Below, piece by piece: positions 1 to 64,000 of a stretch of DNA of 64,000 bases. Under the pieces are notes generated by a model. It had not been told where the DNA came from. It did not search any database and worked only from the letters and a program-made list of their open reading frames with translations. The DNA comes from Deltaproteobacteria bacterium (GTDB lineage Bacteria; Desulfobacterota; Desulfomonilia; UBA1062), in the NCBI GenBank assembly GCA_029552245.1, contig JAKPDW010000053.1, positions 1 through 64,000 on the forward strand. Direction: 5' to 3'. The position numbers were made by a program, and so were the translations under genes. How positions within the stretch are numbered: position 1 is the first letter of the stretch; every line of letters starts with the position of its first letter.

Positions 1-1
1 G

Positions 2-844
2 CTCAGGGGCACGCTCAAGTGCGCGGCCGTGAAGGCGCCCGGGTTCGGTGACCGCCGCAAGGCCATGCTCGAGGACATCGCCATCCTGACCGGCGGCCAG
101 GTGATCTCCGAGGAGCTGGGCCGCAAGCTCGAGAGCGCGTCTCTGGCCGATATGGGGACGGCCAAGCGGATCATTATCGACAAGGACAACACGACGATCG
201 TGGAAGGCGCGGGCAAGAAGGCCGCCATCCAGGGCCGCATCACCCAGATCAAGGCGCAGATCGAGGAGACGACCTCGGACTACGACCGTGAGAAGCTGCA
301 GGAGCGGCTGGCGAAGCTCGCTGGCGGCGTGGCGGTGATCAAGGTGGGCGCTGCGACCGAGCCCGAGATGAAGGAGAAGAAGGCGAGGGTCGAGGACGCC
401 CTGCACGCCACCAGGGCGGCCGTCGAGGAGGGTTTCATCGTGGGCGGCGGCGTGGCGCTGCTGCGCTGCATCGACAGGCTGAAGAAGCTCGAAGACCTTC
501 CCGGCGACCAGAAGTTCGGGGTGAAGATCGTGCAGAAGGCGCTCGAGGAGCCTCTCAGGCAGATCGCGGTGAACGCCGGCCTCGAGGGCGGGATCGTGGT
601 CGAGAAGGTGAAGTCCCTGAAGGGCAATAACGGCTTCAACGCGGATACCGAGGTGTACGAGGACCTCGTGAAGGCGGGCGTCATAGACCCCACCAAGGTG
701 ACGCGCTCCGCGCTCCAGAACGCGGCATCCGTGGCCGGGCTCTTGCTCACCACCGAGGTCATGGTCGCCGAGATCCCGGAGGAGAAACCGGCTCAGGGTA
801 TGCCCGGCGGCGGAGGAATGCCGGATATGGGCGGCATGATGTAA
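2..844 (+). CDS. groEL: Chaperonin GroEL, C-terminal part (5' truncated by window)
   Basis: This is the last 280 residues of the 60-kDa chaperonin that folds cytosolic proteins in an ATP-driven double ring with GroES. The frame is open from base 2 and begins [19 protein letters not shown], which is the GroEL apical-domain segment that follows the substrate-binding face. The rest covers the second half of the intermediate and equatorial domains, including the conserved stretch [14 protein letters not shown] and the pair [13 protein letters not shown]. It ends in the Gly-Met-rich tail typical of GroEL ([15 protein letters not shown]). The start codon lies upstream of the window, and groES would be expected further upstream. 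A strong hairpin follows the stop codon. Confidence 0.97.
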
Positions 845-884
845 GCCGTCGCTGAACACCCCATACCCTGCACGCACGAACAAA

Positions 885-913
885 GACGGGGGAAGCATCT
901 TGCCTCCCCCGTC
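885..913 (+). terminator. Probable terminator of groEL
   Basis: A 13-base stem with a 3-base loop starts about 40 bases after the groEL stop. The arms are GACGGGGGAAGCA and TGCCTCCCCCGTC, with one A/C mismatch. The tract that follows is only moderately T-rich, so termination may be incomplete or the hairpin may act by protecting the transcript end. No gene is visible between here and 1170. Confidence 0.7.
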
Positions 914-1170
914 TCCATCTTCATGGGAAGTCCCGCGTACCTGCGGCCTGTACTCGAAGACCGGGGGTCTCTCGTGCGATACGTTTCCATGGCTGTGACC
1001 CGGACGCTGCCGCTCGTGTCCCGTGAGGGGGAGTCCCAACTGGCGAGACGGCTTCCCGTCGGGCGACGGGGGATAAGCGGCAGCCGAGCGGAACACCCTG
1101 GAGGCAGAGCGATGTAGAGGTCTCATCCATGTGCCGTCGGCACGGAGGGAAATCCTGTTTCTGGCGGAAG

Positions 1171-1827
1171 CTACGGCCTCTTCTCGGAACCGGGCTCTTC
1201 CCTCGGTGTCCTGACGACGTTCTTGGAGAGGAGCTCGAAGATGTCGCCCATGATGTCCTTTTTCTTGATGGAGTCCCTCTGGTGGAGCATCACGATGACG
1301 CTTCGCAGGATGATCTCGTTGAGCATGCCGGCGAGGATGTAGGGATGCACGTCCACGACGAAGCCGTCGACCTGGGCCTGCCTGATCATGTCCACCAGCT
1401 TGGATTCGATCTTCCTGTAGGCGCTGATGTTCTTGAGGGTGTAGGCCGAGAGGTGGCGTCTCTTCTTGATCTCGTTCGTCTCGTACTCCGACATGAAGAT
1501 GTTGAGGAGGTGGGCGTTGTCGATGTAGAGATCGAGGAGCTTGAGCACGAGGATTCTCAGCCTCTCCAGCGACGAGACCTCCTCGGATGCGACCTCGCCG
1601 AAGACCGCCTCGATGTCCGAGAGTATGCCCGAGATGAGAGCGGCGAAGATGTCTTCCTTGTTCTTGAAGTGATTGTAGATGGTCCGCCTGTCGAACCCCG
1701 AGTGCTTGGCGATATCCTCCATGGAGGTTCCGTAGAAGCCCCTCTTGTGGAAGAGCTCGCGGGCGGACTTGAGGATCGTCGTCCTGTTTCGCTGGATCTG
1801 TCTCTCTCGCCTGATCTTCTTCTGCAT
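1171..1827 (-). CDS. TetR/AcrR-family transcriptional regulator
   Basis: A 218-residue TetR-type repressor. Residues about 15-64 form the N-terminal DNA-binding domain: a helix ending in ARELFHKRGFYGTSMEDIA, then the recognition helix and the hallmark TIYNHFKNKEDIF. The remaining 150 residues are helical, with no ligand-family signature I can name. It stands alone: its 3' end faces the groEL terminator, and its 5' end is divergent from yacG-pcnB across about 180 AT-richer bases that could hold its own operator. The ligand and target genes cannot be inferred from the neighbours. The family is certain; the role is unknown. Confidence 0.9.
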   Translation of the reverse strand: MQKKIRRERQIQRNRTTILKSARELFHKRGFYGTSMEDIAKHSGFDRRTIYNHFKNKEDIFAALISGILSDIEAVFGEVASEEVSSLERLRILVLKLLDLYIDNAHLLNIFMSEYETNEIKKRRHLSAYTLKNISAYRKIESKLVDMIRQAQVDGFVVDVHPYILAGMLNEIILRSVIVMLHQRDSIKKKDIMGDIFELLSKNVVRTPREEPGSEKRP

Positions 1828-2004
1828 GGCTCGTCCCGGTGAGGCCCGCGATCACCAAATCACTCTTCTCTCTTTCAAGTCAATAGAAAAGTATCCCTCA
1901 TGAAACAGGCCGACAATTCACAAGCTGCGGAGAAAGAATGCCCCGATGTACAACGTACGCGAAATGGGGTATGAGAAGATTCCGGAAATACGGGAGGTTC
2001 GAGC

Positions 2005-2235
2005 GTGACGTCAGGGGGGAACGACAGGGGGTCGAGACCGCCGGTAAGGGTCGTGAAGTGTCCTGGCTGCGGCAGGGAAGTGCCCTACGAGGGGAATCCG
2101 TACCGGCCTTTCTGTTCGAGGGGATGCAAGGGCCTGGACCTTGTCCACTGGGTGAGCGGGGAATACAGGATCCCCTCGAAACCCGAGGAAGAGTCGCCGA
2201 GAGATGGAAGAGACGACGAGCCCAGTCATTCTTGA
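2005..2235 (+). CDS. yacG: DNA gyrase inhibitor YacG (zinc-binding)
   Basis: A 76-residue protein with one treble-clef-like zinc site: Cys19-x2-Cys22 in VKCPGCGREV and Cys37-x3-Cys41 in RPFCSRGCKGLDL. The spacing and the following DL-x-HW-x-SGEYRIP match YacG, which in E. coli binds GyrB and inhibits gyrase. The acidic, Ser-rich tail is also usual. The start is GTG at 2005, preceded by GGGAGG at 1992-1997 with 7-base spacing. The last 32 bases overlap the start of pcnB, so the two are probably translationally coupled. Family assignment is firm; the gyrase role here is inferred by homology. Confidence 0.9.
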   Translation: MTSGGNDRGSRPPVRVVKCPGCGREVPYEGNPYRPFCSRGCKGLDLVHWVSGEYRIPSKPEEESPRDGRDDEPSHS

Positions 2236-3463
2236 CCGGTCGGCACACCCCATCTCCCGAAGGGATATCGACCCCGACGCGCTGAAGGTCCTCTACCGCC
2301 TGAGCAGGCACGGGTTCAAGGCCTATCTCGTCGGCGGAGCCGTGAGGGACCTCCTCCTCGGCAAGAAGCCGAAGGATTTCGACGTCGCCACGGACGCGCG
2401 GCCGGGGCAGGTCAAGAAACTCTTCTCCAACTGCTTCCTCGTGGGCCGGAGATTCAGGCTGGCGCACATCAGGTTCAGGGGAAACAAGATCATCGAGGTG
2501 GCCACGTTCAGGAGGGACCCCGACCCTGAGCACGACTCCCCGACCGACATCCACAACACCTTCGGCACGCCTGTCCAGGACGCCCTCAGGAGGGACATCA
2601 CCATGAACGCCCTGTTCTACGACATCGAGACCTTCTCGGTGATCGACTTCGTGGGCGGGCTCGAGGACATCGCGAACCGCAGAGTGAGGGTCATCGGGGA
2701 CCCGCCCGGCCGTTTCTCGGAGGACCCGGTGCGCATGTGGCGGGTGTTGAGACACGCCTCGAGGCTCGGGTTCGCAGTGGACGAGCATGCCGCACGGGCC
2801 ATCCGCGATCAGCGCGGGTTGCTCGCCGGATGCTCGGGCGCGAGACTCTACGAGGAACTCAACAAGGACTTGAGCTACGGCAAGGCCCGGGAGACCTTTT
2901 CGCTCCTCATGGAATACGGCCTCCTCTCCATCCTTCTCGGCGCCGTCGGGGAACGGCTGGAACAGGACGCATCGCTTGCCGGCGCCTTTCTTGATCTCAT
3001 GGGGGCGCATGACAGGATGCTCGCCTCTGGCGGAAAGTTCGAGGCGACCGTGGCATACAGCCTCCTCCTGTGGCCCTGGGCGTGTGCTACCTTGATGTCG
3101 GGTTCGGCCCCCGGCACGGACAGGGCGAGGCTCCTCGCTGAGGAGATCGAGCGCGCCGGCATGATCGTGACGATCCCCAAGGGGCTGCGCTCCAGCGCCG
3201 TCCACGTCATACTCGCGGTGAACGCCATGATGCGGTCCCTCGAGACGGGAAGGCTCAAGACCTCGCTCATGGGCCGCTCCGACTACGGGACCGCCCTCAG
3301 GGTGTTCGCCCTCGTGTCAGGTATCCCCGTGTCCGATGGGAAAGACCCGTTCCTCGAGCTCTTTCGCGCGCGCTACCCGGGCGTGAGAGAGAGGCGCGCC
3401 CGAAAGAGGAGGAGGCGCCGTCGCAGGCGTCCCCAGGGGAACGAGCCGAGCGACACGGCGTGA
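2204..3463 (+). CDS. pcnB: Poly(A) polymerase / tRNA nucleotidyltransferase-superfamily protein
   Basis: A 419-residue class II nucleotidyltransferase of the PcnB branch, which adds 3' poly(A) tails to RNA and so promotes decay. Residues 44-49 (GGAVRD) and the carboxylates Asp58 and Asp60 in KKPKDFDVAT form the catalytic site. NCFLVGRRFRLAH and the RRDITMNALFYD block are typical of PcnB rather than CCA-adding enzymes. A neck domain around EDPVRMWRVLRHASRLGF follows. The protein ends in a strongly basic Arg-rich tail (RARKRRRRRRRR), as in many PcnB proteins, presumably for RNA binding. It starts inside yacG. CCA-adding activity cannot be excluded from sequence alone. Confidence 0.9.
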   Translation: MEETTSPVILDRSAHPISRRDIDPDALKVLYRLSRHGFKAYLVGGAVRDLLLGKKPKDFDVATDARPGQVKKLFSNCFLVGRRFRLAHIRFRGNKIIEVATFRRDPDPEHDSPTDIHNTFGTPVQDALRRDITMNALFYDIETFSVIDFVGGLEDIANRRVRVIGDPPGRFSEDPVRMWRVLRHASRLGFAVDEHAARAIRDQRGLLAGCSGARLYEELNKDLSYGKARETFSLLMEYGLLSILLGAVGERLEQDASLAGAFLDLMGAHDRMLASGGKFEATVAYSLLLWPWACATLMSGSAPGTDRARLLAEEIERAGMIVTIPKGLRSSAVHVILAVNAMMRSLETGRLKTSLMGRSDYGTALRVFALVSGIPVSDGKDPFLELFRARYPGVRERRARKRRRRRRRRPQGNEPSDTA

Positions 3464-3675
3464 CCTGGCGGCCCTGAACGGGGAATGCACGAGGTACACG
3501 GTTCGTGTGGTCTGAGGGCCATGCATGCAACATCACGGTATTAAAGGAGATATTCCCTCCCGCACTGATCCGTGATTCAGTGGCTATTGCATATTTCCCA
3601 CAGAGTGTTCCCCAGGGGTGACCCTGCCCGCTCCTAACAGCAATGAATCACGTCAAAAATCCCATCCCTCCTCTT

Positions 3676-3691
3676 TGGCACGGTAGATGCA
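3676..3691 (+). promoter_or_regulatory. Sigma-54 (RpoN) promoter for the small gene at 3722
   Basis: The sequence TGGCACGGTAGATGCA matches the consensus TGGCACG-N4-TTGCW at all but one core position and has the invariant GG and GC separated by exactly 10 bases. The predicted transcription start near 3702 leaves about 20 bases of leader containing the GGGGA ribosome-binding site. The activator is unknown. Confidence 0.7.
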
Positions 3692-3721
3692 TAAAAAGCG
3701 GGAACAAGACGGGGAATGGAC

Positions 3722-3946
3722 ATGAACAGGAAAGGGAATCTCGACATCATTCTGAAGAACATGGATACTTCGAGGGCGACCAAGGTTCTTGCCAAGAGCC
3801 TGTACAAGGAACTTGTCCGCAACGGGTTCACCCATAAAGACATCATTGACTTCTCGCGCGAGATGATCGACTACGTGGCCCATGAGATGCGCAGGGAGGC
3901 CACGATGGAGGAAGCCGGCCGCAAGGACCGCCTCCTAATCGGCTAA
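3722..3946 (+). CDS. Small conserved-looking hypothetical protein, sigma-54 controlled
   Basis: A 74-residue soluble, mostly helical protein (MNRKGNLDIILKNMD onward) with no cysteines, no signal peptide and no membrane segment. I do not recognise the family. The core LAKSLYKELVRNGF followed by DIIDFSREMIDYVAHEMR reads like a compact helical bundle with alternating charge. I chose ATG 3722 because GGGGA at 3711-3715 sits 6 bases before it; the ATG at 3716 directly abuts that site. Its promoter is a near-perfect RpoN site. Its last 12 bases overlap, tail to tail, the end of cmk on the other strand. The function is unknown. Its regulation suggests a stress, nitrogen, motility or surface-related role, which is inference only. 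Confidence 0.75.
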   Translation: MNRKGNLDIILKNMDTSRATKVLAKSLYKELVRNGFTHKDIIDFSREMIDYVAHEMRREATMEEAGRKDRLLIG

Positions 3947-4597
3947 CGCCTGTCTTACCATCGAGAGTATCTTGACCACCACCTCTTCCTGCGTGAGGTG
4001 TGTCGTGTCCACCACAAACGCGTTTTCCGGCACCCTGAGAGGCGAGTGGCGCCTCGACCCGTCTTGTTCGTCCCGTCTTCTCATGGATTCGAAGACCTCC
4101 GACGGGTCTGCATCCATCCCCTTCCGGGCGAACTCCGCATGCCTGCGGCGGGCGCGCTCGGCTATGTCCGCGTCGAGGAAGATCTTGAGATCCGCGCCGG
4201 GGAAGACCACCGAGCCCGTGTCCCGGCCCTCCGCGACGATGGATTCGCGGTCGGCCAACTCCCTCTGCAGGGCGGTGAGGCGTTTCCTCACGTCGGCATG
4301 GACGGCTATGGCGGAGGCCGCCTCGGCGACGCCGGGCGACCTTATGTCGGAGCTCACGTCTCTCCCGTCCAGGTACACCTTGTCCTCATGCAGGGATATC
4401 TCGGCCTTGTCGATCACCGAGGCGCATGCGACACCGTCTCTGGCATCGACCCCCGACGAGATCACGGCCAGTGCGGCGGCCCGGTACAAGGCGCCGGTGT
4501 CCAGGTAGGTGAAGCCCAGCCGGCGGGCGACCTCGCGGGCGACCGTCGATTTTCCGCTTCCTGCAGGGCCGTCGATGGTGATGATGCGGTGTTTCAT
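3935..4597 (-). CDS. cmk: Cytidylate kinase
   Basis: A 220-residue (d)CMP kinase that phosphorylates CMP/dCMP with ATP in pyrimidine nucleotide recycling. Residues 10-18 (GPAGSGKST) are the P-loop. YLDTGALYRAAAL is the CMP-site region, EGRDTGSVVFPGADLKIFLDA is the family-defining central block, and RRRDEQDGSR is the lid. It is the last gene of the pheA-hisC-tyrA-aroA-cmk transcript, and its ATG overlaps the aroA stop (ATGA at 4594-4597). Cmk next to aroA is a common arrangement. The usual downstream ispH and rpsA are absent. Length is normal for the family. Confidence 0.95.
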   Translation of the reverse strand: MKHRIITIDGPAGSGKSTVAREVARRLGFTYLDTGALYRAAALAVISSGVDARDGVACASVIDKAEISLHEDKVYLDGRDVSSDIRSPGVAEAASAIAVHADVRKRLTALQRELADRESIVAEGRDTGSVVFPGADLKIFLDADIAERARRRHAEFARKGMDADPSEVFESMRRRDEQDGSRRHSPLRVPENAFVVDTTHLTQEEVVVKILSMVRQALAD

Positions 4598-5838
4598 GCG
4601 AGGGAGTCCATGTCCTCGAAGAACCTCGGGTATGATATCCTGACGCAGGAGGGGTCGTCGATGCCGATCTCGGTGTCCGACGCCCTTGCCAACACGGCGA
4701 AGGACATGGCTATCCTGTGGTCGGAGAAGGTCCTCACGGATGCGGGGGACAACCGTGCCGGCCCGTTGACGATGAGGCCGTCCTCGAGCTCCTCCACCGT
4801 CGCCCCCAGCCGCGTGAGGCCTTCGACCATGGCGCTTATGCGGTCGGTCTCCTTGACCCTGAGTTCCCGTGCACCGGTGATGACCGTGGTGCCCTCGGCG
4901 AGGGCGGCGGCCACGACGAGCGCAGGGATCTCGTCGATGAGCGAGGGCACTTCCTCTGCCGTAATCGTGACCGCCTTGAGGTGCGATCCCTTCACGACGA
5001 GGTCGCCCACCGGCTCCCCGGCCTGGAGCTTCTCGTTCTCGATCGCTATGCACGCACCCATCCGCTCGAGGACCCTGAGGAACCCCGTCCTCGTCGGATT
5101 CAGGCAGACTCCCCTTATGAGCACCGACGATCCCGGCGTCGCGGCGGCCCACACGACCGGGAAGGCGGCGGACGAAGGGTCTCCCGGCACGGTTATCTCC
5201 CGTGCGGTGAGCTGCTGCGGCCCGGTGACGCTCACCGATTTCGATCTCACCTCCACCGTCGCCCCGAACCCCGCGAGCATCCTCTCGGTGTGATCCCGGC
5301 TCGTGGATGGCTCGTTCACCGTCGTGGTGCCCTCGGCGAAGAGGCCTGCCAGGAGCAGCGCCGACTTGACCTGGGCGGATGCCACCTCCATGGGGTGAAA
5401 GATCCCCCTGAGTTTCCCCCCCCTGACCGCCATGGGCAAGAATGAGCCCGACCTCGCCATGAACCTCGCGCCCATGAGCTCCAGGGGCTTTATGACGCGT
5501 GCCATGGGCCTCTTGATGAGGGATTCGTCGCCGGTCATGACGGTGATGCCCTCGATCCCCGAGACGATGCCCGAGACGAGCCTCGCCGTGGTGCCCGAGT
5601 TGCCCGCGTCTACGACGTGTGTCGGTTCCCTCAGGGTTGACCCGTCCACGAGGTAGGAGTCGCCGTCTTTGCGGATCGACGCGCCCAGGGCCGCGAGCGC
5701 CTTGCGGGTGCTCGCGATGTCCTCGGACTCCAGGGCGTTTCGTATCACCGTGGTCCCGTGCGCGAGAGAGCCGATCATGAAGCACCGGTGCGTGATCGAC
5801 TTGTCCGGCGGGGGCGTTATCTCACCGTGGGCTTTCAT
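4594..5838 (-). CDS. aroA: 3-phosphoshikimate 1-carboxyvinyltransferase (EPSP synthase)
   Basis: A 414-residue enzyme of the shikimate pathway that joins PEP to shikimate 3-phosphate. Signatures are PPPDKSITHR at the N-terminus (shikimate/PEP-binding lysine), DAGNSGTTARL (the LxxGNAGTAxR site), ELRVKETDRISAM and the C-terminal FSDHRIAM. I start it at ATG 5838 (MKAHGEI), because AGGAGG lies at 5846-5851 with ideal spacing. A longer reading from 5862 lacks such a site. It overlaps the end of tyrA by 17 bases and cmk by 4. The N-terminal motif differs from the canonical PGDKS, so glyphosate sensitivity cannot be predicted. Confidence 0.95.
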   Translation of the reverse strand: MKAHGEITPPPDKSITHRCFMIGSLAHGTTVIRNALESEDIASTRKALAALGASIRKDGDSYLVDGSTLREPTHVVDAGNSGTTARLVSGIVSGIEGITVMTGDESLIKRPMARVIKPLELMGARFMARSGSFLPMAVRGGKLRGIFHPMEVASAQVKSALLLAGLFAEGTTTVNEPSTSRDHTERMLAGFGATVEVRSKSVSVTGPQQLTAREITVPGDPSSAAFPVVWAAATPGSSVLIRGVCLNPTRTGFLRVLERMGACIAIENEKLQAGEPVGDLVVKGSHLKAVTITAEEVPSLIDEIPALVVAAALAEGTTVITGARELRVKETDRISAMVEGLTRLGATVEELEDGLIVNGPARLSPASVRTFSDHRIAMSFAVLARASDTEIGIDDPSCVRISYPRFFEDMDSLA

Positions 5839-6649
5839 AGAGCGCCCTCCTGATCTGTGCAAAGCGGGAAAGCTCCGTTTCGAGTTCCGTTGCGCGGTCC
5901 TCTTCGACGAGCGTCTTCAGCCGATGCAGCTCCTCGATGTATGCCTCCACGAGGGGCAGGACGTTGTCCCTGTTGTCCATGAGGATGTCCTTCCACATGA
6001 GGGGGTCGGATGCGGCGATGCGGGTGAAGTCCCTGAACCCTGCGCCCAGGAGCTGCCTGTGGATGTGCACGTCCTCCGCGAGCCCCATGGACGCGTAGCT
6101 CAGCAGGTGGGGGAGGTGGCTGATCTTTGCCATGAGCCTGTCGTGGGATGCGGGGTCCATGATGTGGGTGGTGGATCCGCAAGCCTCCCAGAGCCTCTTG
6201 ACCTCGGCGATGCGGTCGGGGCTGGTGGTCTCGGAAGGGGTGATGATGGCCGCCGCCCCCACGAACAGGTCCCTGTCGCTCGCATCGTAGCCGGGCCTCT
6301 CCTTGCCCGCTATCGGGTGCGAACCCACGAACGAGCCCGTGATCTTGTCCATCTCGCCGACGATGCGCGCCTTGGTGGAGCCGGTGTCGGTGATGGTCGT
6401 CCGCTCGCCCACAAACGGGAGCACCTTCCTTGCCGCGTCCACGATGCTCCCAACGGGCAAGGCGAGCACGACCATGTCGCACCCGGCCAGGTCCCGCAGG
6501 TCGGCGCAGCCTCGCAAGACAACCCCTTCCTCCTCCGCGCGCCTCACGACCGAGGGGTTGGCGTCCATGCCCAGGACCTCGGCCTTGCCGGCCAAGGCCC
6601 TGGCAAGGGAGGCGCCGATGAGACCGAGACCGATGACAGCGACCCTCAT
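5822..6649 (-). CDS. tyrA: Prephenate dehydrogenase
   Basis: A 275-residue NAD(P)-dependent enzyme that oxidatively decarboxylates prephenate to 4-hydroxyphenylpyruvate on the way to tyrosine (an arogenate-active variant is possible). The Rossmann motif GLGLIG is at residues 7-12. TDTGSTKARIV and GSHPIAGKERPGYDAS are the conserved active-site blocks, including the catalytic His in SHP, and a helical dimerisation domain follows. It lacks the fused chorismate mutase of enteric TyrA and has no C-terminal ACT domain, so Tyr feedback must act elsewhere or differently. The ATG at 6649 overlaps the hisC stop as ATGA. Confidence 0.93.
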   Translation of the reverse strand: MRVAVIGLGLIGASLARALAGKAEVLGMDANPSVVRRAEEEGVVLRGCADLRDLAGCDMVVLALPVGSIVDAARKVLPFVGERTTITDTGSTKARIVGEMDKITGSFVGSHPIAGKERPGYDASDRDLFVGAAAIITPSETTSPDRIAEVKRLWEACGSTTHIMDPASHDRLMAKISHLPHLLSYASMGLAEDVHIHRQLLGAGFRDFTRIAASDPLMWKDILMDNRDNVLPLVEAYIEELHRLKTLVEEDRATELETELSRFAQIRRALYESPR

Positions 6650-7734
6650 AACACCTCGCCCAGGGCCTCGATGAAGGCGTCGATCTCTCCGGGCGTGCCC
6701 GCGCTCACCCTCAGGTGCTCCGGCAGGCCGAAGCCCGCCATGTGCCTCGTGATGATCCCCCGAGAGAGCAGGGCCTCGTAGACGCGCCCTGCGTCCTTGC
6801 CGATGTGCACCATGACGAAGTTCGTCTGTGAGGGCTCGTACGGGAGGCCGAGCCTCGTGAAGGCGTCCTCGAGCCTGTCCAGCGCGTTCCACGTGGTCTC
6901 GAGGGTCCTGGCGAGGAACTCCCGGTCCTTAAGCGCCGCCGCCCCCGCCTTCTGCGCCAGCACGTTCACGTTGAACGGCGGCTTGATGCGGAGCAGGTGC
7001 TCCCTGAGCGCGGGCGAGGCGACCGCGAACCCCACGCGCACGCCTGCCAGCCCGTGCGACTTCGACAGGGTGTGCACGCACACCACGTTCGGGTGAGCCT
7101 CGATCATCCCCACCGAGCTCGAGAAGCCCTCCCTGCGCACGAATGCCGCGTACGCCTCGTCCACGAGGACGACGCAGTCGGGCGGGACCCTCTCTATGAG
7201 CCGGAGGATCTCGTGTTTCATGAGGCAGCTTCCCGTGGGGTTGTTGGGGTTGGCCACGAAGACCATCTTCGTGCCCGGCACCGCGAGATCGGCTGTGGCC
7301 TCGGGGTCTATGCCGTTGCCGCGCATGGGCGCCTTCCTCACCACGGCCCCGCACGCCCTGGATGCGATCGTGTAGTAGCTGAAGGTGCACCCGGGGATCA
7401 CGACGGCGTCGCCCGGCTTCAAAAAGGCCCTGCACACGAGGTCGATGATCTCGTCCGAGCCGTTGCCGGCGACCACGCTGTCCGGGCTGCACCCGAGGTA
7501 TTCCGCCGCAGCCTCGCACAGCTCGCGCGCCTGGGGGTCGGGGTAGAGGTGGCAGCACGTGAGCGCCTCCCGCATCGCGGCCACTGCCATGGGCGACGGC
7601 CCGAGGGGGTTCTCGTTCGAGGCGAGCTTGATGGGAGAGCTCACCCCGTAGGCCCGGGCGATCTCCTCCTTGGATCTCCCCGGCACGTAGGCGGGGATCC
7701 CCATGACCCAGGGGCAGGGCTCGGGCACCTTCAC
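6646..7734 (-). CDS. hisC: Histidinol-phosphate/aromatic aminotransferase (HisC family)
   Basis: A 362-residue PLP fold-type I aminotransferase. KLASNENPLGPSP is the N-terminal HisC signature, NPNNPTGS contacts the cofactor, DEAYAAF carries the PLP-binding Asp/Tyr, and Lys225 in TLSKSHGLAGVRVGF forms the Schiff base. The start is GTG 7734, coupled to the pheA stop (GTGA), with GGAGG 8 bases upstream. Its position between pheA and tyrA argues that it transaminates phenylpyruvate and 4-hydroxyphenylpyruvate (or prephenate). Whether it also serves histidine synthesis cannot be told here, as no other his genes are present. Confidence 0.9.
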   Translation of the reverse strand: MKVPEPCPWVMGIPAYVPGRSKEEIARAYGVSSPIKLASNENPLGPSPMAVAAMREALTCCHLYPDPQARELCEAAAEYLGCSPDSVVAGNGSDEIIDLVCRAFLKPGDAVVIPGCTFSYYTIASRACGAVVRKAPMRGNGIDPEATADLAVPGTKMVFVANPNNPTGSCLMKHEILRLIERVPPDCVVLVDEAYAAFVRREGFSSSVGMIEAHPNVVCVHTLSKSHGLAGVRVGFAVASPALREHLLRIKPPFNVNVLAQKAGAAALKDREFLARTLETTWNALDRLEDAFTRLGLPYEPSQTNFVMVHIGKDAGRVYEALLSRGIITRHMAGFGLPEHLRVSAGTPGEIDAFIEALGEVL

Positions 7735-8804
7735 GTGAGGGTCCTCCCCTCAGGGTAGGAGCCGAGTACGATCAGGTCCCTGGTTGCGGACCTGAGCTCT
7801 TCCATGGCCTCGGCCACGTTTGTGTCCGCAAGGTTCCCCTGGAAGTCGATGAAGAAGATGTATTCCCAGGGATTCTTCTTGGACGGCCTCGATTCTATCT
7901 TCGTCAGGTTTATCGACGAGCGGGCGAACACGCCGAGCGCCCCGTAGAGGGCCCCGGGCTTGTTCTCGAGGGTCACGATCACCGAGGTCTTCGCGTGGCC
8001 CGCCACGGGCAGGGCGGCCTTCGAGATCACCCAGAACCTCGTGATGTTCTCGCTGAGGTCGTTGATGTTGTCCGCGACGATCGACAGGCCGTAGATCTCC
8101 GCAGCCATGGGGGACGCCACGGCGGCCGCGTCGTCGTGGGAGCGGGCCGCCATGGCGGCCTCTGAGGTGCTCGCGGTCTCGATGATGGAGGCGCCGGGCA
8201 GGTTCGAGGACAGCCAGGTCCTGCACTGCGCTATGGCCTGCGGGTGGGAGAAGACCCTCCGGATCTTCTCCTTGGGGATGGAGGCGAGCAGGCAGTTCCT
8301 GATGGGCAGCAAGAACTCGTGGATGACGGACAGGCGCGTGGAGGCCATGACGTCGAGGGTCTGGCTGATCATGCCCTCGGTGGAGTTCTCGACCGGCACC
8401 ACCCCGAGATCGACCTGGGCCGAGGCCACGGCCTGGACCACCGACTCGATGTCCCTGAAGGGAACGAGATCCCCGTCCTCGGAGAAGACCCTGAATGCGC
8501 CCTGGTGCGAGAAACTCCCCTCCGGGCCCAGGTAGGCCACCCTCTGCCGCCTCTGGAGCGACCTGGACGCGCTGAAGATCTCCCGGAAGATGCCCTCCAC
8601 CATGAACCTCGTCATGGGTTCCCTGCATCTCTCGGTGAGGCGGTTCAGGATCTCCTCCTCCCTCGAGGGATCGAAGACCAGCATGTTGCGCGAACGCTTG
8701 ATCTTCCCCATCTCGACCGAGAGCCGGGAGCGCTCGACGAGGAGGTCGAGGATCCTGTCGTCTATGGCGTCGATGGCGGATCTGATGTCTTCGATCGTTC
8801 TCAT
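7731..8804 (-). CDS. pheA: Bifunctional chorismate mutase / prephenate dehydratase (P-protein)
   Basis: A 357-residue P-protein that converts chorismate to prephenate and then to phenylpyruvate. Residues 1-85 are an AroQ-type chorismate mutase (IDAIDDRILDLLVERSRL). Residues 88-265 are the dehydratase (YLGPEGSFSHQGA, VPVENSTEG, and the catalytic TRF at 255-257). Residues about 272-345 are an ACT regulatory domain with GALYGAL (284-290) and ESRP (304-307), the Phe-binding signatures, so feedback inhibition by phenylalanine is expected. It is the first gene of the five-gene minus-strand operon. I see no Phe-rich leader peptide in the roughly 130 bases before it. Confidence 0.95.
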   Translation of the reverse strand: MRTIEDIRSAIDAIDDRILDLLVERSRLSVEMGKIKRSRNMLVFDPSREEEILNRLTERCREPMTRFMVEGIFREIFSASRSLQRRQRVAYLGPEGSFSHQGAFRVFSEDGDLVPFRDIESVVQAVASAQVDLGVVPVENSTEGMISQTLDVMASTRLSVIHEFLLPIRNCLLASIPKEKIRRVFSHPQAIAQCRTWLSSNLPGASIIETASTSEAAMAARSHDDAAAVASPMAAEIYGLSIVADNINDLSENITRFWVISKAALPVAGHAKTSVIVTLENKPGALYGALGVFARSSINLTKIESRPSKKNPWEYIFFIDFQGNLADTNVAEAMEELRSATRDLIVLGSYPEGRTLT

Positions 8805-9001
8805 TGTGAAAGGCCTTGCCGCCCTCCTCGATCACGTATGCCGGGACACGGCCAGAAACAGGGGGCGCGTCCCCTGGGACCTGCCCTGGTGCATGCCCCG
8901 ATGAGAGCGAAACACTACCAGAACGGTGGGCCTTTATCAAGGCCGTGAGCCTTGCCGATGGATCTGGATGTGAGGGATGGAGGCGGAGCGAGGATGCGAG
9001 G

Positions 9002-9031
9002 TTGACACGCACGATGGGTATATGACATAAC
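9002..9031 (+). promoter_or_regulatory. Candidate sigma-70 promoter for the penicillin-binding protein
   Basis: TTGACA (9002-9007) is followed after 18 bases by CATAAC (9026-9031), about 20 bases before the coding start. The -35 box is perfect and the -10 matches 4 of 6. No other promoter-like pair is evident in the divergent pheA/PBP gap. Confidence 0.45.
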
Positions 9032-9050
9032 CCGAGGCAATAACAGTGAA

Positions 9051-10241
9051 ATGATGGATCGAATCCCCATAGAGGATTACGCAGGGCCTTTCAAGCGGCG
9101 CACCAGGAGGTTCAGGCTCCGCTACCTGCTGTTGCCCCTTGTGCTCCTGGGCGTCATCTTCCTCTTCATGCCGGACGGCAAGAGCGGCTCGGAGATGATC
9201 CCCCCCAGGGGAAAGCCCCTGGGCAGTCGCGACCTCGTCCATATCGACGAGAACGTGATCCGCAGCCATGGCCTCACCATCGATCCCGACCTCCAGCGTT
9301 TCGTTGCCGAGACCGCCTCGAAGTACAAGCTGCACTACGGCGCCATGGTGGTCATGGACGCCCACTCGGGCGCGATCCTCGCCATGTACGGCAAGGATGT
9401 CCACGGTGAGGACTGCAGGGTCTGCCTCAAGGCGAACCACGCCGCGAGCGTGTTCAAGATCGTGACGGCGCTGGCGGCCCTCGAGAACGGCTTTTCGCCA
9501 GGGAGCGTCTTCACGTACACGGGCGGGGCGCACACCCTGTACAAGAACCAGCTCGTCGAGAGGAGGGACCGCTGGACTGCGGACATCACCTTGGCCGACG
9601 CCTTCGCGAAGTCCAACAACGTGGTTTTCGGAAAGATCGGCATGCACCGCCTCGGTGAATCCCCGATCCTGCTTGCGGCGATGAAGCTGGGGTTCTGGAA
9701 GTCGTCTCTCCCCGAGGTGGACGCCGAACCGAGCACGCTCTACCTCCCGGAGGACCCCTACGCCCTTGCAGAACTCGCCAGCGGGTTCAACCGGAAGACA
9801 AAGATCACCCCCCTCCACGCCGCCCAGATGGCCGCAGCCGCGGTCAACGGGGGACGCCTGGTGACCCCGCGGCTCGTACGGGGCAGCCAGCCCGAGGCGG
9901 CTCAGGTCATGAGCCCGAAGACGGCGAGCATGCTCGCCGACCTCATGCAGGAGACCGTAAGGAGCGGCACGCTTGCGAGCGAGTTCAGGTCCGCCCGGTC
10001 CGACCGGGTCCTCAAAGACATCACGATCGGCGCAAAGAGCGGGAGCATCGACGGCGACGATCCCCCCGGCAGGCGCAACTGGTTCGTGGGTTTCGCCCTG
10101 GACGAGGACACCGGGAACGCCATCTCCATCGGATGCCTGCTCGTGCTCAACGAGAGGTTCTGGATCCAGGCCGACACGTTCTCCCGTCTCGTCATGCACT
10201 ACTACTTCTCCCGCTCGAGGGTGCAGCAGGCCAGGTCGTGA
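9051..10241 (+). CDS. Membrane-anchored penicillin-binding transpeptidase
   Basis: A 396-residue single-domain DD-transpeptidase-like protein that should cross-link peptidoglycan on the periplasmic side. After a basic N-terminus, residues 24-40 form one membrane anchor (YLLLPLVLLGVIFLFM). The penicilloyl-serine triads are visible: S133-V-F-K136, S188-N-N190, and K329-S-G-S332 in place of KTG. At about 400 residues it lacks the glycosyltransferase domain of class A enzymes and the long N-terminal domain of PBP2/PBP3, so it is a minimal class B-like or divergent PBP. Cys122 and Cys125 form a CxxC near the active site, which is unusual. It is monocistronic, followed by tRNA-Pro. No cell-shape or division genes flank it to define the role. 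Confidence 0.85.
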   Translation: MMDRIPIEDYAGPFKRRTRRFRLRYLLLPLVLLGVIFLFMPDGKSGSEMIPPRGKPLGSRDLVHIDENVIRSHGLTIDPDLQRFVAETASKYKLHYGAMVVMDAHSGAILAMYGKDVHGEDCRVCLKANHAASVFKIVTALAALENGFSPGSVFTYTGGAHTLYKNQLVERRDRWTADITLADAFAKSNNVVFGKIGMHRLGESPILLAAMKLGFWKSSLPEVDAEPSTLYLPEDPYALAELASGFNRKTKITPLHAAQMAAAAVNGGRLVTPRLVRGSQPEAAQVMSPKTASMLADLMQETVRSGTLASEFRSARSDRVLKDITIGAKSGSIDGDDPPGRRNWFVGFALDEDTGNAISIGCLLVLNERFWIQADTFSRLVMHYYFSRSRVQQARS

Positions 10242-10300
10242 GGCGTCGAAGCGCGACCTTGACACCCGAAAGACTCGTGTGTTAGCAAGGGTGGCGGCTT

Positions 10301-10377
10301 CGGGACGTGGCGCAGCCTGGTAGCGCACCTGAATGGGGTTCAGGGGGTCGGAGGTTCAAATCCTCTCGTCCCGACCA
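10301..10377 (+). tRNA. tRNA-Pro (anticodon GGG)
   Basis: A 77-base cloverleaf. The acceptor arms are CGGGACG (10301-10307) and CGTCCCG (10367-10373), followed by discriminator A and an encoded CCA. The D arm contains GCGCAGCCTGGTAGCGC, the anticodon stem-loop is CCTGA-ATGGGGT-TCAGG with anticodon GGG, and the T arm is GAGGTTCAAATCCTC. A CGG-type acceptor start is typical of proline tRNAs. No integrase or att duplication is seen beside it. Confidence 0.95.
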
Positions 10378-10562
10378 ACACTTCCAAGACCCCGCCTCAC
10401 GGCTTGCTTTATCAAGGGGTGTCCAGCCCTTGCTCTCTCTCGATCCCGCAGTGTCCGGTGGGCTTGCATCGCGCCCCTCCATGAGCGTGGGAGCCGTCAA
10501 CGGGGCGGCCCGTTCCCGCGGCCGAGCCGGGGCATGGATGCTTGGGGGGCTCGTGAAGTTCC

Positions 10563-12044
10563 TCAGGGTGTCAGCCGAGCGCCCGTGACGCTGAACTCGA
10601 AGCTGAAGGTGCGTCTCCGGCCCGGCTCCACGGTCGTGTCCCACCGCAGGAAGCCGTTGTGGTCCGGCTCTGCCTTCGGGGTGGCAGCCGTGAGCCGCAC
10701 CTCGACTGACTCGTCGTCAGAGACGGGGATCTGGTCCATGACCACGGCGTGAACGGCCGAGCCCCTCCTGTTCTCCACCTCGATGGTGTATGCGTAGGTC
10801 GTGCGGTCCTTCCCCGTGATGGTCCTCTCGTGGAAGGCCTTTTCCTCGGTGCGCCTGACGAGGATGCCCTCCTGCACGCCGAAATCGACCGTCATCTTCT
10901 GGCCGGGTGCGAACCGTCCCATCATGCCGCTTCCCGCATACACGCCGTCCACGAAGGCGGCGTAGGGTCCCTCGACGACAGGGATTGCACCCGCGAGCGT
11001 GGTCTCCCCCCTCAGGTATGCCCTCTGGTCGAGCCTGGGCACGACGATGGCCGTAAAGGCCGCATCCAGGCGGATTCCAGCGACCGCAGCGGTGACGGGC
11101 GTGCCGTCCCCCGGGAGCCTGACGTCCTTCGCGACGCCGATGACGGTGGTCACGGTCGTGGGTTCCGTATCGGGCGTGAGCGCCCCGGCCGGGGCCGGTG
11201 CGGTCAACGGCGAGATGTCCTGCGCCTCGGCCGAGGCCTTGCCGAAGACCCTCTTTGCGCTTCCCACGTGCCATGGCACGGGCTCGGGCGCATGGATGCC
11301 GTGGGAGGGCCTTCCCGTAGCCACGAGGAGCTCGCCGACCTCCCAGTCCATGCCGGTGGCCTGGCTGATCGTGGCGAGGTAGTCGATGGAGAGGGAGGAT
11401 GAGTCGGGCAGCGCGTGTATCCTGTACTCGGGCTTGAAGGTTGCCTGCAGCACCGCGTAGCTCACGTTCACCCGGCCGGAGCCGGTGATCCTGATGACCC
11501 ATCCCGGCCCGTCGCCCAGCGAGGCGAGTCGCTCCTTGAGGTCTTTGGCGCGTGTCTCGAGCTCTGCGATGGCGGACTGGGTCTCGACCGCCTTCTTGTT
11601 CAATGCCCGCACGCGCTCATCCACGAAACCGAGGACCTCGAGGAGGCGCCTGGTGTCCCCCGGGTTCGCGTCCTTGGAGGCGAGCACCTGGAAGATCGTG
11701 TCGATCTGCCTGTCCGTGCTCGTCAGCTCGCGTTTCTTGAGCGAGAGGGCCGTCTGGACCACCGCGAGTTCCTCCCTGAGGGACCTGGCTGCGCCGGACT
11801 CCACACGCGCGGGTGTAAGGGATGCGGATTCCACCCGCGCACCATCGAGGGGCCTCACGACGAGGGACCCGGCCACGACGCACGCCGGCGCCTCGATGTC
11901 CAGGGTTCCCTTGATCGCCTGGGTGAAGGATATGACGGCCTGGTCGTCGTAGATCACCGCCCTGTCGATCCGGGCGGCCTGCGCAGCCCACGAGGAGCAC
12001 ACGATGCATGCGGCCACGAACACAGCCATACGGCCACTACCCAT
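10563..12044 (-). CDS. DUF4139/DUF4140 (mucoidy inhibitor MuiA-like) exported protein
   Basis: A 493-residue exported protein. I start it at ATG 12044 because GGAGG lies 9 bases upstream and a signal peptide follows at once (residues 1-24, MGSGRMAVFVAACIVCSSW then AAQA). The N-terminal part (RAVIYDDQAVISFTQ) and a coiled-coil-like helical middle (about residues 90-180, REELAVVQTALSLKKRE...) match DUF4140. The C-terminal half (YLRGETTLAGAIPVVEGPYAAFVDGVYAG and the ending ...DTTVEPGRRRTFSFEFSV) matches DUF4139. The family is named for a MuiA-like protein, but its biochemical role is unknown. It is convergent with tRNA-Pro and has no operon partner. Confidence 0.82.
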   Translation of the reverse strand: MGSGRMAVFVAACIVCSSWAAQAARIDRAVIYDDQAVISFTQAIKGTLDIEAPACVVAGSLVVRPLDGARVESASLTPARVESGAARSLREELAVVQTALSLKKRELTSTDRQIDTIFQVLASKDANPGDTRRLLEVLGFVDERVRALNKKAVETQSAIAELETRAKDLKERLASLGDGPGWVIRITGSGRVNVSYAVLQATFKPEYRIHALPDSSSLSIDYLATISQATGMDWEVGELLVATGRPSHGIHAPEPVPWHVGSAKRVFGKASAEAQDISPLTAPAPAGALTPDTEPTTVTTVIGVAKDVRLPGDGTPVTAAVAGIRLDAAFTAIVVPRLDQRAYLRGETTLAGAIPVVEGPYAAFVDGVYAGSGMMGRFAPGQKMTVDFGVQEGILVRRTEEKAFHERTITGKDRTTYAYTIEVENRRGSAVHAVVMDQIPVSDDESVEVRLTAATPKAEPDHNGFLRWDTTVEPGRRRTFSFEFSVTGARLTP

Positions 12045-12580
12045 GCCTGAAGACCTCCGTAGGGGATTGAGGAGCATGTCTGCTCGATGTGATCATCCTA
12101 CATGCTCTGCGCGTCGTCCACAACGACAACTCTGGCGCACGGACCCGGTGAGCCGCGGGGGGATACCGGGAGGAGAGGGCGTGAGGAGGCGGGTACGTGG
12201 GAAAGCGGCACGCAAGAGCCTGGAAAGGGTATGCCGGGGTGGGGGACACCGGGTCGTCTCTCTTGCGCCCACCGGCGCCTTGCCGTGGTGCCGCTACCCC
12301 TGACGTCCAACCGCGCACAGGCTGCGAGCCCGCCTGTGCGATGGCCTCGTGCCTGCCCGGCAGAAAGAGCCATGACCCCAGGTCGTAGACGACATCGCTG
12401 GATACCTGCATGCTGCGGAGCTTCTTCAGCCCGCCCAACAAAACGGAGGAAGGGGGGAGAAAAGTGTGTCACGAGTGCCCAAGGGCCTGCCCCGCCATAT
12501 TGACTCTCCGCTTGAATGCAGGTAAGGTGGTGCCGGGATTACGAGAATGTTATTCCACCAGGCAGTCTAGGGGGGAATGT
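12045..12580. other. Non-coding divergent gap
   Basis: About 535 bases between the DUF4139 gene and the Sel1 gene. Open frames here have no start signals or recognisable products. Near the right end, TTGACT (12500-12505) is followed after 17 bases by TAAGGT (12523-12528), a weak sigma-70-like pair that could serve the Sel1 gene. I see nothing else. Confidence 0.5.
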
Positions 12581-13045
12581 ATGGGGAGGACTGCGAAAGG
12601 CCTGTACGCCTCGTTTATCCTGGGTATCGTCTGTGCACTCTGTCTCCTCCCGGCGCCTTCGATGGCAACCGACGACGACGACAACGCCGTGCTCAGGGAG
12701 AACCTCCTGCCCGCCCAGCAGGGAGACGCGAAGGCCCAGGTCTTCGTTGGCTACCTCTACGAGACCGGCCAGGGTGTCAGGCAGGACTATGCCAAGGCTG
12801 CGAAGTGGTACGAGAAGGCCGCCTGGCAGGGTAACGCAACGGCCCAGATGCAGCTGGGGGACATGTACCTGAAGGGGAAGGGGGTGCCGCAGAACTACGT
12901 GATGGCCTACATGTGGCTGGAGCTCGCCTCCCTCCAGGGCAGCACCCAGGCCTCGACCCTCAGGAAGGACGTCTCGTCGAGGATGACCCCTGTACAGCTC
13001 GCAGAGGCCAAGAAACTCGTCAGGAACTGGAAGGCGAAAAAGTAG
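12581..13045 (+). CDS. Secreted Sel1-like repeat protein
   Basis: A 154-residue protein starting at ATG 12581, with GGGGGA just upstream (an open frame reaching 12410 has no support for a longer start). Residues 1-28 are a signal peptide ending near PAPSMA. Two Sel1-like (TPR-related) repeats follow: AKAQVFVGYLYETGQGVRQD and NATAQMQLGDMYLKGKGVPQ, each with the A-x-WYEKAA or A-Y-MWLELAS helix. Such repeats mediate protein-protein contacts, often in periplasmic or surface complexes. The partner is unknown and no operon is evident. Confidence 0.85.
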   Translation: MGRTAKGLYASFILGIVCALCLLPAPSMATDDDDNAVLRENLLPAQQGDAKAQVFVGYLYETGQGVRQDYAKAAKWYEKAAWQGNATAQMQLGDMYLKGKGVPQNYVMAYMWLELASLQGSTQASTLRKDVSSRMTPVQLAEAKKLVRNWKAKK

Positions 13046-13059
13046 GCGAGGGCTGGGTC

Positions 13060-13078
13060 TTGCCGGTCATCCCGGCAA
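13060..13078. terminator. Short hairpin between convergent genes
   Basis: TTGCCGG-TCATC-CCGGCAA is a 7-bp perfect stem in the gap between the Sel1 gene (+) and the TPR-glycosyltransferase (-). There is no T-run on either side, so its role in termination is uncertain. Confidence 0.3.
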
Positions 13079-13218
13079 CCGGGCCGCCTGTTGACGCCCT
13101 TGGCGGACGCGATTCGTCCTCGTTCTTCCGGGCCGTGTTTCTCCGCATGTTCACCGTAACCCTCGAACGACCTGTCTCGAGCGTGTCTCAGGGCCGAGAC
13201 ATCCTCGATCCCCGGCAT

Positions 13219-14862
13219 TCAGGGTTGCAGGCGCTCGAGGACCTCGCGGCGGTCGGCGCCATGTTTGAGCGCCTCCTCGAGGCAGGCGGCCATTCGCGCC
13301 GTCTCGCCCCTGTCCCGGTACACATCCGCCTGGAGGAGGAAGGCGGAGGCGCATGAAGGGTCCAGGCGTACGGCCGACTCGGCCATGCGCATGGCGAGGT
13401 TGTTCTCGCCCATCTCCCTCAGCCTGAGGCCGACAGCCAGGCAGAGCTCGGCGCACTCCTCCAGGGATTCGATCTCGTGGTCGGGGAATGCGGTGGATGT
13501 TCTTGTCATGAGTCGTTCCAGGGCATGAAAGAACGAGTCGACGTCGTTCATCCCTATGCTCGTGGCCAAGAGGCCCACCAGGGCCTCGCCGTGCGACGGG
13601 TCGTCCCTGAGGACCTCTGTGTAGAGGTCATGGGCCGAGGGTTCGTCCCTCATGTACTCGTGGATTCGTGCGAGGCTCACCCACAAGGGGGCGTCCACAC
13701 GAGCCGATAGCGCTTTGGCCTCCCTGAGGTGGCCGAGGGAGGCCTGCACGTCACCCCGCTTGAGGAGCGCCATGCCGAGGGCCTGGTGGGCGGCCTTGGG
13801 GTCGGCGCCTGATGCAAGAGCGAGCCTGTATGTCTCGATCGCCTCGGCCGTCTTTCCGGCCTTCTCGAGGGCGTTGCCGCACAACACGAGCGCCAGAGGC
13901 CCGAGAGTAGGGGGGCTCGGGTAGGAATCCTCGATTGCGGGCAGGGTGGAGGCCTTCCTGAAGGCGGTCGCGGCCTCCCCGTACATGCCGGCCTCCATGT
14001 ACGAGCGGCCGAGGGAGAACGTGAGCAGCGCGCTCGACGGGAAGAGGCCGAGGCCGCTCTTGATCTCGGCCTGGGCGTCAGCGGGGCGGCCCAGCCTGAG
14101 CAGGCACTCCGCCGACACGGTGAACGAGAAGTGGAGCCAGTCCTCGTCGTTGCGCAACGCCCTCGCCCTGTGGATGTGTTCCAGGCACTCCTCGTATTCC
14201 TTCAGGGTGATGCAGGCCATGGCCATGAAGAAGTGCGCGTTCGCCGTCTCCATGCCGTCGGAGATCTCGCTTCTGAGGATGTCCAGGTTTCGTCTCGCCT
14301 TGGTGATGCGGGCCTGTTCGTCGTGGTAGCCCGTGTGCCGTATGGTTATGCCGGTCTGCTCGACGCGGATGCCCAGGCGCCTCAGGGAGGGGAGGATCTG
14401 CTCGTGTACCCTGCCCTCGAAACGCACGCCGGGCCTGTTCGGCACGATCCTCGTCTGGTGGAACAGGGTGTCCGGCGTGTCGCTGGAACACCCGAGGACC
14501 CTGAGCGTGTATGCGCGGTCACGTTCCTTCCGCAGGCGCTTCTTCAGTGCGGAAAGGGCGGTTCGGTCGGTATCGTCGATCCTGTCGTCCGCGTCCAGCC
14601 AGATGAGGTAGTCGGAACCAGCATGCTCGATGGACCGGTTGCGGGCCGCGGAGAAGTCATCGCACCATGGGAAGTGGTGGACATGTGCGCCATGGGCCTC
14701 CGCCAGCGCCACCGTGCGGTCGGTGGAACCCGTGTCCACGATGCAGATCTCGTCCACCACGCCCTGGATGTCCGAGAGGATGCCAGGCAGGGAGAGTTCC
14801 TCGTTCTTCACGATCATCACCGCGCCCAGGGTCACGGGTTCACGCCCGCCGTTCATGCTCAC
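13219..14862 (-). CDS. Family 2 glycosyltransferase with C-terminal TPR repeats
   Basis: A 547-residue protein. Residues 10-190 are a GT-A fold of the SunS/WaaE-like GT2 type: LGAVMIVKNEELSLPGIL, IVDTGSTDRT, and the metal-binding DADD in YLIWLDADDRI. RFEGRVHEQI and the His in TIRHTGY continue the domain. From about residue 200 on, degenerate TPR helices follow (FFMAMACITLKEYEECLEHI, HQALGMALLKRGDVQASLGHL, ending AFLLQADVYRDRGETARMAACLEEAL). Such GT2-TPR proteins are common in flagellin and surface glycosylation islands. Its ATG overlaps the preceding stop (14859-14862), so it is the last gene of the large minus-strand operon. The sugar donor and acceptor are unknown. Confidence 0.85.
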   Translation of the reverse strand: MSMNGGREPVTLGAVMIVKNEELSLPGILSDIQGVVDEICIVDTGSTDRTVALAEAHGAHVHHFPWCDDFSAARNRSIEHAGSDYLIWLDADDRIDDTDRTALSALKKRLRKERDRAYTLRVLGCSSDTPDTLFHQTRIVPNRPGVRFEGRVHEQILPSLRRLGIRVEQTGITIRHTGYHDEQARITKARRNLDILRSEISDGMETANAHFFMAMACITLKEYEECLEHIHRARALRNDEDWLHFSFTVSAECLLRLGRPADAQAEIKSGLGLFPSSALLTFSLGRSYMEAGMYGEAATAFRKASTLPAIEDSYPSPPTLGPLALVLCGNALEKAGKTAEAIETYRLALASGADPKAAHQALGMALLKRGDVQASLGHLREAKALSARVDAPLWVSLARIHEYMRDEPSAHDLYTEVLRDDPSHGEALVGLLATSIGMNDVDSFFHALERLMTRTSTAFPDHEIESLEECAELCLAVGLRLREMGENNLAMRMAESAVRLDPSCASAFLLQADVYRDRGETARMAACLEEALKHGADRREVLERLQP

Positions 14863-17594
14863 CCCCTCGCGGCCTGCTGCCCGCCAGCTCTGTCGGCCGT
14901 CTTCTTGTCGTACCCCTCCAGTACGCGTCTGGTCTCGGGCTGGAGCAGGTCGACACTGGCGCCTGCCTCCAGCGCGTCTGTGAGGTTCGAGAGCGCATGC
15001 TCGTCGTCCGGCTTGATCGCGAGAGCTGCCTGGAAGCTCATGACGGCGGAGTCCACCTCCCCGAGCTGCCAGAGGGCCACGCCGATGTTGTTCAGGGTCT
15101 CGGTGTTCTTCGGGTCTATGGCGGCGGCGCGCTCGAATATCTTGAGGGCCCTCAGGACGTCACCCTCCTGAAACGCCGCCTCCCCCCACCGGTTGAGGAG
15201 GGAAACCTGGGCGGCCTTGTCCAGGTGCAGCCGGTAGACGTCATCGCTCACGAGGCTGACGACCCCTTCCCACTTCTTCAGGAAGTACGCGAGATTGGCA
15301 TCCATGGTGCGCCTGTGGTCGAGGGAGTTCACCTTGAACGTCATGGATCCGTAGTGGTGGACGAACACGTCGTGTGCGATGAGGTTCTTGTAGCCGGCCG
15401 CCACGGACCTGATGCAGAGGTCGTCGTCCTCGTAGTTGCCCGTGAGATACCCTTCGTCGAGGCCGCCGATGATGTCGAGCACCTCTTTCTTGACGAGGAG
15501 GCAGAAACCCACGAGCCTCATGAAGGGTTCCGCCCTGTGTGCGTTCCTCTTCCTGACCTGTGAGGCGAACTCGTGCATCCGCTGCATGTCCCGGCCATAG
15601 GACGCACCGTGGACGAGCTGCCTGCCCGAGACGGAGTTGGAGACCGGGCCCACCATGCCCACGTCCTTGTCTCTTTCCATGTGCCGGATCATCCCCCGGA
15701 GCCAGCCCTCGGTCACGACCACGTCGTTGTTGAGCAGCACCACGTAGTCGCCCTCGGCCAGCCGGATGGCCTGGTTGTTGCCCGCGGCATACCCGAGATT
15801 TTCCTCGTTCAGGACGAGCCTGACATGCTCGTGGGTCTTGGCGAACTCCTCCAGGAAAGCCCTCGTCCCGTCGGTGGATCCATTGTCCACGAGAATGATC
15901 TCGTGCGGCTCGGGCGTGAACGCCTCCACGCTCTCGAGGCACTGCCTGGTGTAATCCAGGCCGTTGAAGCACAGTACGATGATGGAGGTGAGGCCCGTGG
16001 GCAGAGGCTCCTCCTGGTCGTCCACGGGCCGTCCGTCGTCGTCCCCGATGTGGGACGGACTGCCTGGGACGGGCTCGTCGCCGAAGGAGCAGAAGAGATC
16101 ACCGGCCGCATGAGTGGACTGCAAGGCGAGCGTCGAGCCGGCAGCGGCCTTCAGGGTTTCCTCGGAAAGGCCCCACTTCTCGGAGAAGTATCTCCAGTCG
16201 GATTCGGCCTGTGTGCCGGGGGTCGCGCCTTCGCTCGCGGCGGTCTGGGCCGCTTCTTCCTGCGGCTCCTTCGGGCACGCGGCCTGGAGCCCCCGCTCGG
16301 AGGCTCGCATGACGTAATCGCACCACGCGAGGTGGTCGTCGTGGATCCTGGAGTCGAGGCCGCCCACCGCCTCGAAGGCCGTGTGGCGCACGATCATGAA
16401 GGGGAGGGGCCTTGTCGCCCGGCCTGCGGCGCCGGGAAAGGCGGGGGAATCCTCGAGCCGTGGCATGCGGGGCGTGACGACGTCCGCCTGGGGGTGTTCG
16501 AGGGCGTAGGAGACCAGCGAGCGGATCACCTTCGCATCCGCCGGGTCGAGGCGGCGGCAAAGGACGGCGAGCTCGCCCTCGCACACGGCCATGGCCCTGT
16601 TCCACAGCTTGACGCTGCGGTCCCCCCTTGTCGCCAGTACCTTTACCTTCCTTGGCCTGAGAGGGTCGTGCTGCATCTCGAGCAGGGCCATGGATGTGCC
16701 CTCGTGGAGATCGCTCGCGACCACCACGGTGTCGCCGGGTGCGTCTATGAACGAATCCAGCGCATCGAGGGCCTCGCGTATGTGCGTGTTGGGGAGCGAG
16801 CCCATGAGCACGGCCGAGACGTGCCCCCCGGTGAACCCCTTCATGTGAAGGAGCGAGGATTCTATCCTCTTCTGGATGGCGGAGGGGGACCACCTCTGTT
16901 CGACGTGCTTCTTTCCGTTTTTCGAGAGACGCGTCCACGAATCCCGGTCGAGGTAGAGCTCGATGACCTTCCTGGCGAATTCCTTCGGGTCGTCGGCTAT
17001 CATGGCGGTTACGCCGTCTTCGAGGTCCATGCCCTCGGCCCCTATCGTGGTGGTCACCACGGGAAGCCCCCAGGACAACGCCTCGCCCACCTTTCCCTTC
17101 ATGCCCGCACCATAGGTGAGGGGGCTGATGGAGATGCGGGCGTCTTTCAGGTAGGGTTCGAGGTCCTCGACATACCCCGTCACGATGAAGTCCTCGCTGT
17201 TGAGGCGCCGGATCTGGGCGGGAGGGTTGTTCCCCACGATGTACACCCTGACGCCGGGGAGACCCTTCCTGATGACGGGGAAGATCTTCTTGTGGAGGAA
17301 CAGGACCGCGTCGATGTTGGGCTTGTGGTTGAAGTTGCCCACGAAGAGCAGGTCCTTGGTCTGCTCGAACTCCTTGGTCCACGGAACCTCCTTGTGGATG
17401 TTCGGGACGACGTCGATGGGCTTGTTCACGAGCCCCTGGATGACCTTCTTGTCGTCCTCGGTCACGACCCAGATCCTGTCTCCCTCCTGGTAGACGGCGA
17501 GCTCTTGTTCCTTGTTTTTCAGCGCCTTCTCCAAGAGCGCCCTGTCCCTCTTCATCTCGGCCTCCCTGATCTCCCTGAGGAAGTGGATGTCCAC
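14859..17594 (-). CDS. Downstream part of an amber-interrupted glycosyltransferase (GT4 C-half, GT2, TPR)
   Basis: A 911-codon open frame in the same reading frame as the gene upstream (17628-19043), separated from it only by one TAG and 11 codons. It opens in the middle of a GT4 domain: FSPSSRVIIDTVDIHFLREI precedes and includes the nominal GTG start, then LLFVGNFNHKPNIDAVLF, IVGNNPPAQI and the donor-site block YGAGMKGKVGEALSWGLPVV (about 1-250). Next come a weak GT2-like segment (about 255-450), a clear GT2 domain (about 520-760: TSIIVLCFNGLDYTRQCLES, LVDNGSTDGT, LLNNDVVVTEGWL, GNYEDDDLCIR) and TPR repeats at the C-terminus. No ribosome site supports an independent start. This is probably a broken 1394-residue glycosyltransferase or a read-through product. 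Confidence 0.7.
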   Translation of the reverse strand: MDIHFLREIREAEMKRDRALLEKALKNKEQELAVYQEGDRIWVVTEDDKKVIQGLVNKPIDVVPNIHKEVPWTKEFEQTKDLLFVGNFNHKPNIDAVLFLHKKIFPVIRKGLPGVRVYIVGNNPPAQIRRLNSEDFIVTGYVEDLEPYLKDARISISPLTYGAGMKGKVGEALSWGLPVVTTTIGAEGMDLEDGVTAMIADDPKEFARKVIELYLDRDSWTRLSKNGKKHVEQRWSPSAIQKRIESSLLHMKGFTGGHVSAVLMGSLPNTHIREALDALDSFIDAPGDTVVVASDLHEGTSMALLEMQHDPLRPRKVKVLATRGDRSVKLWNRAMAVCEGELAVLCRRLDPADAKVIRSLVSYALEHPQADVVTPRMPRLEDSPAFPGAAGRATRPLPFMIVRHTAFEAVGGLDSRIHDDHLAWCDYVMRASERGLQAACPKEPQEEAAQTAASEGATPGTQAESDWRYFSEKWGLSEETLKAAAGSTLALQSTHAAGDLFCSFGDEPVPGSPSHIGDDDGRPVDDQEEPLPTGLTSIIVLCFNGLDYTRQCLESVEAFTPEPHEIILVDNGSTDGTRAFLEEFAKTHEHVRLVLNEENLGYAAGNNQAIRLAEGDYVVLLNNDVVVTEGWLRGMIRHMERDKDVGMVGPVSNSVSGRQLVHGASYGRDMQRMHEFASQVRKRNAHRAEPFMRLVGFCLLVKKEVLDIIGGLDEGYLTGNYEDDDLCIRSVAAGYKNLIAHDVFVHHYGSMTFKVNSLDHRRTMDANLAYFLKKWEGVVSLVSDDVYRLHLDKAAQVSLLNRWGEAAFQEGDVLRALKIFERAAAIDPKNTETLNNIGVALWQLGEVDSAVMSFQAALAIKPDDEHALSNLTDALEAGASVDLLQPETRRVLEGYDKKTADRAGGQQAARG

Positions 17595-17627
17595 CGTGTC
17601 GATGATGACGCGCGAAGACGGGCTGAA

Positions 17628-17630
17628 CTA
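17628..17630 (-). other. In-frame amber codon inside the glycosyltransferase
   Basis: On the minus strand the frame reads ...HYLPLVR-TAG-FSPSSRVIIDTVD.... Both sides belong to one GT4 domain, and no frame change occurs. Related GT4 proteins recalled from family knowledge have a basic or charged residue here (R-K-x-SP). A single AAG-to-TAG change would explain it; a base-call error is the other simple explanation. Confidence 0.85.
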
Positions 17631-19043
17631 CCTCACGAGGGGGAGGTAGTGCCTGGCGATGTGCCAGAAGGAGAGGATCACGTAGTCGAAGCGCCTCGAC
17701 TTCAGTATCTTCTCCACGTCGAGATGAGGGGCCAATACGTCCGGCCAGAATTCCTGGAGCGCCAGGGGGTCTCCCGCGTAGACCTCGACGCCCATCTTCT
17801 GCAGGAGCGGCACGTACTCATCGGCGTGGTCCGGGCTGCGGGCTATGTAGGTCAGATGAAACCCCATCCTTTGAAGCGCCTTCATGATCTCGAAGAGCCT
17901 GAGAGAGCCGGATGCCCTGTCGTACATGGGCAGCAAGGGATCCACGATGAGCACGTGCCCCCGGCAAGAGACCGTGGGCGGCGTCTTGCCCCATGCACGG
18001 CTCAGGTGGACGATGTCCTTTCCCAGGTCTTTGCGGGGATGCCCGGAACAGGGCGTCGTGCCGGGGGCGTCGCCGGCCGAGGCCTGCATCTCCTCCACGA
18101 CCCCCTTGATCTTGAGCGCGTTGAACGTCCACCTATAGAGCATGCCGAGCTCATCCAAGAGCTCTTTTCGCCGCTCGGGCTTCACCCCTTCGTCCAGCAC
18201 CCTCTCGATGTCCTTGACCCGCTGGATCCTGTCATCGATGCCGAGCCTGGCGAAGGCCCACATGCGCTCGGCGTCCTCCACCATGCAGTACTTCCGGATG
18301 ACGGGGTCGGGGTGCATCCTGCTGAAGTGGTACTGGGACCTGCCCTGCTTGATGCACCGCTGGCAGAACTGCTCGTAGGTAAGCGGCCTGATCATGTAGC
18401 TCTTCGCGTTCTTGTTGTAGATGACCGTGAGGCCGTGTTTGGACAGGCGGTAGCCGAGCTCGATGTCCTCGGACCCGAAACGGAAGAGCTGGTTGAAGAC
18501 GCCGTGCCTCGTCAGGAAGGATTTCTTGCACGAGGACCTGCCGCCCCAGAAATAGGTGAAGTCCAGGATCTGGCCGTGTTCGAGGTTTCCGTACGAGAAC
18601 AGGAAGCCCCCTATGTCGGTCACGAAATGCATGAGGCGGTTCACCTCGAGCGAGGGGTGCCAGGTGGTGTACCCGAGCACGGCCACGTTCTCTTGGGGGT
18701 GTCGGGCGTGGGTGCGGACGTGTTCCTCGAGCAGGCGGGGATCGGCCACGTCGTCGTCGTCGAAGAAGAAGACGATCGGCGCCCTCGACATGAAGACGCC
18801 CATGTTCTTGGCCGCCGAGATACCGGAGTTTTCCTGGCGCTGGTAGCGAAGCGTCAGCCTGTCCGCGAAGCCTTCGCATACCTCCCTGGTGTTGTCGGGC
18901 GACCCGTCGTCGATGACGATGACCTCGAACCGGCCTTTCGGGAGACTCTGGGCGGTCAGGCTCTCGAGGGACTTCTCGAGCAGCTCCGCCCGGTTGTACG
19001 TGGGGATGACGACGCTGATGAGTGGCTTGTCTTCAGGTTTCAT
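17628..19043 (-). CDS. Upstream part of an amber-interrupted glycosyltransferase (GT2 plus GT4 N-part)
   Basis: 471 residues before the amber codon. Residues 8-270 are a GT2 domain: LISVVIPTYNRAELLEKSLE, VIDDGSPDNT, the DDDD metal site in FFFDDDDVADPRLL, and GSEDIELGYRL as the acceptor-side block. It is followed by a helical stretch and then, from about residue 355, the start of a GT4 (GT-B fold) domain: HVLIVDPLLPMYDRASGSLR through YVILSFWHIARHYLPLVR. The GT4 domain ends abruptly at TAG and resumes downstream. Its ATG overlaps the stop of the giant upstream gene (ATGA, 19040-19043), with GGAG 6-7 bases before it, so it is translationally coupled. On its own, the GT2 half could still be functional. 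Confidence 0.78.
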   Translation of the reverse strand: MKPEDKPLISVVIPTYNRAELLEKSLESLTAQSLPKGRFEVIVIDDGSPDNTREVCEGFADRLTLRYQRQENSGISAAKNMGVFMSRAPIVFFFDDDDVADPRLLEEHVRTHARHPQENVAVLGYTTWHPSLEVNRLMHFVTDIGGFLFSYGNLEHGQILDFTYFWGGRSSCKKSFLTRHGVFNQLFRFGSEDIELGYRLSKHGLTVIYNKNAKSYMIRPLTYEQFCQRCIKQGRSQYHFSRMHPDPVIRKYCMVEDAERMWAFARLGIDDRIQRVKDIERVLDEGVKPERRKELLDELGMLYRWTFNALKIKGVVEEMQASAGDAPGTTPCSGHPRKDLGKDIVHLSRAWGKTPPTVSCRGHVLIVDPLLPMYDRASGSLRLFEIMKALQRMGFHLTYIARSPDHADEYVPLLQKMGVEVYAGDPLALQEFWPDVLAPHLDVEKILKSRRFDYVILSFWHIARHYLPLVR

Positions 19044-22000
19044 ACCCGCTCCTCTGCGATGAGGTGTGCCTCGAGGACCGTGAAGCAGTCTTCGAGCGCA
19101 AGGTGGGGGTTGCCGGCGAGGTAGGCGTTCCTCTGCTCGTCCGCCTGGGACCAGTCATAATTGGCCACCGGCTTGCGGATGCTGTGGTCCACGCACACCG
19201 CGTCGATGATGCCCATCTTCAGGCCCCGCGTGAGGACCTCGCGGGCCCACACGTTCTCGTAGCCCCACCCCATGGGCGAGGTGAGGTCGAAGGGGAACAC
19301 GAAGTCGAAGGACGATCTGTGGAAGCTCACCACCGGGCCGATCTCCACGAACAGGGTCTGGCGCGCGTGGACCCCGATGTGCTGCTGGACGATGGGGTGG
19401 TCGATGTAGGAGTTCAGCGTGCGGGCCGGCTGCGCGACGGCGAAGCCGAGCCTTTCCTGCAGGCCGACGAACGAGTCCACGAACCCCTCGGGCAGGACCA
19501 CGTCGTCGTCGCACAGGATGACGTAGTCGTATCCTTTCAGGTCCTCCCCGGCCAGGAGGTCGTTTACGATCTGGAACTTGGGGAACCTCCCGGTGAGCTC
19601 CCTCACCGTCACCCGGGCCGTCGCGGCATCCGGGGCGGGCCCGTTCAGGGCCACCCACTTCTGCGTCACGTCGTGGAAGCGGGAGCGGCTGAACACCCCC
19701 ACGAGGTCGGTCACGGTGTTCAGGGTGTTCGCCAGGTAGATGCCCAGGACGAGCACCCTCCTCCGTCCTGACCCGGATACCGCCTGGAGGATCCCGGGTG
19801 CGAGCTCCCTCGGCCTCAGGGAGGCCAGCCTCCCCGGGGCGAGAGACAGTGATGCGGGTTCCTGTGCGCGGGAGGAAACCCCGTCGTTCGCAACGAGGAC
19901 GCACTGGGGCTGGTAGAGGATGCCGAACCCTCGCGAGACCATCCTGAGCCCGAGGTCCACCAGGGCGCACCCCAGGTGCTCGAGGCCCTCATCGAGGCCG
20001 TCCATGTCGTCCCAGGCCCGCCTGGACACGAGCATGGCGTACCGGGACCCCGAGCTCGCGAGGCAGGAGAAGGAGTATGCGGGGTCGTGCAGGACAGAGC
20101 CTTCGCCCCTTCCTTCAAGCCAGTCTTTGCCCGGCGACGAGGAGCCGGCCTCCACGATCAGGCCGTCCACGGTGACGGTCTTGCCCACCAGGGCGTCAAA
20201 GCCGTCCGACTCGTCGATGGCCTTCATGATCTCCGGAAGCCAGGTCTTGCTGAAGAGCACCGAGTCGTCCGTCAGGGCGAGGAACCTGCCGGAGGCCTTC
20301 TTCGCCGCCGTGACGCAGCGGTTGACCTCGGTGCATGGCCCCTCGGGAATGACCAGGGTGAGGCCATCGTTTTGAAGCCTTTCCAACCTGTCGGAGGCTT
20401 GGCCGCCTCCGGCTGGGGCCGCCACGATGAGTTCCACCCCGTGCCTGGGGAGGCCCCTGAGGAGGGACTTGACGCTGCGCACGGCACGGTCAGCGTCTTC
20501 ACTCACGCACATGACGATGGAGAGCGTGCATGGGGTGCGGACGGCTTCAGGCGCGTCCCCACCCGGCTTCCCCTTTGCCTCCCCGTGCTCGAAGGCCGCC
20601 TGCCCGCTTCCGGGAAGACACCCGGCACCGTAGATGGCCGGTGGGTTCTTCCGCCCCTTCGACTCATCCATGAAATCCGGGTTCTCCACCACCACGGTCT
20701 TGTCCGGGTCGTAGCCCGGCTCCTTCACGACCACGGAGAAGCAGTCGTTCAGCACGTCGCCGCCCCAGGCGAGGATTTCCTGGGACACGCACTTCAGGCC
20801 CGCCTCCAGGCAGAAGTCCCTGAACAGTTTCGCCGACATGTCCTCGCCCCGCCAGTGATCGTTCTTCACGGTGAGTTTGCCGGTGGTCGGGTCCAGGAAC
20901 GCGCCCATGTTGGAGTGGTGGAGGAAGGCCGCGCCACCGGGCTTGAGCTTGGCCGAGAGCTCGTGGAGGTAGGAGCGCATGACGTCTTTCTCCACGTGGA
21001 CCAGGGAGTCCCAGCTGAAGGCGAAGTCGATGGAGTCGTCTTCCAGCATGTCCAGGGACTTGCCGTCGTTCACGAAGCAGCGGATGTGGGAGTGGGCCTG
21101 GAAACGCTTCCTGCACGCCTCGATGCACTTCTCCGTGAGGTCCACGAGCGTGAGCTCGGAGCACTCCGGGACGAGGTACTGGGTGCACCTCCCGAACCCC
21201 GGGGCGATCTCCAGGATGTGCCCCGACGGCAGGAAGGAGGAGATGCGGGGCTTGATCGTCCTCTCCCAGAGCTGCCCTGTGCCCCCCCAGCATGCCGACC
21301 ACTCGTCGCCTGCCTCGGTCCACTCGTAGTTCGACCACTGTTCCCTGTTCTTCCTGATGGAGTTCGGGGTGTCCTCGCAGGTGTTCGCTGTGTCTTGGAT
21401 CGCGCCGTTGCCGACAGGTGCCCCACCCTCGATGCCGCCGTTGATCACAGCCCACAGGCGACCCGCCTCCTCGTCGGCCGGATGGAGCGATATCAGCGTG
21501 CTGCAGGTTGCGCGCGCGTCATCAGGCCTACCCATCTCCATGAAGAGCTCGGTGAGGTTCTTGAGCGAGGGGGCGTATGTGGGGTCGAGGTCGAGGGCCT
21601 TCTCGAAGCATGCACGGGCTTTTGACGCCTCGCCGGATGCGTGGTACATCGCCCCCAGGTCGTTGTGAAGCACGGCGTTATCCGGGTCATTGGCAACGGC
21701 GCGCTCCATGGCGGCGATGGCCTCTGCCAGCATGCCCTGCTCGAAGAGCCTGAGCGCCTCCTGACCGGGCGCCTCGGTTGATCCCGGGGTATGTTCGTTA
21801 AAGACGAGCAGATCGCCGAAGAAGACTCGGGATGTGTCCCGCTTGGCGAGTTCATGTTCCACGATGCCCTGCAGGGTGCGCAGGGCATCCTCATCGGGCG
21901 GGTCGAAGATGTTCTGCCAGGGGTAGGGCCCGCGGATACGCTGGAACGAGGCCTTGAACCCCCTGGACAGGGCGAGATCGATGAATGCCGGGATGGACCT

Positions 22001-25000
22001 GTAGTTCTCGCGCATCACCGTCATGTTCAGGGTTATGGAATCGAATTTCTCCCGGTTCTTTTCGATGAGGGCAAGGCTTTCCAGGAGGTCTTCCCAGACA
22101 CCGCCCCTGCGGATCGTCTCGTAGGTCTTCTTGTCAGCGGCATCGATGGAGACCAGGAGATCGCCGAAGTTCTGATGGCGGATGCGGTCCCAGAATCGGG
22201 GAAGGAGCAGGGCGTTGGTGATGAGATCGAACTTCAGGTGGCCGAGCTCTTCGTCCATGAGCAGGGCGCGTGTGTCCGGCCGGGCGAGGGGGTCTCCGAA
22301 ACCGGACATGACGATCCTCCGTGCAGCGGGAAGGTGTCTCCGCAGGTCGTCCGTGGTCTTCGCGAGCATCACGGGATCCTCGCGATGGAGGAACCGGGAA
22401 CACATGATGCACGAGAGGTTGCAGATCTGGGAGTTGTCCAGCTTGAACACGAGCGGGGTGGAGTCCAGTCGCGTTCTACCCTGCCTGATCTCCTCGGCCA
22501 GCTGCGCGGTGACGAGATCGCCCGCCTCGAGCTCATCGTAGCGATGAAGTCTTCCGGTCTTCTCATGGGTGATCACGTGGGGGCAGAACCAGTTGCAGAT
22601 CTCCTCCCACTTCCCCTCGTACATCTTGGCCCGGATCCATCGGGCCTGCTCGCTGTTCCAGGTGTCCGCGATGGTGGAGGCCCCAAGATCCCCGATCTTC
22701 ATCTTGATCCAGTCCGGACAGGCGCAGTTGTACACCCCCAGGAACGAGAGGGTCATGGTGGTGAACGGCATCAGGCACATGACGCCTTCGGGTCTCTGCC
22801 GGGAGAAGGTTCGTGCACGTGCGTGCGCAGAGGAATGAGAAAGATCGGGTTCTTCAGTCTCACCGAGCTCCTTTCGGACCGTGTTCCACAGCGATGACGC
22901 CTCCGCGTCGTCTGGATGGATCGACAGCAGTCTCTGGCATGTCTCGCTGGCCTTCCCGATCTGACCGCTCTCCAAGAGGACCTCGGTGAGGTTCTTCAGG
23001 GCGGGTGCGTATTCGGGGTCGGCCTCGAGGGCCTTCTCGAGGCTCTCGATGGCCTTCTCTGTATCGCCCAGGGCATGGAGCACCGCGGCGAGGTCGTTGT
23101 GGTACTCGGGGTTGGAGGGGTCGGCCTCGAGCGCCTGGACGAGCCTGTCTCTCGCATCCGCAGGTTTTCCCTGGCTGAAGAGGAAGGACCCGTAGTGGTG
23201 GAGGGTGGCGGGCGAGTGCGGGTCGTGGGACAGTGCGGCCTCGAAGAGCTTCCGGGCGAAGTCGGCCTCGCCCTTGTCGGCAGCCTTCAGGGCCTTCTTC
23301 GTGAGGCTCTCGCAGAGCCTTGCGGGGTCATCCTCGTCGCGCGCCACGCGCCGCGTCGTCTCCAGGTAGGCCGTGCCGTGCTTGAGGTCCGGTTCGAGGT
23401 GGTTGCCCTCCGCCCACTCGTTCCAGGCGTTGATGAACACGATCCTCTCTTCGGGGGCGTTGGCGCACGCCTTGCGGACCGCGGACTCCAGCCACTTCCC
23501 GTAGAGTTCCGGGGTCGACCCGTGGAGGACGACCCCGTCCTTTCCCCGTCTCGGCGTGTTGTCCCAGGACGGGGTCACGCACGGGAAGCGCAGGTATCCG
23601 GGCTGGGGCTTGCTCATCATCCTTTGCACGACGTCCCCGTAGTCGTAGACGTGGAGGTCAGGGTACGTGTCGTCCTTCAGGCCCAGCATCGACCAGTCTG
23701 GCTGGAACTCCACCGCCGCGTCGAAGCCGAGCTCCGCAGGCGGCGTCTGCTCGTCGGCGAAGCTCTCCACCCTGCAGAGGTACAGGTCGGGAAACCCGGC
23801 CCTCTTGGCCTCCTTCCTCCACAGGGCGGCCGTTCTCGACGGGTCAGGCAGGCCTCCCGCCCGGTAGACGAGAAAGAGCGGCCTGCCGTGTATCTTGATG
23901 TACCTGGGGTCCTTGAACGCAGCGAGGAGCCACCTGATGTGAGCAAGGTCGTCCTCCTCGCCGTAGTCCTGCCTCATGAGGATCTTCTTGTCCCCGCCGT
24001 CCCAGACCCTGGTCCAGTTCTCGTTGGCCCAGCACAGGCAGAAGGGGAAGTCCGGCCTGCCCGAGGCGAGCACCTCGTCGAAGACCCTGTTCAGGAGGCG
24101 CCTGCCCTTGAACCAGTAGTGGTAGTAGCAGAAGCCCGAGATGCCGTGGCTGCGCGCGAGCTCGGCCTGGGCTTCCCTGGTCTCCGCGAGTCTGAGGTCG
24201 TAGAACCCGAGGTCTGCCGGGATATGTGGCTGGTAGTGGCCTTCGAACAGCGGCCTTGCCTTGGCCACGTTGGTCCATTCCGTGAATCCCTTGCCCCACC
24301 AGCGATCGTTTTCGGGGATCGGATGGTACTGGGGGAGGTAGAAGGCGAGGAATCGAACGGCCCGGTCTGCGGGCGCCGGCTGGTCTTTTCGGGGTTTCTC
24401 CATCGAAGTGCTCTCCGTGGTTTCTGGTGTGGCGACTGGGCGTCGTTTTCCCAATGTCTTCGATGCATCCTGCGTTTCCGGCAGTGCGCTGCGCCCGTCC
24501 TGCAGGAGATCCATGGCTGGTGTCATGAGGGCGTTGGTGCATGCCCGGGTATTACGGAACCTGTTCTGGATCAGGTCATCCGAAGACTCTGAACCTGTGT
24601 GTGCACAGTGGATGGGTGATGGGGATGAGTCCTTCGCGACGCCTTTGATGCGCTCGAGGGCCTCCTGGGCATCGGTGTCGCCGGGGTTCTGCCGCAGGAC
24701 TTCGGTATACTGTCTTTCAGCTTCCTTCAAGCGTCCCTGCGCCGCCAGGAGGTCCGCGAGGTTTCTGCGCGCGTCCAGCAGGGTGCGATCGAGATTGACC
24801 GCCCTGTAAAAGAGGGTGACGGCCCTGTCATGGTCGCCGTTCAGGTAGCAGAGCGTGCCGAGGTCATTGGTCAGTTCGGCGTCGCCCGGCGCCAGGGCGA
24901 CGGCCTTCTGCAGGAGTTCCACGGCCTGCCTGAGGTCTCCCTGCCGGTGCCTGAGCAGGGCGAGCTGGTGGAGTGCACGGGGGTCCGCAGGGTCCCGGGA

Positions 25001-28000
25001 CAGGGCCTTGTCCAGAAGTCCTTGAGCATCTTCCAGGCGCCCTTCTGCAAGGGCAGATCGGGCCTGTAATACGTATGCTTTCCCGGGCTTCTTTCCTGCA
25101 ACGGATGGCGATCGTTTTCTGCGGGTCGTGAGCATCCTTGCCATCCGGACCTTCCTCTTTCCCGACACATGGGCATAGAGGTCACGATAGGTTTCCAGGA
25201 GAGCATCGATCTCTTCATCCAGACCGGGTATCTGCGTCTGCATCGCTCCCCGCGCGAGGTCGTCCACGAGGGAAGGGGTGTTGATCAGATCGAGCATCTT
25301 TCCGGCGAGTGCATCGGCGTCACCCACGGGGATCCGGAACCCGTTGATGCCGTCCTGGACGATGAATGCACCGAAGAAGTCGGTGGCGATGACAGGCACA
25401 CCCAAGTAGATGAACTCCCTGAGTACCCGGTTGTAGGTATCGAAATAGGAGGGGACGATGCAGACGTCTATGGCTGCGGCAATGGAGGGGAGATCGCCAT
25501 CGGTGAAGGCCCCTTGATAGATGAATGACTCAGGGTGTGCCGACTGGAGGCGATCCAGCCATTGTTGGTACTCGGGGTTGACGATCTGGCCGTACACGTG
25601 GAAGACGAAGCCGCCTCTGCCGCAGACCCGTTCGAAGGCGCGCAGGGCTACGTCGATCCCCTTGCTGAACATGATGTTGCCGACAAAGGCGAAGTGAAGG
25701 ATCCCGCCGGGACGGCTGTTCCGTGCCGTGGGCCTGGGAAATGCGAAATCGAACCCCCGGGGGATCACCCGTGTTTTCTCGTGGGGGATGGGTATGAAAC
25801 GGGTAAAGTAGTCCCTGAACGGCTCGGAGGTGAAGACGACCATGTCCACGGCATCCCGGTACAGCCTCCGGACATAGGCGAAGCGGTCCTCGATCTTTTT
25901 CCCCACCGGGTGGGACTGGTTTTGGGGCGCGAGGTTGCGCAGGGCGGCTTCAGGGAGCGTTGCGAGGCAGTCGGCGCACGTGCCCGGGTTCTTCGGTCCC
26001 AAGCAGAGCCTTCCGTCCAGACCCGAGGAGAGGACCGGGTAGTCCTGGTGGCACAGTTCCTCGCAGTTGCACACGTTCCTGACAACGATGCATCCTCTTC
26101 TGGCAAAGATCTCCACGATCTCCGCCGGCATGTACACGTAGTCGTTGACCTGCACGACTTGCGGACAGAAGTCGTCGATGACGTCCTCGATGATTTTTCG
26201 ATACCAGGCGGTTGCATCCTCACCGGGCGCTGCGCAATAGGCATCGAATTTGTTCATGGCAGGGACCCTGTACAGGGTGAACCCCTCGCGGGGCTCCCTG
26301 CTGAAGTTGTCCTCGAGCTCGGGCGCCGGTATGAGAACCGCCGTCTCCACGCCCCTTCGAGCCATGCCCAGGGCGTGATGCAGGGTGGAAAGGGGGGTGC
26401 CGGAGCGCTCGATGGGGTACACGTTGTGGTTCACGTACAGCACCCTTGTCACCTGCCGGACGTCCTCGCGGGAGGCATCGTCCAGGGAGGTGTAGGGCTC
26501 GTCATGCGGCGAACGGTAGAGCACCTCGTCGATGAGTTTGAGGTTGTACCTCTTCATGCCGGCGACCCTGGCGACAAAGGTTTCCTGGCAGCGTCCCGGT
26601 GGGAGCGTCTTGTAGCCGCCCACGAGCCTGTACAGGTCTTTCCTGACGAGGAGCATGTCCGTGGGGATGCACAGGCCGACCGCCATGGCATCCGCCAGGT
26701 CGTCTTTCCTGGCGTACCAGTCCTTGAACAGGACCATCCCGGGTTCTTTCGCAGGGTCATGCACGGCAAGCTTGTGGCTGTAGAGGATGTCCGCATCGAA
26801 GTGGTCATCGATGGTGCTCTTGAGGATTCTTATGGCCTCGGGGTCGACGAGTTCGACGCCTGGACTGATCCACAGGATATACCTGCCCCGGGCTTGTCCG
26901 ACGGCCTGGTCCAGCACGGAGGCGTCCTCCCCGGGCGCATGCTCGAATGTGCGGACGGCGAATGCGGGGTTGGCAGCGATCCATTCCTTCACCGCATCCC
27001 TCGTGTCCCCCTCGCCCGGGTATGCAAGGACCAATTCGACGCCGGAGACATCCTGGCAGCCCAGGCTTGCCAGAGTTCTCATGGCCTGCCTATGGTCGGG
27101 GCCGACGGTGACGACCAGGGAAATGGCGGGTACATCTTGGCCGGCCGTTGCGTCTCCCCTCCTGATGAGGAGGTCGTCCCTGCCGATGTTGAGCCGGTAG
27201 TTTTTCATGGTCTCGTCCCAGAGGGGGTATTTCCTCCTGAGCCGTTCGAAGGATAGGGCCTGCTTGGCGAGCTTGTTCTCGAGATGGGCCTCGTCTGTGA
27301 CATAGTCGTGGTAAATGACCGGGGCAGGGGAGTAGATCTGCTTTCTCTTGTCCGGGTCGATGCTCAGCAGGCGGAAAGAGAGCTCGAGCCCGCCCCCCCC
27401 GAACCGGATCTCGTCGTCCCAGCCCCCGGCCTGGAAGAAGACGTCGGCGCGGTAGGTGGTGTTCCCCTCCACGTGGGCAAAGGTGGGGTATTCCGTATCT
27501 CCCACGTAGTAGTGGCCCTGCTGGTTGTTCAGGGGGTTGTCGGTCTTGGGCACGTAGAGTCCCCTGCAGGCGATGATGTCGTACTTGTCGAACAATTCCA
27601 GGTGGGCCCTGATGAGATTCTTCTCGGGTATCCCGTCATCCTCGAGGAAGAGGAGGATCGGTGCCCTGGAAAACGCTGCCCCGATGTTGCGGGCCAGGTA
27701 TGCACCGGTGTTCTCGTTCAGGCGCACCAAGGTGTCAATGAAGGGTTCGAGACAGGTGAATTCCCCCGGCTGTCCGCCGTTGTCCACGAAGATCAGCTCG
27801 AAGTTCTCCGAGCGTTGCTCCTGAAGGATCTGGAAGCTCCTGAGGTTGTCCGGGTGCAGCCGCCAGGAGATGACGATGACGGAGATCGTGGGATCCGTGA
27901 CGCGCCTCAGTTCTCTCACGTGTTCGAAATACCGTGCATAGATGTCATATTTGTGTGACCAGCCCTTCCGATCCAGAGCGTCTCTGAGCCTGTGCCCCTG

Positions 28001-30118
28001 TCGCCTGCGGGCATTGTCGTCGGTGGCGTCGAGGTCGGATGGAGAGACGTCGAAGGGTTTGTCAGTCTGTGGGTTCCTTGCGAACGTGTCGGTTCCACCG
28101 AGGACATGAGGGGAAGTGCATGTTCCTCCATGGCCCTCCGATACACCCTGTTGCGGGTCCAATTTGAACTTCTCGGCATGATCCTGCGGCCAATGGTTGC
28201 CGGGTCGTATCGTAAGGTTTCTTTGTCTTGCATACTCCACGAACCGCTGTGCTGCAGCCGCAATCTCTTTGCTGATGCGATCCCGTATGTGCAGATCGAC
28301 ATCCACCACGATGTCTCTCACCCTTGCCGAATCGCAGAGATCCAGAAACGGCTCCGCATCGTTGATGTTCCCCTCCTGCAGGATGAGCTTCACCGTGATG
28401 TTGCCTGACGTTTCCGAGGCATACTTCCTGATGTTCCTCCAGACCCGGTGGAAGTAATCCCTCCCCTTGATCTTCAGGTAGGAGTCCCGTGTGCCGGCAT
28501 CGGGGGTGAGGATCAGCCTCAGCTTTCCGGCATTCACTCCGGCGGCATAGATGTCCTTGTATACCGTGCCGTTGGACTGGACCACGACAGAATAGTTTCT
28601 GTCCAGCAGGAAAGCGATCAGGTCGTCCATGTCGGCATTGATGGAGGGCTCACCGTTCCCGATGTAGAACTCGGCGCCCGGCTCCAACAACCCTCCCTCT
28701 TGCAGGGTGGCCACGGCATCCATGATCGACTCTTTGGAAGTCGGCTGGTGTCTCCCGACCTTCTCCACGTATCCGCAGTGGAGACATTTCAGGTTGCACG
28801 CAAGCAAATGATTGAGATTCACGTGGGAGATGGAGATATCCCAGTTCCGGCGCCACCTCTTTTTCACGAACCGTGGACAGCCTGCACAGCCGCCGAACTC
28901 TTTGTTCATCCTCCTTCGGATGATCTCTCTCTTCCTCGCAATGATGTCAGCCGTGTTCAACGGGCCGCGGGAAAGGTCCGCAAGGATTCCCTCGTCTTGG
29001 ATGTAGCCCGGATAACAGCATGTGTAGACGAGGTTGTCGTAATAGAAGGCGATGGCGTTCTCTATGTAGGTGCAGCTCATGTATTCACCATCCGGAGGGA
29101 CGTCGGATAAACGGGCCGCCCCGGTTTTACCGGATTGTCCGGCGGTGAGATGGGCTGCCGATGAAGCTGTTGCCGCGGTGGAATGGATTACCTGACGCGC
29201 AGGGGTCATGAGTGACCGCAATCGCTCCTGTGATGCCTGGTCGACGATATCCGTGAAGTTGCTGAAGATGTCTTCTACAATATCATCATATGCCTTCCCG
29301 GTTCTTGCGGCTATTTCCTGGAGCGTTCGCGTGAAATGCATAATCACCTGGTCACGAAAATAGTCGGCATGGTGCGTCTCGCCGATCCTCTTGTAATAAC
29401 GGTGCATCCAAGCCCGGGTCACTCCATTGTGGTAGATCTGGCGGACCGGGTCCAAGCTCGACCAGATGGAATCCGAATGCTTCCGGTACACGGCGTCCGT
29501 GATATCGTCCATGTACTTGCCTTTGCCGTGCCTGCCCAGCAGAGAGGTGAAGAACTTGTCCCCGTTGTACACCTTGAACAGCTCTTCCGGGATCTCCTTG
29601 ACGATGTTGCGGAAGCAAAGGGTCAGAGTGAGGATCATGGCGCCCCTGATCAATTCCTCGGCGGACAGATCCCGCTTCAGGTCATCAGGCAGCTTGGATG
29701 CACTCACCAGTGCACCGTATTCGTCGACTATCCTGGCGTTGTGGTAACACAAGACATAGTCGGGGTTGGCTTCCAGGAAATCCACCTGCTTCTGGAGCTT
29801 GGCAGGATCGGTCCAGTAGTCGTCACCCTCGCACAGGGCGATATAGGTTCCCCGTGCCCGCGGTAACACGAACTCGATGAAGGGTTTCCTTCCTTTCGAG
29901 TACTGGTTCTCCGCCTGAAAGATGGGAACGATCAGGCCGGGGTGGTTCTCGGCATACTCCCGTATGATCCGGGGGGTGTTGTCCGTGGAGGCGTCATCAT
30001 TGATGATGATCTCGACGGGGAAGGTCGTCCTCTGTTCCAGGAAGGCATCGATGGTCTGACCGATGTACTTCTCGTGGTTGTAAGTTGTGCAGGCAATAGT
30101 CACGAGAGGTCTTTCCAT
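19040..30118 (-). CDS. Giant modular glycosylation protein: glycosyltransferases, two radical-SAM domains, methyltransferase, WbsX-like domain, TPRs
   Basis: One uninterrupted frame of 3692 residues from ATG 30118 (AGGGA upstream; a TTG at 30139 would add 7). Approximate modules: 1-265 GT2 (VTIACTTYNHEKY, CEGDDYW); 345-690 radical SAM with C441-x3-C445-x2-C448 (ACNLKCLHC); 744-990 GT2 (NENTGAYLARNIG, FLEDDG); 996-1218 GT2-like; 1223-1640 GT4 (SKGIDVALRAFERV, REFIYLGVPVIATD); 1681-1813 TPR; 1921-2259 WbsX/GH99-like (LAFYLPQYHPIPEND, FINAWNEWAEGNHLEP); 2260-2418 TPR; 2430-2770 second radical SAM (C2566-x3-C2570-x2-C2573); 2775-2893 TPR; 2922-3143 class I methyltransferase (HILEIAPGFGRCTQYL); 3198-3423 and 3451-3692 GT2-like (YVILCDDDVVLPEGF). 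It lies upstream of flagellin, divergently, so flagellin or surface-glycan decoration is inferred. The fusion of radical SAM enzymes into it is unusual. Confidence 0.85.
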   Translation of the reverse strand: MERPLVTIACTTYNHEKYIGQTIDAFLEQRTTFPVEIIINDDASTDNTPRIIREYAENHPGLIVPIFQAENQYSKGRKPFIEFVLPRARGTYIALCEGDDYWTDPAKLQKQVDFLEANPDYVLCYHNARIVDEYGALVSASKLPDDLKRDLSAEELIRGAMILTLTLCFRNIVKEIPEELFKVYNGDKFFTSLLGRHGKGKYMDDITDAVYRKHSDSIWSSLDPVRQIYHNGVTRAWMHRYYKRIGETHHADYFRDQVIMHFTRTLQEIAARTGKAYDDIVEDIFSNFTDIVDQASQERLRSLMTPARQVIHSTAATASSAAHLTAGQSGKTGAARLSDVPPDGEYMSCTYIENAIAFYYDNLVYTCCYPGYIQDEGILADLSRGPLNTADIIARKREIIRRRMNKEFGGCAGCPRFVKKRWRRNWDISISHVNLNHLLACNLKCLHCGYVEKVGRHQPTSKESIMDAVATLQEGGLLEPGAEFYIGNGEPSINADMDDLIAFLLDRNYSVVVQSNGTVYKDIYAAGVNAGKLRLILTPDAGTRDSYLKIKGRDYFHRVWRNIRKYASETSGNITVKLILQEGNINDAEPFLDLCDSARVRDIVVDVDLHIRDRISKEIAAAAQRFVEYARQRNLTIRPGNHWPQDHAEKFKLDPQQGVSEGHGGTCTSPHVLGGTDTFARNPQTDKPFDVSPSDLDATDDNARRRQGHRLRDALDRKGWSHKYDIYARYFEHVRELRRVTDPTISVIVISWRLHPDNLRSFQILQEQRSENFELIFVDNGGQPGEFTCLEPFIDTLVRLNENTGAYLARNIGAAFSRAPILLFLEDDGIPEKNLIRAHLELFDKYDIIACRGLYVPKTDNPLNNQQGHYYVGDTEYPTFAHVEGNTTYRADVFFQAGGWDDEIRFGGGGLELSFRLLSIDPDKRKQIYSPAPVIYHDYVTDEAHLENKLAKQALSFERLRRKYPLWDETMKNYRLNIGRDDLLIRRGDATAGQDVPAISLVVTVGPDHRQAMRTLASLGCQDVSGVELVLAYPGEGDTRDAVKEWIAANPAFAVRTFEHAPGEDASVLDQAVGQARGRYILWISPGVELVDPEAIRILKSTIDDHFDADILYSHKLAVHDPAKEPGMVLFKDWYARKDDLADAMAVGLCIPTDMLLVRKDLYRLVGGYKTLPPGRCQETFVARVAGMKRYNLKLIDEVLYRSPHDEPYTSLDDASREDVRQVTRVLYVNHNVYPIERSGTPLSTLHHALGMARRGVETAVLIPAPELEDNFSREPREGFTLYRVPAMNKFDAYCAAPGEDATAWYRKIIEDVIDDFCPQVVQVNDYVYMPAEIVEIFARRGCIVVRNVCNCEELCHQDYPVLSSGLDGRLCLGPKNPGTCADCLATLPEAALRNLAPQNQSHPVGKKIEDRFAYVRRLYRDAVDMVVFTSEPFRDYFTRFIPIPHEKTRVIPRGFDFAFPRPTARNSRPGGILHFAFVGNIMFSKGIDVALRAFERVCGRGGFVFHVYGQIVNPEYQQWLDRLQSAHPESFIYQGAFTDGDLPSIAAAIDVCIVPSYFDTYNRVLREFIYLGVPVIATDFFGAFIVQDGINGFRIPVGDADALAGKMLDLINTPSLVDDLARGAMQTQIPGLDEEIDALLETYRDLYAHVSGKRKVRMARMLTTRRKRSPSVAGKKPGKAYVLQARSALAEGRLEDAQGLLDKALSRDPADPRALHQLALLRHRQGDLRQAVELLQKAVALAPGDAELTNDLGTLCYLNGDHDRAVTLFYRAVNLDRTLLDARRNLADLLAAQGRLKEAERQYTEVLRQNPGDTDAQEALERIKGVAKDSSPSPIHCAHTGSESSDDLIQNRFRNTRACTNALMTPAMDLLQDGRSALPETQDASKTLGKRRPVATPETTESTSMEKPRKDQPAPADRAVRFLAFYLPQYHPIPENDRWWGKGFTEWTNVAKARPLFEGHYQPHIPADLGFYDLRLAETREAQAELARSHGISGFCYYHYWFKGRRLLNRVFDEVLASGRPDFPFCLCWANENWTRVWDGGDKKILMRQDYGEEDDLAHIRWLLAAFKDPRYIKIHGRPLFLVYRAGGLPDPSRTAALWRKEAKRAGFPDLYLCRVESFADEQTPPAELGFDAAVEFQPDWSMLGLKDDTYPDLHVYDYGDVVQRMMSKPQPGYLRFPCVTPSWDNTPRRGKDGVVLHGSTPELYGKWLESAVRKACANAPEERIVFINAWNEWAEGNHLEPDLKHGTAYLETTRRVARDEDDPARLCESLTKKALKAADKGEADFARKLFEAALSHDPHSPATLHHYGSFLFSQGKPADARDRLVQALEADPSNPEYHNDLAAVLHALGDTEKAIESLEKALEADPEYAPALKNLTEVLLESGQIGKASETCQRLLSIHPDDAEASSLWNTVRKELGETEEPDLSHSSAHARARTFSRQRPEGVMCLMPFTTMTLSFLGVYNCACPDWIKMKIGDLGASTIADTWNSEQARWIRAKMYEGKWEEICNWFCPHVITHEKTGRLHRYDELEAGDLVTAQLAEEIRQGRTRLDSTPLVFKLDNSQICNLSCIMCSRFLHREDPVMLAKTTDDLRRHLPAARRIVMSGFGDPLARPDTRALLMDEELGHLKFDLITNALLLPRFWDRIRHQNFGDLLVSIDAADKKTYETIRRGGVWEDLLESLALIEKNREKFDSITLNMTVMRENYRSIPAFIDLALSRGFKASFQRIRGPYPWQNIFDPPDEDALRTLQGIVEHELAKRDTSRVFFGDLLVFNEHTPGSTEAPGQEALRLFEQGMLAEAIAAMERAVANDPDNAVLHNDLGAMYHASGEASKARACFEKALDLDPTYAPSLKNLTELFMEMGRPDDARATCSTLISLHPADEEAGRLWAVINGGIEGGAPVGNGAIQDTANTCEDTPNSIRKNREQWSNYEWTEAGDEWSACWGGTGQLWERTIKPRISSFLPSGHILEIAPGFGRCTQYLVPECSELTLVDLTEKCIEACRKRFQAHSHIRCFVNDGKSLDMLEDDSIDFAFSWDSLVHVEKDVMRSYLHELSAKLKPGGAAFLHHSNMGAFLDPTTGKLTVKNDHWRGEDMSAKLFRDFCLEAGLKCVSQEILAWGGDVLNDCFSVVVKEPGYDPDKTVVVENPDFMDESKGRKNPPAIYGAGCLPGSGQAAFEHGEAKGKPGGDAPEAVRTPCTLSIVMCVSEDADRAVRSVKSLLRGLPRHGVELIVAAPAGGGQASDRLERLQNDGLTLVIPEGPCTEVNRCVTAAKKASGRFLALTDDSVLFSKTWLPEIMKAIDESDGFDALVGKTVTVDGLIVEAGSSSPGKDWLEGRGEGSVLHDPAYSFSCLASSGSRYAMLVSRRAWDDMDGLDEGLEHLGCALVDLGLRMVSRGFGILYQPQCVLVANDGVSSRAQEPASLSLAPGRLASLRPRELAPGILQAVSGSGRRRVLVLGIYLANTLNTVTDLVGVFSRSRFHDVTQKWVALNGPAPDAATARVTVRELTGRFPKFQIVNDLLAGEDLKGYDYVILCDDDVVLPEGFVDSFVGLQERLGFAVAQPARTLNSYIDHPIVQQHIGVHARQTLFVEIGPVVSFHRSSFDFVFPFDLTSPMGWGYENVWAREVLTRGLKMGIIDAVCVDHSIRKPVANYDWSQADEQRNAYLAGNPHLALEDCFTVLEAHLIAEERV

Positions 30119-30264
30119 ATCAGCTTCCCTGTCCCTCAAGTGGGTTTGCAGAGCTCCATGCCCGGCTCATGGAACGATCTCGTGGCCATTCGTCATCAAC
30201 CACCCATGGATAAAGACATATAGAGCTGTCGTGCATCATGGGCCTGCCTTTGTCTGCAATTTTT

Positions 30265-30280
30265 AGCAAGATACATGCCC
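30265..30280 (-). promoter_or_regulatory. Candidate sigma-54 promoter of the glycosylation operon
   Basis: On the minus strand, GGGCATGTATCTTGCT matches TGGCACG-N4-TTGCW at 10 of 12 defined positions, with GG and GC 10 bases apart. The predicted start near 30253 would give a leader of about 135 bases to ATG 30118. It would fit the frequent RpoN control of mid-class flagellar genes. Confidence 0.45.
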
Positions 30281-30507
30281 GCCAATGCCCTTAAAAATGC
30301 ATAATAATATCGATGGGATGGAAATCGTCGCGGGGGGTATTTGTCAATAAATTGACGGGCAGCCCTGCGCAACGTTGTCGTGAGCCCGGTAAACAACAAT
30401 GAACAACAAAAGGAAGGTCCGGACCTGGCGTCTGATGGAGCAGGGGTGTTTTGCCGCTTCCCGGTGCCTACCCGAGGACAGAATATAGAGGCGCGCAAGA
30501 AAAATGC

Positions 30508-30534
30508 TAAAGTTAACAAACGGAGTGACGATAA
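30508..30534 (+). promoter_or_regulatory. Sigma-28 (FliA) promoter of flagellin
   Basis: TAAAGTTA (30508-30515), an 11-base spacer, then GACGATAA (30527-30534). The FliA consensus is TAAAGTTT-N11-GCCGATAA, so each box differs at one base and the spacing is exact. The start of transcription would be near 30541, giving a leader of about 130 bases before the flagellin ATG. Confidence 0.88.
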
Positions 30535-30560
30535 GAGAGACTGTATGACCAAAAAAACCT

Positions 30561-30671
30561 AAAAAGGAGGTGAGGAAACAGGAGGTCTGATCAGTACCGA
30601 AAAACTGATCACAAATGAACACCCCGGCCACGGATGGTCGGAACCAAACAAAAATCAAGGAGGATTGAATC
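30561..30671 (+). promoter_or_regulatory. Flagellin mRNA leader with four GGA motifs and a hairpin
   Basis: The leader holds AAGGAGGTGAGGAAACAGGAGG at 30563-30584, a 7-bp hairpin TGATCAG/CTGATCA (30588-30611), and the real ribosome site AAGGAGG 8 bases before ATG 30672. Multiple GGA motifs, one in the ribosome site, resemble CsrA-controlled flagellin leaders. No start codon follows the first Shine-Dalgarno-like block. A five-codon frame MTKKT (30545-30562) precedes it. Confidence 0.5.
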
Positions 30672-31502
30672 ATGGCACTTCGCATCAACACCAACGTAGC
30701 GGCAATCAACGCACACCGTCAGCTCCTCGTCACCGAAGCCGGCATGAACAAGAGCATGGAGCGGCTCTCCAGCGGCTACCGCATCAACAAGGCGGCCGAC
30801 GACGCCGCGGGCCTCGCCATCGCCAACAGGCTCCGCGCCAACGTCAAGTCGCTCACGGTCGCATCCCGCAACGTGACAGAGGGCAAGGCGCTGCTGCAGA
30901 TCGCCGAGGGTTCGGCCAACCAGATCGAGAGCATCCTCGAGAGGATGAAGGAACTCGCCGTCCAGGCATCCTCGGCGAACGCGGGCACCGACCGCGACAA
31001 GCTGGATGCAGAGTTCCAGTCGCTCATCGATGAGATCGACCGCATCGTGGACGACACGAATTACCAGGGCACCAAGCTCCTCGACGGCAACTTCGACGGC
31101 ACGTTCCAGGTCGGCGCCATGAACGCGGCCGACTCGAGCGGGAGCTCCCAGATCAACATCGCCATCAGCGGCCTTGACACAACGACCCTCGGTATCTCGA
31201 CAGCGGCGGTCGACTCCGCGGCGCATGCCGACTCCGCCATCGGGCTCATCGACGATGCCATCAACACCCTGGCAGGCGTCCTCGGCGACATCGGCGCGAC
31301 CATGAACCGCCTCGACTACACCTACTCCAACCTCCAGGTGCAGATCGAGAACTTCTCGGCTGCCGAGTCCGTCATCAGGGACGTGGACATGGCCTCGGAG
31401 ATGGTGACCTTCACCAAGAGCCAGATCCTGCTCCAGGCCGGCACCGCCATGCTCGCGCAGGCCAACATGTCGAGCCAGGTCGTCCTGAGTCTCTTCGGGT
31501 AA
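30672..31502 (+). CDS. fliC: Flagellin
   Basis: A 276-residue flagellin, the filament subunit exported by the flagellar type III apparatus. The N-terminal D0/D1 (MALRINTNVAAINAHRQL, LSSGYRINKAADDAAGLAIA, NYQGTKLLDG) and the C-terminal D1/D0 (DVDMASEMVTFTKSQILLQA, ending SSQVVLSLFG) are complete. The variable centre (about 140-200) is short, so D2/D3 are essentially absent. It is rich in Ser/Thr (NAADSSGSSQ, DTTTLGISTAAVDS), which are candidate O-glycosylation sites for the neighbouring island; this is inference. The ribosome site is AAGGAGG with 8-base spacing. It is the first gene of a flagellin-flaG-fliD unit with a sigma-28 promoter. Confidence 0.97.
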   Translation: MALRINTNVAAINAHRQLLVTEAGMNKSMERLSSGYRINKAADDAAGLAIANRLRANVKSLTVASRNVTEGKALLQIAEGSANQIESILERMKELAVQASSANAGTDRDKLDAEFQSLIDEIDRIVDDTNYQGTKLLDGNFDGTFQVGAMNAADSSGSSQINIAISGLDTTTLGISTAAVDSAAHADSAIGLIDDAINTLAGVLGDIGATMNRLDYTYSNLQVQIENFSAAESVIRDVDMASEMVTFTKSQILLQAGTAMLAQANMSSQVVLSLFG

Positions 31503-31516
31503 TGACTGAGAACGCG

Positions 31517-31547
31517 CGGGTCACGGGGTGACGCCCCGTGACCCGCA
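31517..31547 (+). terminator. Strong hairpin between flagellin and flaG
   Basis: A perfect 13-bp GC-rich stem (GCGGGTCACGGGG with its complement) and a TGACG loop lies 15 bases after the flagellin stop. There is no T-run after it. It could partly terminate or, more likely, protect the 3' end of a processed flagellin mRNA, which would explain high flagellin with low FlaG/FliD output. Confidence 0.6.
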
Positions 31548-31562
31548 GCGTGAGAGGCGGGT

Positions 31563-31943
31563 ATGGCCATGAAGATCGAGAGCTTGACCGTGATGCCGGG
31601 CGACAGGCTCAGCCGGGATGGCCCGGTTCCTCAGCCAGTGGCCGTGTCGAAGCCCAGGATCCCGGACAGCGACAGCGATTCGCAGGCGGCGACGAAACCC
31701 CTCCAGAAAGACGATCGGTCCGCCGATGAGATGAAGAAGGACATCGAGGCGATCAACGAGCAGCTTGCGGTCTTGAACCAGTCCCTGCAGTTCAGGATAG
31801 ACGAGGAGTCGAAGGACGTGGTGATCAGGATCGTGGACAAGGACAGCGGTGAGGTGATCAAGCAGATCCCTCCCGAGGAGATCATGAACCTCAGGCGCCG
31901 CCTGAGGGAGATGTCTTCGCTGTTCGTGGAGCGGACCGTGTAG
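31563..31943 (+). CDS. flaG: Flagellar protein FlaG
   Basis: A 126-residue FlaG-family protein. The first 55 residues are low-complexity and polar. The conserved C-terminal domain (about 60-122) reads MKKDIEAINEQLAVLNQ, LQFRIDEESKDVVIRIVDKD and VIKQIPPEEIMNLRRRLREM, the classic FlaG pattern. FlaG typically sits between flagellin and fliD and modulates filament length; the molecular mechanism is not well defined. It is co-directional with both neighbours and probably in the same transcript, downstream of the 31517-31547 hairpin. Confidence 0.92.
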   Translation: MAMKIESLTVMPGDRLSRDGPVPQPVAVSKPRIPDSDSDSQAATKPLQKDDRSADEMKKDIEAINEQLAVLNQSLQFRIDEESKDVVIRIVDKDSGEVIKQIPPEEIMNLRRRLREMSSLFVERTV

Positions 31944-31953
31944 GGAGAGACAA

Positions 31954-31985
31954 GGCCCGCTCCCGTTGGACGCGGGGGCGGGGCC
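31954..31985 (+). terminator. GC-rich hairpin between flaG and fliD
   Basis: The arms GGCCCGCTCCCG and CGGGGGCGGGGCC pair with a small bulge just after the flaG stop. It is followed by GATCTTTC, not a real U-tract. It is possibly an attenuating or mRNA-processing hairpin, and it lies directly before the fliD ribosome site. Confidence 0.35.
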
Positions 31986-32012
31986 GATCTTTCGGGGGAA
32001 GAGGGGGAACCC

Positions 32013-33383
32013 ATGGCAACGTACATCTCGGGGCTCACTTCGGGGCTCGACTGGCAGTCCGTGATCTCTGACCTCATGGCCATCGAGCGCAGGCCCATCA
32101 CGCTCCTCGAAGAGAGGAAGACCGCGCTCGAGGCCCAGAAGTCGGCGTGGCGAGAGGTCAACACGAAGCTCAACTCGCTCATGTCGGCCGCCCAGGCCCT
32201 CTCCTCGAGCGACGACTTCGAGGTCTACAGCGGGCAGGCGGCCATAAGCGGATCGAGCAAGTCGGTGAGCGACATCCTCGACTACGCGGTGGGGACCAAC
32301 GCGAGCCAAGGCTCGTACTCGATCACCGTCAACAGGCTGGCCCAGGCGCAGAAGTTCGCAAGCGCCGCGTTCGCTTCCGACGACACGGAGCTCGGGATCT
32401 CCGGCACGGTCACGCTCAACGGCAGGGACCTGACGATCGACGCGACGGACACGCTCGAAGACATCCGGGACAAGATCAACGCCCTGAACTCCGGGGATGA
32501 CCCGGCAGGTGTGACCGCCTCGATCATCAAGGTCGCAGACGACGAATACCGGCTCACCGTGGCCTCCAAGGAGACGGGCGCATCCGGCATCGACATCGTC
32601 GACGGCTCGGGCGTGTTCTCCTCGGGCCTTGGCATGAACGAGACCGTCTCCGGCCAGGACGCGGAGATCGTGGTCGAGGGGTTCACGATCACGAGGAGTT
32701 CCAACCTGATAAGCGACGTCATCGCAGGCGTGACCCTGAACCTCAAGGGTGCGGACGAGAGCGCCACGATCACGCTCACGGTAAGCCGCGACAACTCGGG
32801 CGTAAAGGACAAGATAGAGAGTTTCGTGAGCGCCTACAACGACCTCATGTCTTACATAGACGACCAGAACACGCCCGCGGGCGACACCGAGAAACCCCTC
32901 TATGCGGATTCCTCGCTCGCCCAGCTGAAGAAGACGATCCGCAACGCCATCCTCTCCGGTGTGGACGGTCTCTCGTCCACGCTCGATCACCTGAGCCTCA
33001 TAGGAGTGAACATCGACAAGTACGGCAAGCTGTCCATCGACGACGACACGCTGGAAGGGTACCTCGAGACGAACTTCGAGGACGTGGTGAGCCTGTTCAG
33101 CGCGGACGGCCTCACCTATGAGACCACCGGCGTCGCCTCGAGGCTTGAAGAGGCCATAGACGCCATGACCGACAGCATCGACGGGTACGTGGTGACCAGG
33201 CAGGAATCCCTCCAGTCGCAGATGGACAAGCTCGACAGGAAGATCGAGGACATGGAGGAGCGTCTCGAGAGGAAACAGAAGGCGCTCGAGAGCAAGTTCG
33301 TGGCCATGGAGACCATGCTGAGCACGCTGCAGGCGCAACAGGACTGGCTCTCCAGCCAGATCAGCACGCTCGTATCGAAGTGA
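32013..33383 (+). CDS. fliD: Flagellar filament cap protein FliD (HAP2)
   Basis: A 456-residue cap protein that oligomerises at the filament tip and guides flagellin insertion. The N-terminal FliD_N domain (MATYISGLTSGLDWQSVISD, then helices to about 110) and the C-terminal FliD_C domain (about 220-440: VKDKIESFVSAYNDLMSYI, LSLIGVNIDKYGKLSIDDDT) are both clear. The C-terminus is a long coiled coil (residues about 395-435, LDRKIEDMEERLERKQKALE) ending in the D0-like helix. The size is normal, with a modest D2/D3 part. An SD-like purine run (GAAGAGGGGGAA) precedes the ATG. A strong bidirectional terminator follows. Confidence 0.95.
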   Translation: MATYISGLTSGLDWQSVISDLMAIERRPITLLEERKTALEAQKSAWREVNTKLNSLMSAAQALSSSDDFEVYSGQAAISGSSKSVSDILDYAVGTNASQGSYSITVNRLAQAQKFASAAFASDDTELGISGTVTLNGRDLTIDATDTLEDIRDKINALNSGDDPAGVTASIIKVADDEYRLTVASKETGASGIDIVDGSGVFSSGLGMNETVSGQDAEIVVEGFTITRSSNLISDVIAGVTLNLKGADESATITLTVSRDNSGVKDKIESFVSAYNDLMSYIDDQNTPAGDTEKPLYADSSLAQLKKTIRNAILSGVDGLSSTLDHLSLIGVNIDKYGKLSIDDDTLEGYLETNFEDVVSLFSADGLTYETTGVASRLEEAIDAMTDSIDGYVVTRQESLQSQMDKLDRKIEDMEERLERKQKALESKFVAMETMLSTLQAQQDWLSSQISTLVSK

Positions 33384-33431
33384 CCTGAGGGCGTCTCAAG
33401 GGCGGGGATCGGAACCATCGACGGAAACAAG

Positions 33432-33469
33432 AACAACCGGGCGGCTTCCCTGAAAGCCGCCCGGTTGTT
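33432..33469. terminator. Bidirectional rho-independent terminator
   Basis: A perfect 16-bp stem (AACAACCGGGCGGCTT and its complement) around a 6-base loop ends in TTGTTT on the plus strand and in a T-rich run on the minus strand. It lies between convergent fliD and the Cache-domain gene and should stop both transcripts. Confidence 0.9.
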
Positions 33470-33506
33470 TCTGTATGGCCCGCTTGCCGCTCTTTCTGCC
33501 GTGCCG

Positions 33507-34001
33507 TTACTGGCAGCCCGCCTCCGATATGCCGAACGCGGCGGCGTAGACGATCACCTTGGTGCCCGCCATGTTCGCTGTCTTGAAGAAGGCGCATTTC
33601 AGATCTGGTGCGTTGTTCTTCTTCGGGTTGGGCCACCAGTACGACGTCCAGCCCGAGCCGTACTTCTCCGCCTTGCCCTTCATCTCCGCGCCGAAGAACT
33701 TGCCTTTTGCGTCCTTGATCTGCGTGCAGTCCTTGTTGAGCAGCTCGGGCGCGACAGGGTGCATGATCACCACTGCCCCCATGTCCGTGACGTAGACGTA
33801 GTTGCCTTCGCCGAAACGGTATTTCTTCAGCTCGTCCAAGGCGGCCTTGCCCTTCGCCTCGATGACGCCGACGGCGTAATTGACGGCGCTCACGAGCTCT
33901 TTCTTCGCCGCCTCGTCGTCGGCCTTCGCCGCCTGGGGCAAGAACCCAACAACCAGTACACAGACAAGGAGACAGACGGACAACCAAAGGAGTCTTCTCA
34001 T
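33507..34001 (-). CDS. Periplasmic Cache-domain protein
   Basis: A 164-residue exported protein starting at ATG 34001, with GGAGG about 6 bases upstream. A signal peptide (residues 1-26, MRRLLWLSVCLLVCVLVVGF... ending AAKA) precedes a single Cache-like fold: helices with AVNYAVGVIEAKGKAALDEL, then YRFGEGNYVYVTDMGAVVIMHP and GWTSYWWPNPKKNNAPDLKC. Cache domains sense small ligands outside the cell, usually fused to chemoreceptors or kinases. Here the domain is free-standing and soluble, as in some deltaproteobacterial c-type or sensor-partner proteins. Two cysteines near the end could pair. Ligand and partner are unknown. Confidence 0.82.
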   Translation of the reverse strand: MRRLLWLSVCLLVCVLVVGFLPQAAKADDEAAKKELVSAVNYAVGVIEAKGKAALDELKKYRFGEGNYVYVTDMGAVVIMHPVAPELLNKDCTQIKDAKGKFFGAEMKGKAEKYGSGWTSYWWPNPKKNNAPDLKCAFFKTANMAGTKVIVYAAAFGISEAGCQ

Positions 34002-34104
34002 GATACACCTCCGGGGTAAGTTTCCCGTGTATATCGGATGAATGAGGCCGAATATCAATACCGAATAATGAACGTGATAACGTATGGATATGATGGGTGA
34101 TGGT

Positions 34105-34563
34105 TCACTCGGCAGGGCAGATGGGGTGGGGCTTGCCCGCGATGGTGAGGACGATCGAGCCGTCTAGCTCCTCCATCATGAGGGCCAGGCTGTAGTACGC
34201 CTGTCTCGAGAAGCGCACCTTCATGCCGTCGGGCAGCGTGTAGTACAGGACGTTTGCATCCCCTATGGACAGGCGGCTCGGGTCCAGGGGATACGTCTCG
34301 AGGTTGTTGAGCCTGAGGAAGAGCCCTGTGTCGGGCTCCCCCCTGATGCACGAGACCACCAGGGGCGTGTCCTCCACCTCCACATAGCAGATCTCCGGCT
34401 CGATGACGAGGCAGTACCTCCCGTGATCATCCCTCGTCAGCGCGTTGAAGAAGGTCCTGAGGACCATGGGGTTGACGATCTCCGCGTCGTTGTAGTACCA
34501 GCGGCCTTCCCTGTCTATCCGGATCCTCGCGGATGCCGTCACGTCTCTCAAGCCGTCTTTCAT
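34105..34563 (-). CDS. DUF1285-family protein
   Basis: 152 residues from ATG 34563, with GGAG 5-6 bases upstream; the frame stays open far beyond but without start signals. The motif RIDREGRWYYNDAEIVNPMVLRTFF, then DDHGRYCLVIEPEICYVEVEDTPLVV, is the DUF1285 signature (a small beta-rich domain of unknown function). The protein has no signal peptide or membrane segment, so it should be cytosolic. It is monocistronic, between the Cache gene and a divergent TetR gene. I cannot assign a function. Confidence 0.78.
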   Translation of the reverse strand: MKDGLRDVTASARIRIDREGRWYYNDAEIVNPMVLRTFFNALTRDDHGRYCLVIEPEICYVEVEDTPLVVSCIRGEPDTGLFLRLNNLETYPLDPSRLSIGDANVLYYTLPDGMKVRFSRQAYYSLALMMEELDGSIVLTIAGKPHPICPAE

Positions 34564-35027
34564 GTCGTCTCCGTTCGTGAATCCGCTCGATGGTGTTCCA
34601 TGAGATGATAGCACGTGGACGCGGGAAATGCATCCCCTGCCGCAGGGGCGGGCTCCGGCGTGACCCGCGCCTTCCATGCTGCAGCCCGGCAGGGGCTGTC
34701 CAGCCTTAAAACCCCGCCCTGCAAGGGTGACCTTCTCGTCGTGGACGGAAATCGACCAGGTTTGTGGAAGGATCGGGTCAGCTCCGCGCCGAACAGGTAT
34801 ACGACCCCGCAGACAGGGTCGTCTTGAACCGAGCCGGGTCGTGGACGCGCGAGAGGCAGCGGTCTTTGGAGACAACCCTCCCGGTTGCCGGGTCGAGAGC
34901 GGCCCGACGCAACCTACAGGCAGCCTGCGGGTCGAGGCTCTCGATCCGCGAGTCGATTCCGGGCTTGACGAGGCGCGAGCATCCAAGGCAGAATACTTGG
35001 CACCATACCGAGATCGAAGGGTTGTCT

Positions 35028-35624
35028 ATGGCTCGAAACATGAAGCAGGCGATGATCATCGACGCGGCCCTGGAGGTCTTCCGCGAGAAGGGGTACGCGA
35101 ACGCGCGCATGGCGGACATCGCGCGCCGCGCCGGCGTGTCCTACGGCCTCGTGTACCACTACTTCGGGAGCAAGGAGGTGCTGTTCGACATCATCGTGGA
35201 ATCCTGGTGGAACGACCTCTACGCCATGATGGAGCGGGAGATCGCGTCGGATGCGCCCACGAGGGACAAGCTCGTCCATATCATCGCCTTCTTCCTCGAC
35301 ACCTACGGCAGCAAGCCGAACCTCATGTCCATCTTCGTCAGCGAGGTATGCAGGAGCTCGGTGTACCACACCAAGGAAGGGCTCTCGAGGTTCCTCAAGT
35401 TCTTCAACCTCTGCGAGCAGATCATGCTCCAGGGGCAGGAGAGCGGGTTCTTGAGCAAGGAAATCCCGCCGCACCACCTCACGTACATCTTCTACGGCGC
35501 CATCGAGACCTTCATCTCGGTCATGGTGCTCGGCAAGGAGCCCATGACGAAGAAGCGTCACGAGCGCGCCATGAACGCCATCCTCAGGGTCTTCACCGAT
35601 GGTGCCAGTTCCAGGGCGCACTAG
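35028..35624 (+). CDS. TetR/AcrR-family regulator
   Basis: A 198-residue TetR-type regulator; I use ATG 35028 because the HTH begins at once (MKQAMIIDAALEVFREKGYA). The helix-turn-helix and linker are MADIARRAGVSYGLVYHYFGSKEVLF. The ligand domain (residues 55-190) resembles the fatty-acid-responsive TetR_C class (LMSIFVSEVCRSSVYHTKEG), but the ligand is not certain. It lies 68 bases upstream of the BKACE gene in the same direction, so it probably controls that gene and itself. The 460 bases before it include a poorly defined stretch with no other gene. Confidence 0.88.
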   Translation: MARNMKQAMIIDAALEVFREKGYANARMADIARRAGVSYGLVYHYFGSKEVLFDIIVESWWNDLYAMMEREIASDAPTRDKLVHIIAFFLDTYGSKPNLMSIFVSEVCRSSVYHTKEGLSRFLKFFNLCEQIMLQGQESGFLSKEIPPHHLTYIFYGAIETFISVMVLGKEPMTKKRHERAMNAILRVFTDGASSRAH

Positions 35625-35692
35625 GCCTTTTTGGCCGGGAGGGGCCGTCCACCCCTTCAGGTCATCGAGGGGGGCGGCCGAAGAGGAATGCC

Positions 35693-36562
35693 ATGGCTGA
35701 AAACAAGGAAAAGGTGATCATATGCGCCGCCCTCGCAGGCGCCCTGACCTTCAAGCACCAGAACCCGGCGGTGCCCTACACGCCCGAGGAATTCGCCCGG
35801 GAGGCGGCAAGGTGTTTCGCAGCGGGGGCCGCCATGGTGCACGTCCATGCGCGGGACGACTCCGGCATGCCTACCCACGACATCGACCGCGTGAGGGCGA
35901 TCCACGACGCCATCAAGGAGAAGACCCCGGAGCTCATCGTGAACCTCACCTCGGCCGTGGGGGTGGGGGTGAAGGCCGAGGAGAGGATCGCCCAGATCCT
36001 TGCGGTGAAGCCCGCCATGGCATCGCTCAACACCAACACCATGAACTTCAGCCTCGTCGACCGGTCGACCGGCGCGATCCTCTACGACGCGGTCTTCGAG
36101 AACACCTTCACCATGCTCCAGGACTTCGGCAGGGCCATGGAGGAGAACGACATCAAGCCCGAGATCGAATGCTACGACATGGGCGGTATAGACAACACGC
36201 TCTTGGTCGCGAAGCAGGGGTTCTTCTCCAAGCCGATGAACTTCAACTTCGTCTGGGGCGTGGCGGGCGGCCAGCGTTTCAGGCCCGAGGCGTTCATAGC
36301 GATGGTGCACGCCCTTCCTGAAGGCTCGACCTTCACGACCTGCGGGGTGGGGATCGACCAGTTCCCGGCCGTCACCATGAGCTGCCTCATGGGGGGGCAC
36401 ATGCGCGTGGGCCTGGAGGACAACATACGGCTTCCCAACGGCGAACTCGCGAAGGGCAGCTGGGAGCAGGTCCTGTGGGCGGTCAAGATCGCGTCCGCGC
36501 TCGGCAGGGAGCCTGCAGGACCCGACGAGGCCCGGCGCATCCTGGGCATCAGGCAGAAGTGA
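35693..36562 (+). CDS. Beta-keto acid cleavage enzyme (BKACE, DUF849)
   Basis: A 289-residue TIM-barrel enzyme of the BKACE family, which condenses a beta-keto acid with acetyl-CoA and releases acetoacetate plus a new acyl-CoA (kce, 3-keto-5-aminohexanoate cleavage, is the prototype). The metal-binding HVHARD motif is present at residues 50-55 (VHVHARDDSGMP). Further conserved blocks are NLTSAVGVG, PEIECYDMG and GLEDNIRLPNG near the C-terminus. The substrate class is unknown: the family handles carnitine-, lysine- and fatty-acid-derived keto acids, and there is no kamA/kdd neighbour to indicate lysine fermentation. GAGGAATGCC precedes ATG 35693. Confidence 0.88.
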   Translation: MAENKEKVIICAALAGALTFKHQNPAVPYTPEEFAREAARCFAAGAAMVHVHARDDSGMPTHDIDRVRAIHDAIKEKTPELIVNLTSAVGVGVKAEERIAQILAVKPAMASLNTNTMNFSLVDRSTGAILYDAVFENTFTMLQDFGRAMEENDIKPEIECYDMGGIDNTLLVAKQGFFSKPMNFNFVWGVAGGQRFRPEAFIAMVHALPEGSTFTTCGVGIDQFPAVTMSCLMGGHMRVGLEDNIRLPNGELAKGSWEQVLWAVKIASALGREPAGPDEARRILGIRQK

Positions 36563-36697
36563 GCGCTCATGCGGAGGATCTTCTTGCGGCTCGGCTCTCG
36601 GACGGCGGCCCCATGGGCAGAGGGAGGATGTGCGGGGTCGCCGACACGGGTCTTTGGCGGGGTCGCGCGTATCCGGCAATGGACGAGGTGGAGTGAT

Positions 36698-38029
36698 ATG
36701 CGGACACGGCCGACGGTGACAGCGGCGTTCATCCTGGCGACCCTCGTGACGGTGGTCTTCTCCGTGCAGGGGGTGCAGGCCCACGAGATCCCCCACACGG
36801 TCAGGCCGGGCGACACGCTGGCATCGATCGCCGCCTCGTACGTAGAGCTCGCGGATGCGTACACGAAGAAAGAGTTCATCGAGGAGATCAAGCGGGTCAA
36901 CAACCTCGGTGACAGGGGGCTCAGCGTGGGCATGACCCTGGCCATACCGGTGGTCCGCAGTGAGCCGCTCAGGCCGTCGAGCGTCAAGAAGCCACGGGAC
37001 TTCGTGGCCAAGGGCGCATACATCAACCAGTTCACGGCCGGAACGAGGCAGGTCTTCACCGTCGCCAGGAGGCTCAAGGCGTGCGGCGGCAACACCATCG
37101 TGTTCGACGCCAAGGAGGTGGAGGGGCTCCCCACCTACCGGAGCGCCGTCCCGAGGGAACACCTGGGGCTGTCATCCTACGCATACACCATAGAAGACAT
37201 CCACAAGCTGGTGGAGTACCTCCACGCCATGGGGATGCACGTGGTGGCACGCGTGTGCATGTTCCGGGATTTCTACAACTCCACGAACAGGGCTGCATGG
37301 AGGTTCGCTGACGAGTGGGTGAACCCCGCGAACCCGGCGGTGCAGGAGTACAACCTCGCCATCGTCAGGGAACTGCTGGACTCGGGCGTCGACGAGATAC
37401 AGGTGGACTACTTCCGCTACCCTGCGGACGGCAAGACACAGACGGGCCTGGAAGGAAAGTCGCGCAGCGACGTGCTCTGCGACTTCGCCAGGCGACTTCG
37501 CGGCCTCACCCAGGCCAAGGGCGTCGTGCTGTCTCTCGACATGTTCGGGATCGTGATCTGGCAGAAGAAAGAAGACATACTCATCCTCGGCCAGGACGTG
37601 GTGCGGTTCAAGGACCACTTCGACGTGATCTCGCCCATGCTCTACCCGTCGCACTTCGTCAAGAACTTCTCCGGGGTGGCCAACCCCGCTGACGAGCCGT
37701 ACCTGTTCGTGAACAGGGGGGTCAAACGGATGAAGGCCCTGGTGGGGGATGCGGTGGTCATCAGGCCGTGGCTGCAGTCGTTCCCGCTGAGGGTGAAGAT
37801 CGGGTACAACGCCGCGTACGTGAGAAACCAGATACATGCCACGTGCGACGCAGGCGGGACGGGATGGCTCCTCTGGAGCCCGAAGAACCGCTACGAAGAG
37901 GCGTTCAGGGCCATGGAGGGGCTCGACTCCAAGGTCTGCAGGCCGGCCGTGCAAAGAGTCGGCCCTGCGAGACGGGCCAAGGAGAACCTTGGAAGCCCCA
38001 GGAAGAACGGCCGGCTCACCCTCAACTGA
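36698..38029 (+). CDS. Exported LysM plus DUF4015 putative glycoside hydrolase
   Basis: 443 residues from ATG 36698 (GGAG a few bases upstream). Residues 1-28 are a signal peptide. Residues about 33-85 form a LysM domain (HTVRPGDTLASIAASY ... GLSVGMTLAIP), which binds peptidoglycan. From about 100 to 415 the sequence follows the DUF4015 putative glycosyl hydrolase family (TIM barrel): KGAYINQFTAGTRQVF, NTIVFDAKEVEG, VVARVCMFRDFYNSTN, EIQVDYFRYPADG, LDMFGIVIWQ, DVISPMLYPSHFV, RPWLQSFP. Asp in FDAK and the EIQVDYFRYP block are probable active-site residues. A role in cell-wall polysaccharide processing is inferred. The basic C-terminal tail is probably disordered. Confidence 0.85.
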   Translation: MRTRPTVTAAFILATLVTVVFSVQGVQAHEIPHTVRPGDTLASIAASYVELADAYTKKEFIEEIKRVNNLGDRGLSVGMTLAIPVVRSEPLRPSSVKKPRDFVAKGAYINQFTAGTRQVFTVARRLKACGGNTIVFDAKEVEGLPTYRSAVPREHLGLSSYAYTIEDIHKLVEYLHAMGMHVVARVCMFRDFYNSTNRAAWRFADEWVNPANPAVQEYNLAIVRELLDSGVDEIQVDYFRYPADGKTQTGLEGKSRSDVLCDFARRLRGLTQAKGVVLSLDMFGIVIWQKKEDILILGQDVVRFKDHFDVISPMLYPSHFVKNFSGVANPADEPYLFVNRGVKRMKALVGDAVVIRPWLQSFPLRVKIGYNAAYVRNQIHATCDAGGTGWLLWSPKNRYEEAFRAMEGLDSKVCRPAVQRVGPARRAKENLGSPRKNGRLTLN

Positions 38030-38303
38030 AGGACCGAGGCCGAGGGGGCGATGCCGGGCCAGCCTCGAGCGCTCCCTTGTGACCCCGGGCCAGGAACCCT
38101 GAAGAGACACTCGAGACGAGAATCGCTGGATGCCCTCACGGCCCGCCTGCCGGGTGCCCGCATCGAACATGTGCCGCGAAGGGCGGCGCGCCCACCGGGA
38201 ATGCCTTCACCCGGCAAGGGGTGCGGCTTGTGCGCTGAAGGTCCGCGCTGATCTCCGCGCCGTTTAGCCCACCTTGCTGCAACGGCCGCGCCTTGATGAG
38301 GAG

Positions 38304-38981
38304 CTACGCACCCGGCCCCGAGAGCCTGCCTTTCAGGTGCGGCCTCATGGCCTCCTCGACGGCCAGGCGCTGCCTCTCGAACTCATCACGGTCCGTCGTG
38401 GGCGCGAGGCTCATCATGTCCAGAAAGACCAGCCGCACACGCGCAAACGGCTTGGGCAGCATGAAGTTGTCCCAGCTGTCGAAGAACCAGGCGCTCGAGG
38501 CCTCGGTGAAGAAGGGTACGACGCAGGCCTCCGCCTCGTGGGCCATCCGGATGAGCCCCGGCTTGACCCTGCCTGCAGGGCCGCGTGGGCCGTCCACCAC
38601 GTGGCCTGCCAGGCCGTTCTTCCTGACAGACCCGATCATCTCCTTCAGCGCCTCGGCGCCGCCTTTGGAGGACGACCCGGCCACCGTGTGCCACCCGCAC
38701 CTTCTCGCCACGCCCGCGATGATGGAACCGTCCATGCTCTTGCTGATCATGAGGGAAGGCCTGAAGCGTTCGTAGTTCTTGAAGTGGGAGATGGCCGTGA
38801 AGAACTGCTGGTGCCACGTGCACAGGATGACCCTGCCGCCTGCGGCCACGTGTTCCATCCAGGCCTTCTCGTTCGTCACCGACAGGCTGAACGTGGCGCT
38901 GTAGGCGCGGACGAACCGGTAGAGAACGTCGTGGAAGGCGCTCGACGTGAGTATGCGTCTCATCGACTTGGAGACACCCAA
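38304..38981 (-). CDS. DUF374 lysophospholipid acyltransferase-like protein
   Basis: 225 residues if started at TTG 38981, which has GGAGG at 38990-38994 with 8-base spacing; ATG 38963 or 38996 are alternatives. It belongs to the LPLAT-related DUF374 family: CTWHQQFFTAISHF, the MISKSMDGSIIAGVARRCGW block, GSSSKGGAEALKEM, VVDGPRGPAGRVKPGL, and DSWDNFMLPKPFARV. Family members are thought to acylate lipid A or other lipids at the inner membrane. No enzymatic specificity can be read here. It is monocistronic on the minus strand, convergent with the LysM gene. Confidence 0.85.
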   Translation of the reverse strand: MGVSKSMRRILTSSAFHDVLYRFVRAYSATFSLSVTNEKAWMEHVAAGGRVILCTWHQQFFTAISHFKNYERFRPSLMISKSMDGSIIAGVARRCGWHTVAGSSSKGGAEALKEMIGSVRKNGLAGHVVDGPRGPAGRVKPGLIRMAHEAEACVVPFFTEASSAWFFDSWDNFMLPKPFARVRLVFLDMMSLAPTTDRDEFERQRLAVEEAMRPHLKGRLSGPGA

Positions 38982-39807
38982 GGTGTTCACCTCCATGCAA
39001 GGGGACGCTGGGTGACGCGAGGGGACCACCCTCGCGGACCCTCGTCTTGCCATCTATGATCGAATGCCTCGTGGAAGTCAAAGGGGGAAAGGGTCAGAAA
39101 GCACCCTGACACAGTTCTTTGACCGTCCACGGTGGCCCCGGTCTCACAGTCCACGGGCACACTCGATCTCTTCCGCCGTCCGCACCCCACCGCCCCCGCT
39201 CGCGCCAGGCCTTTCCTCGATGTACCCCCGGCATGCCCTCCTCTTGCCTGGGTCACGGCCGAACCCGGTGGCCGGGGCCTCTCGCCCGCCTTCTCCCAGG
39301 GCGAGGCCCGGGGCCAGGCCCGGGTGTCTCGTGGGTCCATCGAGAACGGTCCGGCACTTCTTTCGGGAGGGATGCCCCCTCATGCAAGGGCGGCGCGTGG
39401 ACCATGCGACACGACCAACGTTCTCGTCCGTTCACCGCCGACTCGTTTCCCGCCTGCCCGACCCTGTCAGAGCAACCGGGTCGGTGCTTAGGGCCGTGGG
39501 CGGCGCGGGACCGGGCCCTTGACGTGCCCTGCACGCTCGGGCTCAGGCGGCGAAGGGGCGGCCTCCCGGGCAATTCAGCTTGAGGGATCGTCTGCTGGAT
39601 GTCCCCCATGACACCGACAGCACAGGCACCTAGCCCGCTCCCGGCCCCATGCAGCTCGAGGGATCGTCTGCGGGGGTAGGCCGTGCCCCTCGGCAGGCGT
39701 CCTGCCGTGCGGGGCGCCCATGGGAAGCGGGGGAGGGGGCTCTGGTGGGTGCCCCTTCCCCCGGCTGCTGGCCCCGGCTTGACATCGCGGGCGGGCCGAA
39801 GGTGGAA
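38982..39807. other. Long non-coding gap
   Basis: About 825 bases, very GC-rich, with several open frames but no ribosome sites or recognisable proteins in any of them. It contains two near-identical 22-base copies at 39576 and 39652 and Pro/Gly/Arg-biased spurious frames. I see nothing else of note. Confidence 0.5.
39576..39673. repeat. Pair of 22-base direct repeats
   Basis: CAGCTTGAGGGATCGTCTGC at 39576 and CAGCTCGAGGGATCGTCTGC at 39652 are 76 bases apart and differ at 1 of the first 20 positions. Both lie in the non-coding gap downstream of the acetoacetate-decarboxylase-like gene. They have no obvious function. Confidence 0.55.
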
Positions 39808-40581
39808 TCAGTCGTCCATGAGGTTTCGCGGGCCGAAGAGGATGGCCTCCATGAGCGGCATGTACAGGTAGAACAGGGGGTTCGCCGACAGCCCCAGGGA
39901 GCGGATCGTGCCCGAGATGGGGTGATCACCGAGTTCCAGCCGTGCCGCCCTGGGGTTCATGGACCTGGCGAACTCTCGGGGGTTCATGTGGATGTTCGCA
40001 GCGAGCGGCACCCCGTCCTTGACGGAGTAGGTCTTGAACCGGTTGACCTTTTCCGGTGCCGTCTTGAGCTTCCTGCCCCTGAGGGTGAGGATGTTCTTGC
40101 CCCTCTCGTCGAGCCTGCAGGCGAGCATGTCTCGCTCGTCGGAGAAGGTTATGTCAGCGAGGAACTTGGGGTACCCGTACATCTCGACCCCGCCGATACG
40201 TGCGCGTTCGGTCGTCACGGGGAGCTGCCACACGTAGGCGGTGAAATACCTCCTCGCCATCATGGAGAGGGCGGTAAGCCCCGGTATGCCCTTCTTCCCG
40301 AAGGTGATGGGGAACGAGATGGAGAACTCGTTGTACGGGTCGATGTCAGTCGACCGGTACTCGAATGCGGTGAAGGCGACCAGCGCCTTGCCCCTGACGA
40401 TCTCCACCGGGTGCATGTCCGCCCTCGGCAGCAGCCGCCTCACCATGGCCGTGGGCGCGGTGTAGGTGACCGTCATGCTCGTGTTGTCGTAGTAGAAGAC
40501 CGGCAGCTTGCCCGAAAACCCCAGTTTCTCGTTGGTGAGTTCCCATTGCACGATCCCTTCGAAGAACGAAGCCCTGTTCAT
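39808..40581 (-). CDS. Acetoacetate decarboxylase-family protein
   Basis: A 257-residue ADC-fold protein. FVAFTAFEY-like strands (ALVAFTAFEYRST), VWQLPVTTERARIGGVEMYGYPKFLADI and the Lys139 in GYPK align with the Schiff-base Lys of acetoacetate decarboxylase. Catalysis would give acetone plus CO2 from acetoacetate, but many family members act on other beta-keto acids or are non-decarboxylating Schiff-base enzymes. AAAGGGAGGATCT precedes the ATG. It is the last gene of the TetR-ACAD-ACAD-SDR-ADC operon, 99 bases after the SDR, which suggests a role in trimming or detoxifying a keto acid made by that pathway. Confidence 0.85.
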   Translation of the reverse strand: MNRASFFEGIVQWELTNEKLGFSGKLPVFYYDNTSMTVTYTAPTAMVRRLLPRADMHPVEIVRGKALVAFTAFEYRSTDIDPYNEFSISFPITFGKKGIPGLTALSMMARRYFTAYVWQLPVTTERARIGGVEMYGYPKFLADITFSDERDMLACRLDERGKNILTLRGRKLKTAPEKVNRFKTYSVKDGVPLAANIHMNPREFARSMNPRAARLELGDHPISGTIRSLGLSANPLFYLYMPLMEAILFGPRNLMDD

Positions 40582-40680
40582 AGATCCTCCCTTTCGATCC
40601 CCCGGGGGTCTGGCCCCGGGTCATAGTCGTCTCGAGCCTGGACACGTTTCCCCTCGATGACCCAATGCCCTCCCTGCAGC

Positions 40681-41535
40681 CTAACCGGTATTTCCATCCC
40701 CTGTGCAGGCGTACTTGCGGGCCATGTACCTGCTGAAGGCGGAACACAGTCTCAGAGCCGTCACGGGAAAGAGCCTCGTGAGCATATCCAGGACCAAGGC
40801 GTCCGTCCCGACGAGGATGCGGCGCCGGTCCCTCTTGATGCCGGCGATGATGACGCGGGCGGCCTCGCCGGCATCCATCCTGAAGAGCTCCTTCTCGTAG
40901 AGGCTCACGGCCCCCTCCTTCGTCAGGGAGCACAACCCGCGGTTGAACTTGGCGTGGCGGGCGATCCCCGTCCTGATGCCCCCCGGGTGTACGCAGCTCA
41001 CGCGTATGTTCGTGCCCTCGAGTTCCTGGGCGAGGGTCTCGGTGTATCCCTTGACCGCGAACTTGGATGCACAGTACGGGCCGTTGTTGGGATTGGGCAG
41101 GATCCCGTTGATGCTGGACACGTTCACGATGTGACCCTCGGGCCTCAGCCTCAGGTGGGGGAGAAACGCCATGGTCCCGTGGACCACGCCCCAGAAGTTC
41201 ACGGCCATGATCCACTCGAAGTCCTCTATCGGGACGGTCTCTAAAAGGTCGCCGAGGGCGACGCCCGCGTTGTTGATGACGAGGTCCACCGAACCATGCA
41301 GGCTCACGGCATCCTGCGCGAACGCGAAGACCCGCTCCCTCCTGGAGACGTCCACCACGTGCGTGGTGACCCTCACCCGGCCGTCTACGAGGGCCGCGGT
41401 CTGCTCGAGACCCCCGTGGTCGATGTCCGCCAGCGCGAGCGAACACCCCTCGCGGGCGAGGTTCACGGCAAGCATCCGGCCGATGCCGGACGCCGCCCCG
41501 GTGATCGCTGCTGTCTTGCCCGCGAGGTTCTTCAC
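40681..41535 (-). CDS. Short-chain dehydrogenase/reductase
   Basis: A 284-residue classical SDR using NAD(P)H. The cofactor motif TGAASGIG is near the N-terminus, followed by Asp in LADIDH (suggesting NAD preference), the NNAG block, the catalytic Ser in NVSSING, and the Tyr-x3-Lys pair in YCASKFAVKGY. The C-terminal 70 residues form a helical extension (LDMLTRLFPVTALRL). The start is GTG 41535, whose G-TGA overlaps the stop of the acyl-CoA dehydrogenase; GGGGGG lies 6 bases before it. It probably oxidises or reduces a 3-hydroxy or 3-keto acyl intermediate of the same operon. Confidence 0.9.
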   Translation of the reverse strand: MKNLAGKTAAITGAASGIGRMLAVNLAREGCSLALADIDHGGLEQTAALVDGRVRVTTHVVDVSRRERVFAFAQDAVSLHGSVDLVINNAGVALGDLLETVPIEDFEWIMAVNFWGVVHGTMAFLPHLRLRPEGHIVNVSSINGILPNPNNGPYCASKFAVKGYTETLAQELEGTNIRVSCVHPGGIRTGIARHAKFNRGLCSLTKEGAVSLYEKELFRMDAGEAARVIIAGIKRDRRRILVGTDALVLDMLTRLFPVTALRLCSAFSRYMARKYACTGDGNTG

Positions 41536-42689
41536 GGCATGCCCCCCTGGCCCAGACTCGCCGTCTTTACGGCCGGCCCCACGAGCGAGAGCTTCTTCAA
41601 GGGGTGAGACCCGAAGACGGCCGAGGCCTGGTGGGCGTCGCGGTAGCGCTTCTCCTGGCCGTAATCCTTCATGTAGCCGTAGCCGCCCAGCACCTGGATG
41701 CCGTCGGACACGACGCCGCAGGCGAGGGAGTGCACCGTCAGCGCAGCCGACGCCGCGTACTCCATGGACGAGGCGTCGCCGTCGAGGGCGAGCCGCGACG
41801 CCTGGGCGAGGGCGAGCCCGGACGACCTGACGGCGATGAGCATGTCGGCGAGCATCATGGTCACCTCGCTCCAGCGCGCGATCTCCCTGCCGCCCTGACG
41901 CCTTTGTACCGCGTATGCCAGTGCGCACTCGTACGAACCCCTCATGATGCCGGCCGATATGGCGGCCGAGGCCACGAGGAGCGCCGCATAGACCGACCCG
42001 AAGGCCTCGCTCCCCTTGTCAGGGCTACAGAGGCGCAGGGCCGGAACCCTGTCAAGGGTCACGTCGGCCGCAGGGCATGCGTGGAAGCCCAGGGTGAGGA
42101 CGGGCCCGCTTTTGGTCACCTCGTCCCTGTCGAGGTCGACCAGGAAGAAGGAGACATCGTCACCGTGGGCGCCTCGAGCGGGCACGACCGCCCTCGTCGC
42201 GACGGTGGCGAGGCTCAACAGGGGCACGGTGCCGCTGAGGACCTCCTGGCCGCCCGGCGAGAGTTCGGCCCTTGGGAGGGTCTCCGCCTCGATGACCGGG
42301 TGGAGGTAGCACGGGAACGCAAGGATGGCTTCCCGCACCGAGGCGGCCCCCGACATGAGTGCGCCTGCGGCCTTCACTCCGGCGCAGGCGCCTGCCGTGA
42401 GCTGGGCGCAGGCGTTGGTGAACACGGCCGCCCCCAGAGACGCATCCACGCTCGAGATCTCCTCGAGGAGGACGCACAGCGTCTCGAGGTCCCCGCCTGC
42501 CCCGCCCAGCTCCTCGGGGATGACGACCCCGAAGAACCCCGCCTCGTAGGCCTTCTCGAGGGTGTCCATGAACAACGGCGCGAACGGGTGACGGTCGTGC
42601 TCGCGGATGTTCGGGGCGAGCTCCTTGGCGGAGAACGCCCTCGCCAGTTCCTTCATGGGTGTGAGTTCCTTCTTGAATACGGTCCCCAT
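41532..42689 (-). CDS. Acyl-CoA dehydrogenase-like protein, divergent
   Basis: 385 residues from ATG 42689 (GGGAGG 4-5 bases upstream). The ACAD fold is recognisable: an N-terminal helical domain (FFGVVIPEELGGAGGDLETL), a middle beta domain, and a C-terminal helical domain with IQVLGGYGYMKDYGQEKRYRDAHQ. The usual catalytic base near the C-terminus (the Glu of the IYEG-T motif) is missing: here the stretch is ASAVFGSHPLKK. The catalytic Glu of the isovaleryl/long-chain subclass is not evident either. It may be a partner or inactive subunit of the next ACAD, or a divergent enzyme. It is operon-internal and overlaps the SDR start. Confidence 0.8.
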   Translation of the reverse strand: MGTVFKKELTPMKELARAFSAKELAPNIREHDRHPFAPLFMDTLEKAYEAGFFGVVIPEELGGAGGDLETLCVLLEEISSVDASLGAAVFTNACAQLTAGACAGVKAAGALMSGAASVREAILAFPCYLHPVIEAETLPRAELSPGGQEVLSGTVPLLSLATVATRAVVPARGAHGDDVSFFLVDLDRDEVTKSGPVLTLGFHACPAADVTLDRVPALRLCSPDKGSEAFGSVYAALLVASAAISAGIMRGSYECALAYAVQRRQGGREIARWSEVTMMLADMLIAVRSSGLALAQASRLALDGDASSMEYAASAALTVHSLACGVVSDGIQVLGGYGYMKDYGQEKRYRDAHQASAVFGSHPLKKLSLVGPAVKTASLGQGGMP

Positions 42690-42705
42690 GAAACCTCCCA
42701 TACGT

Positions 42706-44211
42706 TCACTCGTCGAACATGCGCGCTTTGGGGAAGGATGGCGCGATGAGGCACTTGAAGAGGTTGAGCCTGTTGAGCTGGTTGGTCCCCTCGTAGATCT
42801 GGAGGAGCTTGATGTCGCGGAGCAGCTTCTCGGCCCCCAGGTCGTGCCTGAGCCCGGCGGCGCCCATGATCTCCAGGGCCGCGCGGCAGTTGGCCAGGCC
42901 CAGGTCCGTCCCCGTGATCTTGGCGAGAGAGGCCCAACCGGAACAGCACCTGATGTCTTCCTGCTTCGCCCAGTCGAACGATACCCTGCCCATGAGGTTC
43001 GTGGTGATCCTCTTGTCGAGGGTGGGAGATATCACCCTCTTGAAGTAGGCGTCCGGCATGAGGAGGAAGTAGTAGTAGAGGGGCTTGAACTGGAGCAGCC
43101 TGTAGAGGCCCCTGAGGCTGTTCGCGTGGTTGGCCTCCTGGTAGGCGAGCCTTCCAAGGGCGACGTTGGCGTACATCTGGGCGAGCCTGCTCTGCACCCA
43201 CTCGTGATCGATGAGCGGCCTCCCGTTCAGCTGCGTCTTCGATGCGTAGTCGAGCGCCTTCTCGAGGGCGCCCCTGGCCGCCCCCACACCGAAGGCGCAG
43301 ACGCCCGGCCTGGTCGCGGAGACGACGTAATCGATGTAGGTCTGTGCCAGGGTGCGCCTCGGCTTCTTGGAGAACGCCCGAGCGTGGCCCTCGTCGAACA
43401 GGACCAGCTCGTCCGGGACGAAGCAGTCCTCGAACACGAGCTCGCTCGCAGGGCATGCCCTCTGGCCCATCTTGTCCTCGTGGGAACCCAGGGAGAACCC
43501 CTTCATGCCGGTCTTCACCATGAGGCCCACGGTCGATTCGGCCGGGTGGCGGAGGTCCGTGTAGGCGTACAGGACGGTCCATGTCGAGAGGTGACCCATG
43601 GAGATGAACACCTTGGTGCCGTTGACCACGTAACCACCCTTGACCTTGCGCGCGTGGCAGGAGACGCTGCCCTTGTCGAGGAGCTCCACCTCCTCCACGT
43701 CGGTGCCCGCGCCGGGCTCGGTCACCGCGAGCGAGATCAGGCACGGCCACCCCGAGCGCTCTCCCTCCGCCACCTCCGAGAGGACACGCTTGGCCAGGCG
43801 CGTGTTCGCAGACGATATGACGCCGGCGACGCCCAGGTAATGGACGCCGATCACGTTCATGATGCCCAGGCAGGCTGACGCGACCTCTTCGGAGAAGTAG
43901 GACATGGACGGGAGGTTGTAGCCCTTGCCGCCGAACATCCTCGGTATCCACATGGTGTAGAAGCCCCACCTGTTGGCGGTCTCCACCAGTTCGCGCGGCA
44001 TGTACGAGGGGTCTTCCTGCGTCTTCCGGTCGATCTCGAGGGAGAGAGGCCTGGCGACCTGTTCGTTGAACGCGCGCGCAATGGAGACGACCTCGCGGAT
44101 CTGCTTCACCATGTGGCGGGGCATGCGCACCCCGTAGGAAAGCCCCACGCTCGCGTCGTCGAACGGGGGAAAGTTCGACAGCCGCGCCCTGATTTCAGCC
44201 CTGGATACCAT
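42706..44211 (-). CDS. Acyl-CoA dehydrogenase, long form
   Basis: 501 residues from ATG 44211 with AAGGAGGTGAAC just before it. It is an FAD-dependent acyl-CoA dehydrogenase that makes a 2,3-enoyl-CoA and passes electrons to ETF. Middle-domain blocks SLAVTEPGAGTDVEE and GYVVNGTKVFISMGHLS (FAD contacts) and the C-terminal LQIYEGTNQLNRLNLFKC with the catalytic Glu are all present. It is longer than the 380-residue norm, with an extra N-terminal segment (residues 1-45) and an insertion around 330-400. It is the first structural gene behind the TetR regulator, and the second, catalytically defective ACAD follows after 16 bases. Confidence 0.9.
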   Translation of the reverse strand: MVSRAEIRARLSNFPPFDDASVGLSYGVRMPRHMVKQIREVVSIARAFNEQVARPLSLEIDRKTQEDPSYMPRELVETANRWGFYTMWIPRMFGGKGYNLPSMSYFSEEVASACLGIMNVIGVHYLGVAGVISSANTRLAKRVLSEVAEGERSGWPCLISLAVTEPGAGTDVEEVELLDKGSVSCHARKVKGGYVVNGTKVFISMGHLSTWTVLYAYTDLRHPAESTVGLMVKTGMKGFSLGSHEDKMGQRACPASELVFEDCFVPDELVLFDEGHARAFSKKPRRTLAQTYIDYVVSATRPGVCAFGVGAARGALEKALDYASKTQLNGRPLIDHEWVQSRLAQMYANVALGRLAYQEANHANSLRGLYRLLQFKPLYYYFLLMPDAYFKRVISPTLDKRITTNLMGRVSFDWAKQEDIRCCSGWASLAKITGTDLGLANCRAALEIMGAAGLRHDLGAEKLLRDIKLLQIYEGTNQLNRLNLFKCLIAPSFPKARMFDE

Positions 44212-44281
44212 GTTCACCTCCTTGCAAAGCTGTTGGGAAAGGCGCTCGTGCAGCGTCTTGTATGGACGCTGCGCCCCGAAC

Positions 44282-44965
44282 TCACAGGGGTGGTTCAGGG
44301 AGACCCGCCCGGCATGCCTGATCGGCCATCATGCCCGAAAGCTCCTTTTTGCCTTTTTCCGTGAGGTACCACGAGACCATGGCATACGTCGCCGCCATGA
44401 GGGTCTCGATGGCCTCGGTACGCGAAAACCGCCTGGTCTTCAGGTAGCTCAAGGCCACGTGGAGGCACATGCCGGTTATGATGTGCCCCATGAGGGGTGC
44501 GTTGACCCCGGAAATGAAGCCCAGGTCCTCCCACTTGCGGAAGTCGTCCGCGATGTCCGTGGCAAAGGCGTCGAAGAACTCCCACGCGAGATCCTCGTCG
44601 TAATCCATGCCGAGCCCCCCCCTCACCATGAGGAGGATCTGGTCCGGGTGTTCTTCCACGTAGTCGAAGAACGCCGTGAACGCGGGCCTCCACATGCTCA
44701 CGCGCTCGCGGACGTCACCGGGCGTCTTCGTTTGGCTCAGTTCCTTGAGCTTGTTCCTGAGCGACTCGAGGTTCTCCCTGAGGATCTGCTCGTAGAGGTC
44801 GCGCTTGTCCCTGAAGTGGGCGTAGATGCTCCCGGTAGAGATGCCTGCCTCGCGAACGATGTCCGCTACCTGGGCCTTGTGGTACCCCTTCTCGCTGAAC
44901 ACCTTGCACCCGGCCCTGATGATCATCTCGCGGGTTTCGGCTTTGCGGTCTTCGAACGATGGCAC
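44282..44965 (-). CDS. TetR-family regulator of the acyl-CoA operon
   Basis: A 227-residue TetR regulator. The start is GTG 44965 with AGGAGG 4 bases upstream. The HTH is residues 12-58 (IIRAGCKVFSEKGYHKAQVADI ... TGSIYAHFRDKRDLY), and the C-terminal domain resembles those of FadR/PsrA-type fatty-acyl regulators. It is the first gene of the minus-strand unit and is 70 bases before the acyl-CoA dehydrogenase. It has a good sigma-70 promoter in the AT-rich 45016-45043 stretch, so autoregulation plus control of the operon by acyl-CoA is the simplest inference. Confidence 0.88.
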   Translation of the reverse strand: MPSFEDRKAETREMIIRAGCKVFSEKGYHKAQVADIVREAGISTGSIYAHFRDKRDLYEQILRENLESLRNKLKELSQTKTPGDVRERVSMWRPAFTAFFDYVEEHPDQILLMVRGGLGMDYDEDLAWEFFDAFATDIADDFRKWEDLGFISGVNAPLMGHIITGMCLHVALSYLKTRRFSRTEAIETLMAATYAMVSWYLTEKGKKELSGMMADQACRAGLPEPPL

Positions 44966-45015
44966 GAGGCCTCCTGCAAAAATATATCGTAAAAAAATAG
45001 AATCAACGTTTCTAA

Positions 45016-45043
45016 ACTATAATACTCCTCGTTCGATTGTCAA
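45016..45043 (-). promoter_or_regulatory. Sigma-70 promoter of the TetR/acyl-CoA operon
   Basis: On the minus strand, TTGACA (45038-45043), 16 bases, then TATAGT (45016-45021). It sits in a strongly AT-rich island in a GC-rich genome, about 50 bases before the GTG at 44965. An AACGTT core at 45004-45009 may be part of the operator. Confidence 0.65.
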
Positions 45044-45186
45044 GTCGAACCAGGCATGAGACAATGCGGGATACACCCGGGGCATGGATTCCCGCTCGGA
45101 GCGCTCCTCGTCGAGACGACAGGCGACCTGGTCTAGAAGCACCCAGGGTTGGACTCCCACGCCGGCCTCTTCGCGGCCGACGACCA

Positions 45187-45281
45187 CCCGTCAATCGATT
45201 CCTGACGGCCGCGGGGGTGGAGGCAGGACCGCCTCCGGCCCCGCTTCCCCGTCCATCGTCCCCTGGCGGCCGCGGGGGTGG
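45187..45281. repeat. Two imperfect 34-base direct repeats
   Basis: The copies at 45187-45220 and 45248-45281 share CCCGTC and the block GGCCGCGGGGGTGG, with the middle differing. The 61-base period and the location outside genes suggest a small local duplication. Confidence 0.55.
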
Positions 45282-45372
45282 AGTGCGAATCCCTGGGTGC
45301 CTGCATGCCGGGCTTCGCCTCACGGGATAGAGGCCGCTCGAGAGGCCGGGCAGTGCGTTTTTTTTGGGTCCC

Positions 45373-47550
45373 TCAGGATTCCCTGAACCGCTTGTACTCG
45401 TACATGCGCGCGCAGGCCTTCACGGCGCGTTCGGGTGTCTGGTAGAACACGGGCTTGCTCGTGAACCCCTCCACCGTGTAGACGGTCTTGCTCTTTTCGT
45501 CGGTCATGAGGCTCACGCCGAACACCGGCTTTCCGTACGTGTCCATGAGCCTCGCAATGAGCCTCAGGTAGTCCTCCTCGAAGGTGTGCATGTACCTGAC
45601 CGCGTTCTCCAGGAACTCCTGCGTGTAGGAAGGGTCGGCCCGCCTCACCGCGTCGGCCATCTTCCTGAAGTACAGGGCCCTGCCCATGATGCCGAGGTTG
45701 ATGATGGCGTCGCATCCGTCCCACTGCATGAGCTCCTCCATGACCGTCGTCATGATGCTGTTGCTCGGCTCGCCCACGAGGTCCACAGGGTTGGACCTGC
45801 TCCAGAAGGGGGGGAGGATCTCGTCGAGCTTCTCCACGAGCCGGGGAGAAAGCGCCGGGACCTCGAGCCCGTACTGGGCGCACAGGTCGGCCGTGATCAC
45901 GCCCCACCCACCGCCCAGGGTCATGACCGCGACCCTGTTGCCGCCGGGCAGGGGAAGGGAGGAGAACGCGGCCGCCAGGTCCAACAGGTCCATGGACTGC
46001 TCGACCTTCACGATGCCTGCCTGCCTGCACACCGCGTCGAACACCCTGGCGTCAGACGTCATGGCGCCGGTGTGGCTGGATGCCGCCCTGTTGCCGGCCT
46101 CGCTCTGGCCCCCCTTGAGGAGGACTATGGGCTTCTTCCTGGACAGCTTCCTCGCGCTCTCGAAGAACCGGCCCCCGTCGCGGACGCCCTCGATGTAGAG
46201 CATGACGATCGTGGTGGTCTCGTCGAGGGCGAACCCCTCGATGAAATCCTCCACCGTTATCATGGCCTCGTTGCCCGAGCCGCAGAACCCCCTGATACCG
46301 ATCCCCTGCTCCTCGGCGAACCCCAAGAGTTGCACCCCCATGTTGCCCGACTGCGCCACGACCGCTGTCCCGCCCGCCCTCGGCCGCACCGGGGACCCCG
46401 TGCAGTAGAGGTTGATGTGGGGGTTCGCGATCCCCATGGTGTTGGGCCCGAGAATGACGAGGCCGAGCCTCTTGGCCGCCTCCACGAGCTCTTCCTGGAG
46501 CCGCCTGCCGGCATCCCCTGTCTCGGCGAAACCGGACGAGATGAGCAGTACGCTCCGGATGCCCTTTGCGGCCAGCCGCGGCAGGAGGTCCATGACACCC
46601 CTGGCGGGGATGGTGACGACCGCGAGGTCAACCTTGCCGGGCACTTCCATGATGTCTTTGTATACGTGCCTGCCCGCGATCGTGCCGCCCTTGTCGTTCA
46701 CGAGGTATATCTCGCCCGGGAACCCGCCGCTGACGGTATGGCAGAAGAGCATGTGCCCCCACTTGCCGATCTTCGATGACGCGCCGATGAACGCGATGGA
46801 TCTCGGGTGGAAGAGGTTCCCCACGGCCCTGGGTTCCACGTGCCCGGGTGCGGCCTTGCGTTTTTGCCCGCCTGACAGGGCGACGAGGGCGTCCACGGCC
46901 ACGATCTTCCCCTCCGGGGTCACGAGCAGGGGGTTCACGTCCACCTCGCCCACCTCGGGGTGCTCGCACGCGAGCCTCGAGATGCCGACGAGGGCCTTCG
47001 CGAGCGCGTCGGTGTCCGCGGCGGCCTCACCCCTGAACGGAGCGAGGAGCCTCCTTGCGCGTATCTCCGAGATCATGGCGAGGGCGTCTTGCTGGTTCAG
47101 GGGGGCGAGCCTGAGCGAGAAGTCGGCCATGGCCTCGGTGAAGACCCCGCCCAGGCCGAACATGACGACAGGCCCGAAGATCGGGTCTCTGGTTATCCCC
47201 ATGACGAACTCCCGCCTGCCCTTGATCTGGGGCTGGACGAGAATGCCTTCCAGATCGGACGACGCCTCCCGGGAGATCGCCTCCGCCGCGCGGATTACGT
47301 CTTCCGGCGTGTCCAGGCCGAGGTGCACGAGCCCTCGCTCGGTCTTGTGGAGCAACTTGGATCCGAGGCCCTTGAGGACAACGGGGAAGCCGATGTCGCA
47401 TGCGGCTGCAACCGCCTCGTGAGGGTCCCTCGACACCACCTCCTTCACCACGGGGACGCCGTAGGACTCGAGCACCTTCTTGGCCTCGTGCTCGTCCAGC
47501 GATCTTCTGCCCGATTCCAGCGCGAGCCGGATGATCTCTGCCGCTTCCAT
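45373..47550 (-). CDS. ADP-forming acyl-CoA synthetase (ATP-grasp, CoA-binding, ligase-CoA)
   Basis: 725 residues from ATG 47550 (AGGAGGTGTC upstream). Residues about 1-230 form the ATP-grasp domain (beta-like part: VLKGLGSKLLHKTERGLV, VMFGLGGVFTEAM, VDVNPLLVTPEGKI). Residues about 240-370 form the CoA-binding Rossmann domain (LFHPRSIAFIGASSKIGKWG), and the rest the ligase-CoA domains, with phosphohistidine His493 in ASSHTGAMTSDA. The enzyme makes ADP and an acyl-CoA, or ATP in reverse, via a phosphohistidine. The order ATP-grasp first is the reverse of the common alpha-beta fusion. It is upstream of, and co-directional with, the acyl-CoA dehydrogenase operon, so it probably activates its substrate. 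Confidence 0.92.
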   Translation of the reverse strand: MEAAEIIRLALESGRRSLDEHEAKKVLESYGVPVVKEVVSRDPHEAVAAACDIGFPVVLKGLGSKLLHKTERGLVHLGLDTPEDVIRAAEAISREASSDLEGILVQPQIKGRREFVMGITRDPIFGPVVMFGLGGVFTEAMADFSLRLAPLNQQDALAMISEIRARRLLAPFRGEAAADTDALAKALVGISRLACEHPEVGEVDVNPLLVTPEGKIVAVDALVALSGGQKRKAAPGHVEPRAVGNLFHPRSIAFIGASSKIGKWGHMLFCHTVSGGFPGEIYLVNDKGGTIAGRHVYKDIMEVPGKVDLAVVTIPARGVMDLLPRLAAKGIRSVLLISSGFAETGDAGRRLQEELVEAAKRLGLVILGPNTMGIANPHINLYCTGSPVRPRAGGTAVVAQSGNMGVQLLGFAEEQGIGIRGFCGSGNEAMITVEDFIEGFALDETTTIVMLYIEGVRDGGRFFESARKLSRKKPIVLLKGGQSEAGNRAASSHTGAMTSDARVFDAVCRQAGIVKVEQSMDLLDLAAAFSSLPLPGGNRVAVMTLGGGWGVITADLCAQYGLEVPALSPRLVEKLDEILPPFWSRSNPVDLVGEPSNSIMTTVMEELMQWDGCDAIINLGIMGRALYFRKMADAVRRADPSYTQEFLENAVRYMHTFEEDYLRLIARLMDTYGKPVFGVSLMTDEKSKTVYTVEGFTSKPVFYQTPERAVKACARMYEYKRFRES

Positions 47551-48149
47551 GACACCTCCTCTCGACCTCAAGGAATGGAACCCCGTGCACTGCGCCCTGT
47601 GAGAGCAGACCGTGCACCCTTGTATCACTCTAGGCTGTGAAGCGAAAAAGTCAACCGCACGGTATCGGCGCCCCACGTCCGGCCAGCCTGTAGAGGGCAC
47701 GGACGGCGGCGGTTTCTCATCCACAACCGCCCGGGCCGCACGGCCCGCCCGCAGAGGGCAGGGACGCACCCGGGAGGAGGCCGAGGAGGATCGGGCGAGG
47801 GAGACGGCACATGCCAGGTCTGTTCACGTGGCGTGCCGGGACGTTACAGGGAGGCAGGCCGGGTGAAGGCTTGATCGTCGGTGCGGGTCTTCCCGGCCTC
47901 CTGGTATGCCCGGTATCGCTCTCATGTGCGGGCGTCGTCATCAGGTTGTCCGGGGTGGGAGGCCCTCTCTCCCCACGCCTGTCTCGGCACCCGGAGGCCT
48001 CCTGGCCGAGGTGCCGGCAGGACCGACCCGTGCACAGACGGGGCATGGCCGGACCTGTTGACAGACAAGCGGGCGCCGTTTATACCTTCTTCGTTGAGGA
48101 AAAGACCGAGGACTTGCGGGCGGCTCCCCGGAAGGAGGGTGCTTCGCTC
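47551..48149. other. Divergent gap before the sigma-54 activator
   Basis: About 600 bases between the acyl-CoA synthetase and the sigma-54 activator. An open frame extends left of the activator's chosen start to 47811, but its residues are unlike any domain. It contains the synthetase promoter on the left and nothing else I can support. Confidence 0.5.
47627..47654 (-). promoter_or_regulatory. Candidate sigma-70 promoter of the acyl-CoA synthetase
   Basis: On the minus strand, TTGACT (47649-47654), 16 bases, then TAGAGT (47627-47632), about 80 bases before ATG 47550. The -35 matches 5 of 6, but the -10 is weak (3 of 6). Confidence 0.4.
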
Positions 48150-49949
48150 ATGAAAAGGCTCCAGGAAAGATCGTACCCGAAAGGCGGCAGCGAGAGGATC
48201 GAAGGGCGTCGCTCTCACGGGGTGCCTGCCTCCCCTGTGCCCGGCGATCTCCTCGAGAACATCCTCGACTCGGCCAATTTCGGGCTCATTGCGGCGGACA
48301 GGACGGGGAGGGTGATCTTCGTCAACAGCCTGGCGCGCTCCATTCTCGACATCATGGACGACCTCCTTGATCGTCGGCTGTTCGTGGGGGAGATCGACCC
48401 GGACATGTGGGAGAGCTACCGGGAGATCATGGCCACGGGCAAGCCCCAGGTGAACCTTCCCGTCGTTTTCCGGGACATCCCCCTCGTGAGCCACAGGCTG
48501 CCGATCGTCAGGAACGGGGAGATCATCGGCGCCATGAGCATCTTCAAAGAGCGCGAGGCCTACGAGGAGCTGGCCAACGACGTCTTCAGGCTCAAGGAGT
48601 ACGCAAGGGAGATCGAGGCGATCATCGAGTCATCCTACGACGGCATCTACGTCACCGACGGCGAGGCGAACACCATCCGGGTGAACTCGGTCTACGAGAA
48701 GATAACGGGGATCAAGGCCTCGGAGGTCATCGGCAGGAACATGGAAGAGCTCGTGAGGGAGGGCTACTTCGACGAGAGCGTGAGCCTCAGGGTCTTGAAG
48801 GAGAGAAGACCGGTCACTATCATGCAGACCCTCAAGTCGGGAAAGAGCATCCTGGTGACGGGCAACCCCATCTTCGACGAAGGCGGGAACGTCAGGATGA
48901 TCGTCACGAACGTGCGCGACATGACCGACCTCGTGGAACTCGAGCAGCAGCTCGAGTACACCAAGGGGATGACGAGCGCCTACAGGGACGCGCTCAAGTC
49001 GCTCCAGAAGGCCAACATCCGCGACAACGACATCATCATGGTCTCCGAGCCCATGCTCCACATCCAGGAACTGCTCGAGAGGGTGTCCAAGACGGATTCG
49101 ACGGTCCTCATCTACGGCGAGACGGGCGTCGGCAAGGACAGGATCGCGGAGGAGATCCACGAGAGGTCCCACCGCGCCGAGACGGGGATCTTCGTCAAGA
49201 TCAACTGCGGCGCCATTCCCGAGACCCTCTTGGAGAGCGAGCTCTTCGGGTACGAGAGGGGCGCCTTCACCGGGGCCCGCAAGGAGGGGAAGTCCGGGCT
49301 CTTCGAGGTGGCGAACAGGGGGACCCTCTTCTTGGACGAGGTGGAGTCGATGCCCATGGTCCTCCAGTCGAAGCTCCTGCGGGTGCTCCAGAGCTTCGAG
49401 TTCACGAGGGTGGGGGGGACGAGGCCCATCAAGGTGGACGTGAGGATCATCTGCGCGTCGAACCAGGACCTCAAGGAACTCATCGCGAAGAAACAGTTCA
49501 GGGCGGACCTCTACTACCGCCTGAACGTGATACCCATCTACGTGCCGCCGCTGCGCGAGAGGAGGGACGACATCCCCTACCTCGTGCATTTCTTCCTGAA
49601 CCGGTTCAACAAGAAGCACGGGACAAGGAAGAAGATCTCCAAGGAGGCCATGGACCACTTGGTCGCCTACCCGTGGCCAGGCAACGTCCGCGAGGTGGCG
49701 AACGTCATCGAGCGCCTCGTGGTGATCTCCCACAACGACTACATCGTTCCCGCCAACCTTCCCCGGGAGATCTTCGAGAAGGGGGTGAAGGACTTCTTCG
49801 AGAGCGGCCTCACGCTGAAGGAGCAGATGGGACGGATCGAGGTCTCCATCATCAAGAAGGCGATCGAGAAGTTCGGCAGCGCCCGCAAGGCCGCCCCTCA
49901 CCTGGGGATAGACGCCAGCACGCTCACCAGGAAGCTCAAGAAGCTCTAG
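48150..49949 (+). CDS. Sigma-54-dependent transcriptional activator with PAS domains
   Basis: 599 residues from ATG 48150 (AAGGAGG about 11 bases upstream; the longer frame from 47811 lacks domain support). Two PAS domains lie at about 34-140 and 155-265 (NILDSANFGLIAADRTGRVIF; IIESSYDGIYVTDGEANTI), then the AAA+ sigma-54 domain at 300-530 with Walker A G323-E-T-G-V-G-K329, the sigma-54-contacting GAFTGA loop at 371-376, and a C-terminal Fis-type HTH (KKAIEKFGSARKAAPHLGID). There is no receiver domain, so it senses ligand, redox or metabolite via PAS. It probably drives the near-consensus RpoN promoter at 51490 and the downstream carboxylase operon, but other targets are possible. Confidence 0.92.
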   Translation: MKRLQERSYPKGGSERIEGRRSHGVPASPVPGDLLENILDSANFGLIAADRTGRVIFVNSLARSILDIMDDLLDRRLFVGEIDPDMWESYREIMATGKPQVNLPVVFRDIPLVSHRLPIVRNGEIIGAMSIFKEREAYEELANDVFRLKEYAREIEAIIESSYDGIYVTDGEANTIRVNSVYEKITGIKASEVIGRNMEELVREGYFDESVSLRVLKERRPVTIMQTLKSGKSILVTGNPIFDEGGNVRMIVTNVRDMTDLVELEQQLEYTKGMTSAYRDALKSLQKANIRDNDIIMVSEPMLHIQELLERVSKTDSTVLIYGETGVGKDRIAEEIHERSHRAETGIFVKINCGAIPETLLESELFGYERGAFTGARKEGKSGLFEVANRGTLFLDEVESMPMVLQSKLLRVLQSFEFTRVGGTRPIKVDVRIICASNQDLKELIAKKQFRADLYYRLNVIPIYVPPLRERRDDIPYLVHFFLNRFNKKHGTRKKISKEAMDHLVAYPWPGNVREVANVIERLVVISHNDYIVPANLPREIFEKGVKDFFESGLTLKEQMGRIEVSIIKKAIEKFGSARKAAPHLGIDASTLTRKLKKL

Positions 49950-50208
49950 TCGACACAGTGGCCGGAGCACACGCGAAGACACGCACACAAACGCCGCAAG
50001 GAGATGCCGGTCGAGACGGGCGTGCGCGTGCGGCATCGCGGGATGCAGGTCCCGTGGGCCTTGCCTGCCTCCCGAAGGGGATGGATCTTGCCGTTCGCCG
50101 TGAGCATGCCCGATGGCTCAAGGTGGCGACTGGGGCCTGGGCAGGAGATGGACCTCTCCGCGCGAAGGCGTCGATGAGCTTGGCGCGGTGTCCCGTCGCC
50201 GTCAGGGT

Positions 50209-51111
50209 TCAGGAGAGCTCGATCTCCCCCGAGAGCACGCGTTTCCTCTGGCCGCCCGGGCACAAGACGACGAGGGCCCCCTGGCTGTCGACGCCCAGGG
50301 AGACGCCCTCCAGGTGGAGTCCGCCGGCATGCCTCACGAGCACCCTCTTGCCTGTCATGGCCGACATCGAGTTCCACCTCCCTCGGAAGGCATCGAACCC
50401 GGTTGCGAGGAATTCCCGGTACCCCCGGTAGAACGCTTCGAGAAAAGCGGCGACGAAGGACGCGGAGCCGTCCTTCCCGCCCGCCTCCAAGCGGATGGAC
50501 GTCGCCTTGTCCCTTATTTCCGGGGGAAAATCGTGGGCTTCATGGTCCAGGTTCACGCCGACGCCTACCACGAGGTGATCCAGTTCGTCGCCCGTGATCG
50601 ATATCTCGGTGAGGATCCCGGCCAGTTTCTTCCCCCTCGCGAGGATGTCGTTCGGCCACTTAATGCAGGCATGGATGCCGCAGTCATCCCTCAGGGCCTG
50701 AGCGAGGCATACAGCCGTCACCAAAGTGATGCCCGACATCCTGGCCGCACGCATGGCGGGCTTGAGGATCACCGAGAGGTAGAGCCCCTTGCCTTCGGCC
50801 GAGTGCCACGAGCGACCGAACTGACCGCGGCCCGCGGTCTGGGAGTCGGCGATGACGACCGTCCCTTCCGGGTGACCCAGGCGTGCGAGGCTGTGGGCCA
50901 GGCTGTTGGTCGACAAGGTCTCCCGGACGTGGATGACAGGGGCTTTCACTCCCTGCCCCGCAAGGGCGAGCCTCACCCTCCGGGCGAGGTCCGTGTCCCT
51001 GCCGCCGTCCTCCCCCTCGGGTGCACGCGGGTTCGGCTGCGCCTCGGCCTGAAGGGGGATGAGCCCGGGGGCCTCAGGTGCGTTCTGCATGGCATACGTC
51101 GCGTCGCTCAT
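50209..51111 (-). CDS. birA: Biotin-[acetyl-CoA-carboxylase] ligase BirA, without repressor domain
   Basis: A 300-residue biotin protein ligase that attaches biotin to carrier proteins such as the one at 54843. The biotin/AMP motif GRGQFGR at 94-100 and KWPND at 151-155 are canonical, followed by LAGILTEIS, VGVGVNLDHE, and a C-terminal SH3-like domain (TGKRVLVRHAGGLHLEGVSLG). It has no N-terminal winged-helix repressor domain; instead there is a Pro/Glu-rich segment of about 45 residues, so it should act only as a ligase. It sits between the sigma-54 activator and the carboxylase operon, which fits local biotinylation. Confidence 0.93.
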   Translation of the reverse strand: MSDATYAMQNAPEAPGLIPLQAEAQPNPRAPEGEDGGRDTDLARRVRLALAGQGVKAPVIHVRETLSTNSLAHSLARLGHPEGTVVIADSQTAGRGQFGRSWHSAEGKGLYLSVILKPAMRAARMSGITLVTAVCLAQALRDDCGIHACIKWPNDILARGKKLAGILTEISITGDELDHLVVGVGVNLDHEAHDFPPEIRDKATSIRLEAGGKDGSASFVAAFLEAFYRGYREFLATGFDAFRGRWNSMSAMTGKRVLVRHAGGLHLEGVSLGVDSQGALVVLCPGGQRKRVLSGEIELS

Positions 51112-51298
51112 GATGCGATCTCACGCAAGCAAGAAAGATGCCGCCGTGCCGAGTGGTCCGGGCCAGGTCTGAGAAAGTGACATGGACAAGGGCTGGGACA
51201 CGGGTGATCGCCCCACAGATGGGCTCCCAGGGATCTTGACAGGAAACGGCAAGGCATGAGAAGGGGGTGAAGACCTGAATGATAACCTTGATTCACCT

Positions 51299-51366
51299 GT
51301 TGCAACCATGCATCCCATTGCAACAATGCACCGATGATCTATCGCATTGACAATGCAACGCAACAG
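51299..51366. promoter_or_regulatory. Cluster of inverted repeats, probable upstream activator sites
   Basis: GTTGCAAC (51299-51306, perfect palindrome), CATTG-CAA-CAATG (51316-51328) and GCATTG-A-CAATGC (51344-51356), followed by further TGCAA copies. They lie 125-190 bases upstream of the RpoN promoter, the usual distance for an enhancer-binding activator. Confidence 0.6.
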
Positions 51367-51489
51367 GAACCCACCATGGCATTCTGATGCAATCGTGCAA
51401 CGGATCCTTCGTGCTCGACACTCCTCGAGGCGACCAGGCGCGCATGGATGTGCCTTGCATCGCGAGCCCGCAGGCGTCCATGGCGACCA

Positions 51490-51505
51490 TGGCACTTTCT
51501 TTGCT
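51490..51505 (+). promoter_or_regulatory. Sigma-54 promoter of the biotin-carboxylase operon
   Basis: TGGCACTTTCTTTGCT fits TGGCACG-N4-TTGCW with only the 7th base different; GG and GC are separated by 10 bases. It lies in front of the operon on the same strand, and a sigma-54 activator gene is 1.5 kb upstream. Confidence 0.75.
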
Positions 51506-51960
51506 GAGAGATGAACGATCTCGAATCGGGTCAGTCCAGGGCCGCCGGGGGGTGCCAGGGTGTTTCCGCGGGGTATGAGGATGTCTGTCTGTTCGAGAGA
51601 AGAGGTGGATGCGGTCCGCAACGCGAGACGTGAGCGGTGCGGGCGCGGGAAGCCGTCTTCCTCGAGGGTGCCTTTCGGCCGGATGGGGTCTTCATCGATG
51701 ATCTTGGTGCATGACGAGCGCATCCGGCCGGAAAAATACCGCAGGATGTGGACCCAAGCCGGCAGCGACGCGGGCACGTCCGGTGCCGGATCCTTGCCTG
51801 CCGACCGAGGGCCCGCGGAACGCCTCGGTCTCGGCCTCATCCAGGTGCACCCGAGCCCGGCCAAAGACGCAGCCCCGGTGGACGATACAGGGTAGACTGC
51901 CCGCGCACCTCGTGCGGGGGGAAGAAGGGTCTTGTGCAGAGGCCAGACAAGGAGGGGAGT

Positions 51961-52713
51961 ATGAAGGTGGATCTCAATGTGGACATGGGCGAGAGCTTCG
52001 GGATGTACACCATGGGCGACGACGAGAACTTCATGCCCTACATCACGAGCGCCAACGTCGCCTGCGGATTCCATGCGGGTGACCCGTGCGTGATGAAGAA
52101 GACCGTGGCCCTCGCGAAGAAGTACGGCGTACAGGTGGGTGCTCATCCGGGGCTTCCGGACCTCCAGGGATTCGGGAGGAGGGTCATGGAAGTGTCCATG
52201 GAGGAGCTCTACTGCGACCTCATGTACCAGGTGGGCGCGCTCAAGGCCTTCCTGGACGCAGCCGGGATGAGGCTCCATCACGTGAAGCCGCACGGCAAGC
52301 TCTATGGGATGGCGCACACGAGAGAAGAGGTCGCCAAGACGATCTGCGAGGCCATCAGGGATATCGATGCAAGCCTGTACCTCTACTGCATGAAGAAGGG
52401 CGTCCTCGGCCAGGTCGCACAGAGCTACGGCATCAGGCCGGTGTTCGAGGTGTACTCCGACCTCGATTACGACAAGGACGGCAACCTCGTCATCACCAGG
52501 CATCACGAGGCGCACAGCCCTGAGGACGTCGCCGCAAAGGTCATCGGGATGGTGAGAGACGGCAAGGTCAAGACCACCTCGGGCACCGAGATCGCGATCG
52601 AGGGGTCTTCCGTCTGCGTCCACTCGGACAGCCCGGGCGCGATCGAGATCGTGAAAGCGGTCAGGAAGGTCCTCACGGACAACGGTTACACCATCGAGTC
52701 GCCCGGGATCTAG
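51961..52713 (+). CDS. pxpA: LamB/YcsF-family amidohydrolase (PxpA-like 5-oxoprolinase subunit)
   Basis: A 250-residue YcsF-family protein. The signature DLNVDMGESFGMYTMGDDE, then SANVACGFHAGDP (metal-site His), GAHPGLPDLQGFGRR and HHVKPHGKLYGMA are all present. In PxpABC this subunit hydrolyses the activated 5-oxoproline; here it may hydrolyse a carboxylated lactam or amide. The start ATG 51961 has AAGGAGGGGAGT upstream. It is the first gene of a six-gene operon with long AHS1/AHS2 proteins and biotin subunits, which plain PxpABC lacks, so 5-oxoproline is only one possible substrate. Confidence 0.9.
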   Translation: MKVDLNVDMGESFGMYTMGDDENFMPYITSANVACGFHAGDPCVMKKTVALAKKYGVQVGAHPGLPDLQGFGRRVMEVSMEELYCDLMYQVGALKAFLDAAGMRLHHVKPHGKLYGMAHTREEVAKTICEAIRDIDASLYLYCMKKGVLGQVAQSYGIRPVFEVYSDLDYDKDGNLVITRHHEAHSPEDVAAKVIGMVRDGKVKTTSGTEIAIEGSSVCVHSDSPGAIEIVKAVRKVLTDNGYTIESPGI

Positions 52714-52816
52714 CACGCGCCCGTCGTCATGAACCCCGGGCAGGGTGGGCTGACCTTGAGGTAGGGAAAGAAGAGAAGAGGTCCGGTCAATCGATCAAAC
52801 GAAGGGAGGATAGAGG

Positions 52817-53803
52817 ATGGAAGAACGAAAGTACGACGTCATTCTGGCGACGTTGCCTGCGACGAAGACGCGCCTCGAGGTGCTGTTCCGCCAGGCAGGG
52901 GATGGATTCCTACAGGTCGAGTACGGGAGGGTCCAGAGGGCCAACCTGCTCGACTCCTTCAGGATCCAGACGATCGACGCGAAGATCAGGCAGGCGGCCC
53001 CCAAGGGGTTCATCGAAACCCTGCCCGGGATAAGGACGAACATGATCCACTTCGATCCCGAGCAGCTCGACGTCATGAAGCTGATCGACATGATCAAGGG
53101 GTTCGAGGAGGAGCTGGAGGACGTTGACCACATCGTCATGCCGTCGAGGGTCATCCACCTCCCCATCGCGTTCGAGGACAGCGAGACCAAGAAGGCTGTC
53201 GAGAAGTACGTGAAAGAAGTACGGCCCGACGCCCCGAACGTGATCAACGGCTACAATCTCGAATACATCGCCCTGTGCAACGGGATAACCGTCCCCGAGG
53301 TGAAGCAGAAGCTCTTGGGTACGCAGTGGTACAACTCCGGAGGCGGGTTCTGGCCGGGCGGCGCCTTCCTCTGGCCCATGGACCCGAGATGCGCGATCGT
53401 CGTCCCCAAATACAACCCGCCGCGTACGTGGACCCCGGAAGGCACCGTGGGCATCGGCGGGCCCTGCGTCTTCACGTACACCACCCCCACGGGGGGAGGT
53501 TACCAGCTCTTCGGCCGCACCATTCCGGTATTCCAGTTCGCCCAGAAACACCCCCTCTTCAAGGACTCGCCCTTCCTCTACAGGAACGGCGACCGCGTCC
53601 AGTTCCACGAGGTGACGGAGAAGGAGGTCCTCGACATCTTCGAGCACGTCCACAACAAGACGGACTACGTCTACCAGATCGAGGACGGCGAGATCGTGGT
53701 CAAGGACTACATCGCCTTCATCAACTCACCCGAGGTGGTCAAGGGCACAGCCGAGTTCCAGGCCAAGCAGGCCGAGGGTATCAAGAAGGCCCCTCGTCTC
53801 TAA
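52817..53803 (+). CDS. AHS1-like carboxyltransferase subunit, long form (KipI/PxpB-related)
   Basis: 328 residues, about 100 more than the usual PxpB. The C-terminal half is the recognisable AHS1/CT_C_D domain: NGYNLEYIALCNGITVPEV, NSGGGFWPGGAFLWPMDPRC, VPKYNPPRTWTPEGTVGIGG and GGGYQLFGRTIPVFQF, matching the G-F-x-P-G-F and PAGSVAIAG blocks of the family. In urea carboxylase this domain, with AHS2, moves CO2 from carboxybiotin to the substrate nitrogen. The N-terminal 130 residues (ILATLPATKTRLEVLFRQAG; VMPSRVIHLPIAFEDSETKK) match the leading part of the AHS1 fold with an extension. GGGAGGATAGAGG precedes the ATG. The start is well supported. Confidence 0.88.
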   Translation: MEERKYDVILATLPATKTRLEVLFRQAGDGFLQVEYGRVQRANLLDSFRIQTIDAKIRQAAPKGFIETLPGIRTNMIHFDPEQLDVMKLIDMIKGFEEELEDVDHIVMPSRVIHLPIAFEDSETKKAVEKYVKEVRPDAPNVINGYNLEYIALCNGITVPEVKQKLLGTQWYNSGGGFWPGGAFLWPMDPRCAIVVPKYNPPRTWTPEGTVGIGGPCVFTYTTPTGGGYQLFGRTIPVFQFAQKHPLFKDSPFLYRNGDRVQFHEVTEKEVLDIFEHVHNKTDYVYQIEDGEIVVKDYIAFINSPEVVKGTAEFQAKQAEGIKKAPRL

Positions 53804-53825
53804 GAGCACAAGGAGGACAGCACAT

Positions 53826-54812
53826 ATGTTGAAGATCATAAAGCCCGGCATAGAAACCATCGTGGAAGACTGGCCCGGAAGGCTCGGTTACTTGAGCAAG
53901 GGGATGTCGGCATCCGGCGCCATGGATAACGTGTCCCTCCAGTTCGCCAATCTCCTCGTCGGCAACCCCACGGGAGAGGCGGGTCTCGAGGTCGCAGGGG
54001 GCTACTTCGAGGCCGAGTTCATGGAGAACACGGTGATCAGCATCTGCGGGACGGACATGAAGCCGACGATCAACGGGAATCCCATACCCATGTGGGAGGC
54101 GGTCCCCGTGAAGAAGGGCGACGTCCTGAACCTCGGCGTGTTCGGCGAGTTCGGCTTCAGGTCGTACGTGGCCGTTGCAGGCGGCATCGATGTGCCGCCG
54201 TATCTCGGGAGCAAGTCCACCTGCATATTCGGCAGCTACGGCGGGTTCGAGGGGAGGAAGCTCGCCCCCGGCGACGTCCTGAAGTTCGGCAAGCCGGCCC
54301 GCGCGCTCGATACGCTTGCAGGCAGGAAGCTCAAGAAAGGGGTCAAACCCGAGTTCGCTCGGACCTGGGAACTCAGGGCCATCCCGGGGCCGAACACCTG
54401 CCCGGACTACGTCACCAAGGAGGGCATGGATTATCTCTACGAGAACGAGCACAAGATACAGCACACGTCGAACCGCTCGGCGTACCGCATCGAGCCGGTG
54501 CCCGAATACTTCTTCGCACGCGCGGACGGCGGTGTGGGCGGGTCGCACCCCTCGAACATCGTCGACCACGGCTACGCCATCCGCGGGACCATGAACGTGT
54601 GCGGAAACACGCCGATCCTCCTCATAGCAGACGGCCCGACGCTCGGCGGTTACATCAACGTGCTCCACGTCATAAACGCCGACCTCTGGAAGATCGGGCA
54701 GGGGACCCCCGCGAGAGACAAGTTCACGTTCGTCTACTGCACGAGGGAACAGGCCATCGAGGAGCGGAAAAAGCAGCGCGCGCTCTTCACGGAGGACAAC
54801 GTCACCAAGTGA
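53826..54812 (+). CDS. AHS2-like carboxyltransferase subunit (KipA/PxpC-related)
   Basis: A 328-residue AHS2/CT_A_B protein, the partner of AHS1: GIETIVEDWPGRLGYLSKGM, SASGAMDNVSLQFANLLVGNP, LEVAGGYFEAEFMENTVISI, YVAVAGGIDVPPYLGSKST and FGSYGGFEGRKLAPGDVL are the family blocks. VKPEFARTWELRAIPGPN and TSNRSAYRIEPVP (the substrate-side Arg region) follow. It probably forms a heterodimer with the preceding subunit as the carboxyltransferase. AAGGAGGACAG lies before the ATG, 22 bases after AHS1, so the two are co-transcribed and probably made in similar amounts. Confidence 0.92.
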   Translation: MLKIIKPGIETIVEDWPGRLGYLSKGMSASGAMDNVSLQFANLLVGNPTGEAGLEVAGGYFEAEFMENTVISICGTDMKPTINGNPIPMWEAVPVKKGDVLNLGVFGEFGFRSYVAVAGGIDVPPYLGSKSTCIFGSYGGFEGRKLAPGDVLKFGKPARALDTLAGRKLKKGVKPEFARTWELRAIPGPNTCPDYVTKEGMDYLYENEHKIQHTSNRSAYRIEPVPEYFFARADGGVGGSHPSNIVDHGYAIRGTMNVCGNTPILLIADGPTLGGYINVLHVINADLWKIGQGTPARDKFTFVYCTREQAIEERKKQRALFTEDNVTK

Positions 54813-54842
54813 CGCAGCGACAGACCAGCACAAGGAGGACAT

Positions 54843-55061
54843 ATGGATCACAAGGTTACTGCTACCATGCCCGGCCTCGTGGCCCGGGTGGTCGTGAACG
54901 TGGGTGAGAAGGTGGCGGAGGGACAGGAGGTCGCGGTGATCAACTGCATGAAGACCGAGATAAGCGTCAAGGCGGACAAGCCCGGCGCGGTCAAGGAGAT
55001 CCTCGTCAAGGAGTGGGACGAGATGCAGGTGGGAGACCCCATGGTCGTCCTCGAGATCTGA
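54843..55061 (+). CDS. Biotin carboxyl carrier protein (stand-alone biotinyl domain)
   Basis: A 72-residue biotinyl/lipoyl domain with no N-terminal extension. Lys37 in INCMKTEISVKADKPG is the expected biotinylation site; the usual AMKM is replaced by CMKT. Ile/Val strands and the second-half G-D-P-M-V-V-L-E-I end are normal. It would carry carboxybiotin from the biotin carboxylase (55983) to the AHS1/AHS2 carboxyltransferase. The AAGGAGGACAT ribosome site is nearly the same as that of AHS2. BirA lies just upstream of the operon. Lipoylation is not excluded, but the adjacent biotin carboxylase decides for biotin. Confidence 0.93.
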   Translation: MDHKVTATMPGLVARVVVNVGEKVAEGQEVAVINCMKTEISVKADKPGAVKEILVKEWDEMQVGDPMVVLEI

Positions 55062-55219
55062 TTCCCCTGCCTGGATGATGACGAAAGGACGGACAGGAGA
55101 CCGGTCATGCGGGCGGCGCTGAGACCTGAGGATGGAGGGATGCGGGGGAGAACCCTCGATCTCTGTCCCCGGGACCTCCGTCTGCCCCGTGACCTCATAT
55201 ACCGACAGGAGGTGCGTTC

Positions 55220-55825
55220 ATGTCAGATGGAAAAGATGTCAACGTCACTATAAAGATCGCCGATGCAGGGCCTGGCGGTTGGATAGCCTACTCCATCGCC
55301 ACGTGGATCGCCTGGGCATTCCTCTGCGGTTTCGTCGGGCCGAAGGCGCTCCTTCTCATGGCCTGCATATCGCTTGCGTGCACGATCCCGTATCTCGGAG
55401 CGGCCATTACCCAGCTCAAGCTCGGGAACGTGGCGGGTGGCGTCACCTGGTTGTACTTCGGGGCGTTCTTCGCCTTTTGCTCGGCCCTTACCTATTTTGT
55501 CAGTTATTTCGCCCCGATATACGGGTGGGAGCTGGATGCGAAGGTGCTCGGGTTCGAGTGGGCGGTACTCGGCGTGACCCTCATACTCACCACCCCGATC
55601 TTCCTGAAGTACGCGCCGGCATCCGCGTCGATCTCGGTCATAGGAGCCGATGTGGGCATCGCGTTCCTCGTGCTCATCTATTTCGGCTATGCGTCGCCTG
55701 CGGTCATGCAGATCAGCGGGTGGGGGTTCTTCGTGGCCGGGCTGTTCGGCATCGTGATGACGGTGGGAGGAATTCTCTGTGCAGCAGGCATGAAGTTCCC
55801 CATGGGTGCGCCGCTCATCAAATGA
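55220..55825 (+). CDS. Six-helix membrane protein, YaaH/GPR1/FUN34-like transporter
   Basis: 201 residues with six predicted membrane helices (WIAYSIATWIAWAFLCGFVG, LLLMACISLACTIPYLG, and four more). The segment QLKLGNVAGGVTWLYFGAFFAFCSAL resembles the acetate/succinate uptake YaaH family, which has a similar GN-x-G ... YGxFW block, though the canonical NPAPLG N-terminus is absent, so the assignment is tentative. AGGAGGTGCGTTC precedes the ATG. It sits between the biotin carrier and biotin carboxylase genes and probably imports the operon's small substrate (a carboxylate, amide or urea-like compound). The substrate is not known. Confidence 0.65.
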   Translation: MSDGKDVNVTIKIADAGPGGWIAYSIATWIAWAFLCGFVGPKALLLMACISLACTIPYLGAAITQLKLGNVAGGVTWLYFGAFFAFCSALTYFVSYFAPIYGWELDAKVLGFEWAVLGVTLILTTPIFLKYAPASASISVIGADVGIAFLVLIYFGYASPAVMQISGWGFFVAGLFGIVMTVGGILCAAGMKFPMGAPLIK

Positions 55826-55982
55826 CCGGGACCGACAGGAGACTCGAGGTTCATGCCTGGGTGCATGGGGGCAGGGTGCTCGCTGGACGCCACGGAAGCA
55901 CGGAAGGCCGCAATCCTTGTCCCCTTGTCCCCTTCATGAGCGGACAGGGCACGAGATTCCAGAAACGAGAGAGGACCACACC

Positions 55983-57335
55983 ATGAAGAAAGTGCTCATA
56001 GCCAATCGTGGGGAGATCGTGCTTCGGGTTATCAGGGCGGCCAGGGAACTCGGCCTGAAGACGGTGGCCGTGTACTCCGACGCCGACGAGAACGCGATGC
56101 ACGTGAGAGAGGCGGACGAGGCGTACCACATCGGGAAATCACCGCCCCCCATGAGCTACCTGAACATCGCCAACATTCTCGATGCAGTGAAACGGTCGGG
56201 AGCCGACGCCGTCCATCCGGGCTACGGGTTCCTCTCCGAAAACGCGGACTTCGCGAAGGCGGTGGTGGAGAGCGGGACCACGTGGGTGGGACCGTCGCCC
56301 CAGGTGCTCCACAGCATTGAGTCGAAGTCGTACTGCAGGAAGCTCGGCCGGAAACTGGGGGTGCCTATCACACCCGGCACGGCCGACAACGTCGATGACG
56401 TGGAGACGATCGTAAGGCTGTTCAGGGAACTCGGCCCGCCGCTCCTTCTGAAGCTGGACAAGGGAGGCGGAGGGAAAGGCATTCAGCCCATCTGCACCGA
56501 GGACCAAATCGTCCCGGTCTTCGAGTCGTCGAAGAGCATCGGGAAGATGGCCTTCGGTTCACCCGAGTGCTATGTCGAGAAGCGCATCGCCAACCCACGC
56601 CACATAGAGGTTCAGTGCCTGGGTGACAACGAGGGAAACTACGTGGCCCTGGGCGAGCGCGAGTGCTCCGTCCAACGCAAGTACCAGAAGGTCGTCGAGG
56701 AGGGTCCTTCTCCCGTGGTCTCGGTCGAGGACCGGCAAAAGCTCCAGTCCTGGGCCGTGAGCATACTCAGGGAGATGGGGTACAACAACGCCGGCACGGT
56801 GGAGTTCTTGCGGGACGAGAACGGCAATTTCTACTTCATGGAAGTGAATGCACGGATCCAGGTGGAACACCCGGTCACCGAGATGATAACCGGGATGGAC
56901 CTGGTCAAGACCCAGCTCTTGATCGCCATGGGCGAGAGGCTCGGCATCCGCCAGGAAGACGTGAACATACGGGGGAACGCCATAGAGCTGCGTATCTATG
57001 CCGAGGACCCCTTTACCTTCGTGCCGTCTCCGGGCACCGTGACCGAGATCGCGTTCCCCCGGCTGTCGAACGGCGTGAGGCTCGACCACGCGCTCGAGCC
57101 GGGCCTCAAGGTCTCCCCCTTCTACGACCCCATGCTGGCCAAGCTCATCGTCCACGCAGCCGACAGGCGCGGGGCCATCGAGCTCATGAAGGAGAGCCTG
57201 AGGGCCTTCCGCATCGAGGGGGTCAAGACGACCATACCGCTCGGGCTCCTGATCATGGAGTCGGACGCCTTCGTGGAAGGCAGCTTCACTACCGACACGC
57301 TGGCGGGGCTCATAGAGGCGGCGACAACGAGGTGA
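55983..57335 (+). CDS. Biotin carboxylase subunit (AccC-like)
   Basis: A 450-residue ATP-grasp biotin carboxylase that uses ATP and bicarbonate to carboxylate the biotin on the carrier at 54843. MKKVLIANRGEI at the N-terminus, the glycine-rich loop DKGGGGKG at 159-166, ERECSVQRKYQKVVEEGPSP, and MEVNARIQVEHPVTEMITGMDL are all intact. Glu/Arg active-site residues are conserved with E. coli AccC. I use ATG 55983 (GAGAGGACCACACC upstream). It is the last gene of the operon. It could in principle also serve acetyl-CoA carboxylase, but the dedicated carrier and AHS subunits point to a substrate-specific carboxylase. Confidence 0.94.
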   Translation: MKKVLIANRGEIVLRVIRAARELGLKTVAVYSDADENAMHVREADEAYHIGKSPPPMSYLNIANILDAVKRSGADAVHPGYGFLSENADFAKAVVESGTTWVGPSPQVLHSIESKSYCRKLGRKLGVPITPGTADNVDDVETIVRLFRELGPPLLLKLDKGGGGKGIQPICTEDQIVPVFESSKSIGKMAFGSPECYVEKRIANPRHIEVQCLGDNEGNYVALGERECSVQRKYQKVVEEGPSPVVSVEDRQKLQSWAVSILREMGYNNAGTVEFLRDENGNFYFMEVNARIQVEHPVTEMITGMDLVKTQLLIAMGERLGIRQEDVNIRGNAIELRIYAEDPFTFVPSPGTVTEIAFPRLSNGVRLDHALEPGLKVSPFYDPMLAKLIVHAADRRGAIELMKESLRAFRIEGVKTTIPLGLLIMESDAFVEGSFTTDTLAGLIEAATTR

Positions 57336-57582
57336 CGGGACGCTCCCTTGTCGTGGCCGGGTAAGAGCCGCCGAGAAAGAGGTGGGGTCACGATCCGGCC
57401 CGAGAGCGTGGTGCGAACACCCCTCCGGTGACGCACCCGCGAGCGGAGAGAACGGGTGGACGCCACGCGGATATGGGAGCGATGGAACACGGCCGGTCTC
57501 TCAGGCACAAGCCTGGCTCGGCTGCAAGACCCGGTCGGGACGATGACGGTCGTCTCCGGCGGTCCGTCCGGCGTGGTGCGGG

Positions 57583-58479
57583 TCACATCATGCCGGGCGA
57601 GTGGAGAAGATAGCGTTCGAAGGAACCGAACGGCCTGGAGGAGAGGAGCACGTAGGGGACATCGGGCCTGAACCCGAGGGAGACCGCGGTCTTCAGGGCA
57701 CGCCTGTTCGACGTGGGCACCATGAGGGAGAGGGTGGGTGCAACCCCGGCCGCTTGGGCCGTGGCCGCACGCAGGGCCCTCTCGAGCGAGTCCTCGTCGA
57801 GGGCGCAGGCGGGCCCGATGCGGCCGTCCGCGAAGTGGTAGGCGTACGCGGCCGGGGTTGTGCCTCTCAAGACCGTCGTGCACCCGGCCCCTTCGAGACC
57901 CAGCAGGAACCGGTGCTGTGATCCCCTCGAGAACCCCAGGGTCTCGGCGTCCAGGAACTCCAGGACAGGGACCTCGGGACGCGTCTCGTGAACACCCCCC
58001 GCGTCCTCGTTCGTGACCCCGTCCGGCGCGGGCCGTCCGTGCATCTTCATGAGCAGCACTGCCGTGACCGTGAGCATGCCTGTTCCCAGGTACAGTCCCA
58101 CGGATACGGGGTTGAACGCCATGGTGACCACCGCCTCGATGTCGGCGCCCGACTCCCCGGCGTGTGTCCTCGCGAGTTCCAGCAGGGTGCCCCCGATGCC
58201 ACGCCTCTGCATATGCGGCCTGACGAACAGGTGGGAGAGGAACCACAACCGGCCTCTCGCCCACCCCAGCGAGGCCCCCACGATCTCTCCTTCCTCTTCC
58301 GCGACGAAAAACCCGCCCGGCTCGCTTTCCAGGCAGAATGCATGGAACGGGTTCACCTTGCCGTGGATGTGAGGCGGGTCGAACCCGTGACGCACGTAGA
58401 CGTCCTCGAGAGACTCCCTGTAGACGTCAAAGACCGCCTCGAGGTCCTGCGTGCGGGCCGGGCGAAAGGATAGTGCCAT
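57583..58479 (-). CDS. GNAT-family N-acetyltransferase
   Basis: 298 residues with an N-terminal GNAT domain (residues 1-145): LSFRPARTQDLEAVFDVYRES, GASLGWARGRLWFLSHLFVRPHMQRRGIGGTLLELA with the acetyl-CoA-binding R/Q-x2-G-x-G loop (QRRGIGG). The C-terminal half (about 160-298) has a weaker GNAT-like layout (TVLRGTTPAAYAYHF, NRRALKTAVSLGFRPDVPYV), so this may be a tandem GNAT with one active half. The substrate is unknown. It is a separate transcription unit on the minus strand between the carboxylase operon and the PLP enzyme. Confidence 0.85.
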   Translation of the reverse strand: MALSFRPARTQDLEAVFDVYRESLEDVYVRHGFDPPHIHGKVNPFHAFCLESEPGGFFVAEEEGEIVGASLGWARGRLWFLSHLFVRPHMQRRGIGGTLLELARTHAGESGADIEAVVTMAFNPVSVGLYLGTGMLTVTAVLLMKMHGRPAPDGVTNEDAGGVHETRPEVPVLEFLDAETLGFSRGSQHRFLLGLEGAGCTTVLRGTTPAAYAYHFADGRIGPACALDEDSLERALRAATAQAAGVAPTLSLMVPTSNRRALKTAVSLGFRPDVPYVLLSSRPFGSFERYLLHSPGMM

Positions 58480-58585
58480 CCGAACCCCCCTGGTTTTCGT
58501 CCCCGCGTGGACGCGGCGCCCCTTCCTGCTTTCTTATACAGGTTCACAGGCGGTGTCTACACGATGCACGCCTCACGCCGCATCC

Positions 58586-59773
58586 TCACGCGGGGATGCC
58601 TTCCAGCGCCTGAGCGAGATCGCCTATGAGGTCCTCCACGTCCTCTATGCCCACCGAGTACCTGACGAGGCCCTCGGGTATGCCCATCGCAAAGCGCTCC
58701 TCGGGTGTGCACTCGACATGGCTCGTCGTGGCCGGGGGCCCTGCGATCGTCTCCACGGCGCCGAGGTTCGCCGCCCTGTGCGCGAGCTTGAGCCTGGGCA
58801 GGAAGACCTTCACCGCCTCGATGTCGCCTGCGAGCGAGAAGCTCAACACCCCCCCGAACCCCTTCATCTGGGACGCGGCGATCGAGTGGCCGGGATGGGT
58901 CTCGAGCCCTGGATAGAAGACCTCGCGAACAGCCCGGTGCCCTGTGAGCCACCTGGCGATAGCCAGCGCGCTCTCGTTCTGCCTCGCCACCCTCAGGTGC
59001 AACGTCTTCATGCCCCTGAGCAGCAGGTAGGCGGCCATGGGATCGAGGGCGGCGCCGTTTATCTCCCTGAAGTGGAAGATCTCCTTCACGAGGGCCCTCG
59101 GCCCGCAGACCACCCCTCCCAGCGCGTCCGCATGGCCGCCCAGGAACTTGGTGGCGCTGTGGATGACGAGGTCCGCCCCCAACTCCAGGGGCCTCTGGTT
59201 GATGGGTGTCGCGAAGGTGTTGTCCACGACCACGACGGCCCCGCACTCGTGCGCCGAGGAAGCCAGGCGCGCTATGTCGATCACCTTGAGGGTCGGGTTG
59301 GTGGGCGACTCGAGGTAGAGCAGCCTGCAACCCCTCTTGAGCTCTCCCTCGATCATCGCGTGATCGGTGGTATCGCACAAGACCGCCTCTATGCCGAACC
59401 GCGGGAGGAACTCCATGAAGAGCTTGCTGGTCCCGCCGTAGCTGTCCTTCACGGACACCACGCGATCCCCCGGCGAGAGGAGGGTGAACAGGGTGTTGCT
59501 GATCGCGGCCATGCCGCTGCCGAACGCGGTAGCAGCCTCTGCGCCCTCGAGGGCGCGCACCTTCTCCTCGAATGCCTCAACCGTCGGGTTCGTGTTCCTC
59601 GAGTAGATGTGGCCTGGCTCGACGCCTCTGCCGACCCTCATCCAGGCGTCCATGTCGTCGTACCCGAAGGAAACCGACTGCACGATGGGTATCTGGGTGG
59701 GTGCGCCACCTGAAGATCGTCCCTCTCCCGCCCACACGGACATGGTCCCCCGGCCCTGTCTCCTCTCACCCAT
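58586..59773 (-). CDS. Cystathionine gamma-synthase/lyase family PLP enzyme
   Basis: 395 residues of the Cys/Met metabolism PLP family (fold type I). YSR at 57-59 (phosphate site), AFGSGMAA, DNTFATP and the PLP Lys209 in SATKFLGGHADALGG are conserved. The C-terminus SVGIEDVEDLIGDL is typical. Family members are cystathionine gamma-synthase, beta/gamma-lyase, O-acetylhomoserine sulfhydrylase and methionine gamma-lyase, which sequence alone does not separate here. GGAG lies 7 bases before ATG 59773. No met or cys genes surround it. Confidence 0.88.
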   Translation of the reverse strand: MGERRQGRGTMSVWAGEGRSSGGAPTQIPIVQSVSFGYDDMDAWMRVGRGVEPGHIYSRNTNPTVEAFEEKVRALEGAEAATAFGSGMAAISNTLFTLLSPGDRVVSVKDSYGGTSKLFMEFLPRFGIEAVLCDTTDHAMIEGELKRGCRLLYLESPTNPTLKVIDIARLASSAHECGAVVVVDNTFATPINQRPLELGADLVIHSATKFLGGHADALGGVVCGPRALVKEIFHFREINGAALDPMAAYLLLRGMKTLHLRVARQNESALAIARWLTGHRAVREVFYPGLETHPGHSIAASQMKGFGGVLSFSLAGDIEAVKVFLPRLKLAHRAANLGAVETIAGPPATTSHVECTPEERFAMGIPEGLVRYSVGIEDVEDLIGDLAQALEGIPA

Positions 59774-59863
59774 GCATGATCTCCTTTCTCTCCGGACATT
59801 CTCGCGGGCGACGTGCGATACGGCGTATACCCACCCGCCCGATCACGATTTCCTTTTCCTGTC

Positions 59864-60022
59864 TTAAGTCTTTCTTTGAAAGATGATCCAGGCGGCAAGG
59901 GCGACCATGGCGGCCCCCATGACCATGCTCACTGCGTCATGGCGGTACAGGCCGTAGGCCAAGTCCGCCGCCCCGAGGACGATGAAGAGCGCTGGAAGCG
60001 CCAGGTTCATGTCGATGCGCAT
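59864..60022 (-). CDS. Tiny two-helix membrane protein
   Basis: 52 residues (MRIDMNLALPALFIVLGAAD ... IIFQRKT) starting at ATG 60022 with GGGAGG 7-8 bases upstream. Two hydrophobic helices (LALPALFIVLGAADLAYGLY; VSMVMGAAMVALAAWIIF) joined by a short polar loop and a basic C-terminus. No cysteines. It is co-directional with the PLP enzyme, which starts 90 bases downstream, and may be co-transcribed. I do not recognise the family, but the start signal is good. Confidence 0.7.
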   Translation of the reverse strand: MRIDMNLALPALFIVLGAADLAYGLYRHDAVSMVMGAAMVALAAWIIFQRKT

Positions 60023-60413
60023 GCTCGTTCCTCCCGTGGCTCGCGCCTCCGGTGCCGGGTGTGCCGGGAACGGTCCTCCAGGCGGGTGACCGGTGCGCCG
60101 GCCCGCCCGGCGACGTGAAACGGCCCGGAGATCGCACGGCCGGGGTTGTCCATGCAAAGACCCCTGCCCGTCCTCCCGCGGCTTGCATCCCTGCTCGAGG
60201 ACCTGCAGTGCCGCGCGCCGGGCCGACCTGACGTCGCTGCACCCCCATGCCGTGTGCGGGACGGGGCAGCCGCCCTCGTGCCCGGCATGGCCTTCCCGGT
60301 GGAGCGCTCCTTCGTGGGTCGTGCAGCCACCCGCCTTTTTGGCACCCGGCGTGGGGCACCCGTCTCGAGGGCCCGAGTATACACGAACGCGATCCCCGCG
60401 TCTCTCCCCGACC
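60023..60413. other. Non-coding gap
   Basis: About 390 bases between the PNPOx-like gene and the small membrane protein. It contains no coding frame with ribosome signals and no promoter pair I trust. The frames that cross it lack start signals. Confidence 0.45.
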
Positions 60414-60872
60414 TCAATACCCCGATCTCTTGCCCGTGAGCTCCTCGATCTCGACGGCGATGACCGTGACCTTCCCGGTGGCGCCCTCTGGAAGCGGGGT
60501 CGCCTCGTGCGCGTACCGTCCGGTGATGACCTCCAGGGCACGCCTCTTTTCGGCCTCGTCCGTGACGATCCGTGCGGTTCCCTTCCCGACGACACTCTCG
60601 TACCGCATGGTGAACGAGCATGCCCTGTCGGAGGGGACCACCTCGCAGGTGGACTCGACGCCGAAGCAGACCTTCGGGTTCTTCCTGATGAGGTCGATCT
60701 TCCTGCCCTCTGGCGCGCTGTGGAGGTAGAGGCGCCGCCCGTCGTAGCCGAAGCACAGGGGCACCACGTACGGGACACCCCCGTCGCACACGGCCAGGTG
60801 GCACACGAGCGCCGATTCGATGATGCCGTCGATCGCGGCTTTGTCAGTGATCTCTTTGTCCTTTCTCCTCAT
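60414..60872 (-). CDS. Pyridoxamine 5'-phosphate oxidase-like flavin-binding protein
   Basis: 152 residues of the PNPOx-like/NimA split-barrel family: ALVCHLAVCDGGVPYVVPLCFGYDGRRLYLHSAPEGRK is the typical FMN-binding first half, followed by NPKVCFGVE and YESVVGKGTARIV. Members bind FMN or F420 and act as oxidoreductases or nitroimidazole reductases. The precise reaction is not evident. A GGAG site precedes the ATG. It is monocistronic on the minus strand, before the PEP-binding protein's stop. Confidence 0.87.
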   Translation of the reverse strand: MRRKDKEITDKAAIDGIIESALVCHLAVCDGGVPYVVPLCFGYDGRRLYLHSAPEGRKIDLIRKNPKVCFGVESTCEVVPSDRACSFTMRYESVVGKGTARIVTDEAEKRRALEVITGRYAHEATPLPEGATGKVTVIAVEIEELTGKRSGY

Positions 60873-60985
60873 CGTGGCTCTCCGTTCTCGATCCCGGTGC
60901 TTGTCCGTGAGACGCGGTAGCCGTGACCACGCCGTCGTTCGTACGCATTCGGCCGCGTGCCCGAGGGGATGCCCCCTTCAAGGGG

Positions 60986-63900
60986 TCACCTGCAGCCGGG
61001 TGTGCTCTCGGGGGCCTCGTCCGGCTTGAGCATCACGCAGATCGACCTCCTGCCGTCCACCTTGATGGTGAGGGGGCTCGCGAGCCGCGCGTGGCGCAGG
61101 TGGGGGGTCTCGGCCTCGACCGGCAGCGACTTCATCCAATCCCAGTCGATGAAGTCGTCCGTCTTCTCGGTGATGGTCACGTACGGGATGCCGAGCGAGG
61201 TGATGTTCAGGAAGAAGTGGGATCCCTGCGACGGGTCGGCCTTGATGAGCCCGCCCCTGAGCTCGACGATGGCGCCCACCCCCGATATGTGTTTCCACTG
61301 GACCGGCACGCCGAGCCACCTGTCGAACGAGCCCCACCTTCCTGGACCGACGAGGAGGTAGGGCCTGGCCTGTGAGAGCAGCGAACCGTTTATCCTTCCC
61401 ACCTCCTCCGCGATCTGGGGCGTGGCCTCCAAACGGAAGTCTTCTGGCTTCACGAAGACGATGTCCGAGATGTCCCTCCTCGTCCCGTTGCCGAGCGCCA
61501 GGTGGGAGAGGCAGAAGGCGCCCGCCTTGTCCCGCTGGGTTATCTCGACCTCGATGCCCACCTCTTCCGTCGCCATGGGCCTGACCTGGAGGAGGTAGAA
61601 CGCGCAGAAATCAGGCCGTTCCTCGAAGAGGTTCACGGCGAACTCCATCTCGACCGCCAGCCCCATGCCCCTCGACGCGACGTCGAGGAGGTCCGAGATG
61701 ATCTCCGGCAGGGGGACCGACCGGTACTTGAGGATGTGCGCGAAGGTGACCACCTTGCCCCCCGGTCCGTATCCCGTGTCCACGATCCGGTGCTCCGACG
61801 GGTCGTACGTGCTCGTGCACGCGACGACGGGGAACTCGTCGGTCGCATCGTAGATCTCCCGCCTCTCGAGGAAGAGGCGGTCCAGCCCGTTCTGCACATC
61901 CGCCCGTCCTTTCATCCTCAGCGCGTAGAAGAACCTCTGGGAGTTGGAGAGGATGTCGTCCACGGTCGAGAACTGGGGGAGGATCTCTGGATAGCGGGGA
62001 GAAAACCTCAGGGATTGACCGCCTTCCACGACGGTCTTGCCGAAGCCCACGGCCATGTGCACGATCCCGTCTTCCGGCCGCATGGGATGGATGGGGTAGT
62101 AGTTATGCGAGAGGGCCACGCCGGATATCGCCGGGTAGAAGAAGTCGCCGTAGGGCCTCCCGACCAGCTCCTGGACGATCACCCCCATCGCCTCGTCCTT
62201 CGCCTGGCTCGCCGTGCTCTTCGTGAACGCCTTGGGCCCCTCGAAGTAGGTCGACGCGTAGACGAGCTTTATGGCCGCCTCGAGGGATGCCAGCCTGTGT
62301 TTCGGGGACGGGTCGTTGTTGGGGATCATGTAGGTGGCGTAGAGGCCCGCATACGGCTGGAACTGGGCGTCCTCGAGCAGGCTTGAGGATCTGACGGAGA
62401 GGGGGCAGGTGACCTGGGAGAGGTAGGTCTCGAGATCCTCGAGCACCCCTTCGTCCAGCCTGCACTCGAGGAAGGCGCGGGCCACCTCGCCGTCGGGGCG
62501 ATCCTCGGAAGCGTACCGCTTGAGATCGTTCCTCTCCACGAATTCCTCGAAGACGTCGGTGGCGAGCACGACGCTTCGGGGGATCCGGATCTCCGCGTTG
62601 CGGTACTTTTCCAGGAGGTCCATGTTCTCCTGCAGCATCGAGGACATGAACGCCAGTCCTCTCGCCTTCCCGCCGAGCGACCCCTTCCCGATCTTCGCGA
62701 ACTGGAGGAGATCCGCGTCGAACTCCTTCCTGTTGAACTGGACGACCACGCCCTTCTGCCTGAGCCTCCTCACCGATCGGACGAGCTTGACCACGTGGCT
62801 TCGCAACTGGGACGCGGACGGGAACGAGGAGCACGACAGTGCCCGTATGGCCTTTGCGAGCGGTATCTCGGAACGCATCATGATCCAGTTGGCCATGTCC
62901 TTCTGCTCGATGTGCAGCATGAGCGATTCCTCGGGGATCGTCTGGAGCCGCTCCTCGAGCTCCCTGAGCTTGGCCGCCCTGCCCACCTCTTTCCCGTCCG
63001 GCAGCCTGAACACGAACTCGCCGAACCCGAGGCGCCTCAGGAAAAACCCCCGGATCTGCTCGATGACGTCAGGTGAGTTCTTGTCTATGAAGTCAGCCGG
63101 TATGAGACGGGCCTTCGTCTTGTTTTCGCCCTCCGAGCTCATGAGGAGCAGGGGGAGGTGAGGCAGCTCCCTGCGCGCCCTCGAGAGCAGCTCGACGCCG
63201 GCGTCCGTGTGCATCCTGCACTCTCTCGGGAAGCGGGTGTCCGATATGATGCCGAGGAGGTTCTGCTTGTACTTCTCGAAGAGTTCCTGTGCCTCTTCGT
63301 AGGTCCGCGCCCAGAGGATCTTGGGCCTGGTCCTCATGATGAGGAGACGTTCCTCCGCGTTGACGCCGAGCTCGAGCACGGCTTGTATCTGCCTCACCAC
63401 CTCCTTGTAGAAGATGGGCAGGAGCCTCGAGTAGTACAGGGGCGAGTCCTCCACGAGGATGAGCACGCACACGTCCGCGTGCGCCGTGTCGTACTCGGCG
63501 TTCATGGCGTCTTCCGTGCTCTTGACGATGGCGAGCAGCAGCTCGGCGTCACCGGACCAGATGAACACCTTGTCGACCCCTTCGTGGGAGACGAGCTCGC
63601 CGGAGGTCTGGAGCCCCCTGAGGCTGTGCGCGAGCAGGTACACGGGCAGGGCCGGGTCTTTCTCCTTGATCTTTCTGCCCAGCGAGAAGGCATCCATGTC
63701 CTCGAGGTTGGGCATGGTGATGACGAGGTCGAACTGCCGCTCTTGGAGGAGGTCGAGCGCCCTCTTGGCCGAGGACGTCCTGGTGACCCTGGGGGGCTGG
63801 GACAGGTTGAGGCCGCTGTACTCGGTGACGATACGGGAAGCAAGCGTGACGTCTTCCTCGATGACGAAGGCGTCGTAGCGGCTCGATACGAGGAGGATCT

Positions 63901-64000
63901 CCCTGATCTTCCTGGCCATGAGCTCCAGGAAGACCTTGAAGTCGAGCCTGAACATCGCCTGGAGTTCCCGCTCGCCGAGGTCGGTGAGGTCGTCTCGCGT
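60986..64000 (-). CDS. PEP/pyruvate-binding-domain protein with receiver-like N-terminal regions (5' end beyond window)
   Basis: At least 1004 residues, open to the window end; the first ATG in the window is at 63955, but 15 more codons upstream are open without a start, so the true start is likely beyond it. N-terminal residues (numbered from that ATG) about 17-150 and 165-310 resemble receiver folds (REILLVSSRYDAFVIEEDVT; ADVCVLILVEDSPLYYSRLL). From about 420 it is the PPDK/PEP-synthase ATP-binding domain: IGKGSLGGKARGLAFM, PLSVRSSSLLEDAQFQPYAGLYATY, FGKTVVEGGQSLRFSPRYPE and the end FYLLQVRPM. The mobile phosphohistidine and PEP-binding barrel domains are absent, so it is not a full PEP synthase. 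Such proteins are known from deltaproteobacteria, with unknown role. Confidence 0.85.
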   Translation of the reverse strand, partial: TRDDLTDLGERELQAMFRLDFKVFLELMARKIREILLVSSRYDAFVIEEDVTLASRIVTEYSGLNLSQPPRVTRTSSAKRALDLLQERQFDLVITMPNLEDMDAFSLGRKIKEKDPALPVYLLAHSLRGLQTSGELVSHEGVDKVFIWSGDAELLLAIVKSTEDAMNAEYDTAHADVCVLILVEDSPLYYSRLLPIFYKEVVRQIQAVLELGVNAEERLLIMRTRPKILWARTYEEAQELFEKYKQNLLGIISDTRFPRECRMHTDAGVELLSRARRELPHLPLLLMSSEGENKTKARLIPADFIDKNSPDVIEQIRGFFLRRLGFGEFVFRLPDGKEVGRAAKLRELEERLQTIPEESLMLHIEQKDMANWIMMRSEIPLAKAIRALSCSSFPSASQLRSHVVKLVRSVRRLRQKGVVVQFNRKEFDADLLQFAKIGKGSLGGKARGLAFMSSMLQENMDLLEKYRNAEIRIPRSVVLATDVFEEFVERNDLKRYASEDRPDGEVARAFLECRLDEGVLEDLETYLSQVTCPLSVRSSSLLEDAQFQPYAGLYATYMIPNNDPSPKHRLASLEAAIKLVYASTYFEGPKAFTKSTASQAKDEAMGVIVQELVGRPYGDFFYPAISGVALSHNYYPIHPMRPEDGIVHMAVGFGKTVVEGGQSLRFSPRYPEILPQFSTVDDILSNSQRFFYALRMKGRADVQNGLDRLFLERREIYDATDEFPVVACTSTYDPSEHRIVDTGYGPGGKVVTFAHILKYRSVPLPEIISDLLDVASRGMGLAVEMEFAVNLFEERPDFCAFYLLQVRPMATEEVGIEVEITQRDKAGAFCLSHLALGNGTRRDISDIVFVKPEDFRLEATPQIAEEVGRINGSLLSQARPYLLVGPGRWGSFDRWLGVPVQWKHISGVGAIVELRGGLIKADPSQGSHFFLNITSLGIPYVTITEKTDDFIDWDWMKSLPVEAETPHLRHARLASPLTIKVDGRRSICVMLKPDEAPESTPGCR

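Follow-up and report, generated by a model that had tools for sequence, protein, structure and literature searches.

A conserved single-gene, RpoN-type unit with a previously undescribed small protein in a family of uncultured anaerobes

We analyzed a 64-kb stretch of DNA (the window) from a genome, G000, whose family we take to be UBA1062 of the class Desulfomonilia. A small gene preceded by a sigma-54 (RpoN) -24/-12 box lies here between a pcnB-like gene and a convergent cmk-like gene, beyond which follow aroA-, tyrA-, hisC- and pheA-like genes (names from sequence reading). The features of the locus are collected in Table 1. In 17 of the 19 named loci, one of the four closest ORFs upstream belongs to the pcnB-like cluster; the 19 named contigs are from metagenome genomes labeled Deltaproteobacteria, Thermodesulfobacteriota or (once) Syntrophaceae bacterium UBA1062. 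The cmk-like gene is found in convergent orientation downstream wherever the contig reaches that far (19 copies). A search for RNA families returned none in positions 3300-4100.

Table 1. Coordinates of the features of the small-gene locus in the window
Feature	Positions	Strand	Remarks
pcnB-like nucleotidyltransferase gene	2204-3463	+	upstream context; name from sequence reading
Candidate enhancer (UAS) ATTGCATATTTCCCACA	3586-3602	+	starts 90 bases before the sigma-54 box
Degenerate IHF-like site TAACAGCAATGAA	3635-3647	+	between UAS and promoter; 6/9 consensus positions
Sigma-54 (RpoN) -24/-12 box TGGCACGGTAGATGCA	3676-3691	+	near-exact match and conservation
74-codon gene, predicted helical-hairpin protein	3722-3946	+	start ATG 3722, stop at 3946
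Convergent 3'-end overlap of small gene and cmk, 12 bases	3935-3946	.	ends of both frames
cmk-like gene (cytidylate kinase), convergent	3935-4597	-	name from sequence reading; context, not part of the unit

The small gene was matched in 22 of the 60 genomes searched (the window's own included): one is distant, and the others are 21 of the 24 members of the window's family, from 9 genera. The initial search found it in 0 of the 18 genomes of the class's other family, where a broader profile subsequently picked up a single weak match (G024, E 3.8e-4). Left out of the counts of 21 copies are the relative in G054 (L022), a diverged second copy in G001 (L023) and a 22-residue fragment at a contig end in G002 (L024); the diverged copy (L023:1501-1674, minus strand) has no sigma-54 box. 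Exactly 74 codons are present in 20 of the 21 copies, and differences among these equal-length copies amount to 0.26, 0.16 and 0.52 at first, second and third codon positions. As judged from the alignment, the gene is under coding selection and the protein itself is clearly selected. ATG 3716 is also in frame, but the Met encoded at 3722 is shared without exception by the 21 aligned copies (the window included), and the earlier codon appears the less likely start. Two of the three family genomes without the small gene have no cmk match, and the third (G019) has a 34% partial match that is probably to another kinase; since none of the three gives a convincing cmk match, the locus itself is probably missing from these assemblies. 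Among the 24 genomes, none was seen to show the locus and lack the gene. Gene and control region are present together in 21 of the 24 genomes, and in the remaining three the locus seems not to have been assembled; we therefore suggest that losing the gene has been selected against. On this comparison the gene is very likely real and conserved, and the preliminary description, which had called the protein conserved-looking, is borne out in this respect by retention of the frame in those 21 family genomes.

The promoter was examined in the same copies. A sigma-54 consensus is TGGCACN5TTGCW-like, and the window box displays GG at -24, GC at -12 and the exact spacing, being a single base off. Its -12 element reads ATGCA and not TTGCA/T, and that A is kept in 18 of the 21 copies. 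The preliminary description had placed a near-perfect RpoN box 30 bases before ATG 3722; this was confirmed, and in slightly relaxed form a box precedes the small gene in all 21 family copies (9 genera, the window included), starting 36-53 bases ahead of the start of the matched stretch. One report gives the consensus as TGGCACN5-7TTGCT (PMC12316311). The pattern TGGCAY-N5-WTGCW occurs at 2 sites on both strands of the 64-kb window against 0.15 expected from shuffles, and at 34 sites in the whole genome against 5 for the reversed control pattern. With two mismatches allowed, 49 sites were found in the window against 52 expected, a frequency that is not special; consequently, the weight of the box rests on its near-exact match and its conservation. 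Note that the 21 family copies are mutually related and do not represent independent cases. From the position of the box, transcription would be expected to start near 3702, and we regard an RpoN-type promoter of the small gene as well supported by the sequence comparison.

Comparison of the copies also revealed a conserved upstream element that was missing from the preliminary description. The distance from the start of this element, ATTGYAnA-N5-CACA, to the box is 89-92 bases in 20 of the 21 family copies, with ATTGCA in 19 of them and ATTGTA in L016; the remaining copy (L017) has a variant in the same place. On visual inspection, the sequence separating element and box shows little conservation, suggesting that the distance between them is maintained and not just a result of descent. 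In the alignment we read the core of the element as an imperfect dyad, TGYA-N5-TRCA, which would suit a dimeric DNA-binding protein. In 19 of the 24 family genomes, element and box together occur once, always at the small-gene locus; the remaining two genomes that have the gene carry L016 and L017. The reversed control pattern of element and box gave 0 matches in the family genomes, and 0.00 are expected in shuffles of the window. When 30 of the 34 sigma-54 sites of the window's genome were fetched, the element preceded one, the small-gene site. Box, element and gene, and their joint conservation, are thus what the comparison of copies establishes.

An IHF site between such an element and the box is usual, not obligatory. 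Shuffled sequences yield IHF-like sites as good as the one in the window (p 0.96). In 7 of the 21 copies the site matches 9/9 consensus positions, and the same 7 fall below p 0.05 against single-base shuffles, while the other 14 do not. In 12 of the 21 copies the best IHF-like site sits 40-42 bases ahead of the box in one and the same orientation, and the 7 perfect sites share a near-fixed place. An IHF site between activator site and promoter is described as usual for RpoN promoters (PMC7962754). Judged by its sequence elements, the control region has the organization of an enhancer-dependent RpoN promoter for a single gene. It resembles promoters of the Desulfovibrio vulgaris sigma-54 regulome (PMC4641369) in its -24/-12 box, in an element about 90 bases upstream and in the presence of RpoN and bEBPs among the encoded proteins. 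The likeness to the sigma-54 UAS/IHF promoters described there extends, in some copies, to the IHF-like site in between; here, however, the patterns used reveal no further target of the element among the sigma-54 sites that were examined.

RpoN (PF04552) was found in the window's genome and in 23 of the 24 family genomes; G013 (86% complete) carries the small gene and gave no RpoN match. The window's genome has 21 strong bEBP matches. We searched for bEBPs in six family genomes and compared frames from three of them (G008, G009 and G010) with those of G000, a set of 62 bEBP frames from four genomes in which G000 accounts for 23 (two neighboring bEBPs were met twice) and in which two stretches of G008 gave no frame by motif. 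Seven bEBPs of G000 (L107, L109, L110, L113, L114, L120 and L122) have reciprocal best hits in G008, G009 and G010. Since a family-wide promoter should be served by a core activator, these seven core bEBPs constitute a shortlist of candidate activators.

The preliminary description had envisaged a helical protein of 74 residues, and the AlphaFold (AF2) model agrees, with helices at residues 3-13 and 16-33 and a long helix at 38-73 (mean pLDDT 81.8, pTM 0.54). The protein is therefore predicted to be a short helix followed by a helical hairpin. No significant match was found for it in Pfam, NCBIfam, PHROGs, PADLOC or PDB. Weak library matches (Spo0E-like, RsbU_N, DNA polymerase II and an unnamed PHROG at 0.017) differ between members, are at chance level and were set aside. 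Structure searches with Foldseek and VIA-align gave no clear match and none above noise, an absence that excludes nothing. The top Foldseek hit is the KaiA C-terminal domain (E 3.1, rank 1 of 18 weak hits), and the RsbU N-terminal domain is a weak Pfam match in 1 of 20 members (E 0.035, a chance-level score). KaiA-C and RsbU_N are akin as helical domains, and no KaiA chain is among the profile matches in PDB sequences. Searching PDB with the broad alignment A4 brought up two kinds of repeat protein, whose low E-values are sums of many tiny insignificant pieces, and epsin-2 (E 0.0099-0.064 over 27 residues); we rejected all of these. No relatives of the small protein were found in the plasmids or viral contigs searched. 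Nor was the protein met in the literature on sigma-54 regulons and Spo0E, although for a protein with no name to look up this counts for little. Its kind of regulation is well known; the family to which it belongs is new to these libraries.

A family profile run over 395 phylum-sampled genomes matched 16, comprising 11 of the same family, G054, G083, G091, G371 and, weakly, G267 (per-genome E-values, distant relatives and family profile, 2.6e-8 to 0.003 over the 395 genomes). A broader profile, which was built partly from these G-labeled relatives and matches them by construction, gave 17 genomes: the same 11, G054, G083, G091, G371, G354 and, weakly, G024. We did not interpret the matches in G267 (L100, short and with a stop inside the frame) and G024 (L146, weak). 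In G054 and G091, which represent 2 of the 4 genomes of one small group, the relatives are stand-alone small proteins whose genes follow sigma-54 boxes, with 1 mismatch in G054 and 0 in G091. These two share an upstream dyad, ATGTGTCA-N4-TGACAT, located 106 and 108 bases before the box, that differs from the window's element. In G371 the hairpin is instead the C-terminal domain of a GAF protein, and G354 has a similar ORF. These frames (family f100), of 291 residues in G354 and 269 in G371, carry GAF (by Pfam for G371 only) and, unlike the window protein, are not stand-alone; identity to the window core is 26% in G371. Also unlike the window, the only sigma-54-like site at the G371 locus (2 mismatches) falls inside an upstream ORF. 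In G083 the relative is a small ORF that follows a histidine-kinase-like ORF (named from sequence reading) at a distance of about 570 bases and has no sigma-54 box upstream. A sigma-54-like box, AGGCACTTCGCTTGCT, lies after this relative (L097:1715-1730) and before an ORF at 1786 with, by reading, a zinc-ribbon-like C-terminus. A match of the G083 relative to a phage capsid-assembly model (E 0.0034) is below the cut-off and was given no weight. Altogether, 3 of the 5 distant genomes point to signaling and 2 of the 5 to RpoN control, and it is on these small numbers that we base the hypothesis of an adaptor.

The observation that motivated the study is confirmed at the level of sequence comparison: the locus is a single-gene, RpoN-type unit with a previously undescribed small protein. 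To its fuller interpretation, a single-target, enhancer-dependent RpoN unit making a small cytoplasmic helical signaling adaptor, we give roughly an even chance. A signal would activate a bEBP, which we infer to bind the element at 3586-3602. Looping of the DNA, perhaps aided by IHF in some relatives, would then bring the bEBP to the RNA polymerase-sigma54 complex on 3676-3691, and RpoN-dependent transcription from near 3702 would yield a transcript with a leader of about 20 bases that encodes the 74-residue helical protein. This product, most likely cytoplasmic, small and possibly oligomeric, would act as an adaptor that binds another signaling protein and modulates its output. A small signaling adaptor is our best guess for function, drawn from the few distant relatives of the hairpin. 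The preliminary description had seen in the protein a regulator or partner in an RpoN-dependent process; such a role may be hinted at by the GAF fusion, the nearby kinase-like ORF and a Cache-like neighbor in 13 of 21 copies. If the element indeed has a single target, it offers a clean handle, since identifying its binder would link a single signal to a single activator and a single output. The setting is a group of uncultured anaerobes, and the protein is absent from all family libraries searched.

The convergent arrangement with cmk invites an excludon-like explanation, in which the RpoN transcript from near 3702 would enter cmk from its 3' side and interfere with, or be antisense to, the cmk-aroA-tyrA-hisC-pheA transcript, mattering as much as the protein. 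We hold this to be unlikely, if less so than the explanations that follow. Small gene and cmk-like gene overlap by 12 or 15 bases in 18 of the 19 copies where the end of the opposite gene is readable, and around the overlap neither strand gave an intrinsic terminator. The tool scan of positions 3400-4700 returned none, which says little for a stretch of this length, where chance would yield 0.7; a stricter scan around the 21 copies also gave none (three copies have <500 bases downstream) and, over the whole window, returned 2 on the plus and 4 on the minus strand. However, selection clearly acts on the protein itself, both transcripts could be terminated by Rho, the fixed overlap may be locked simply by the needs of both frames, and one copy, L019, keeps the small gene without the overlap. 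In that copy (G008; the same contig stretch as L041) the cmk-like frame ends 56 bases past the stop of the small gene, and the sequence opposite the stop, on visual inspection, still looks like the end of a cmk gene. The C-terminal LIG of the small protein is invariant; it falls within the overlap in 18 of the 19 readable copies and is kept in L019. We considered LIG as a docking or degradation tag and set the idea aside: the DNA constraint of the cmk overlap can explain its invariance, and L019 is one case, too few.

A flagellar or motility factor, co-regulated with sigma-54 flagellar genes and comparable, for example, to an FlgM-like anti-sigma factor, is a considerably less probable product. 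Other sigma-54 sites of the genome do precede FlgF- and MotA-like genes (names by reading), and an FlhA-family match is present in 21 of the 24 family genomes. Yet G010 (97% complete) keeps gene, box and element with no FlhA match, and G022 (80% complete) is alike. Furthermore, no FlgM match was seen in Pfam or NCBIfam up to E 10, a search in which HMMER filters drop most weak matches, and the element is missing before the other 29 of the 30 sigma-54 sites fetched. In the window's own genome the FlhA-family match (G000:C69:17327-19281) is split into two adjacent pieces, the first with 2 TGA inside, and represents a broken gene or an assembly error.

We attach the same low probability to the idea that the element serves, as promoter or repressor site, a divergent gene for a Cache-like membrane protein, which lies just upstream in 13 of the 21 copies (e.g., L029:7155-7790, minus strand) and, where present, starts close upstream of the element. 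The Cache-like gene was not found in the window, nor within 1500 bases upstream of the small gene in 7 other copies. Of these 8 copies, however, 7 keep the element and its spacing, and L017 has the variant in the same place. Since small gene, box and element (variant in L017) persist in these copies, the Cache-like gene is not essential to the unit. Its product has, by reading, a hydrophobic helix at each end around a modeled Cache/PAS-like domain. The best Foldseek E-value of this domain model is 1.1e-3, to the periplasmic part of TlpB, with none below 1e-3; the protein has no Pfam match and no output domain was seen in it.

Marginally less probable still is that the protein is an aspartyl-phosphate phosphatase of the Spo0E-like kind, with a response regulator as its substrate, perhaps the receiver of the bEBP itself. 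The sole Pfam match of the window protein is of this kind (E 0.13-0.14), and 2c0s, which we take to be a Spo0E-like protein, tops the PDB profile search with alignment A1 (E 0.33). Size is similar and the predicted helical hairpin is shared. These E-values are, however, at chance level, just 2 of 20 members match, and PF09388 reaches 12.7 bits (E 0.13), under the 23-bit cut-off. The SxxxD signature is absent, with D at S+4 in 0 of 21 copies and D or E at S+5 in 21 of 21. Compared with the Spo0E-like phosphatases (PF09388), including Spo0E of C. difficile (PMC11115286), the window family is alike in small size, helical hairpin and a loose FS-x-E stretch; it differs in lacking SxxxD (21 of 21), in an extra N-terminal helix and in sigma-54 control in Gram-negative bacteria, and the similarity is not significant. 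Finally, the box might match a degenerate consensus by accident and the ORF be spurious; this would agree with the chance-level frequency of the two-mismatch motif but is scarcely credible, being contradicted by conservation in 9 genera, the single occurrence of element and box per genome, the codon-position pattern and the shuffle counts.

A bolder extension of the adaptor interpretation can be formulated, which we consider doubtful although less so than any of these alternatives. The hairpin would be an undescribed signaling domain that was wired to RpoN more than once (two families with different elements) and that also occurs C-terminally on GAF sensors. In the family studied here it would have been ancestrally paired with the sensor-only Cache-like membrane protein, its transcript opposing the cmk-aromatic amino acid cluster.

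Elsewhere in the window, a second near-consensus sigma-54 box, TGGCACTTTCTTTGCT, is present at 51490-51505 on the plus strand. It lies downstream of a bEBP (AAA+ domain at 49035-49538) and upstream of a frame with, by reading, a PxpA/LamB-like stretch.

Follow-up and report, generated by a model that had tools for sequence, protein, structure and literature searches.

The window analysed here covers 64,000 nucleotides (positions 1 to 64,000 of contig JAKPDW010000053.1, assembly GCA_029552245.1) from the draft genome of a Deltaproteobacteria bacterium (3.27 Mb, 95 contigs, 99% complete). Its minus strand contains a single open frame of 3692 codons with zero N (19040–30118), which begins with an ATG at 30118, just 5' of which lies the purine-rich GAGGGACAGGGA, and ends with a stop at 19040. 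An alternative TTG start is located at 30139; the residue numbers used below follow the ATG and are seven less than those of the TTG frame. The encoded protein has 3692 aa, a molecular mass of 413.9 kDa and a pI of 5.7. Divergent from this gene, as reported in a preliminary description of the sequence, lies a gene for a 276-aa flagellin (30672–31502, plus strand; PF00669/PF00700), which is accompanied by a gene for the filament cap protein FliD (32013–33383, plus strand; PF07195/PF02465). GC content drops to 0.55–0.59 at 27000–31000, a region comprising the N-terminal modules and the flagellin, versus about 0.64 in most of the window. In the 628-aa protein encoded at 34676–36562, the first 345 residues are without any Pfam match, and a beta-keto acid cleavage enzyme makes up the C-terminal part.

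A random frame as long as the giant gene has a probability of about 10^-44 per start at 63.5% GC. Since GC3 is 0.74–0.92 in all blocks of the frame, and differences from relatives are concentrated at third codon positions in each comparable module, the frame is coding throughout; the uninterrupted reading frame first described is thus borne out from ATG to stop. Judged from the sequence, each module with a relative is under selection. There is no evident membrane segment, as the most hydrophobic 19-residue stretch of the protein (1.94) belongs to the GT4 domain.

Modular anatomy of the giant protein

The modules, all encoded on the minus strand, are arranged in the order GT2a-rSAM1-GT2b-GT2c-GT4-TPR1-WbsX-TPR2-rSAM2-TPR3-methyltransferase-GT2d-GT2e. 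Pfam matches over the cut-off comprise GT2 (in two stretches), GT4, WbsX, Radical_SAM (in two stretches), methyltransferase and the TPR blocks, in agreement with the multi-domain content proposed earlier, while the glycosyltransferase modules, previously put at four or five at least, number six when GT2c, GT2d and GT2e are counted. Catalytic motifs are intact in nearly all modules. GT2a (29150–30118; PF00535; 61% to genome G007 and 55% to G014) contains the motif EGDD, and GT2b (27110–27907; PF00535, 43 bits; 59–62% to G014 and G007) contains EDD. GT2c (26450–27112) is a probable degenerate GT-A domain at a likely fusion seam, with SPGVE at the expected DxD position and no acidic DxD; it has no Pfam match and no relative in the family search. 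The GT4 glycosyltransferase (25070–26452; PF13692/PF00534; GT-B fold; 53–56% to G023 and G160) has D-x7-E where E-x7-E is usual. GT2d (19865–20587), part of the constant core, is a GT-A domain with a weak Pfam match and the motif TDDS. GT2e (19043–19864), the most conserved part of the core, has the motifs DDD and GWGYEN and no Pfam family over the cut-off; as its predicted structure is weak (pLDDT 56.5), its provisional assignment to GT-A follows from these motifs and from weak Foldseek matches, all with E above 0.001.

The WbsX domain (23285–24367; PF14307, 475 bits against a gathering cut-off of 25.1) contains the sequence NEWAEG as part of the motif NEWxEG...EP shared with GH99 and GH71, its similarity to GH99 being below significance (PF16317, 13 bits against a cut-off of 33; PDB E = 0.076). 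The class I SAM methyltransferase domain (20600–21409; PF13649; 69–71% to G013 and G303) contains the motif EIAPGFG. Three TPR blocks were identified by Pfam (TPR1, 24560–25042; TPR2, 22820–23284; TPR3, 21410–21772), the second matching the third at 48%. The segments without support from any relative are GT2c (residues about 1003–1223) and TPR1 with the linker between GT4 and WbsX. When the genome collection was queried with half of the protein, the result was swamped by WbsX relatives.

The rSAM1 module (27920–29122) has N-terminal twitch-like cysteines (C-x17-CC...CxxC) followed by a CxxxCxxC core, and in rSAM2 (21770–22822) an N-terminal twitch/SPASM domain (PF13186, over the cut-off) precedes the radical SAM core. 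The two CxxxCxxC centres (C441/445/448 and C2566/2570/2573) lie exactly where they had been placed, and both cores keep the glycine motifs (GNGEP and GFGDP). The four twitch cysteines of rSAM2 are invariant or nearly so among 16 sequences, and rSAM1 aligns with rSAM2 across twitch and core in a profile alignment (probability 99.5). The best PDB match of the 16-sequence rSAM2 profile is BtrN; its core and its twitch domain each align with their counterpart in rSAM2, as two distinct segments whose order is exchanged. BtrN shares the CxxxCxxC core and the four-cysteine auxiliary-cluster domain with both modules; however, this domain follows the core in BtrN, whereas in rSAM1 and rSAM2 it is N-terminal to the core and the whole is fused into a megaenzyme. 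The score against the N_Twi_rSAM model NF033640 (84.9 bits) is under the curated cut-off of 170. rSAM2 gave a good AlphaFold2 model (pLDDT 87.8), whose comparison places BlsE first in Foldseek and DesII among the best in VIA-align 2. As many matches are tied (SuiB, DesII, NifB, MoaA, BlsE), a substrate cannot be named from the fold by itself. BtrN is absent from the fold matches listed, perhaps because a sequential aligner is unable to follow the permutation. The nearest solved relatives of these modules include BtrN, which acts on an aminocyclitol, and BlsE, which acts on a sugar nucleoside. BtrN catalyzes the two-electron oxidation of its substrate, with the auxiliary cluster as the likely electron acceptor (PMC9012708). 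By analogy with the family, our best guess is that rSAM1 and rSAM2 oxidise a sugar hydroxyl, ahead of epimerisation or dehydration. Radical chemistry on a sugar, as suggested in the preliminary description, is thus upheld at the level of the twitch-type family, but a BtrN-like two-electron oxidation is better supported than the dehydration or epimerisation named there.

Downstream genes and the interrupted GT4 domain

The product of the giant gene is probably a soluble, cytoplasmic megasynthase of flagellin glycans, composed of core and tailoring modules, and the gene is followed on the same strand by three others. The first (17628–19043), with a 4-base overlap with the giant gene, encodes a GT2 domain and the first half of a GT4 domain and ends in an in-frame TAG; the second (14859–17594), in the same frame, encodes the second half of GT4, then GT2 and TPR; the third (13219–14862), encoding a GT2-TPR protein, is the end of the apparent operon. 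As these GT2, GT4-GT2-TPR and GT2-TPR genes carry parts of the core in relatives, the giant protein is only part of the line and is predicted to belong to a two- or three-protein system. The one-protein assembly line first envisaged is therefore only partly borne out, as the line continues in the downstream genes.

The first two downstream genes are one uninterrupted frame in eight relatives, and the TAG at 17628–17630 interrupts the GT4 domain, the alignment continuing beyond it in the same frame. No obvious ribosome-binding site lies upstream of the GTG at 17594. Pyrrolysine was rejected as an explanation of the TAG, as no PylS was found over the cut-off in the source genome and the aligned residue is variable. 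The codon represents either a base error or the loss of a core enzyme in the source strain, where the glycan line may be broken, as the TAG cuts a core gene. A decaying locus, with an intact giant gene and a pathway that is dead because the core GT4 carries a stop codon, is unlikely: a stop within a domain unbroken in eight relatives, no PylS to read it and a GTG without an obvious ribosome-binding site all fit such decay, but the giant gene is undisrupted and keeps its coding bias throughout, and a single-base sequencing error would explain the TAG equally well. A flagellin glycan megasynthase is the reading preferred here.

Flagellin neighbourhood and related loci

A gene for flagellin or for a member of its family is found close to the core in the window and in G023, G322, G388, G160 and G303, which covers all five of the phylum families with readable surroundings, and also at L038 (G013 and G018 are left out of this count, as their contigs cannot answer the question). 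By a crude model, the chance of such a five-family linkage is about 4e-10, although full independence of the families would be lost if the locus were transferred in one piece. In G322, the unfused core sits between fliC and fliD. The neighbouring gene of G160 and of G303 encodes a divergent protein of the flagellin family, which could be FlgL instead of flagellin. G004, from the same genus as the source genome, encodes a related flagellin (L161:8991–9791; 54–60% identical, by method) and FliD, and contains no match to the island modules in the 20 kb examined. Gene neighbourhood in several families thus lends good support to the tie between the giant protein and flagellin glycosylation already drawn from the window, with the 276-aa flagellin as the likely acceptor.

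No match to PF01973 (MptE/Maf) was found in the whole source genome, so another flagellin transferase would be needed if the flagellin is modified. Of the genes scanned beside the giant gene in the window, none was for nucleotide-sugar biosynthesis; a DegT aminotransferase gene lies beside the locus in G160 and G014. It is rather improbable that the locus makes another surface polymer (O-antigen, capsule or exopolysaccharide) and lies beside flagellin by chance. WbsX, the EpsD-like GT2 and the GT56 of G160 are typical of polysaccharide clusters; however, five families share the proximity to flagellin-family genes, and the downstream genes scanned include no flippase, polymerase or exporter.

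In relatives of the same family, the modules keep their order and are distributed over different genes. G014 encodes GT2a-rSAM1-GT2b in 1190 aa, G023 encodes GT4-WbsX-GT2d-GT2e in 1502 aa, G013 encodes rSAM2-TPR-methyltransferase and, on a separate contig, GT2d-GT2e in 505 aa, while frames of 2560 aa and 2769 aa in G017 and G009, respectively, contain other module sets. Two members of other families of the phylum have giant frames of their own. The single frame of G160 (L139:2850–13700; 3616 aa) has the order GT56, B12-binding radical SAM (B12-rSAM), GT4, WbsX, TPR, rSAM2, B12-rSAM, TPR, GT2d, GT2e, and that of G303, which runs off its contig after at least 3274 aa, has the order phosphodiesterase, GT2, rSAM2, rSAM-SPASM, TPR, methyltransferase, GT2d, GT2e. 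In G303, the type I phosphodiesterase/nucleotide pyrophosphatase domain (L140:12440–15319) adjoins GT2. Shorter and less fused forms are found in G322 and G388. The constant core consists of GT2d-GT2e, then the GT2-GT4-GT2 gene, while the tailoring modules, which across relatives include rSAM, B12-rSAM, methyltransferase, phosphodiesterase and other glycosyltransferases, are exchangeable. The GT2e core domain is rare yet spread over families, occurring in five of 395 sampled phylum genomes and additionally in G013, G018 and G023. A transposase gene (rve integrase core; L105:7473–8294) lies between flagellin and the glycosyltransferase fusion in G023 and is a possible route of module exchange.

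That the 3692-codon frame is an assembly chimera of separate genes is highly improbable, since, although the genome is a draft of 95 contigs and the GT2b-GT2c-GT4 junction and TPR1 linker are found in no relative, most junctions recur in independent assemblies (GT2a-rSAM1-GT2b in G014, GT4-WbsX in G023 and G160, WbsX-TPR-rSAM2 in G160, rSAM2-TPR-methyltransferase in G013, methyltransferase-GT2d-GT2e in G303), the same design is seen in two other single frames, one of 3616 aa and one of at least 3274 aa, the region is without long near-identical direct repeats, and a join of separate genes would, in addition, need to preserve the reading frame. The giant frame is thus probably no artefact.

Proposed function and known systems

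In the proposed mechanism, the core (GT2d-GT2e, then GT2, GT4 and GT2 of the next gene) would lay down and extend the basic glycan, which would be placed on flagellin in the cytoplasm before export. GT2a, GT2b and GT4 may add further sugars from nucleotide donors, rSAM1 and rSAM2 may use radical chemistry to oxidise a sugar or alter it in some other way, methylation or capping may fall to the class I methyltransferase, and the GH99-like active site of WbsX may add or rearrange a sugar. By analogy with O-GlcNAc transferase, the TPR blocks may serve to hold flagellin; they may also set the order of the modules. In Aeromonas, flagellin glycosylation is cytoplasmic and takes place before export (PMC4065374), and a giant protein without a clear membrane segment would fit the same arrangement; sequential transfer onto flagellin likewise fits a soluble protein with several glycosyltransferases, encoded in a genome that lacks a Maf match.

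A bolder and decidedly tentative idea is that the locus is a glycan assembly line resembling modular NRPS and PKS, in which a flagellin-priming core and exchangeable radical, methyl and transfer modules would act in order on a TPR-held chain; lineages would differ through the gain, loss, fusion and splitting of modules, and gene order would spell the glycan. If so, protein glycans could arise on covalently linked megaenzymes that include radical tailoring, much like polyketides and peptides, glycan-building modules would be readable from sequence, and enzymes of the N-terminal-twitch rSAM type would gain a likely substrate class. Less fused cores, such as that of G322, make the assembly idea testable with small proteins.

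Glycosyltransferase genes beside flagellin, the mark of a flagellin glycosylation island, are found in the window and in its relatives, and such islands are known, e.g. from Geobacillus (PMC5109656). As in the islands of Geobacillus, Aeromonas and Enterobacteriaceae, GT2/GT4 and tailoring genes lie beside flagellin with variable content; the known islands, however, consist of separate genes of ordinary size, often with Maf, whereas up to six glycosyltransferase modules are joined here with rSAM, WbsX and TPR in one protein. A literature search conducted largely outside subscription journals found no paper linking radical SAM modules to flagellin glycosyltransferases, and the literature searched contained no family in which glycosyltransferases are fused to twitch rSAM, WbsX and TPR modules that are reshuffled from lineage to lineage. 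In domain content, the giant protein can be likened to WsaE, a soluble trifunctional enzyme of S-layer glycan synthesis with two glycosyltransferase domains and a methyltransferase (PMC2943079), as both have at least two glycosyltransferase domains and a methyltransferase per polypeptide; WsaE, in contrast, is without rSAM, WbsX or TPR modules and acts on a lipid-linked S-layer glycan.

What the first reader, a model, noticed from the sequence alone, without database searches (positions are those of the whole stretch)
51961..57335. Dissected biotin-dependent urea-carboxylase-like system with a YcsF/PxpA hydrolase
The operon encodes every part of urea carboxylase as separate proteins (biotin carboxylase, biotin carrier, AHS1, AHS2) plus YcsF where allophanate hydrolase would be, and a transporter, with BirA nearby. 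PxpABC needs no biotin. The simplest reading is an enzyme that carboxylates an amide or lactam nitrogen on biotin and hydrolyses the product with YcsF. The substrate could be 5-oxoproline, another lactam, urea or guanidine-like.
Basis: partly seen in the sequence, partly recalled or inferred. Interest (0 to 1): 0.8.

Follow-up and report, generated by a model that had tools for sequence, protein, structure and literature searches.

The report
Biotin-dependent lactam-opening enzyme operon
This bacterial operon most likely encodes a five-protein enzyme that uses biotin-bound CO2 to activate and open a very stable ring amide (probably 2-pyrrolidinone, the lactam of GABA), and its neighbours point to fermentation of the GABA so formed.

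Summary
One operon encodes YcsF/PxpA, the two urea-carboxylase-type carboxyltransferase halves (AHS1, AHS2), a 72-aa biotin carrier, a channel-like membrane protein and a biotin carboxylase. BirA, a sigma-54 activator and a near-perfect sigma-54 site lie upstream. The set recurs in anaerobes: BCCP beside AHS2 in 36 of 37 loci, BC in 31, against 0 of 20 biotin-less PxpBC loci. AHS1, AHS2 and BC each form their own clade, apart from PxpBC and sampled AccC. The carboxyltransferase base lysine is kept in 34 of 34 clade rows, but is Arg/Leu in 21 of 21 PxpB. Neighbours suggest the substrate: GABA-type aminotransferases within 10 kb in 17 of 37 clade loci, 0 of 20 controls. The window's own contig, just past the window, carries GDH, GABA aminotransferase, 4-hydroxybutyrate CoA-transferase and 4-hydroxybutyryl-CoA dehydratase. 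One YcsF column separates the clade from PxpA: Leu168 for Arg. Best reading: a biotin-dependent lactamase opening 2-pyrrolidinone to GABA, a dissected bacterial counterpart of fungal lamA/lamB. Chemistry and substrate are inferred. Novelty: new variant of a known kind.

The parts
47811..49949 (+). PAS/sigma-54-dependent activator, related to PrdR but below its cut-off
   Evidence: PF00158, PF00989; NF041552 444 bits against cut-off 795; a homologous regulator in 17 of 37 clade loci
50209..51111 (-). BirA biotin-protein ligase
   Evidence: TIGR00121 197 bits, cut-off 83.1; BirA in 5 of 37 clade loci
51490..51505 (+). sigma-54 (-24/-12) promoter-like site TGGCACTTTCTTTGCT
   Evidence: scores 22.5 of 23; 1 of 300 random windows as good
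51961..52713 (+). YcsF/PxpA-family hydrolase, Leu168 in place of the PxpA Arg
   Evidence: PF03746 and NF003814 above cut-off; column counts
52817..53803 (+). AHS1, carboxyltransferase subdomain C/D, base Lys198
   Evidence: PF02682; best PDB match K. lactis urea carboxylase; Lys198
53826..54812 (+). AHS2, carboxyltransferase subdomain A/B
   Evidence: PF02626; best PDB match K. lactis urea carboxylase; tree
54843..55061 (+). biotin carrier protein, 72 aa, Lys37 in INCMKTE
   Evidence: PF00364; motif counts
55220..55825 (+). six-helix membrane protein, SatP-like fold; candidate channel for substrate or product
   Evidence: AlphaFold pLDDT 82.2; Foldseek to SatP, E 3e-05 to 2e-04; homologues in 9 of 37 clade loci
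55983..57335 (+). biotin carboxylase
   Evidence: PF00289/PF02786/PF02785; catalytic positions kept; own clade

Best explanation
A dissected, biotin-dependent lactamase. Inferred steps: (1) the biotin carboxylase uses ATP and bicarbonate to carboxylate biotin on the 72-aa carrier, itself biotinylated by BirA; (2) AHS1/AHS2 move the carboxyl group to the amide of a small neutral lactam, most likely 2-pyrrolidinone (gamma-butyrolactam), which weakens the ring amide; (3) YcsF opens the activated ring; (4) the N-carboxy amino acid loses CO2, so CO2 is a recycled activating tag and ATP pays for an otherwise unfavourable hydrolysis. The product GABA goes through the GABA aminotransferase (with GDH) to succinic semialdehyde. 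In the window's genome it continues through 4-hydroxybutyrate and 4-hydroxybutyryl-CoA towards crotonyl-CoA; in relatives probably through aldehyde:ferredoxin oxidoreductase to succinate. Shown here: gene content, conserved linkage, phylogeny, catalytic residues, pathway neighbours. Inferred: biotinylation, the carboxylated intermediate, the substrate, the activity.
For: Conserved linkage of YcsF, AHS1, AHS2, BCCP and BC over 37 loci against 0 of 20 PxpBC controls for BC and BCCP. AHS2, AHS1 and BC clades. AHS1 Lys198, the carboxyltransferase base of urea amidolyase, kept in 34/34 clade rows and lost in 21/21 PxpB. BC positions kept. GABA-type aminotransferase within 10 kb in 17/37 against 0/20, 7 of 8 tested over the TIGR00700 cut-off. 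GABA/4-hydroxybutyrate genes on the window's own contig. YcsF Leu168 for Arg in 34/36 against 0/20. ycsF kinship with the 2-pyrrolidinone gene lamB (PMC3412718, passages).
Against: No activity data. 20 of 37 loci show no GABA-type aminotransferase within 10 kb, some because contigs are short. The window's own aminotransferase is 17 kb away on the other strand, and 10 of 11 operon-free relatives of the same family also have the dehydratase, so that gene run may be older than the operon. L006 and L017 keep Arg168. Only 19 of 32 carriers tested have the dehydratase. TIGR00700 does not separate GABA from 5-aminovalerate transaminases (recalled).
Confidence: 0.65

Rival explanations
1. A biotin-dependent 5-oxoprolinase: the same chemistry, with 5-oxo-L-proline as substrate and glutamate as product.
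For: YcsF passes a PxpA subfamily model (NF003814 318 bits, cut-off 226) and keeps the residues shared with PxpA. GDH neighbours would fit glutamate as well.
Against: Arg168 of PxpA (20/20) is Leu in 34/36 clade rows; AHS1 and AHS2 fall far below the PxpB and PxpC cut-offs (47.3 against 145.55; 185.6 against 500); a GABA-type aminotransferase has no role in making glutamate from 5-oxoproline.
Confidence: 0.13
2. The same machine acting on a larger lactam, 2-piperidone (delta-valerolactam) to 5-aminovalerate, or on several lactams.
For: The regulator resembles PrdR, which I recall as the proline reductase regulator (5-aminovalerate is the product of that enzyme); GABA and 5-aminovalerate transaminases are alike (recalled).
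Against: The CoA-transferase and dehydratase near the operon are of the C4 type by their nearest solved structures; a second dehydratase gene of that family ends the L054 run.
Confidence: 0.12
3. A urea or guanidine-type carboxylase with YcsF doing the work of allophanate hydrolase.
For: AHS1, AHS2 and BC are nearest to fused urea carboxylases in structure-database sequence searches; C. ljungdahlii CLJU_c20480 is listed as urea carboxylase (PMC10458427, passages).
Against: No amidase signature and no UAAP1/UAAP2 homologue in any of 37 loci; AHS2 clade is separate from fused urea carboxylases; YcsF has no known allophanate activity (recalled).
Confidence: 0.05
4. BC and BCCP are housekeeping acetyl-CoA carboxylase subunits that happen to lie beside a PxpABC-like set.
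For: The best-scoring NCBIfam models for BC are acetyl-CoA carboxylase BC subunits, all below cut-off.
Against: Linkage over loci of two phyla, a separate BC clade, the Lys-for-Arg difference in AHS1, and two other BC genes in the own genome.
Confidence: 0.03

Closest known systems
Aspergillus nidulans lamA/lamB lactam (2-pyrrolidinone) utilization
   Same: YcsF was linked to lamB, a lactam (2-pyrrolidinone) utilization gene (PMC3412718, passages). lamA and lamB are controlled by AmdR together with the omega-amino-acid genes gatA and gabA (PMC8016842, passages). In Trichoderma a urea-carboxylase gene, lamB and an NADPH dehydrogenase gene share a segment (PMC8675399, passage), and an OYE-type NADPH dehydrogenase gene lies near 11 of 37 clade loci.
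   Different: LamA is one large urea-carboxylase-like protein (recalled, not seen in a call); here the parts are four separate proteins, in anaerobic bacteria, with GABA-fermentation neighbours. No fungal sequence was available for comparison.
PxpABC 5-oxoprolinase
   Same: Same three families (YcsF, AHS1, AHS2) side by side.
   Different: No BC or BCCP in 20 PxpBC loci; Arg for Lys198 in PxpB; Arg168 in PxpA; separate trees.
Urea carboxylase / urea amidolyase
   Same: Same BC, CT and BCCP parts; CT base Lys kept; sister group in the AHS2 tree.
   Different: Fused ~1200-aa chain with allophanate hydrolase against four separate proteins with YcsF.
CapAB/OplAB ATP-dependent lactamases
   Same: ATP- and bicarbonate-dependent lactam opening (PMC8453981 and PMC11033972, passages).
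   Different: Unrelated proteins, no biotin; only trace activity on gamma-butyrolactam reported for OplAB. HyuA-type relatives lie beside the operon in 2 of 37 loci.
Biotin-linked PxpA clusters of Rhizobium johnstonii pRL12 and Thermomicrobium roseum
   Same: PxpA with BCCP-type gene and both CT halves; base Lys kept.
   Different: 39-43% identity in AHS2, outside the clade; R. johnstonii YcsF keeps Arg168.

Membership tests
Urea carboxylase (TIGR02712) | single fused chain scoring over the model's cut-off | tested here: not met
   parts score 229.8, 286.6, 482.1 and 42.3 bits against 1303.85; four separate ORFs
Urea carboxylase (TIGR02712) | carboxyltransferase base Lys (K. lactis Lys1605) | tested here: met
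   AHS1 Lys198; 34/34 clade rows
Urea carboxylase (TIGR02712) | allophanate hydrolase or UAAP partner nearby | tested here: not met
   no amidase signature, no UAAP match in 37 loci
PxpABC 5-oxoprolinase | PxpA model | tested here: met
   NF003814 318 bits, cut-off 226
PxpABC 5-oxoprolinase | PxpB and PxpC models | tested here: not met
   TIGR00370 47.3 against 145.55; NF045499 185.6 against 500
PxpABC 5-oxoprolinase | no biotin parts | tested here: not met
   BC and BCCP in the operon; 0/20 in PxpBC controls
PxpABC 5-oxoprolinase | turnover of 5-oxoproline | not testable with these tools
   needs purified enzyme
lamA/lamB lactam utilization | urea-carboxylase-like parts together with a LamB/YcsF protein | tested here: met
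lamA/lamB lactam utilization | genetic association with GABA transaminase | tested here: met
   17/37 loci within 10 kb against 0/20; window's own gene on the same contig
lamA/lamB lactam utilization | sequence kinship with fungal LamA and LamB | not tested
   no fungal sequence held
lamA/lamB lactam utilization | conversion of 2-pyrrolidinone to GABA | not testable with these tools
   needs assay or growth test
Acetyl-CoA carboxylase BC subunit (AccC) | BC groups with AccC in a tree | tested here: not met
   own 31-row clade, SH-aLRT 100; only E. coli AccC and two own-genome BCs sampled
C. aminobutyricum-type GABA fermentation (downstream genes, outside the window) | GABA transaminase, 4-hydroxybutyrate dehydrogenase, 4HB CoA-transferase, 4HB-CoA dehydratase | tested here: inconclusive
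   transaminase over cut-off, CoA-transferase and dehydratase nearest to the named solved enzymes, but the alcohol dehydrogenase is generic: 4HB dehydrogenase model 248.3 against cut-off 500

The most novel reading that the evidence does not exclude
A bacterial enzyme class that opens unactivated gamma-lactams by a carboxylate-hydrolyse-decarboxylate cycle on biotin, with CO2 as a recycled tag, feeding anaerobic fermentation of 2-pyrrolidinone through GABA. The Arg168-to-Leu difference in YcsF marks the step from 5-oxoproline to neutral lactams, and the Arg/Lys difference in AHS1 marks biotin-free against biotin-dependent carboxyl transfer.
Probability: 0.5. Interest if true: 0.75.

Novelty: new variant of a known kind. 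Interest (0 to 1): 0.62.

Why it matters
Gamma- and delta-lactams are exceptionally stable. A 2023 paper states that, to its authors' knowledge, no enzymatic approach to their mild cleavage had been identified, and its own enzyme pair OplAB had only trace activity on gamma-butyrolactam (PMC11033972, passages). This operon is a concrete, expressible candidate for that reaction. It would also give a function to genes now labelled 'urea carboxylase' or '5-oxoprolinase subunit' in acetogens and sulfate reducers, and two residue rules for telling biotin-dependent lactamases from PxpABC.

Tried and rejected
Housekeeping acetyl-CoA carboxylase role for BC/BCCP: rejected by the BC tree and the linkage. 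Urea amidolyase with a substituted hydrolase: no amidase signature or UAAP near any of 37 loci. 5-Oxoprolinase: weakened by the PxpB/PxpC scores, the Arg168 loss and the aminotransferases, not excluded. AmiS/UreI amide channel for the 201-aa membrane protein: Foldseek puts SatP first (E 3e-05 to 2e-04) and UreI only at E 0.45. 4-Hydroxybutyryl-CoA dehydratase as a genome-wide marker: 8/8 carriers against 94/387 non-carriers in the phylum sample (Fisher 1.6e-5), but not corrected for kinship; 10 of 11 operon-free relatives of the same family have it, and only 19 of 32 carriers overall do. I give it little weight. Sigma-54 site: strong in the window, L006 and L086, weaker or absent in L054, L057, L081 and L088. 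The sigma-70 scan found no site. Leu168 was not placed in a structure: the one model made was returned without coordinates, and the second prediction job was not used.

Limits of the counts. The 37 clade loci include near-duplicates (L011/L013, L081/L082, L086/L087, L056/L059/L091) and several short contigs; no kinship correction was made for the aminotransferase test. The 20 PxpBC controls are places that I chose from the lower-scoring places listed. L061, L060, L093 and L094 ('intermediates') were kept out of the clade counts. The AHS2 tree left out L019 (short); the BC tree left out L014 and L016 (short).

Papers. Searches (open-licence PMC only) listed no paper whose title or abstract describes a bacterial biotin-dependent YcsF system. 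Niehaus 2017, Richardson 1992 and Katz and Hynes 1989 are not held. That lamA is urea-carboxylase-like, and the C. aminobutyricum pathway, are recalled.
Full report
What is there. The six genes at 51961-57335 are intact, on one strand and closely spaced. Pfam and NCBIfam name YcsF/PxpA, the two carboxyltransferase halves, a stand-alone biotin carrier and a biotin carboxylase. The 201-aa membrane protein has no family match; its AlphaFold model (pLDDT 82.2) matches the SatP succinate-acetate channel (TM-score 0.74-0.76 on the model's length). BirA (minus strand) and a PAS/sigma-54 activator lie upstream. A sigma-54 site stands at 51490-51505, about 455 bases before YcsF; 1 of 300 random windows scored as well, and sites scoring 21 or more also stand before the L006 and L086 operons, so in 3 of 7 regions scanned. 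The genome has only this one YcsF.

Relatives. One scan of genome contigs gave 18 loci, among them Clostridium ljungdahlii, Acetobacterium bakii, Pelotomaculum and Desulfobulbaceae. The genome search gave 8 clade carriers among 395 genomes of the phylum, the window's genome included (65-100% identity; next hit 45%); 1 of 391 in the class of C. ljungdahlii, that genome itself (three more matches, 38-39%, are ~1200-aa urea carboxylases by length); 3 of 198; 6 of 20 in one family, with two lower matches at 40-41%; 1 of 67; 10 of 113 in the class of Pelotomaculum. None of 11 other genomes of the window's own family has a match at E 1e-20, so the operon was probably acquired laterally (inference). 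With regions fetched clade loci were compared, window included.

Linkage. Around AHS2, tblastn (E 1e-8, at least 45% of the query aligned) found YcsF in 36/37, AHS1 in 34/37, BCCP in 36/37, BC in 31/37. Around 20 PxpBC genes of the same phylum: YcsF 19/20, BC 0/20, BCCP 0/20.

Trees (quick IQ-TREE, SH-aLRT only). AHS2: 36 clade rows on one branch (100), then Thermomicrobium roseum and G379 (91), then fused urea carboxylases (99); PxpC apart (98). AHS1: clade 100, urea carboxylases 100, PxpB 99. BC: 31 clade rows (100), apart from urea-carboxylase BCs, E. coli AccC and the two other BCs of this genome. YcsF is less clean: PxpA is one branch (97), but clade YcsF needs 4 changes, with L006 and L017 apart.

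Catalytic residues. Lys1605 of K. lactis urea amidolyase is described as most likely the essential general base of carboxyl transfer (PMC5770610, passages). It aligns with AHS1 Lys198. Lys stands in 34/34 clade rows with a letter there, 6/6 urea carboxylases and 4/4 intermediates; in PxpB the column is Arg in 19 and Leu in 2 of 21. Of 15 BC positions checked (numbers recalled from E. coli AccC), 14 are invariant over 31 clade BCs; position 236 is Tyr 19, His 11, Phe 1. BCCP has INCMKTE in the window and most rows; L008, L010, L019 and L090 have the usual AMKM/SMKM form and no BC found nearby. In YcsF one column alone passed my separation rule: Leu168 in 34/36 clade rows, Arg in 20/20 PxpA; at 179 PxpA has Arg 20/20 and the clade mostly Glu or Thr. 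I suggest that Arg holds the carboxylate of 5-oxoproline; this is inference.

Substrate clue. A class-III aminotransferase recurs in several gene orders: between YcsF and AHS1 in L054 to L059, before AHS1 in C. ljungdahlii (L011), before BC in A. bakii (L012), after the channel gene in L086. Seven of eight tested pass the TIGR00700 GABA transaminase cut-off (six clade loci and the intermediate L060); the eighth, of L002, is a putrescine aminotransferase. Within 10 kb and at 50% identity or more: 17/37 clade loci, 0/20 controls (two controls have a 32% hit); Fisher 1.5e-4. Other recurrent neighbours: aldehyde:ferredoxin oxidoreductase 9/37 against 1/20, GDH 5/37 against 0/20, OYE 11/37 against 1/20, TorT-type binding protein 9/37 against 0/20. 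L054 and L086 hold most of this on one strand.

The window's own contig. A GABA-type aminotransferase, 55% identical to that of L086, lies at 70708-72018 on the same contig, 17 kb from AHS2 and just past the window. Around it, all on the minus strand: GDH 64182-65573, a branched-chain-type ABC transporter 65800-70510 (by eye), Fe-ADH 72067-73218, CoA-transferase in 73265-74842 (true start probably inside), dehydratase 74868-76328. The aminotransferase scores 552.7 against 506.65 for TIGR00700, and GDH is over its cut-off. The dehydratase is nearest to 1u8v, 'gamma-aminobutyrate metabolism dehydratase/isomerase' (678.7 bits); the CoA-transferase to solved 4-hydroxybutyrate CoA-transferases. The alcohol dehydrogenase is generic. 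Together these are the genes of GABA fermentation by way of 4-hydroxybutyrate (pathway recalled). Because 10 of 11 operon-free family members also have the dehydratase, this run may be native and the lactam operon a later addition.

Literature. ycsF was related to lamB, a lactam (e.g. 2-pyrrolidinone) utilization gene of A. nidulans, and kipA to a yeast urea amidolyase (PMC3412718, passages). AmdR controls lamA, lamB and the omega-amino-acid genes gatA and gabA (PMC8016842, passages). In Trichoderma a urea-carboxylase gene, lamB and an NADPH dehydrogenase gene share a segment of unknown function (PMC8675399, passage). In C. ljungdahlii, CLJU_c20480 'urea carboxylase' and CLJU_c20510 '5-oxoprolinase subunit A' stand in a table with values 4.98 and 4.57 (PMC10458427, passages; I did not check the sign convention or that these tags are L011). 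Split carboxyltransferase genes had been noted as unstudied in 2011 (PMC3199775, section 8). CapAB and OplAB open other lactams with ATP and bicarbonate, without biotin (PMC8453981 and PMC11033972, passages).

Verdict. A biotin-dependent lactamase is the best reading, 2-pyrrolidinone the most likely substrate. The pairing of a urea-carboxylase-like enzyme with LamB for lactams exists in fungi, so this is a dissected bacterial variant of a known kind, with a testable and useful prediction.

Noticed in passing
L012:4661-6619; L011:1378-3339; L017:6368-6967: In Clostridia the operon's BC carries a C-terminal Cytidylate_kin2 (PF13189) domain (shown for L012; L011 looks alike by eye); in L017 the same domain is a separate gene just before AHS1. 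Role unknown.
   Followed up: partly
L006:11829-15835 and L092:14390-18387: HyuA/HyuB-type hydantoinase genes (by homology to each other and by eye) lie near the operon, with a GABA-type aminotransferase in both loci.
   Followed up: partly
L094 (R. johnstonii pRL12) and L093 (T. roseum plasmid): Biotin-linked PxpA clusters outside the clade. R. johnstonii keeps YcsF Arg168, so it could be a biotin-dependent 5-oxoprolinase; T. roseum adds BioY and a xanthine-dehydrogenase-family gene.
   Followed up: partly
window 35651-36562 and 41532-44217: A BKACE-family gene (PF05853) and acyl-CoA dehydrogenase genes upstream of the operon (the second dehydrogenase, 42706-44217, by eye).
   Followed up: no
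window 19040-30139, minus strand: A 3699-aa ORF with glycosyltransferase, TPR, radical SAM and methyltransferase domains in one chain.
   Followed up: no
window 60986-63955, minus strand: A protein with a response-regulator receiver match and a PPDK_N ATP-binding domain.
   Followed up: no
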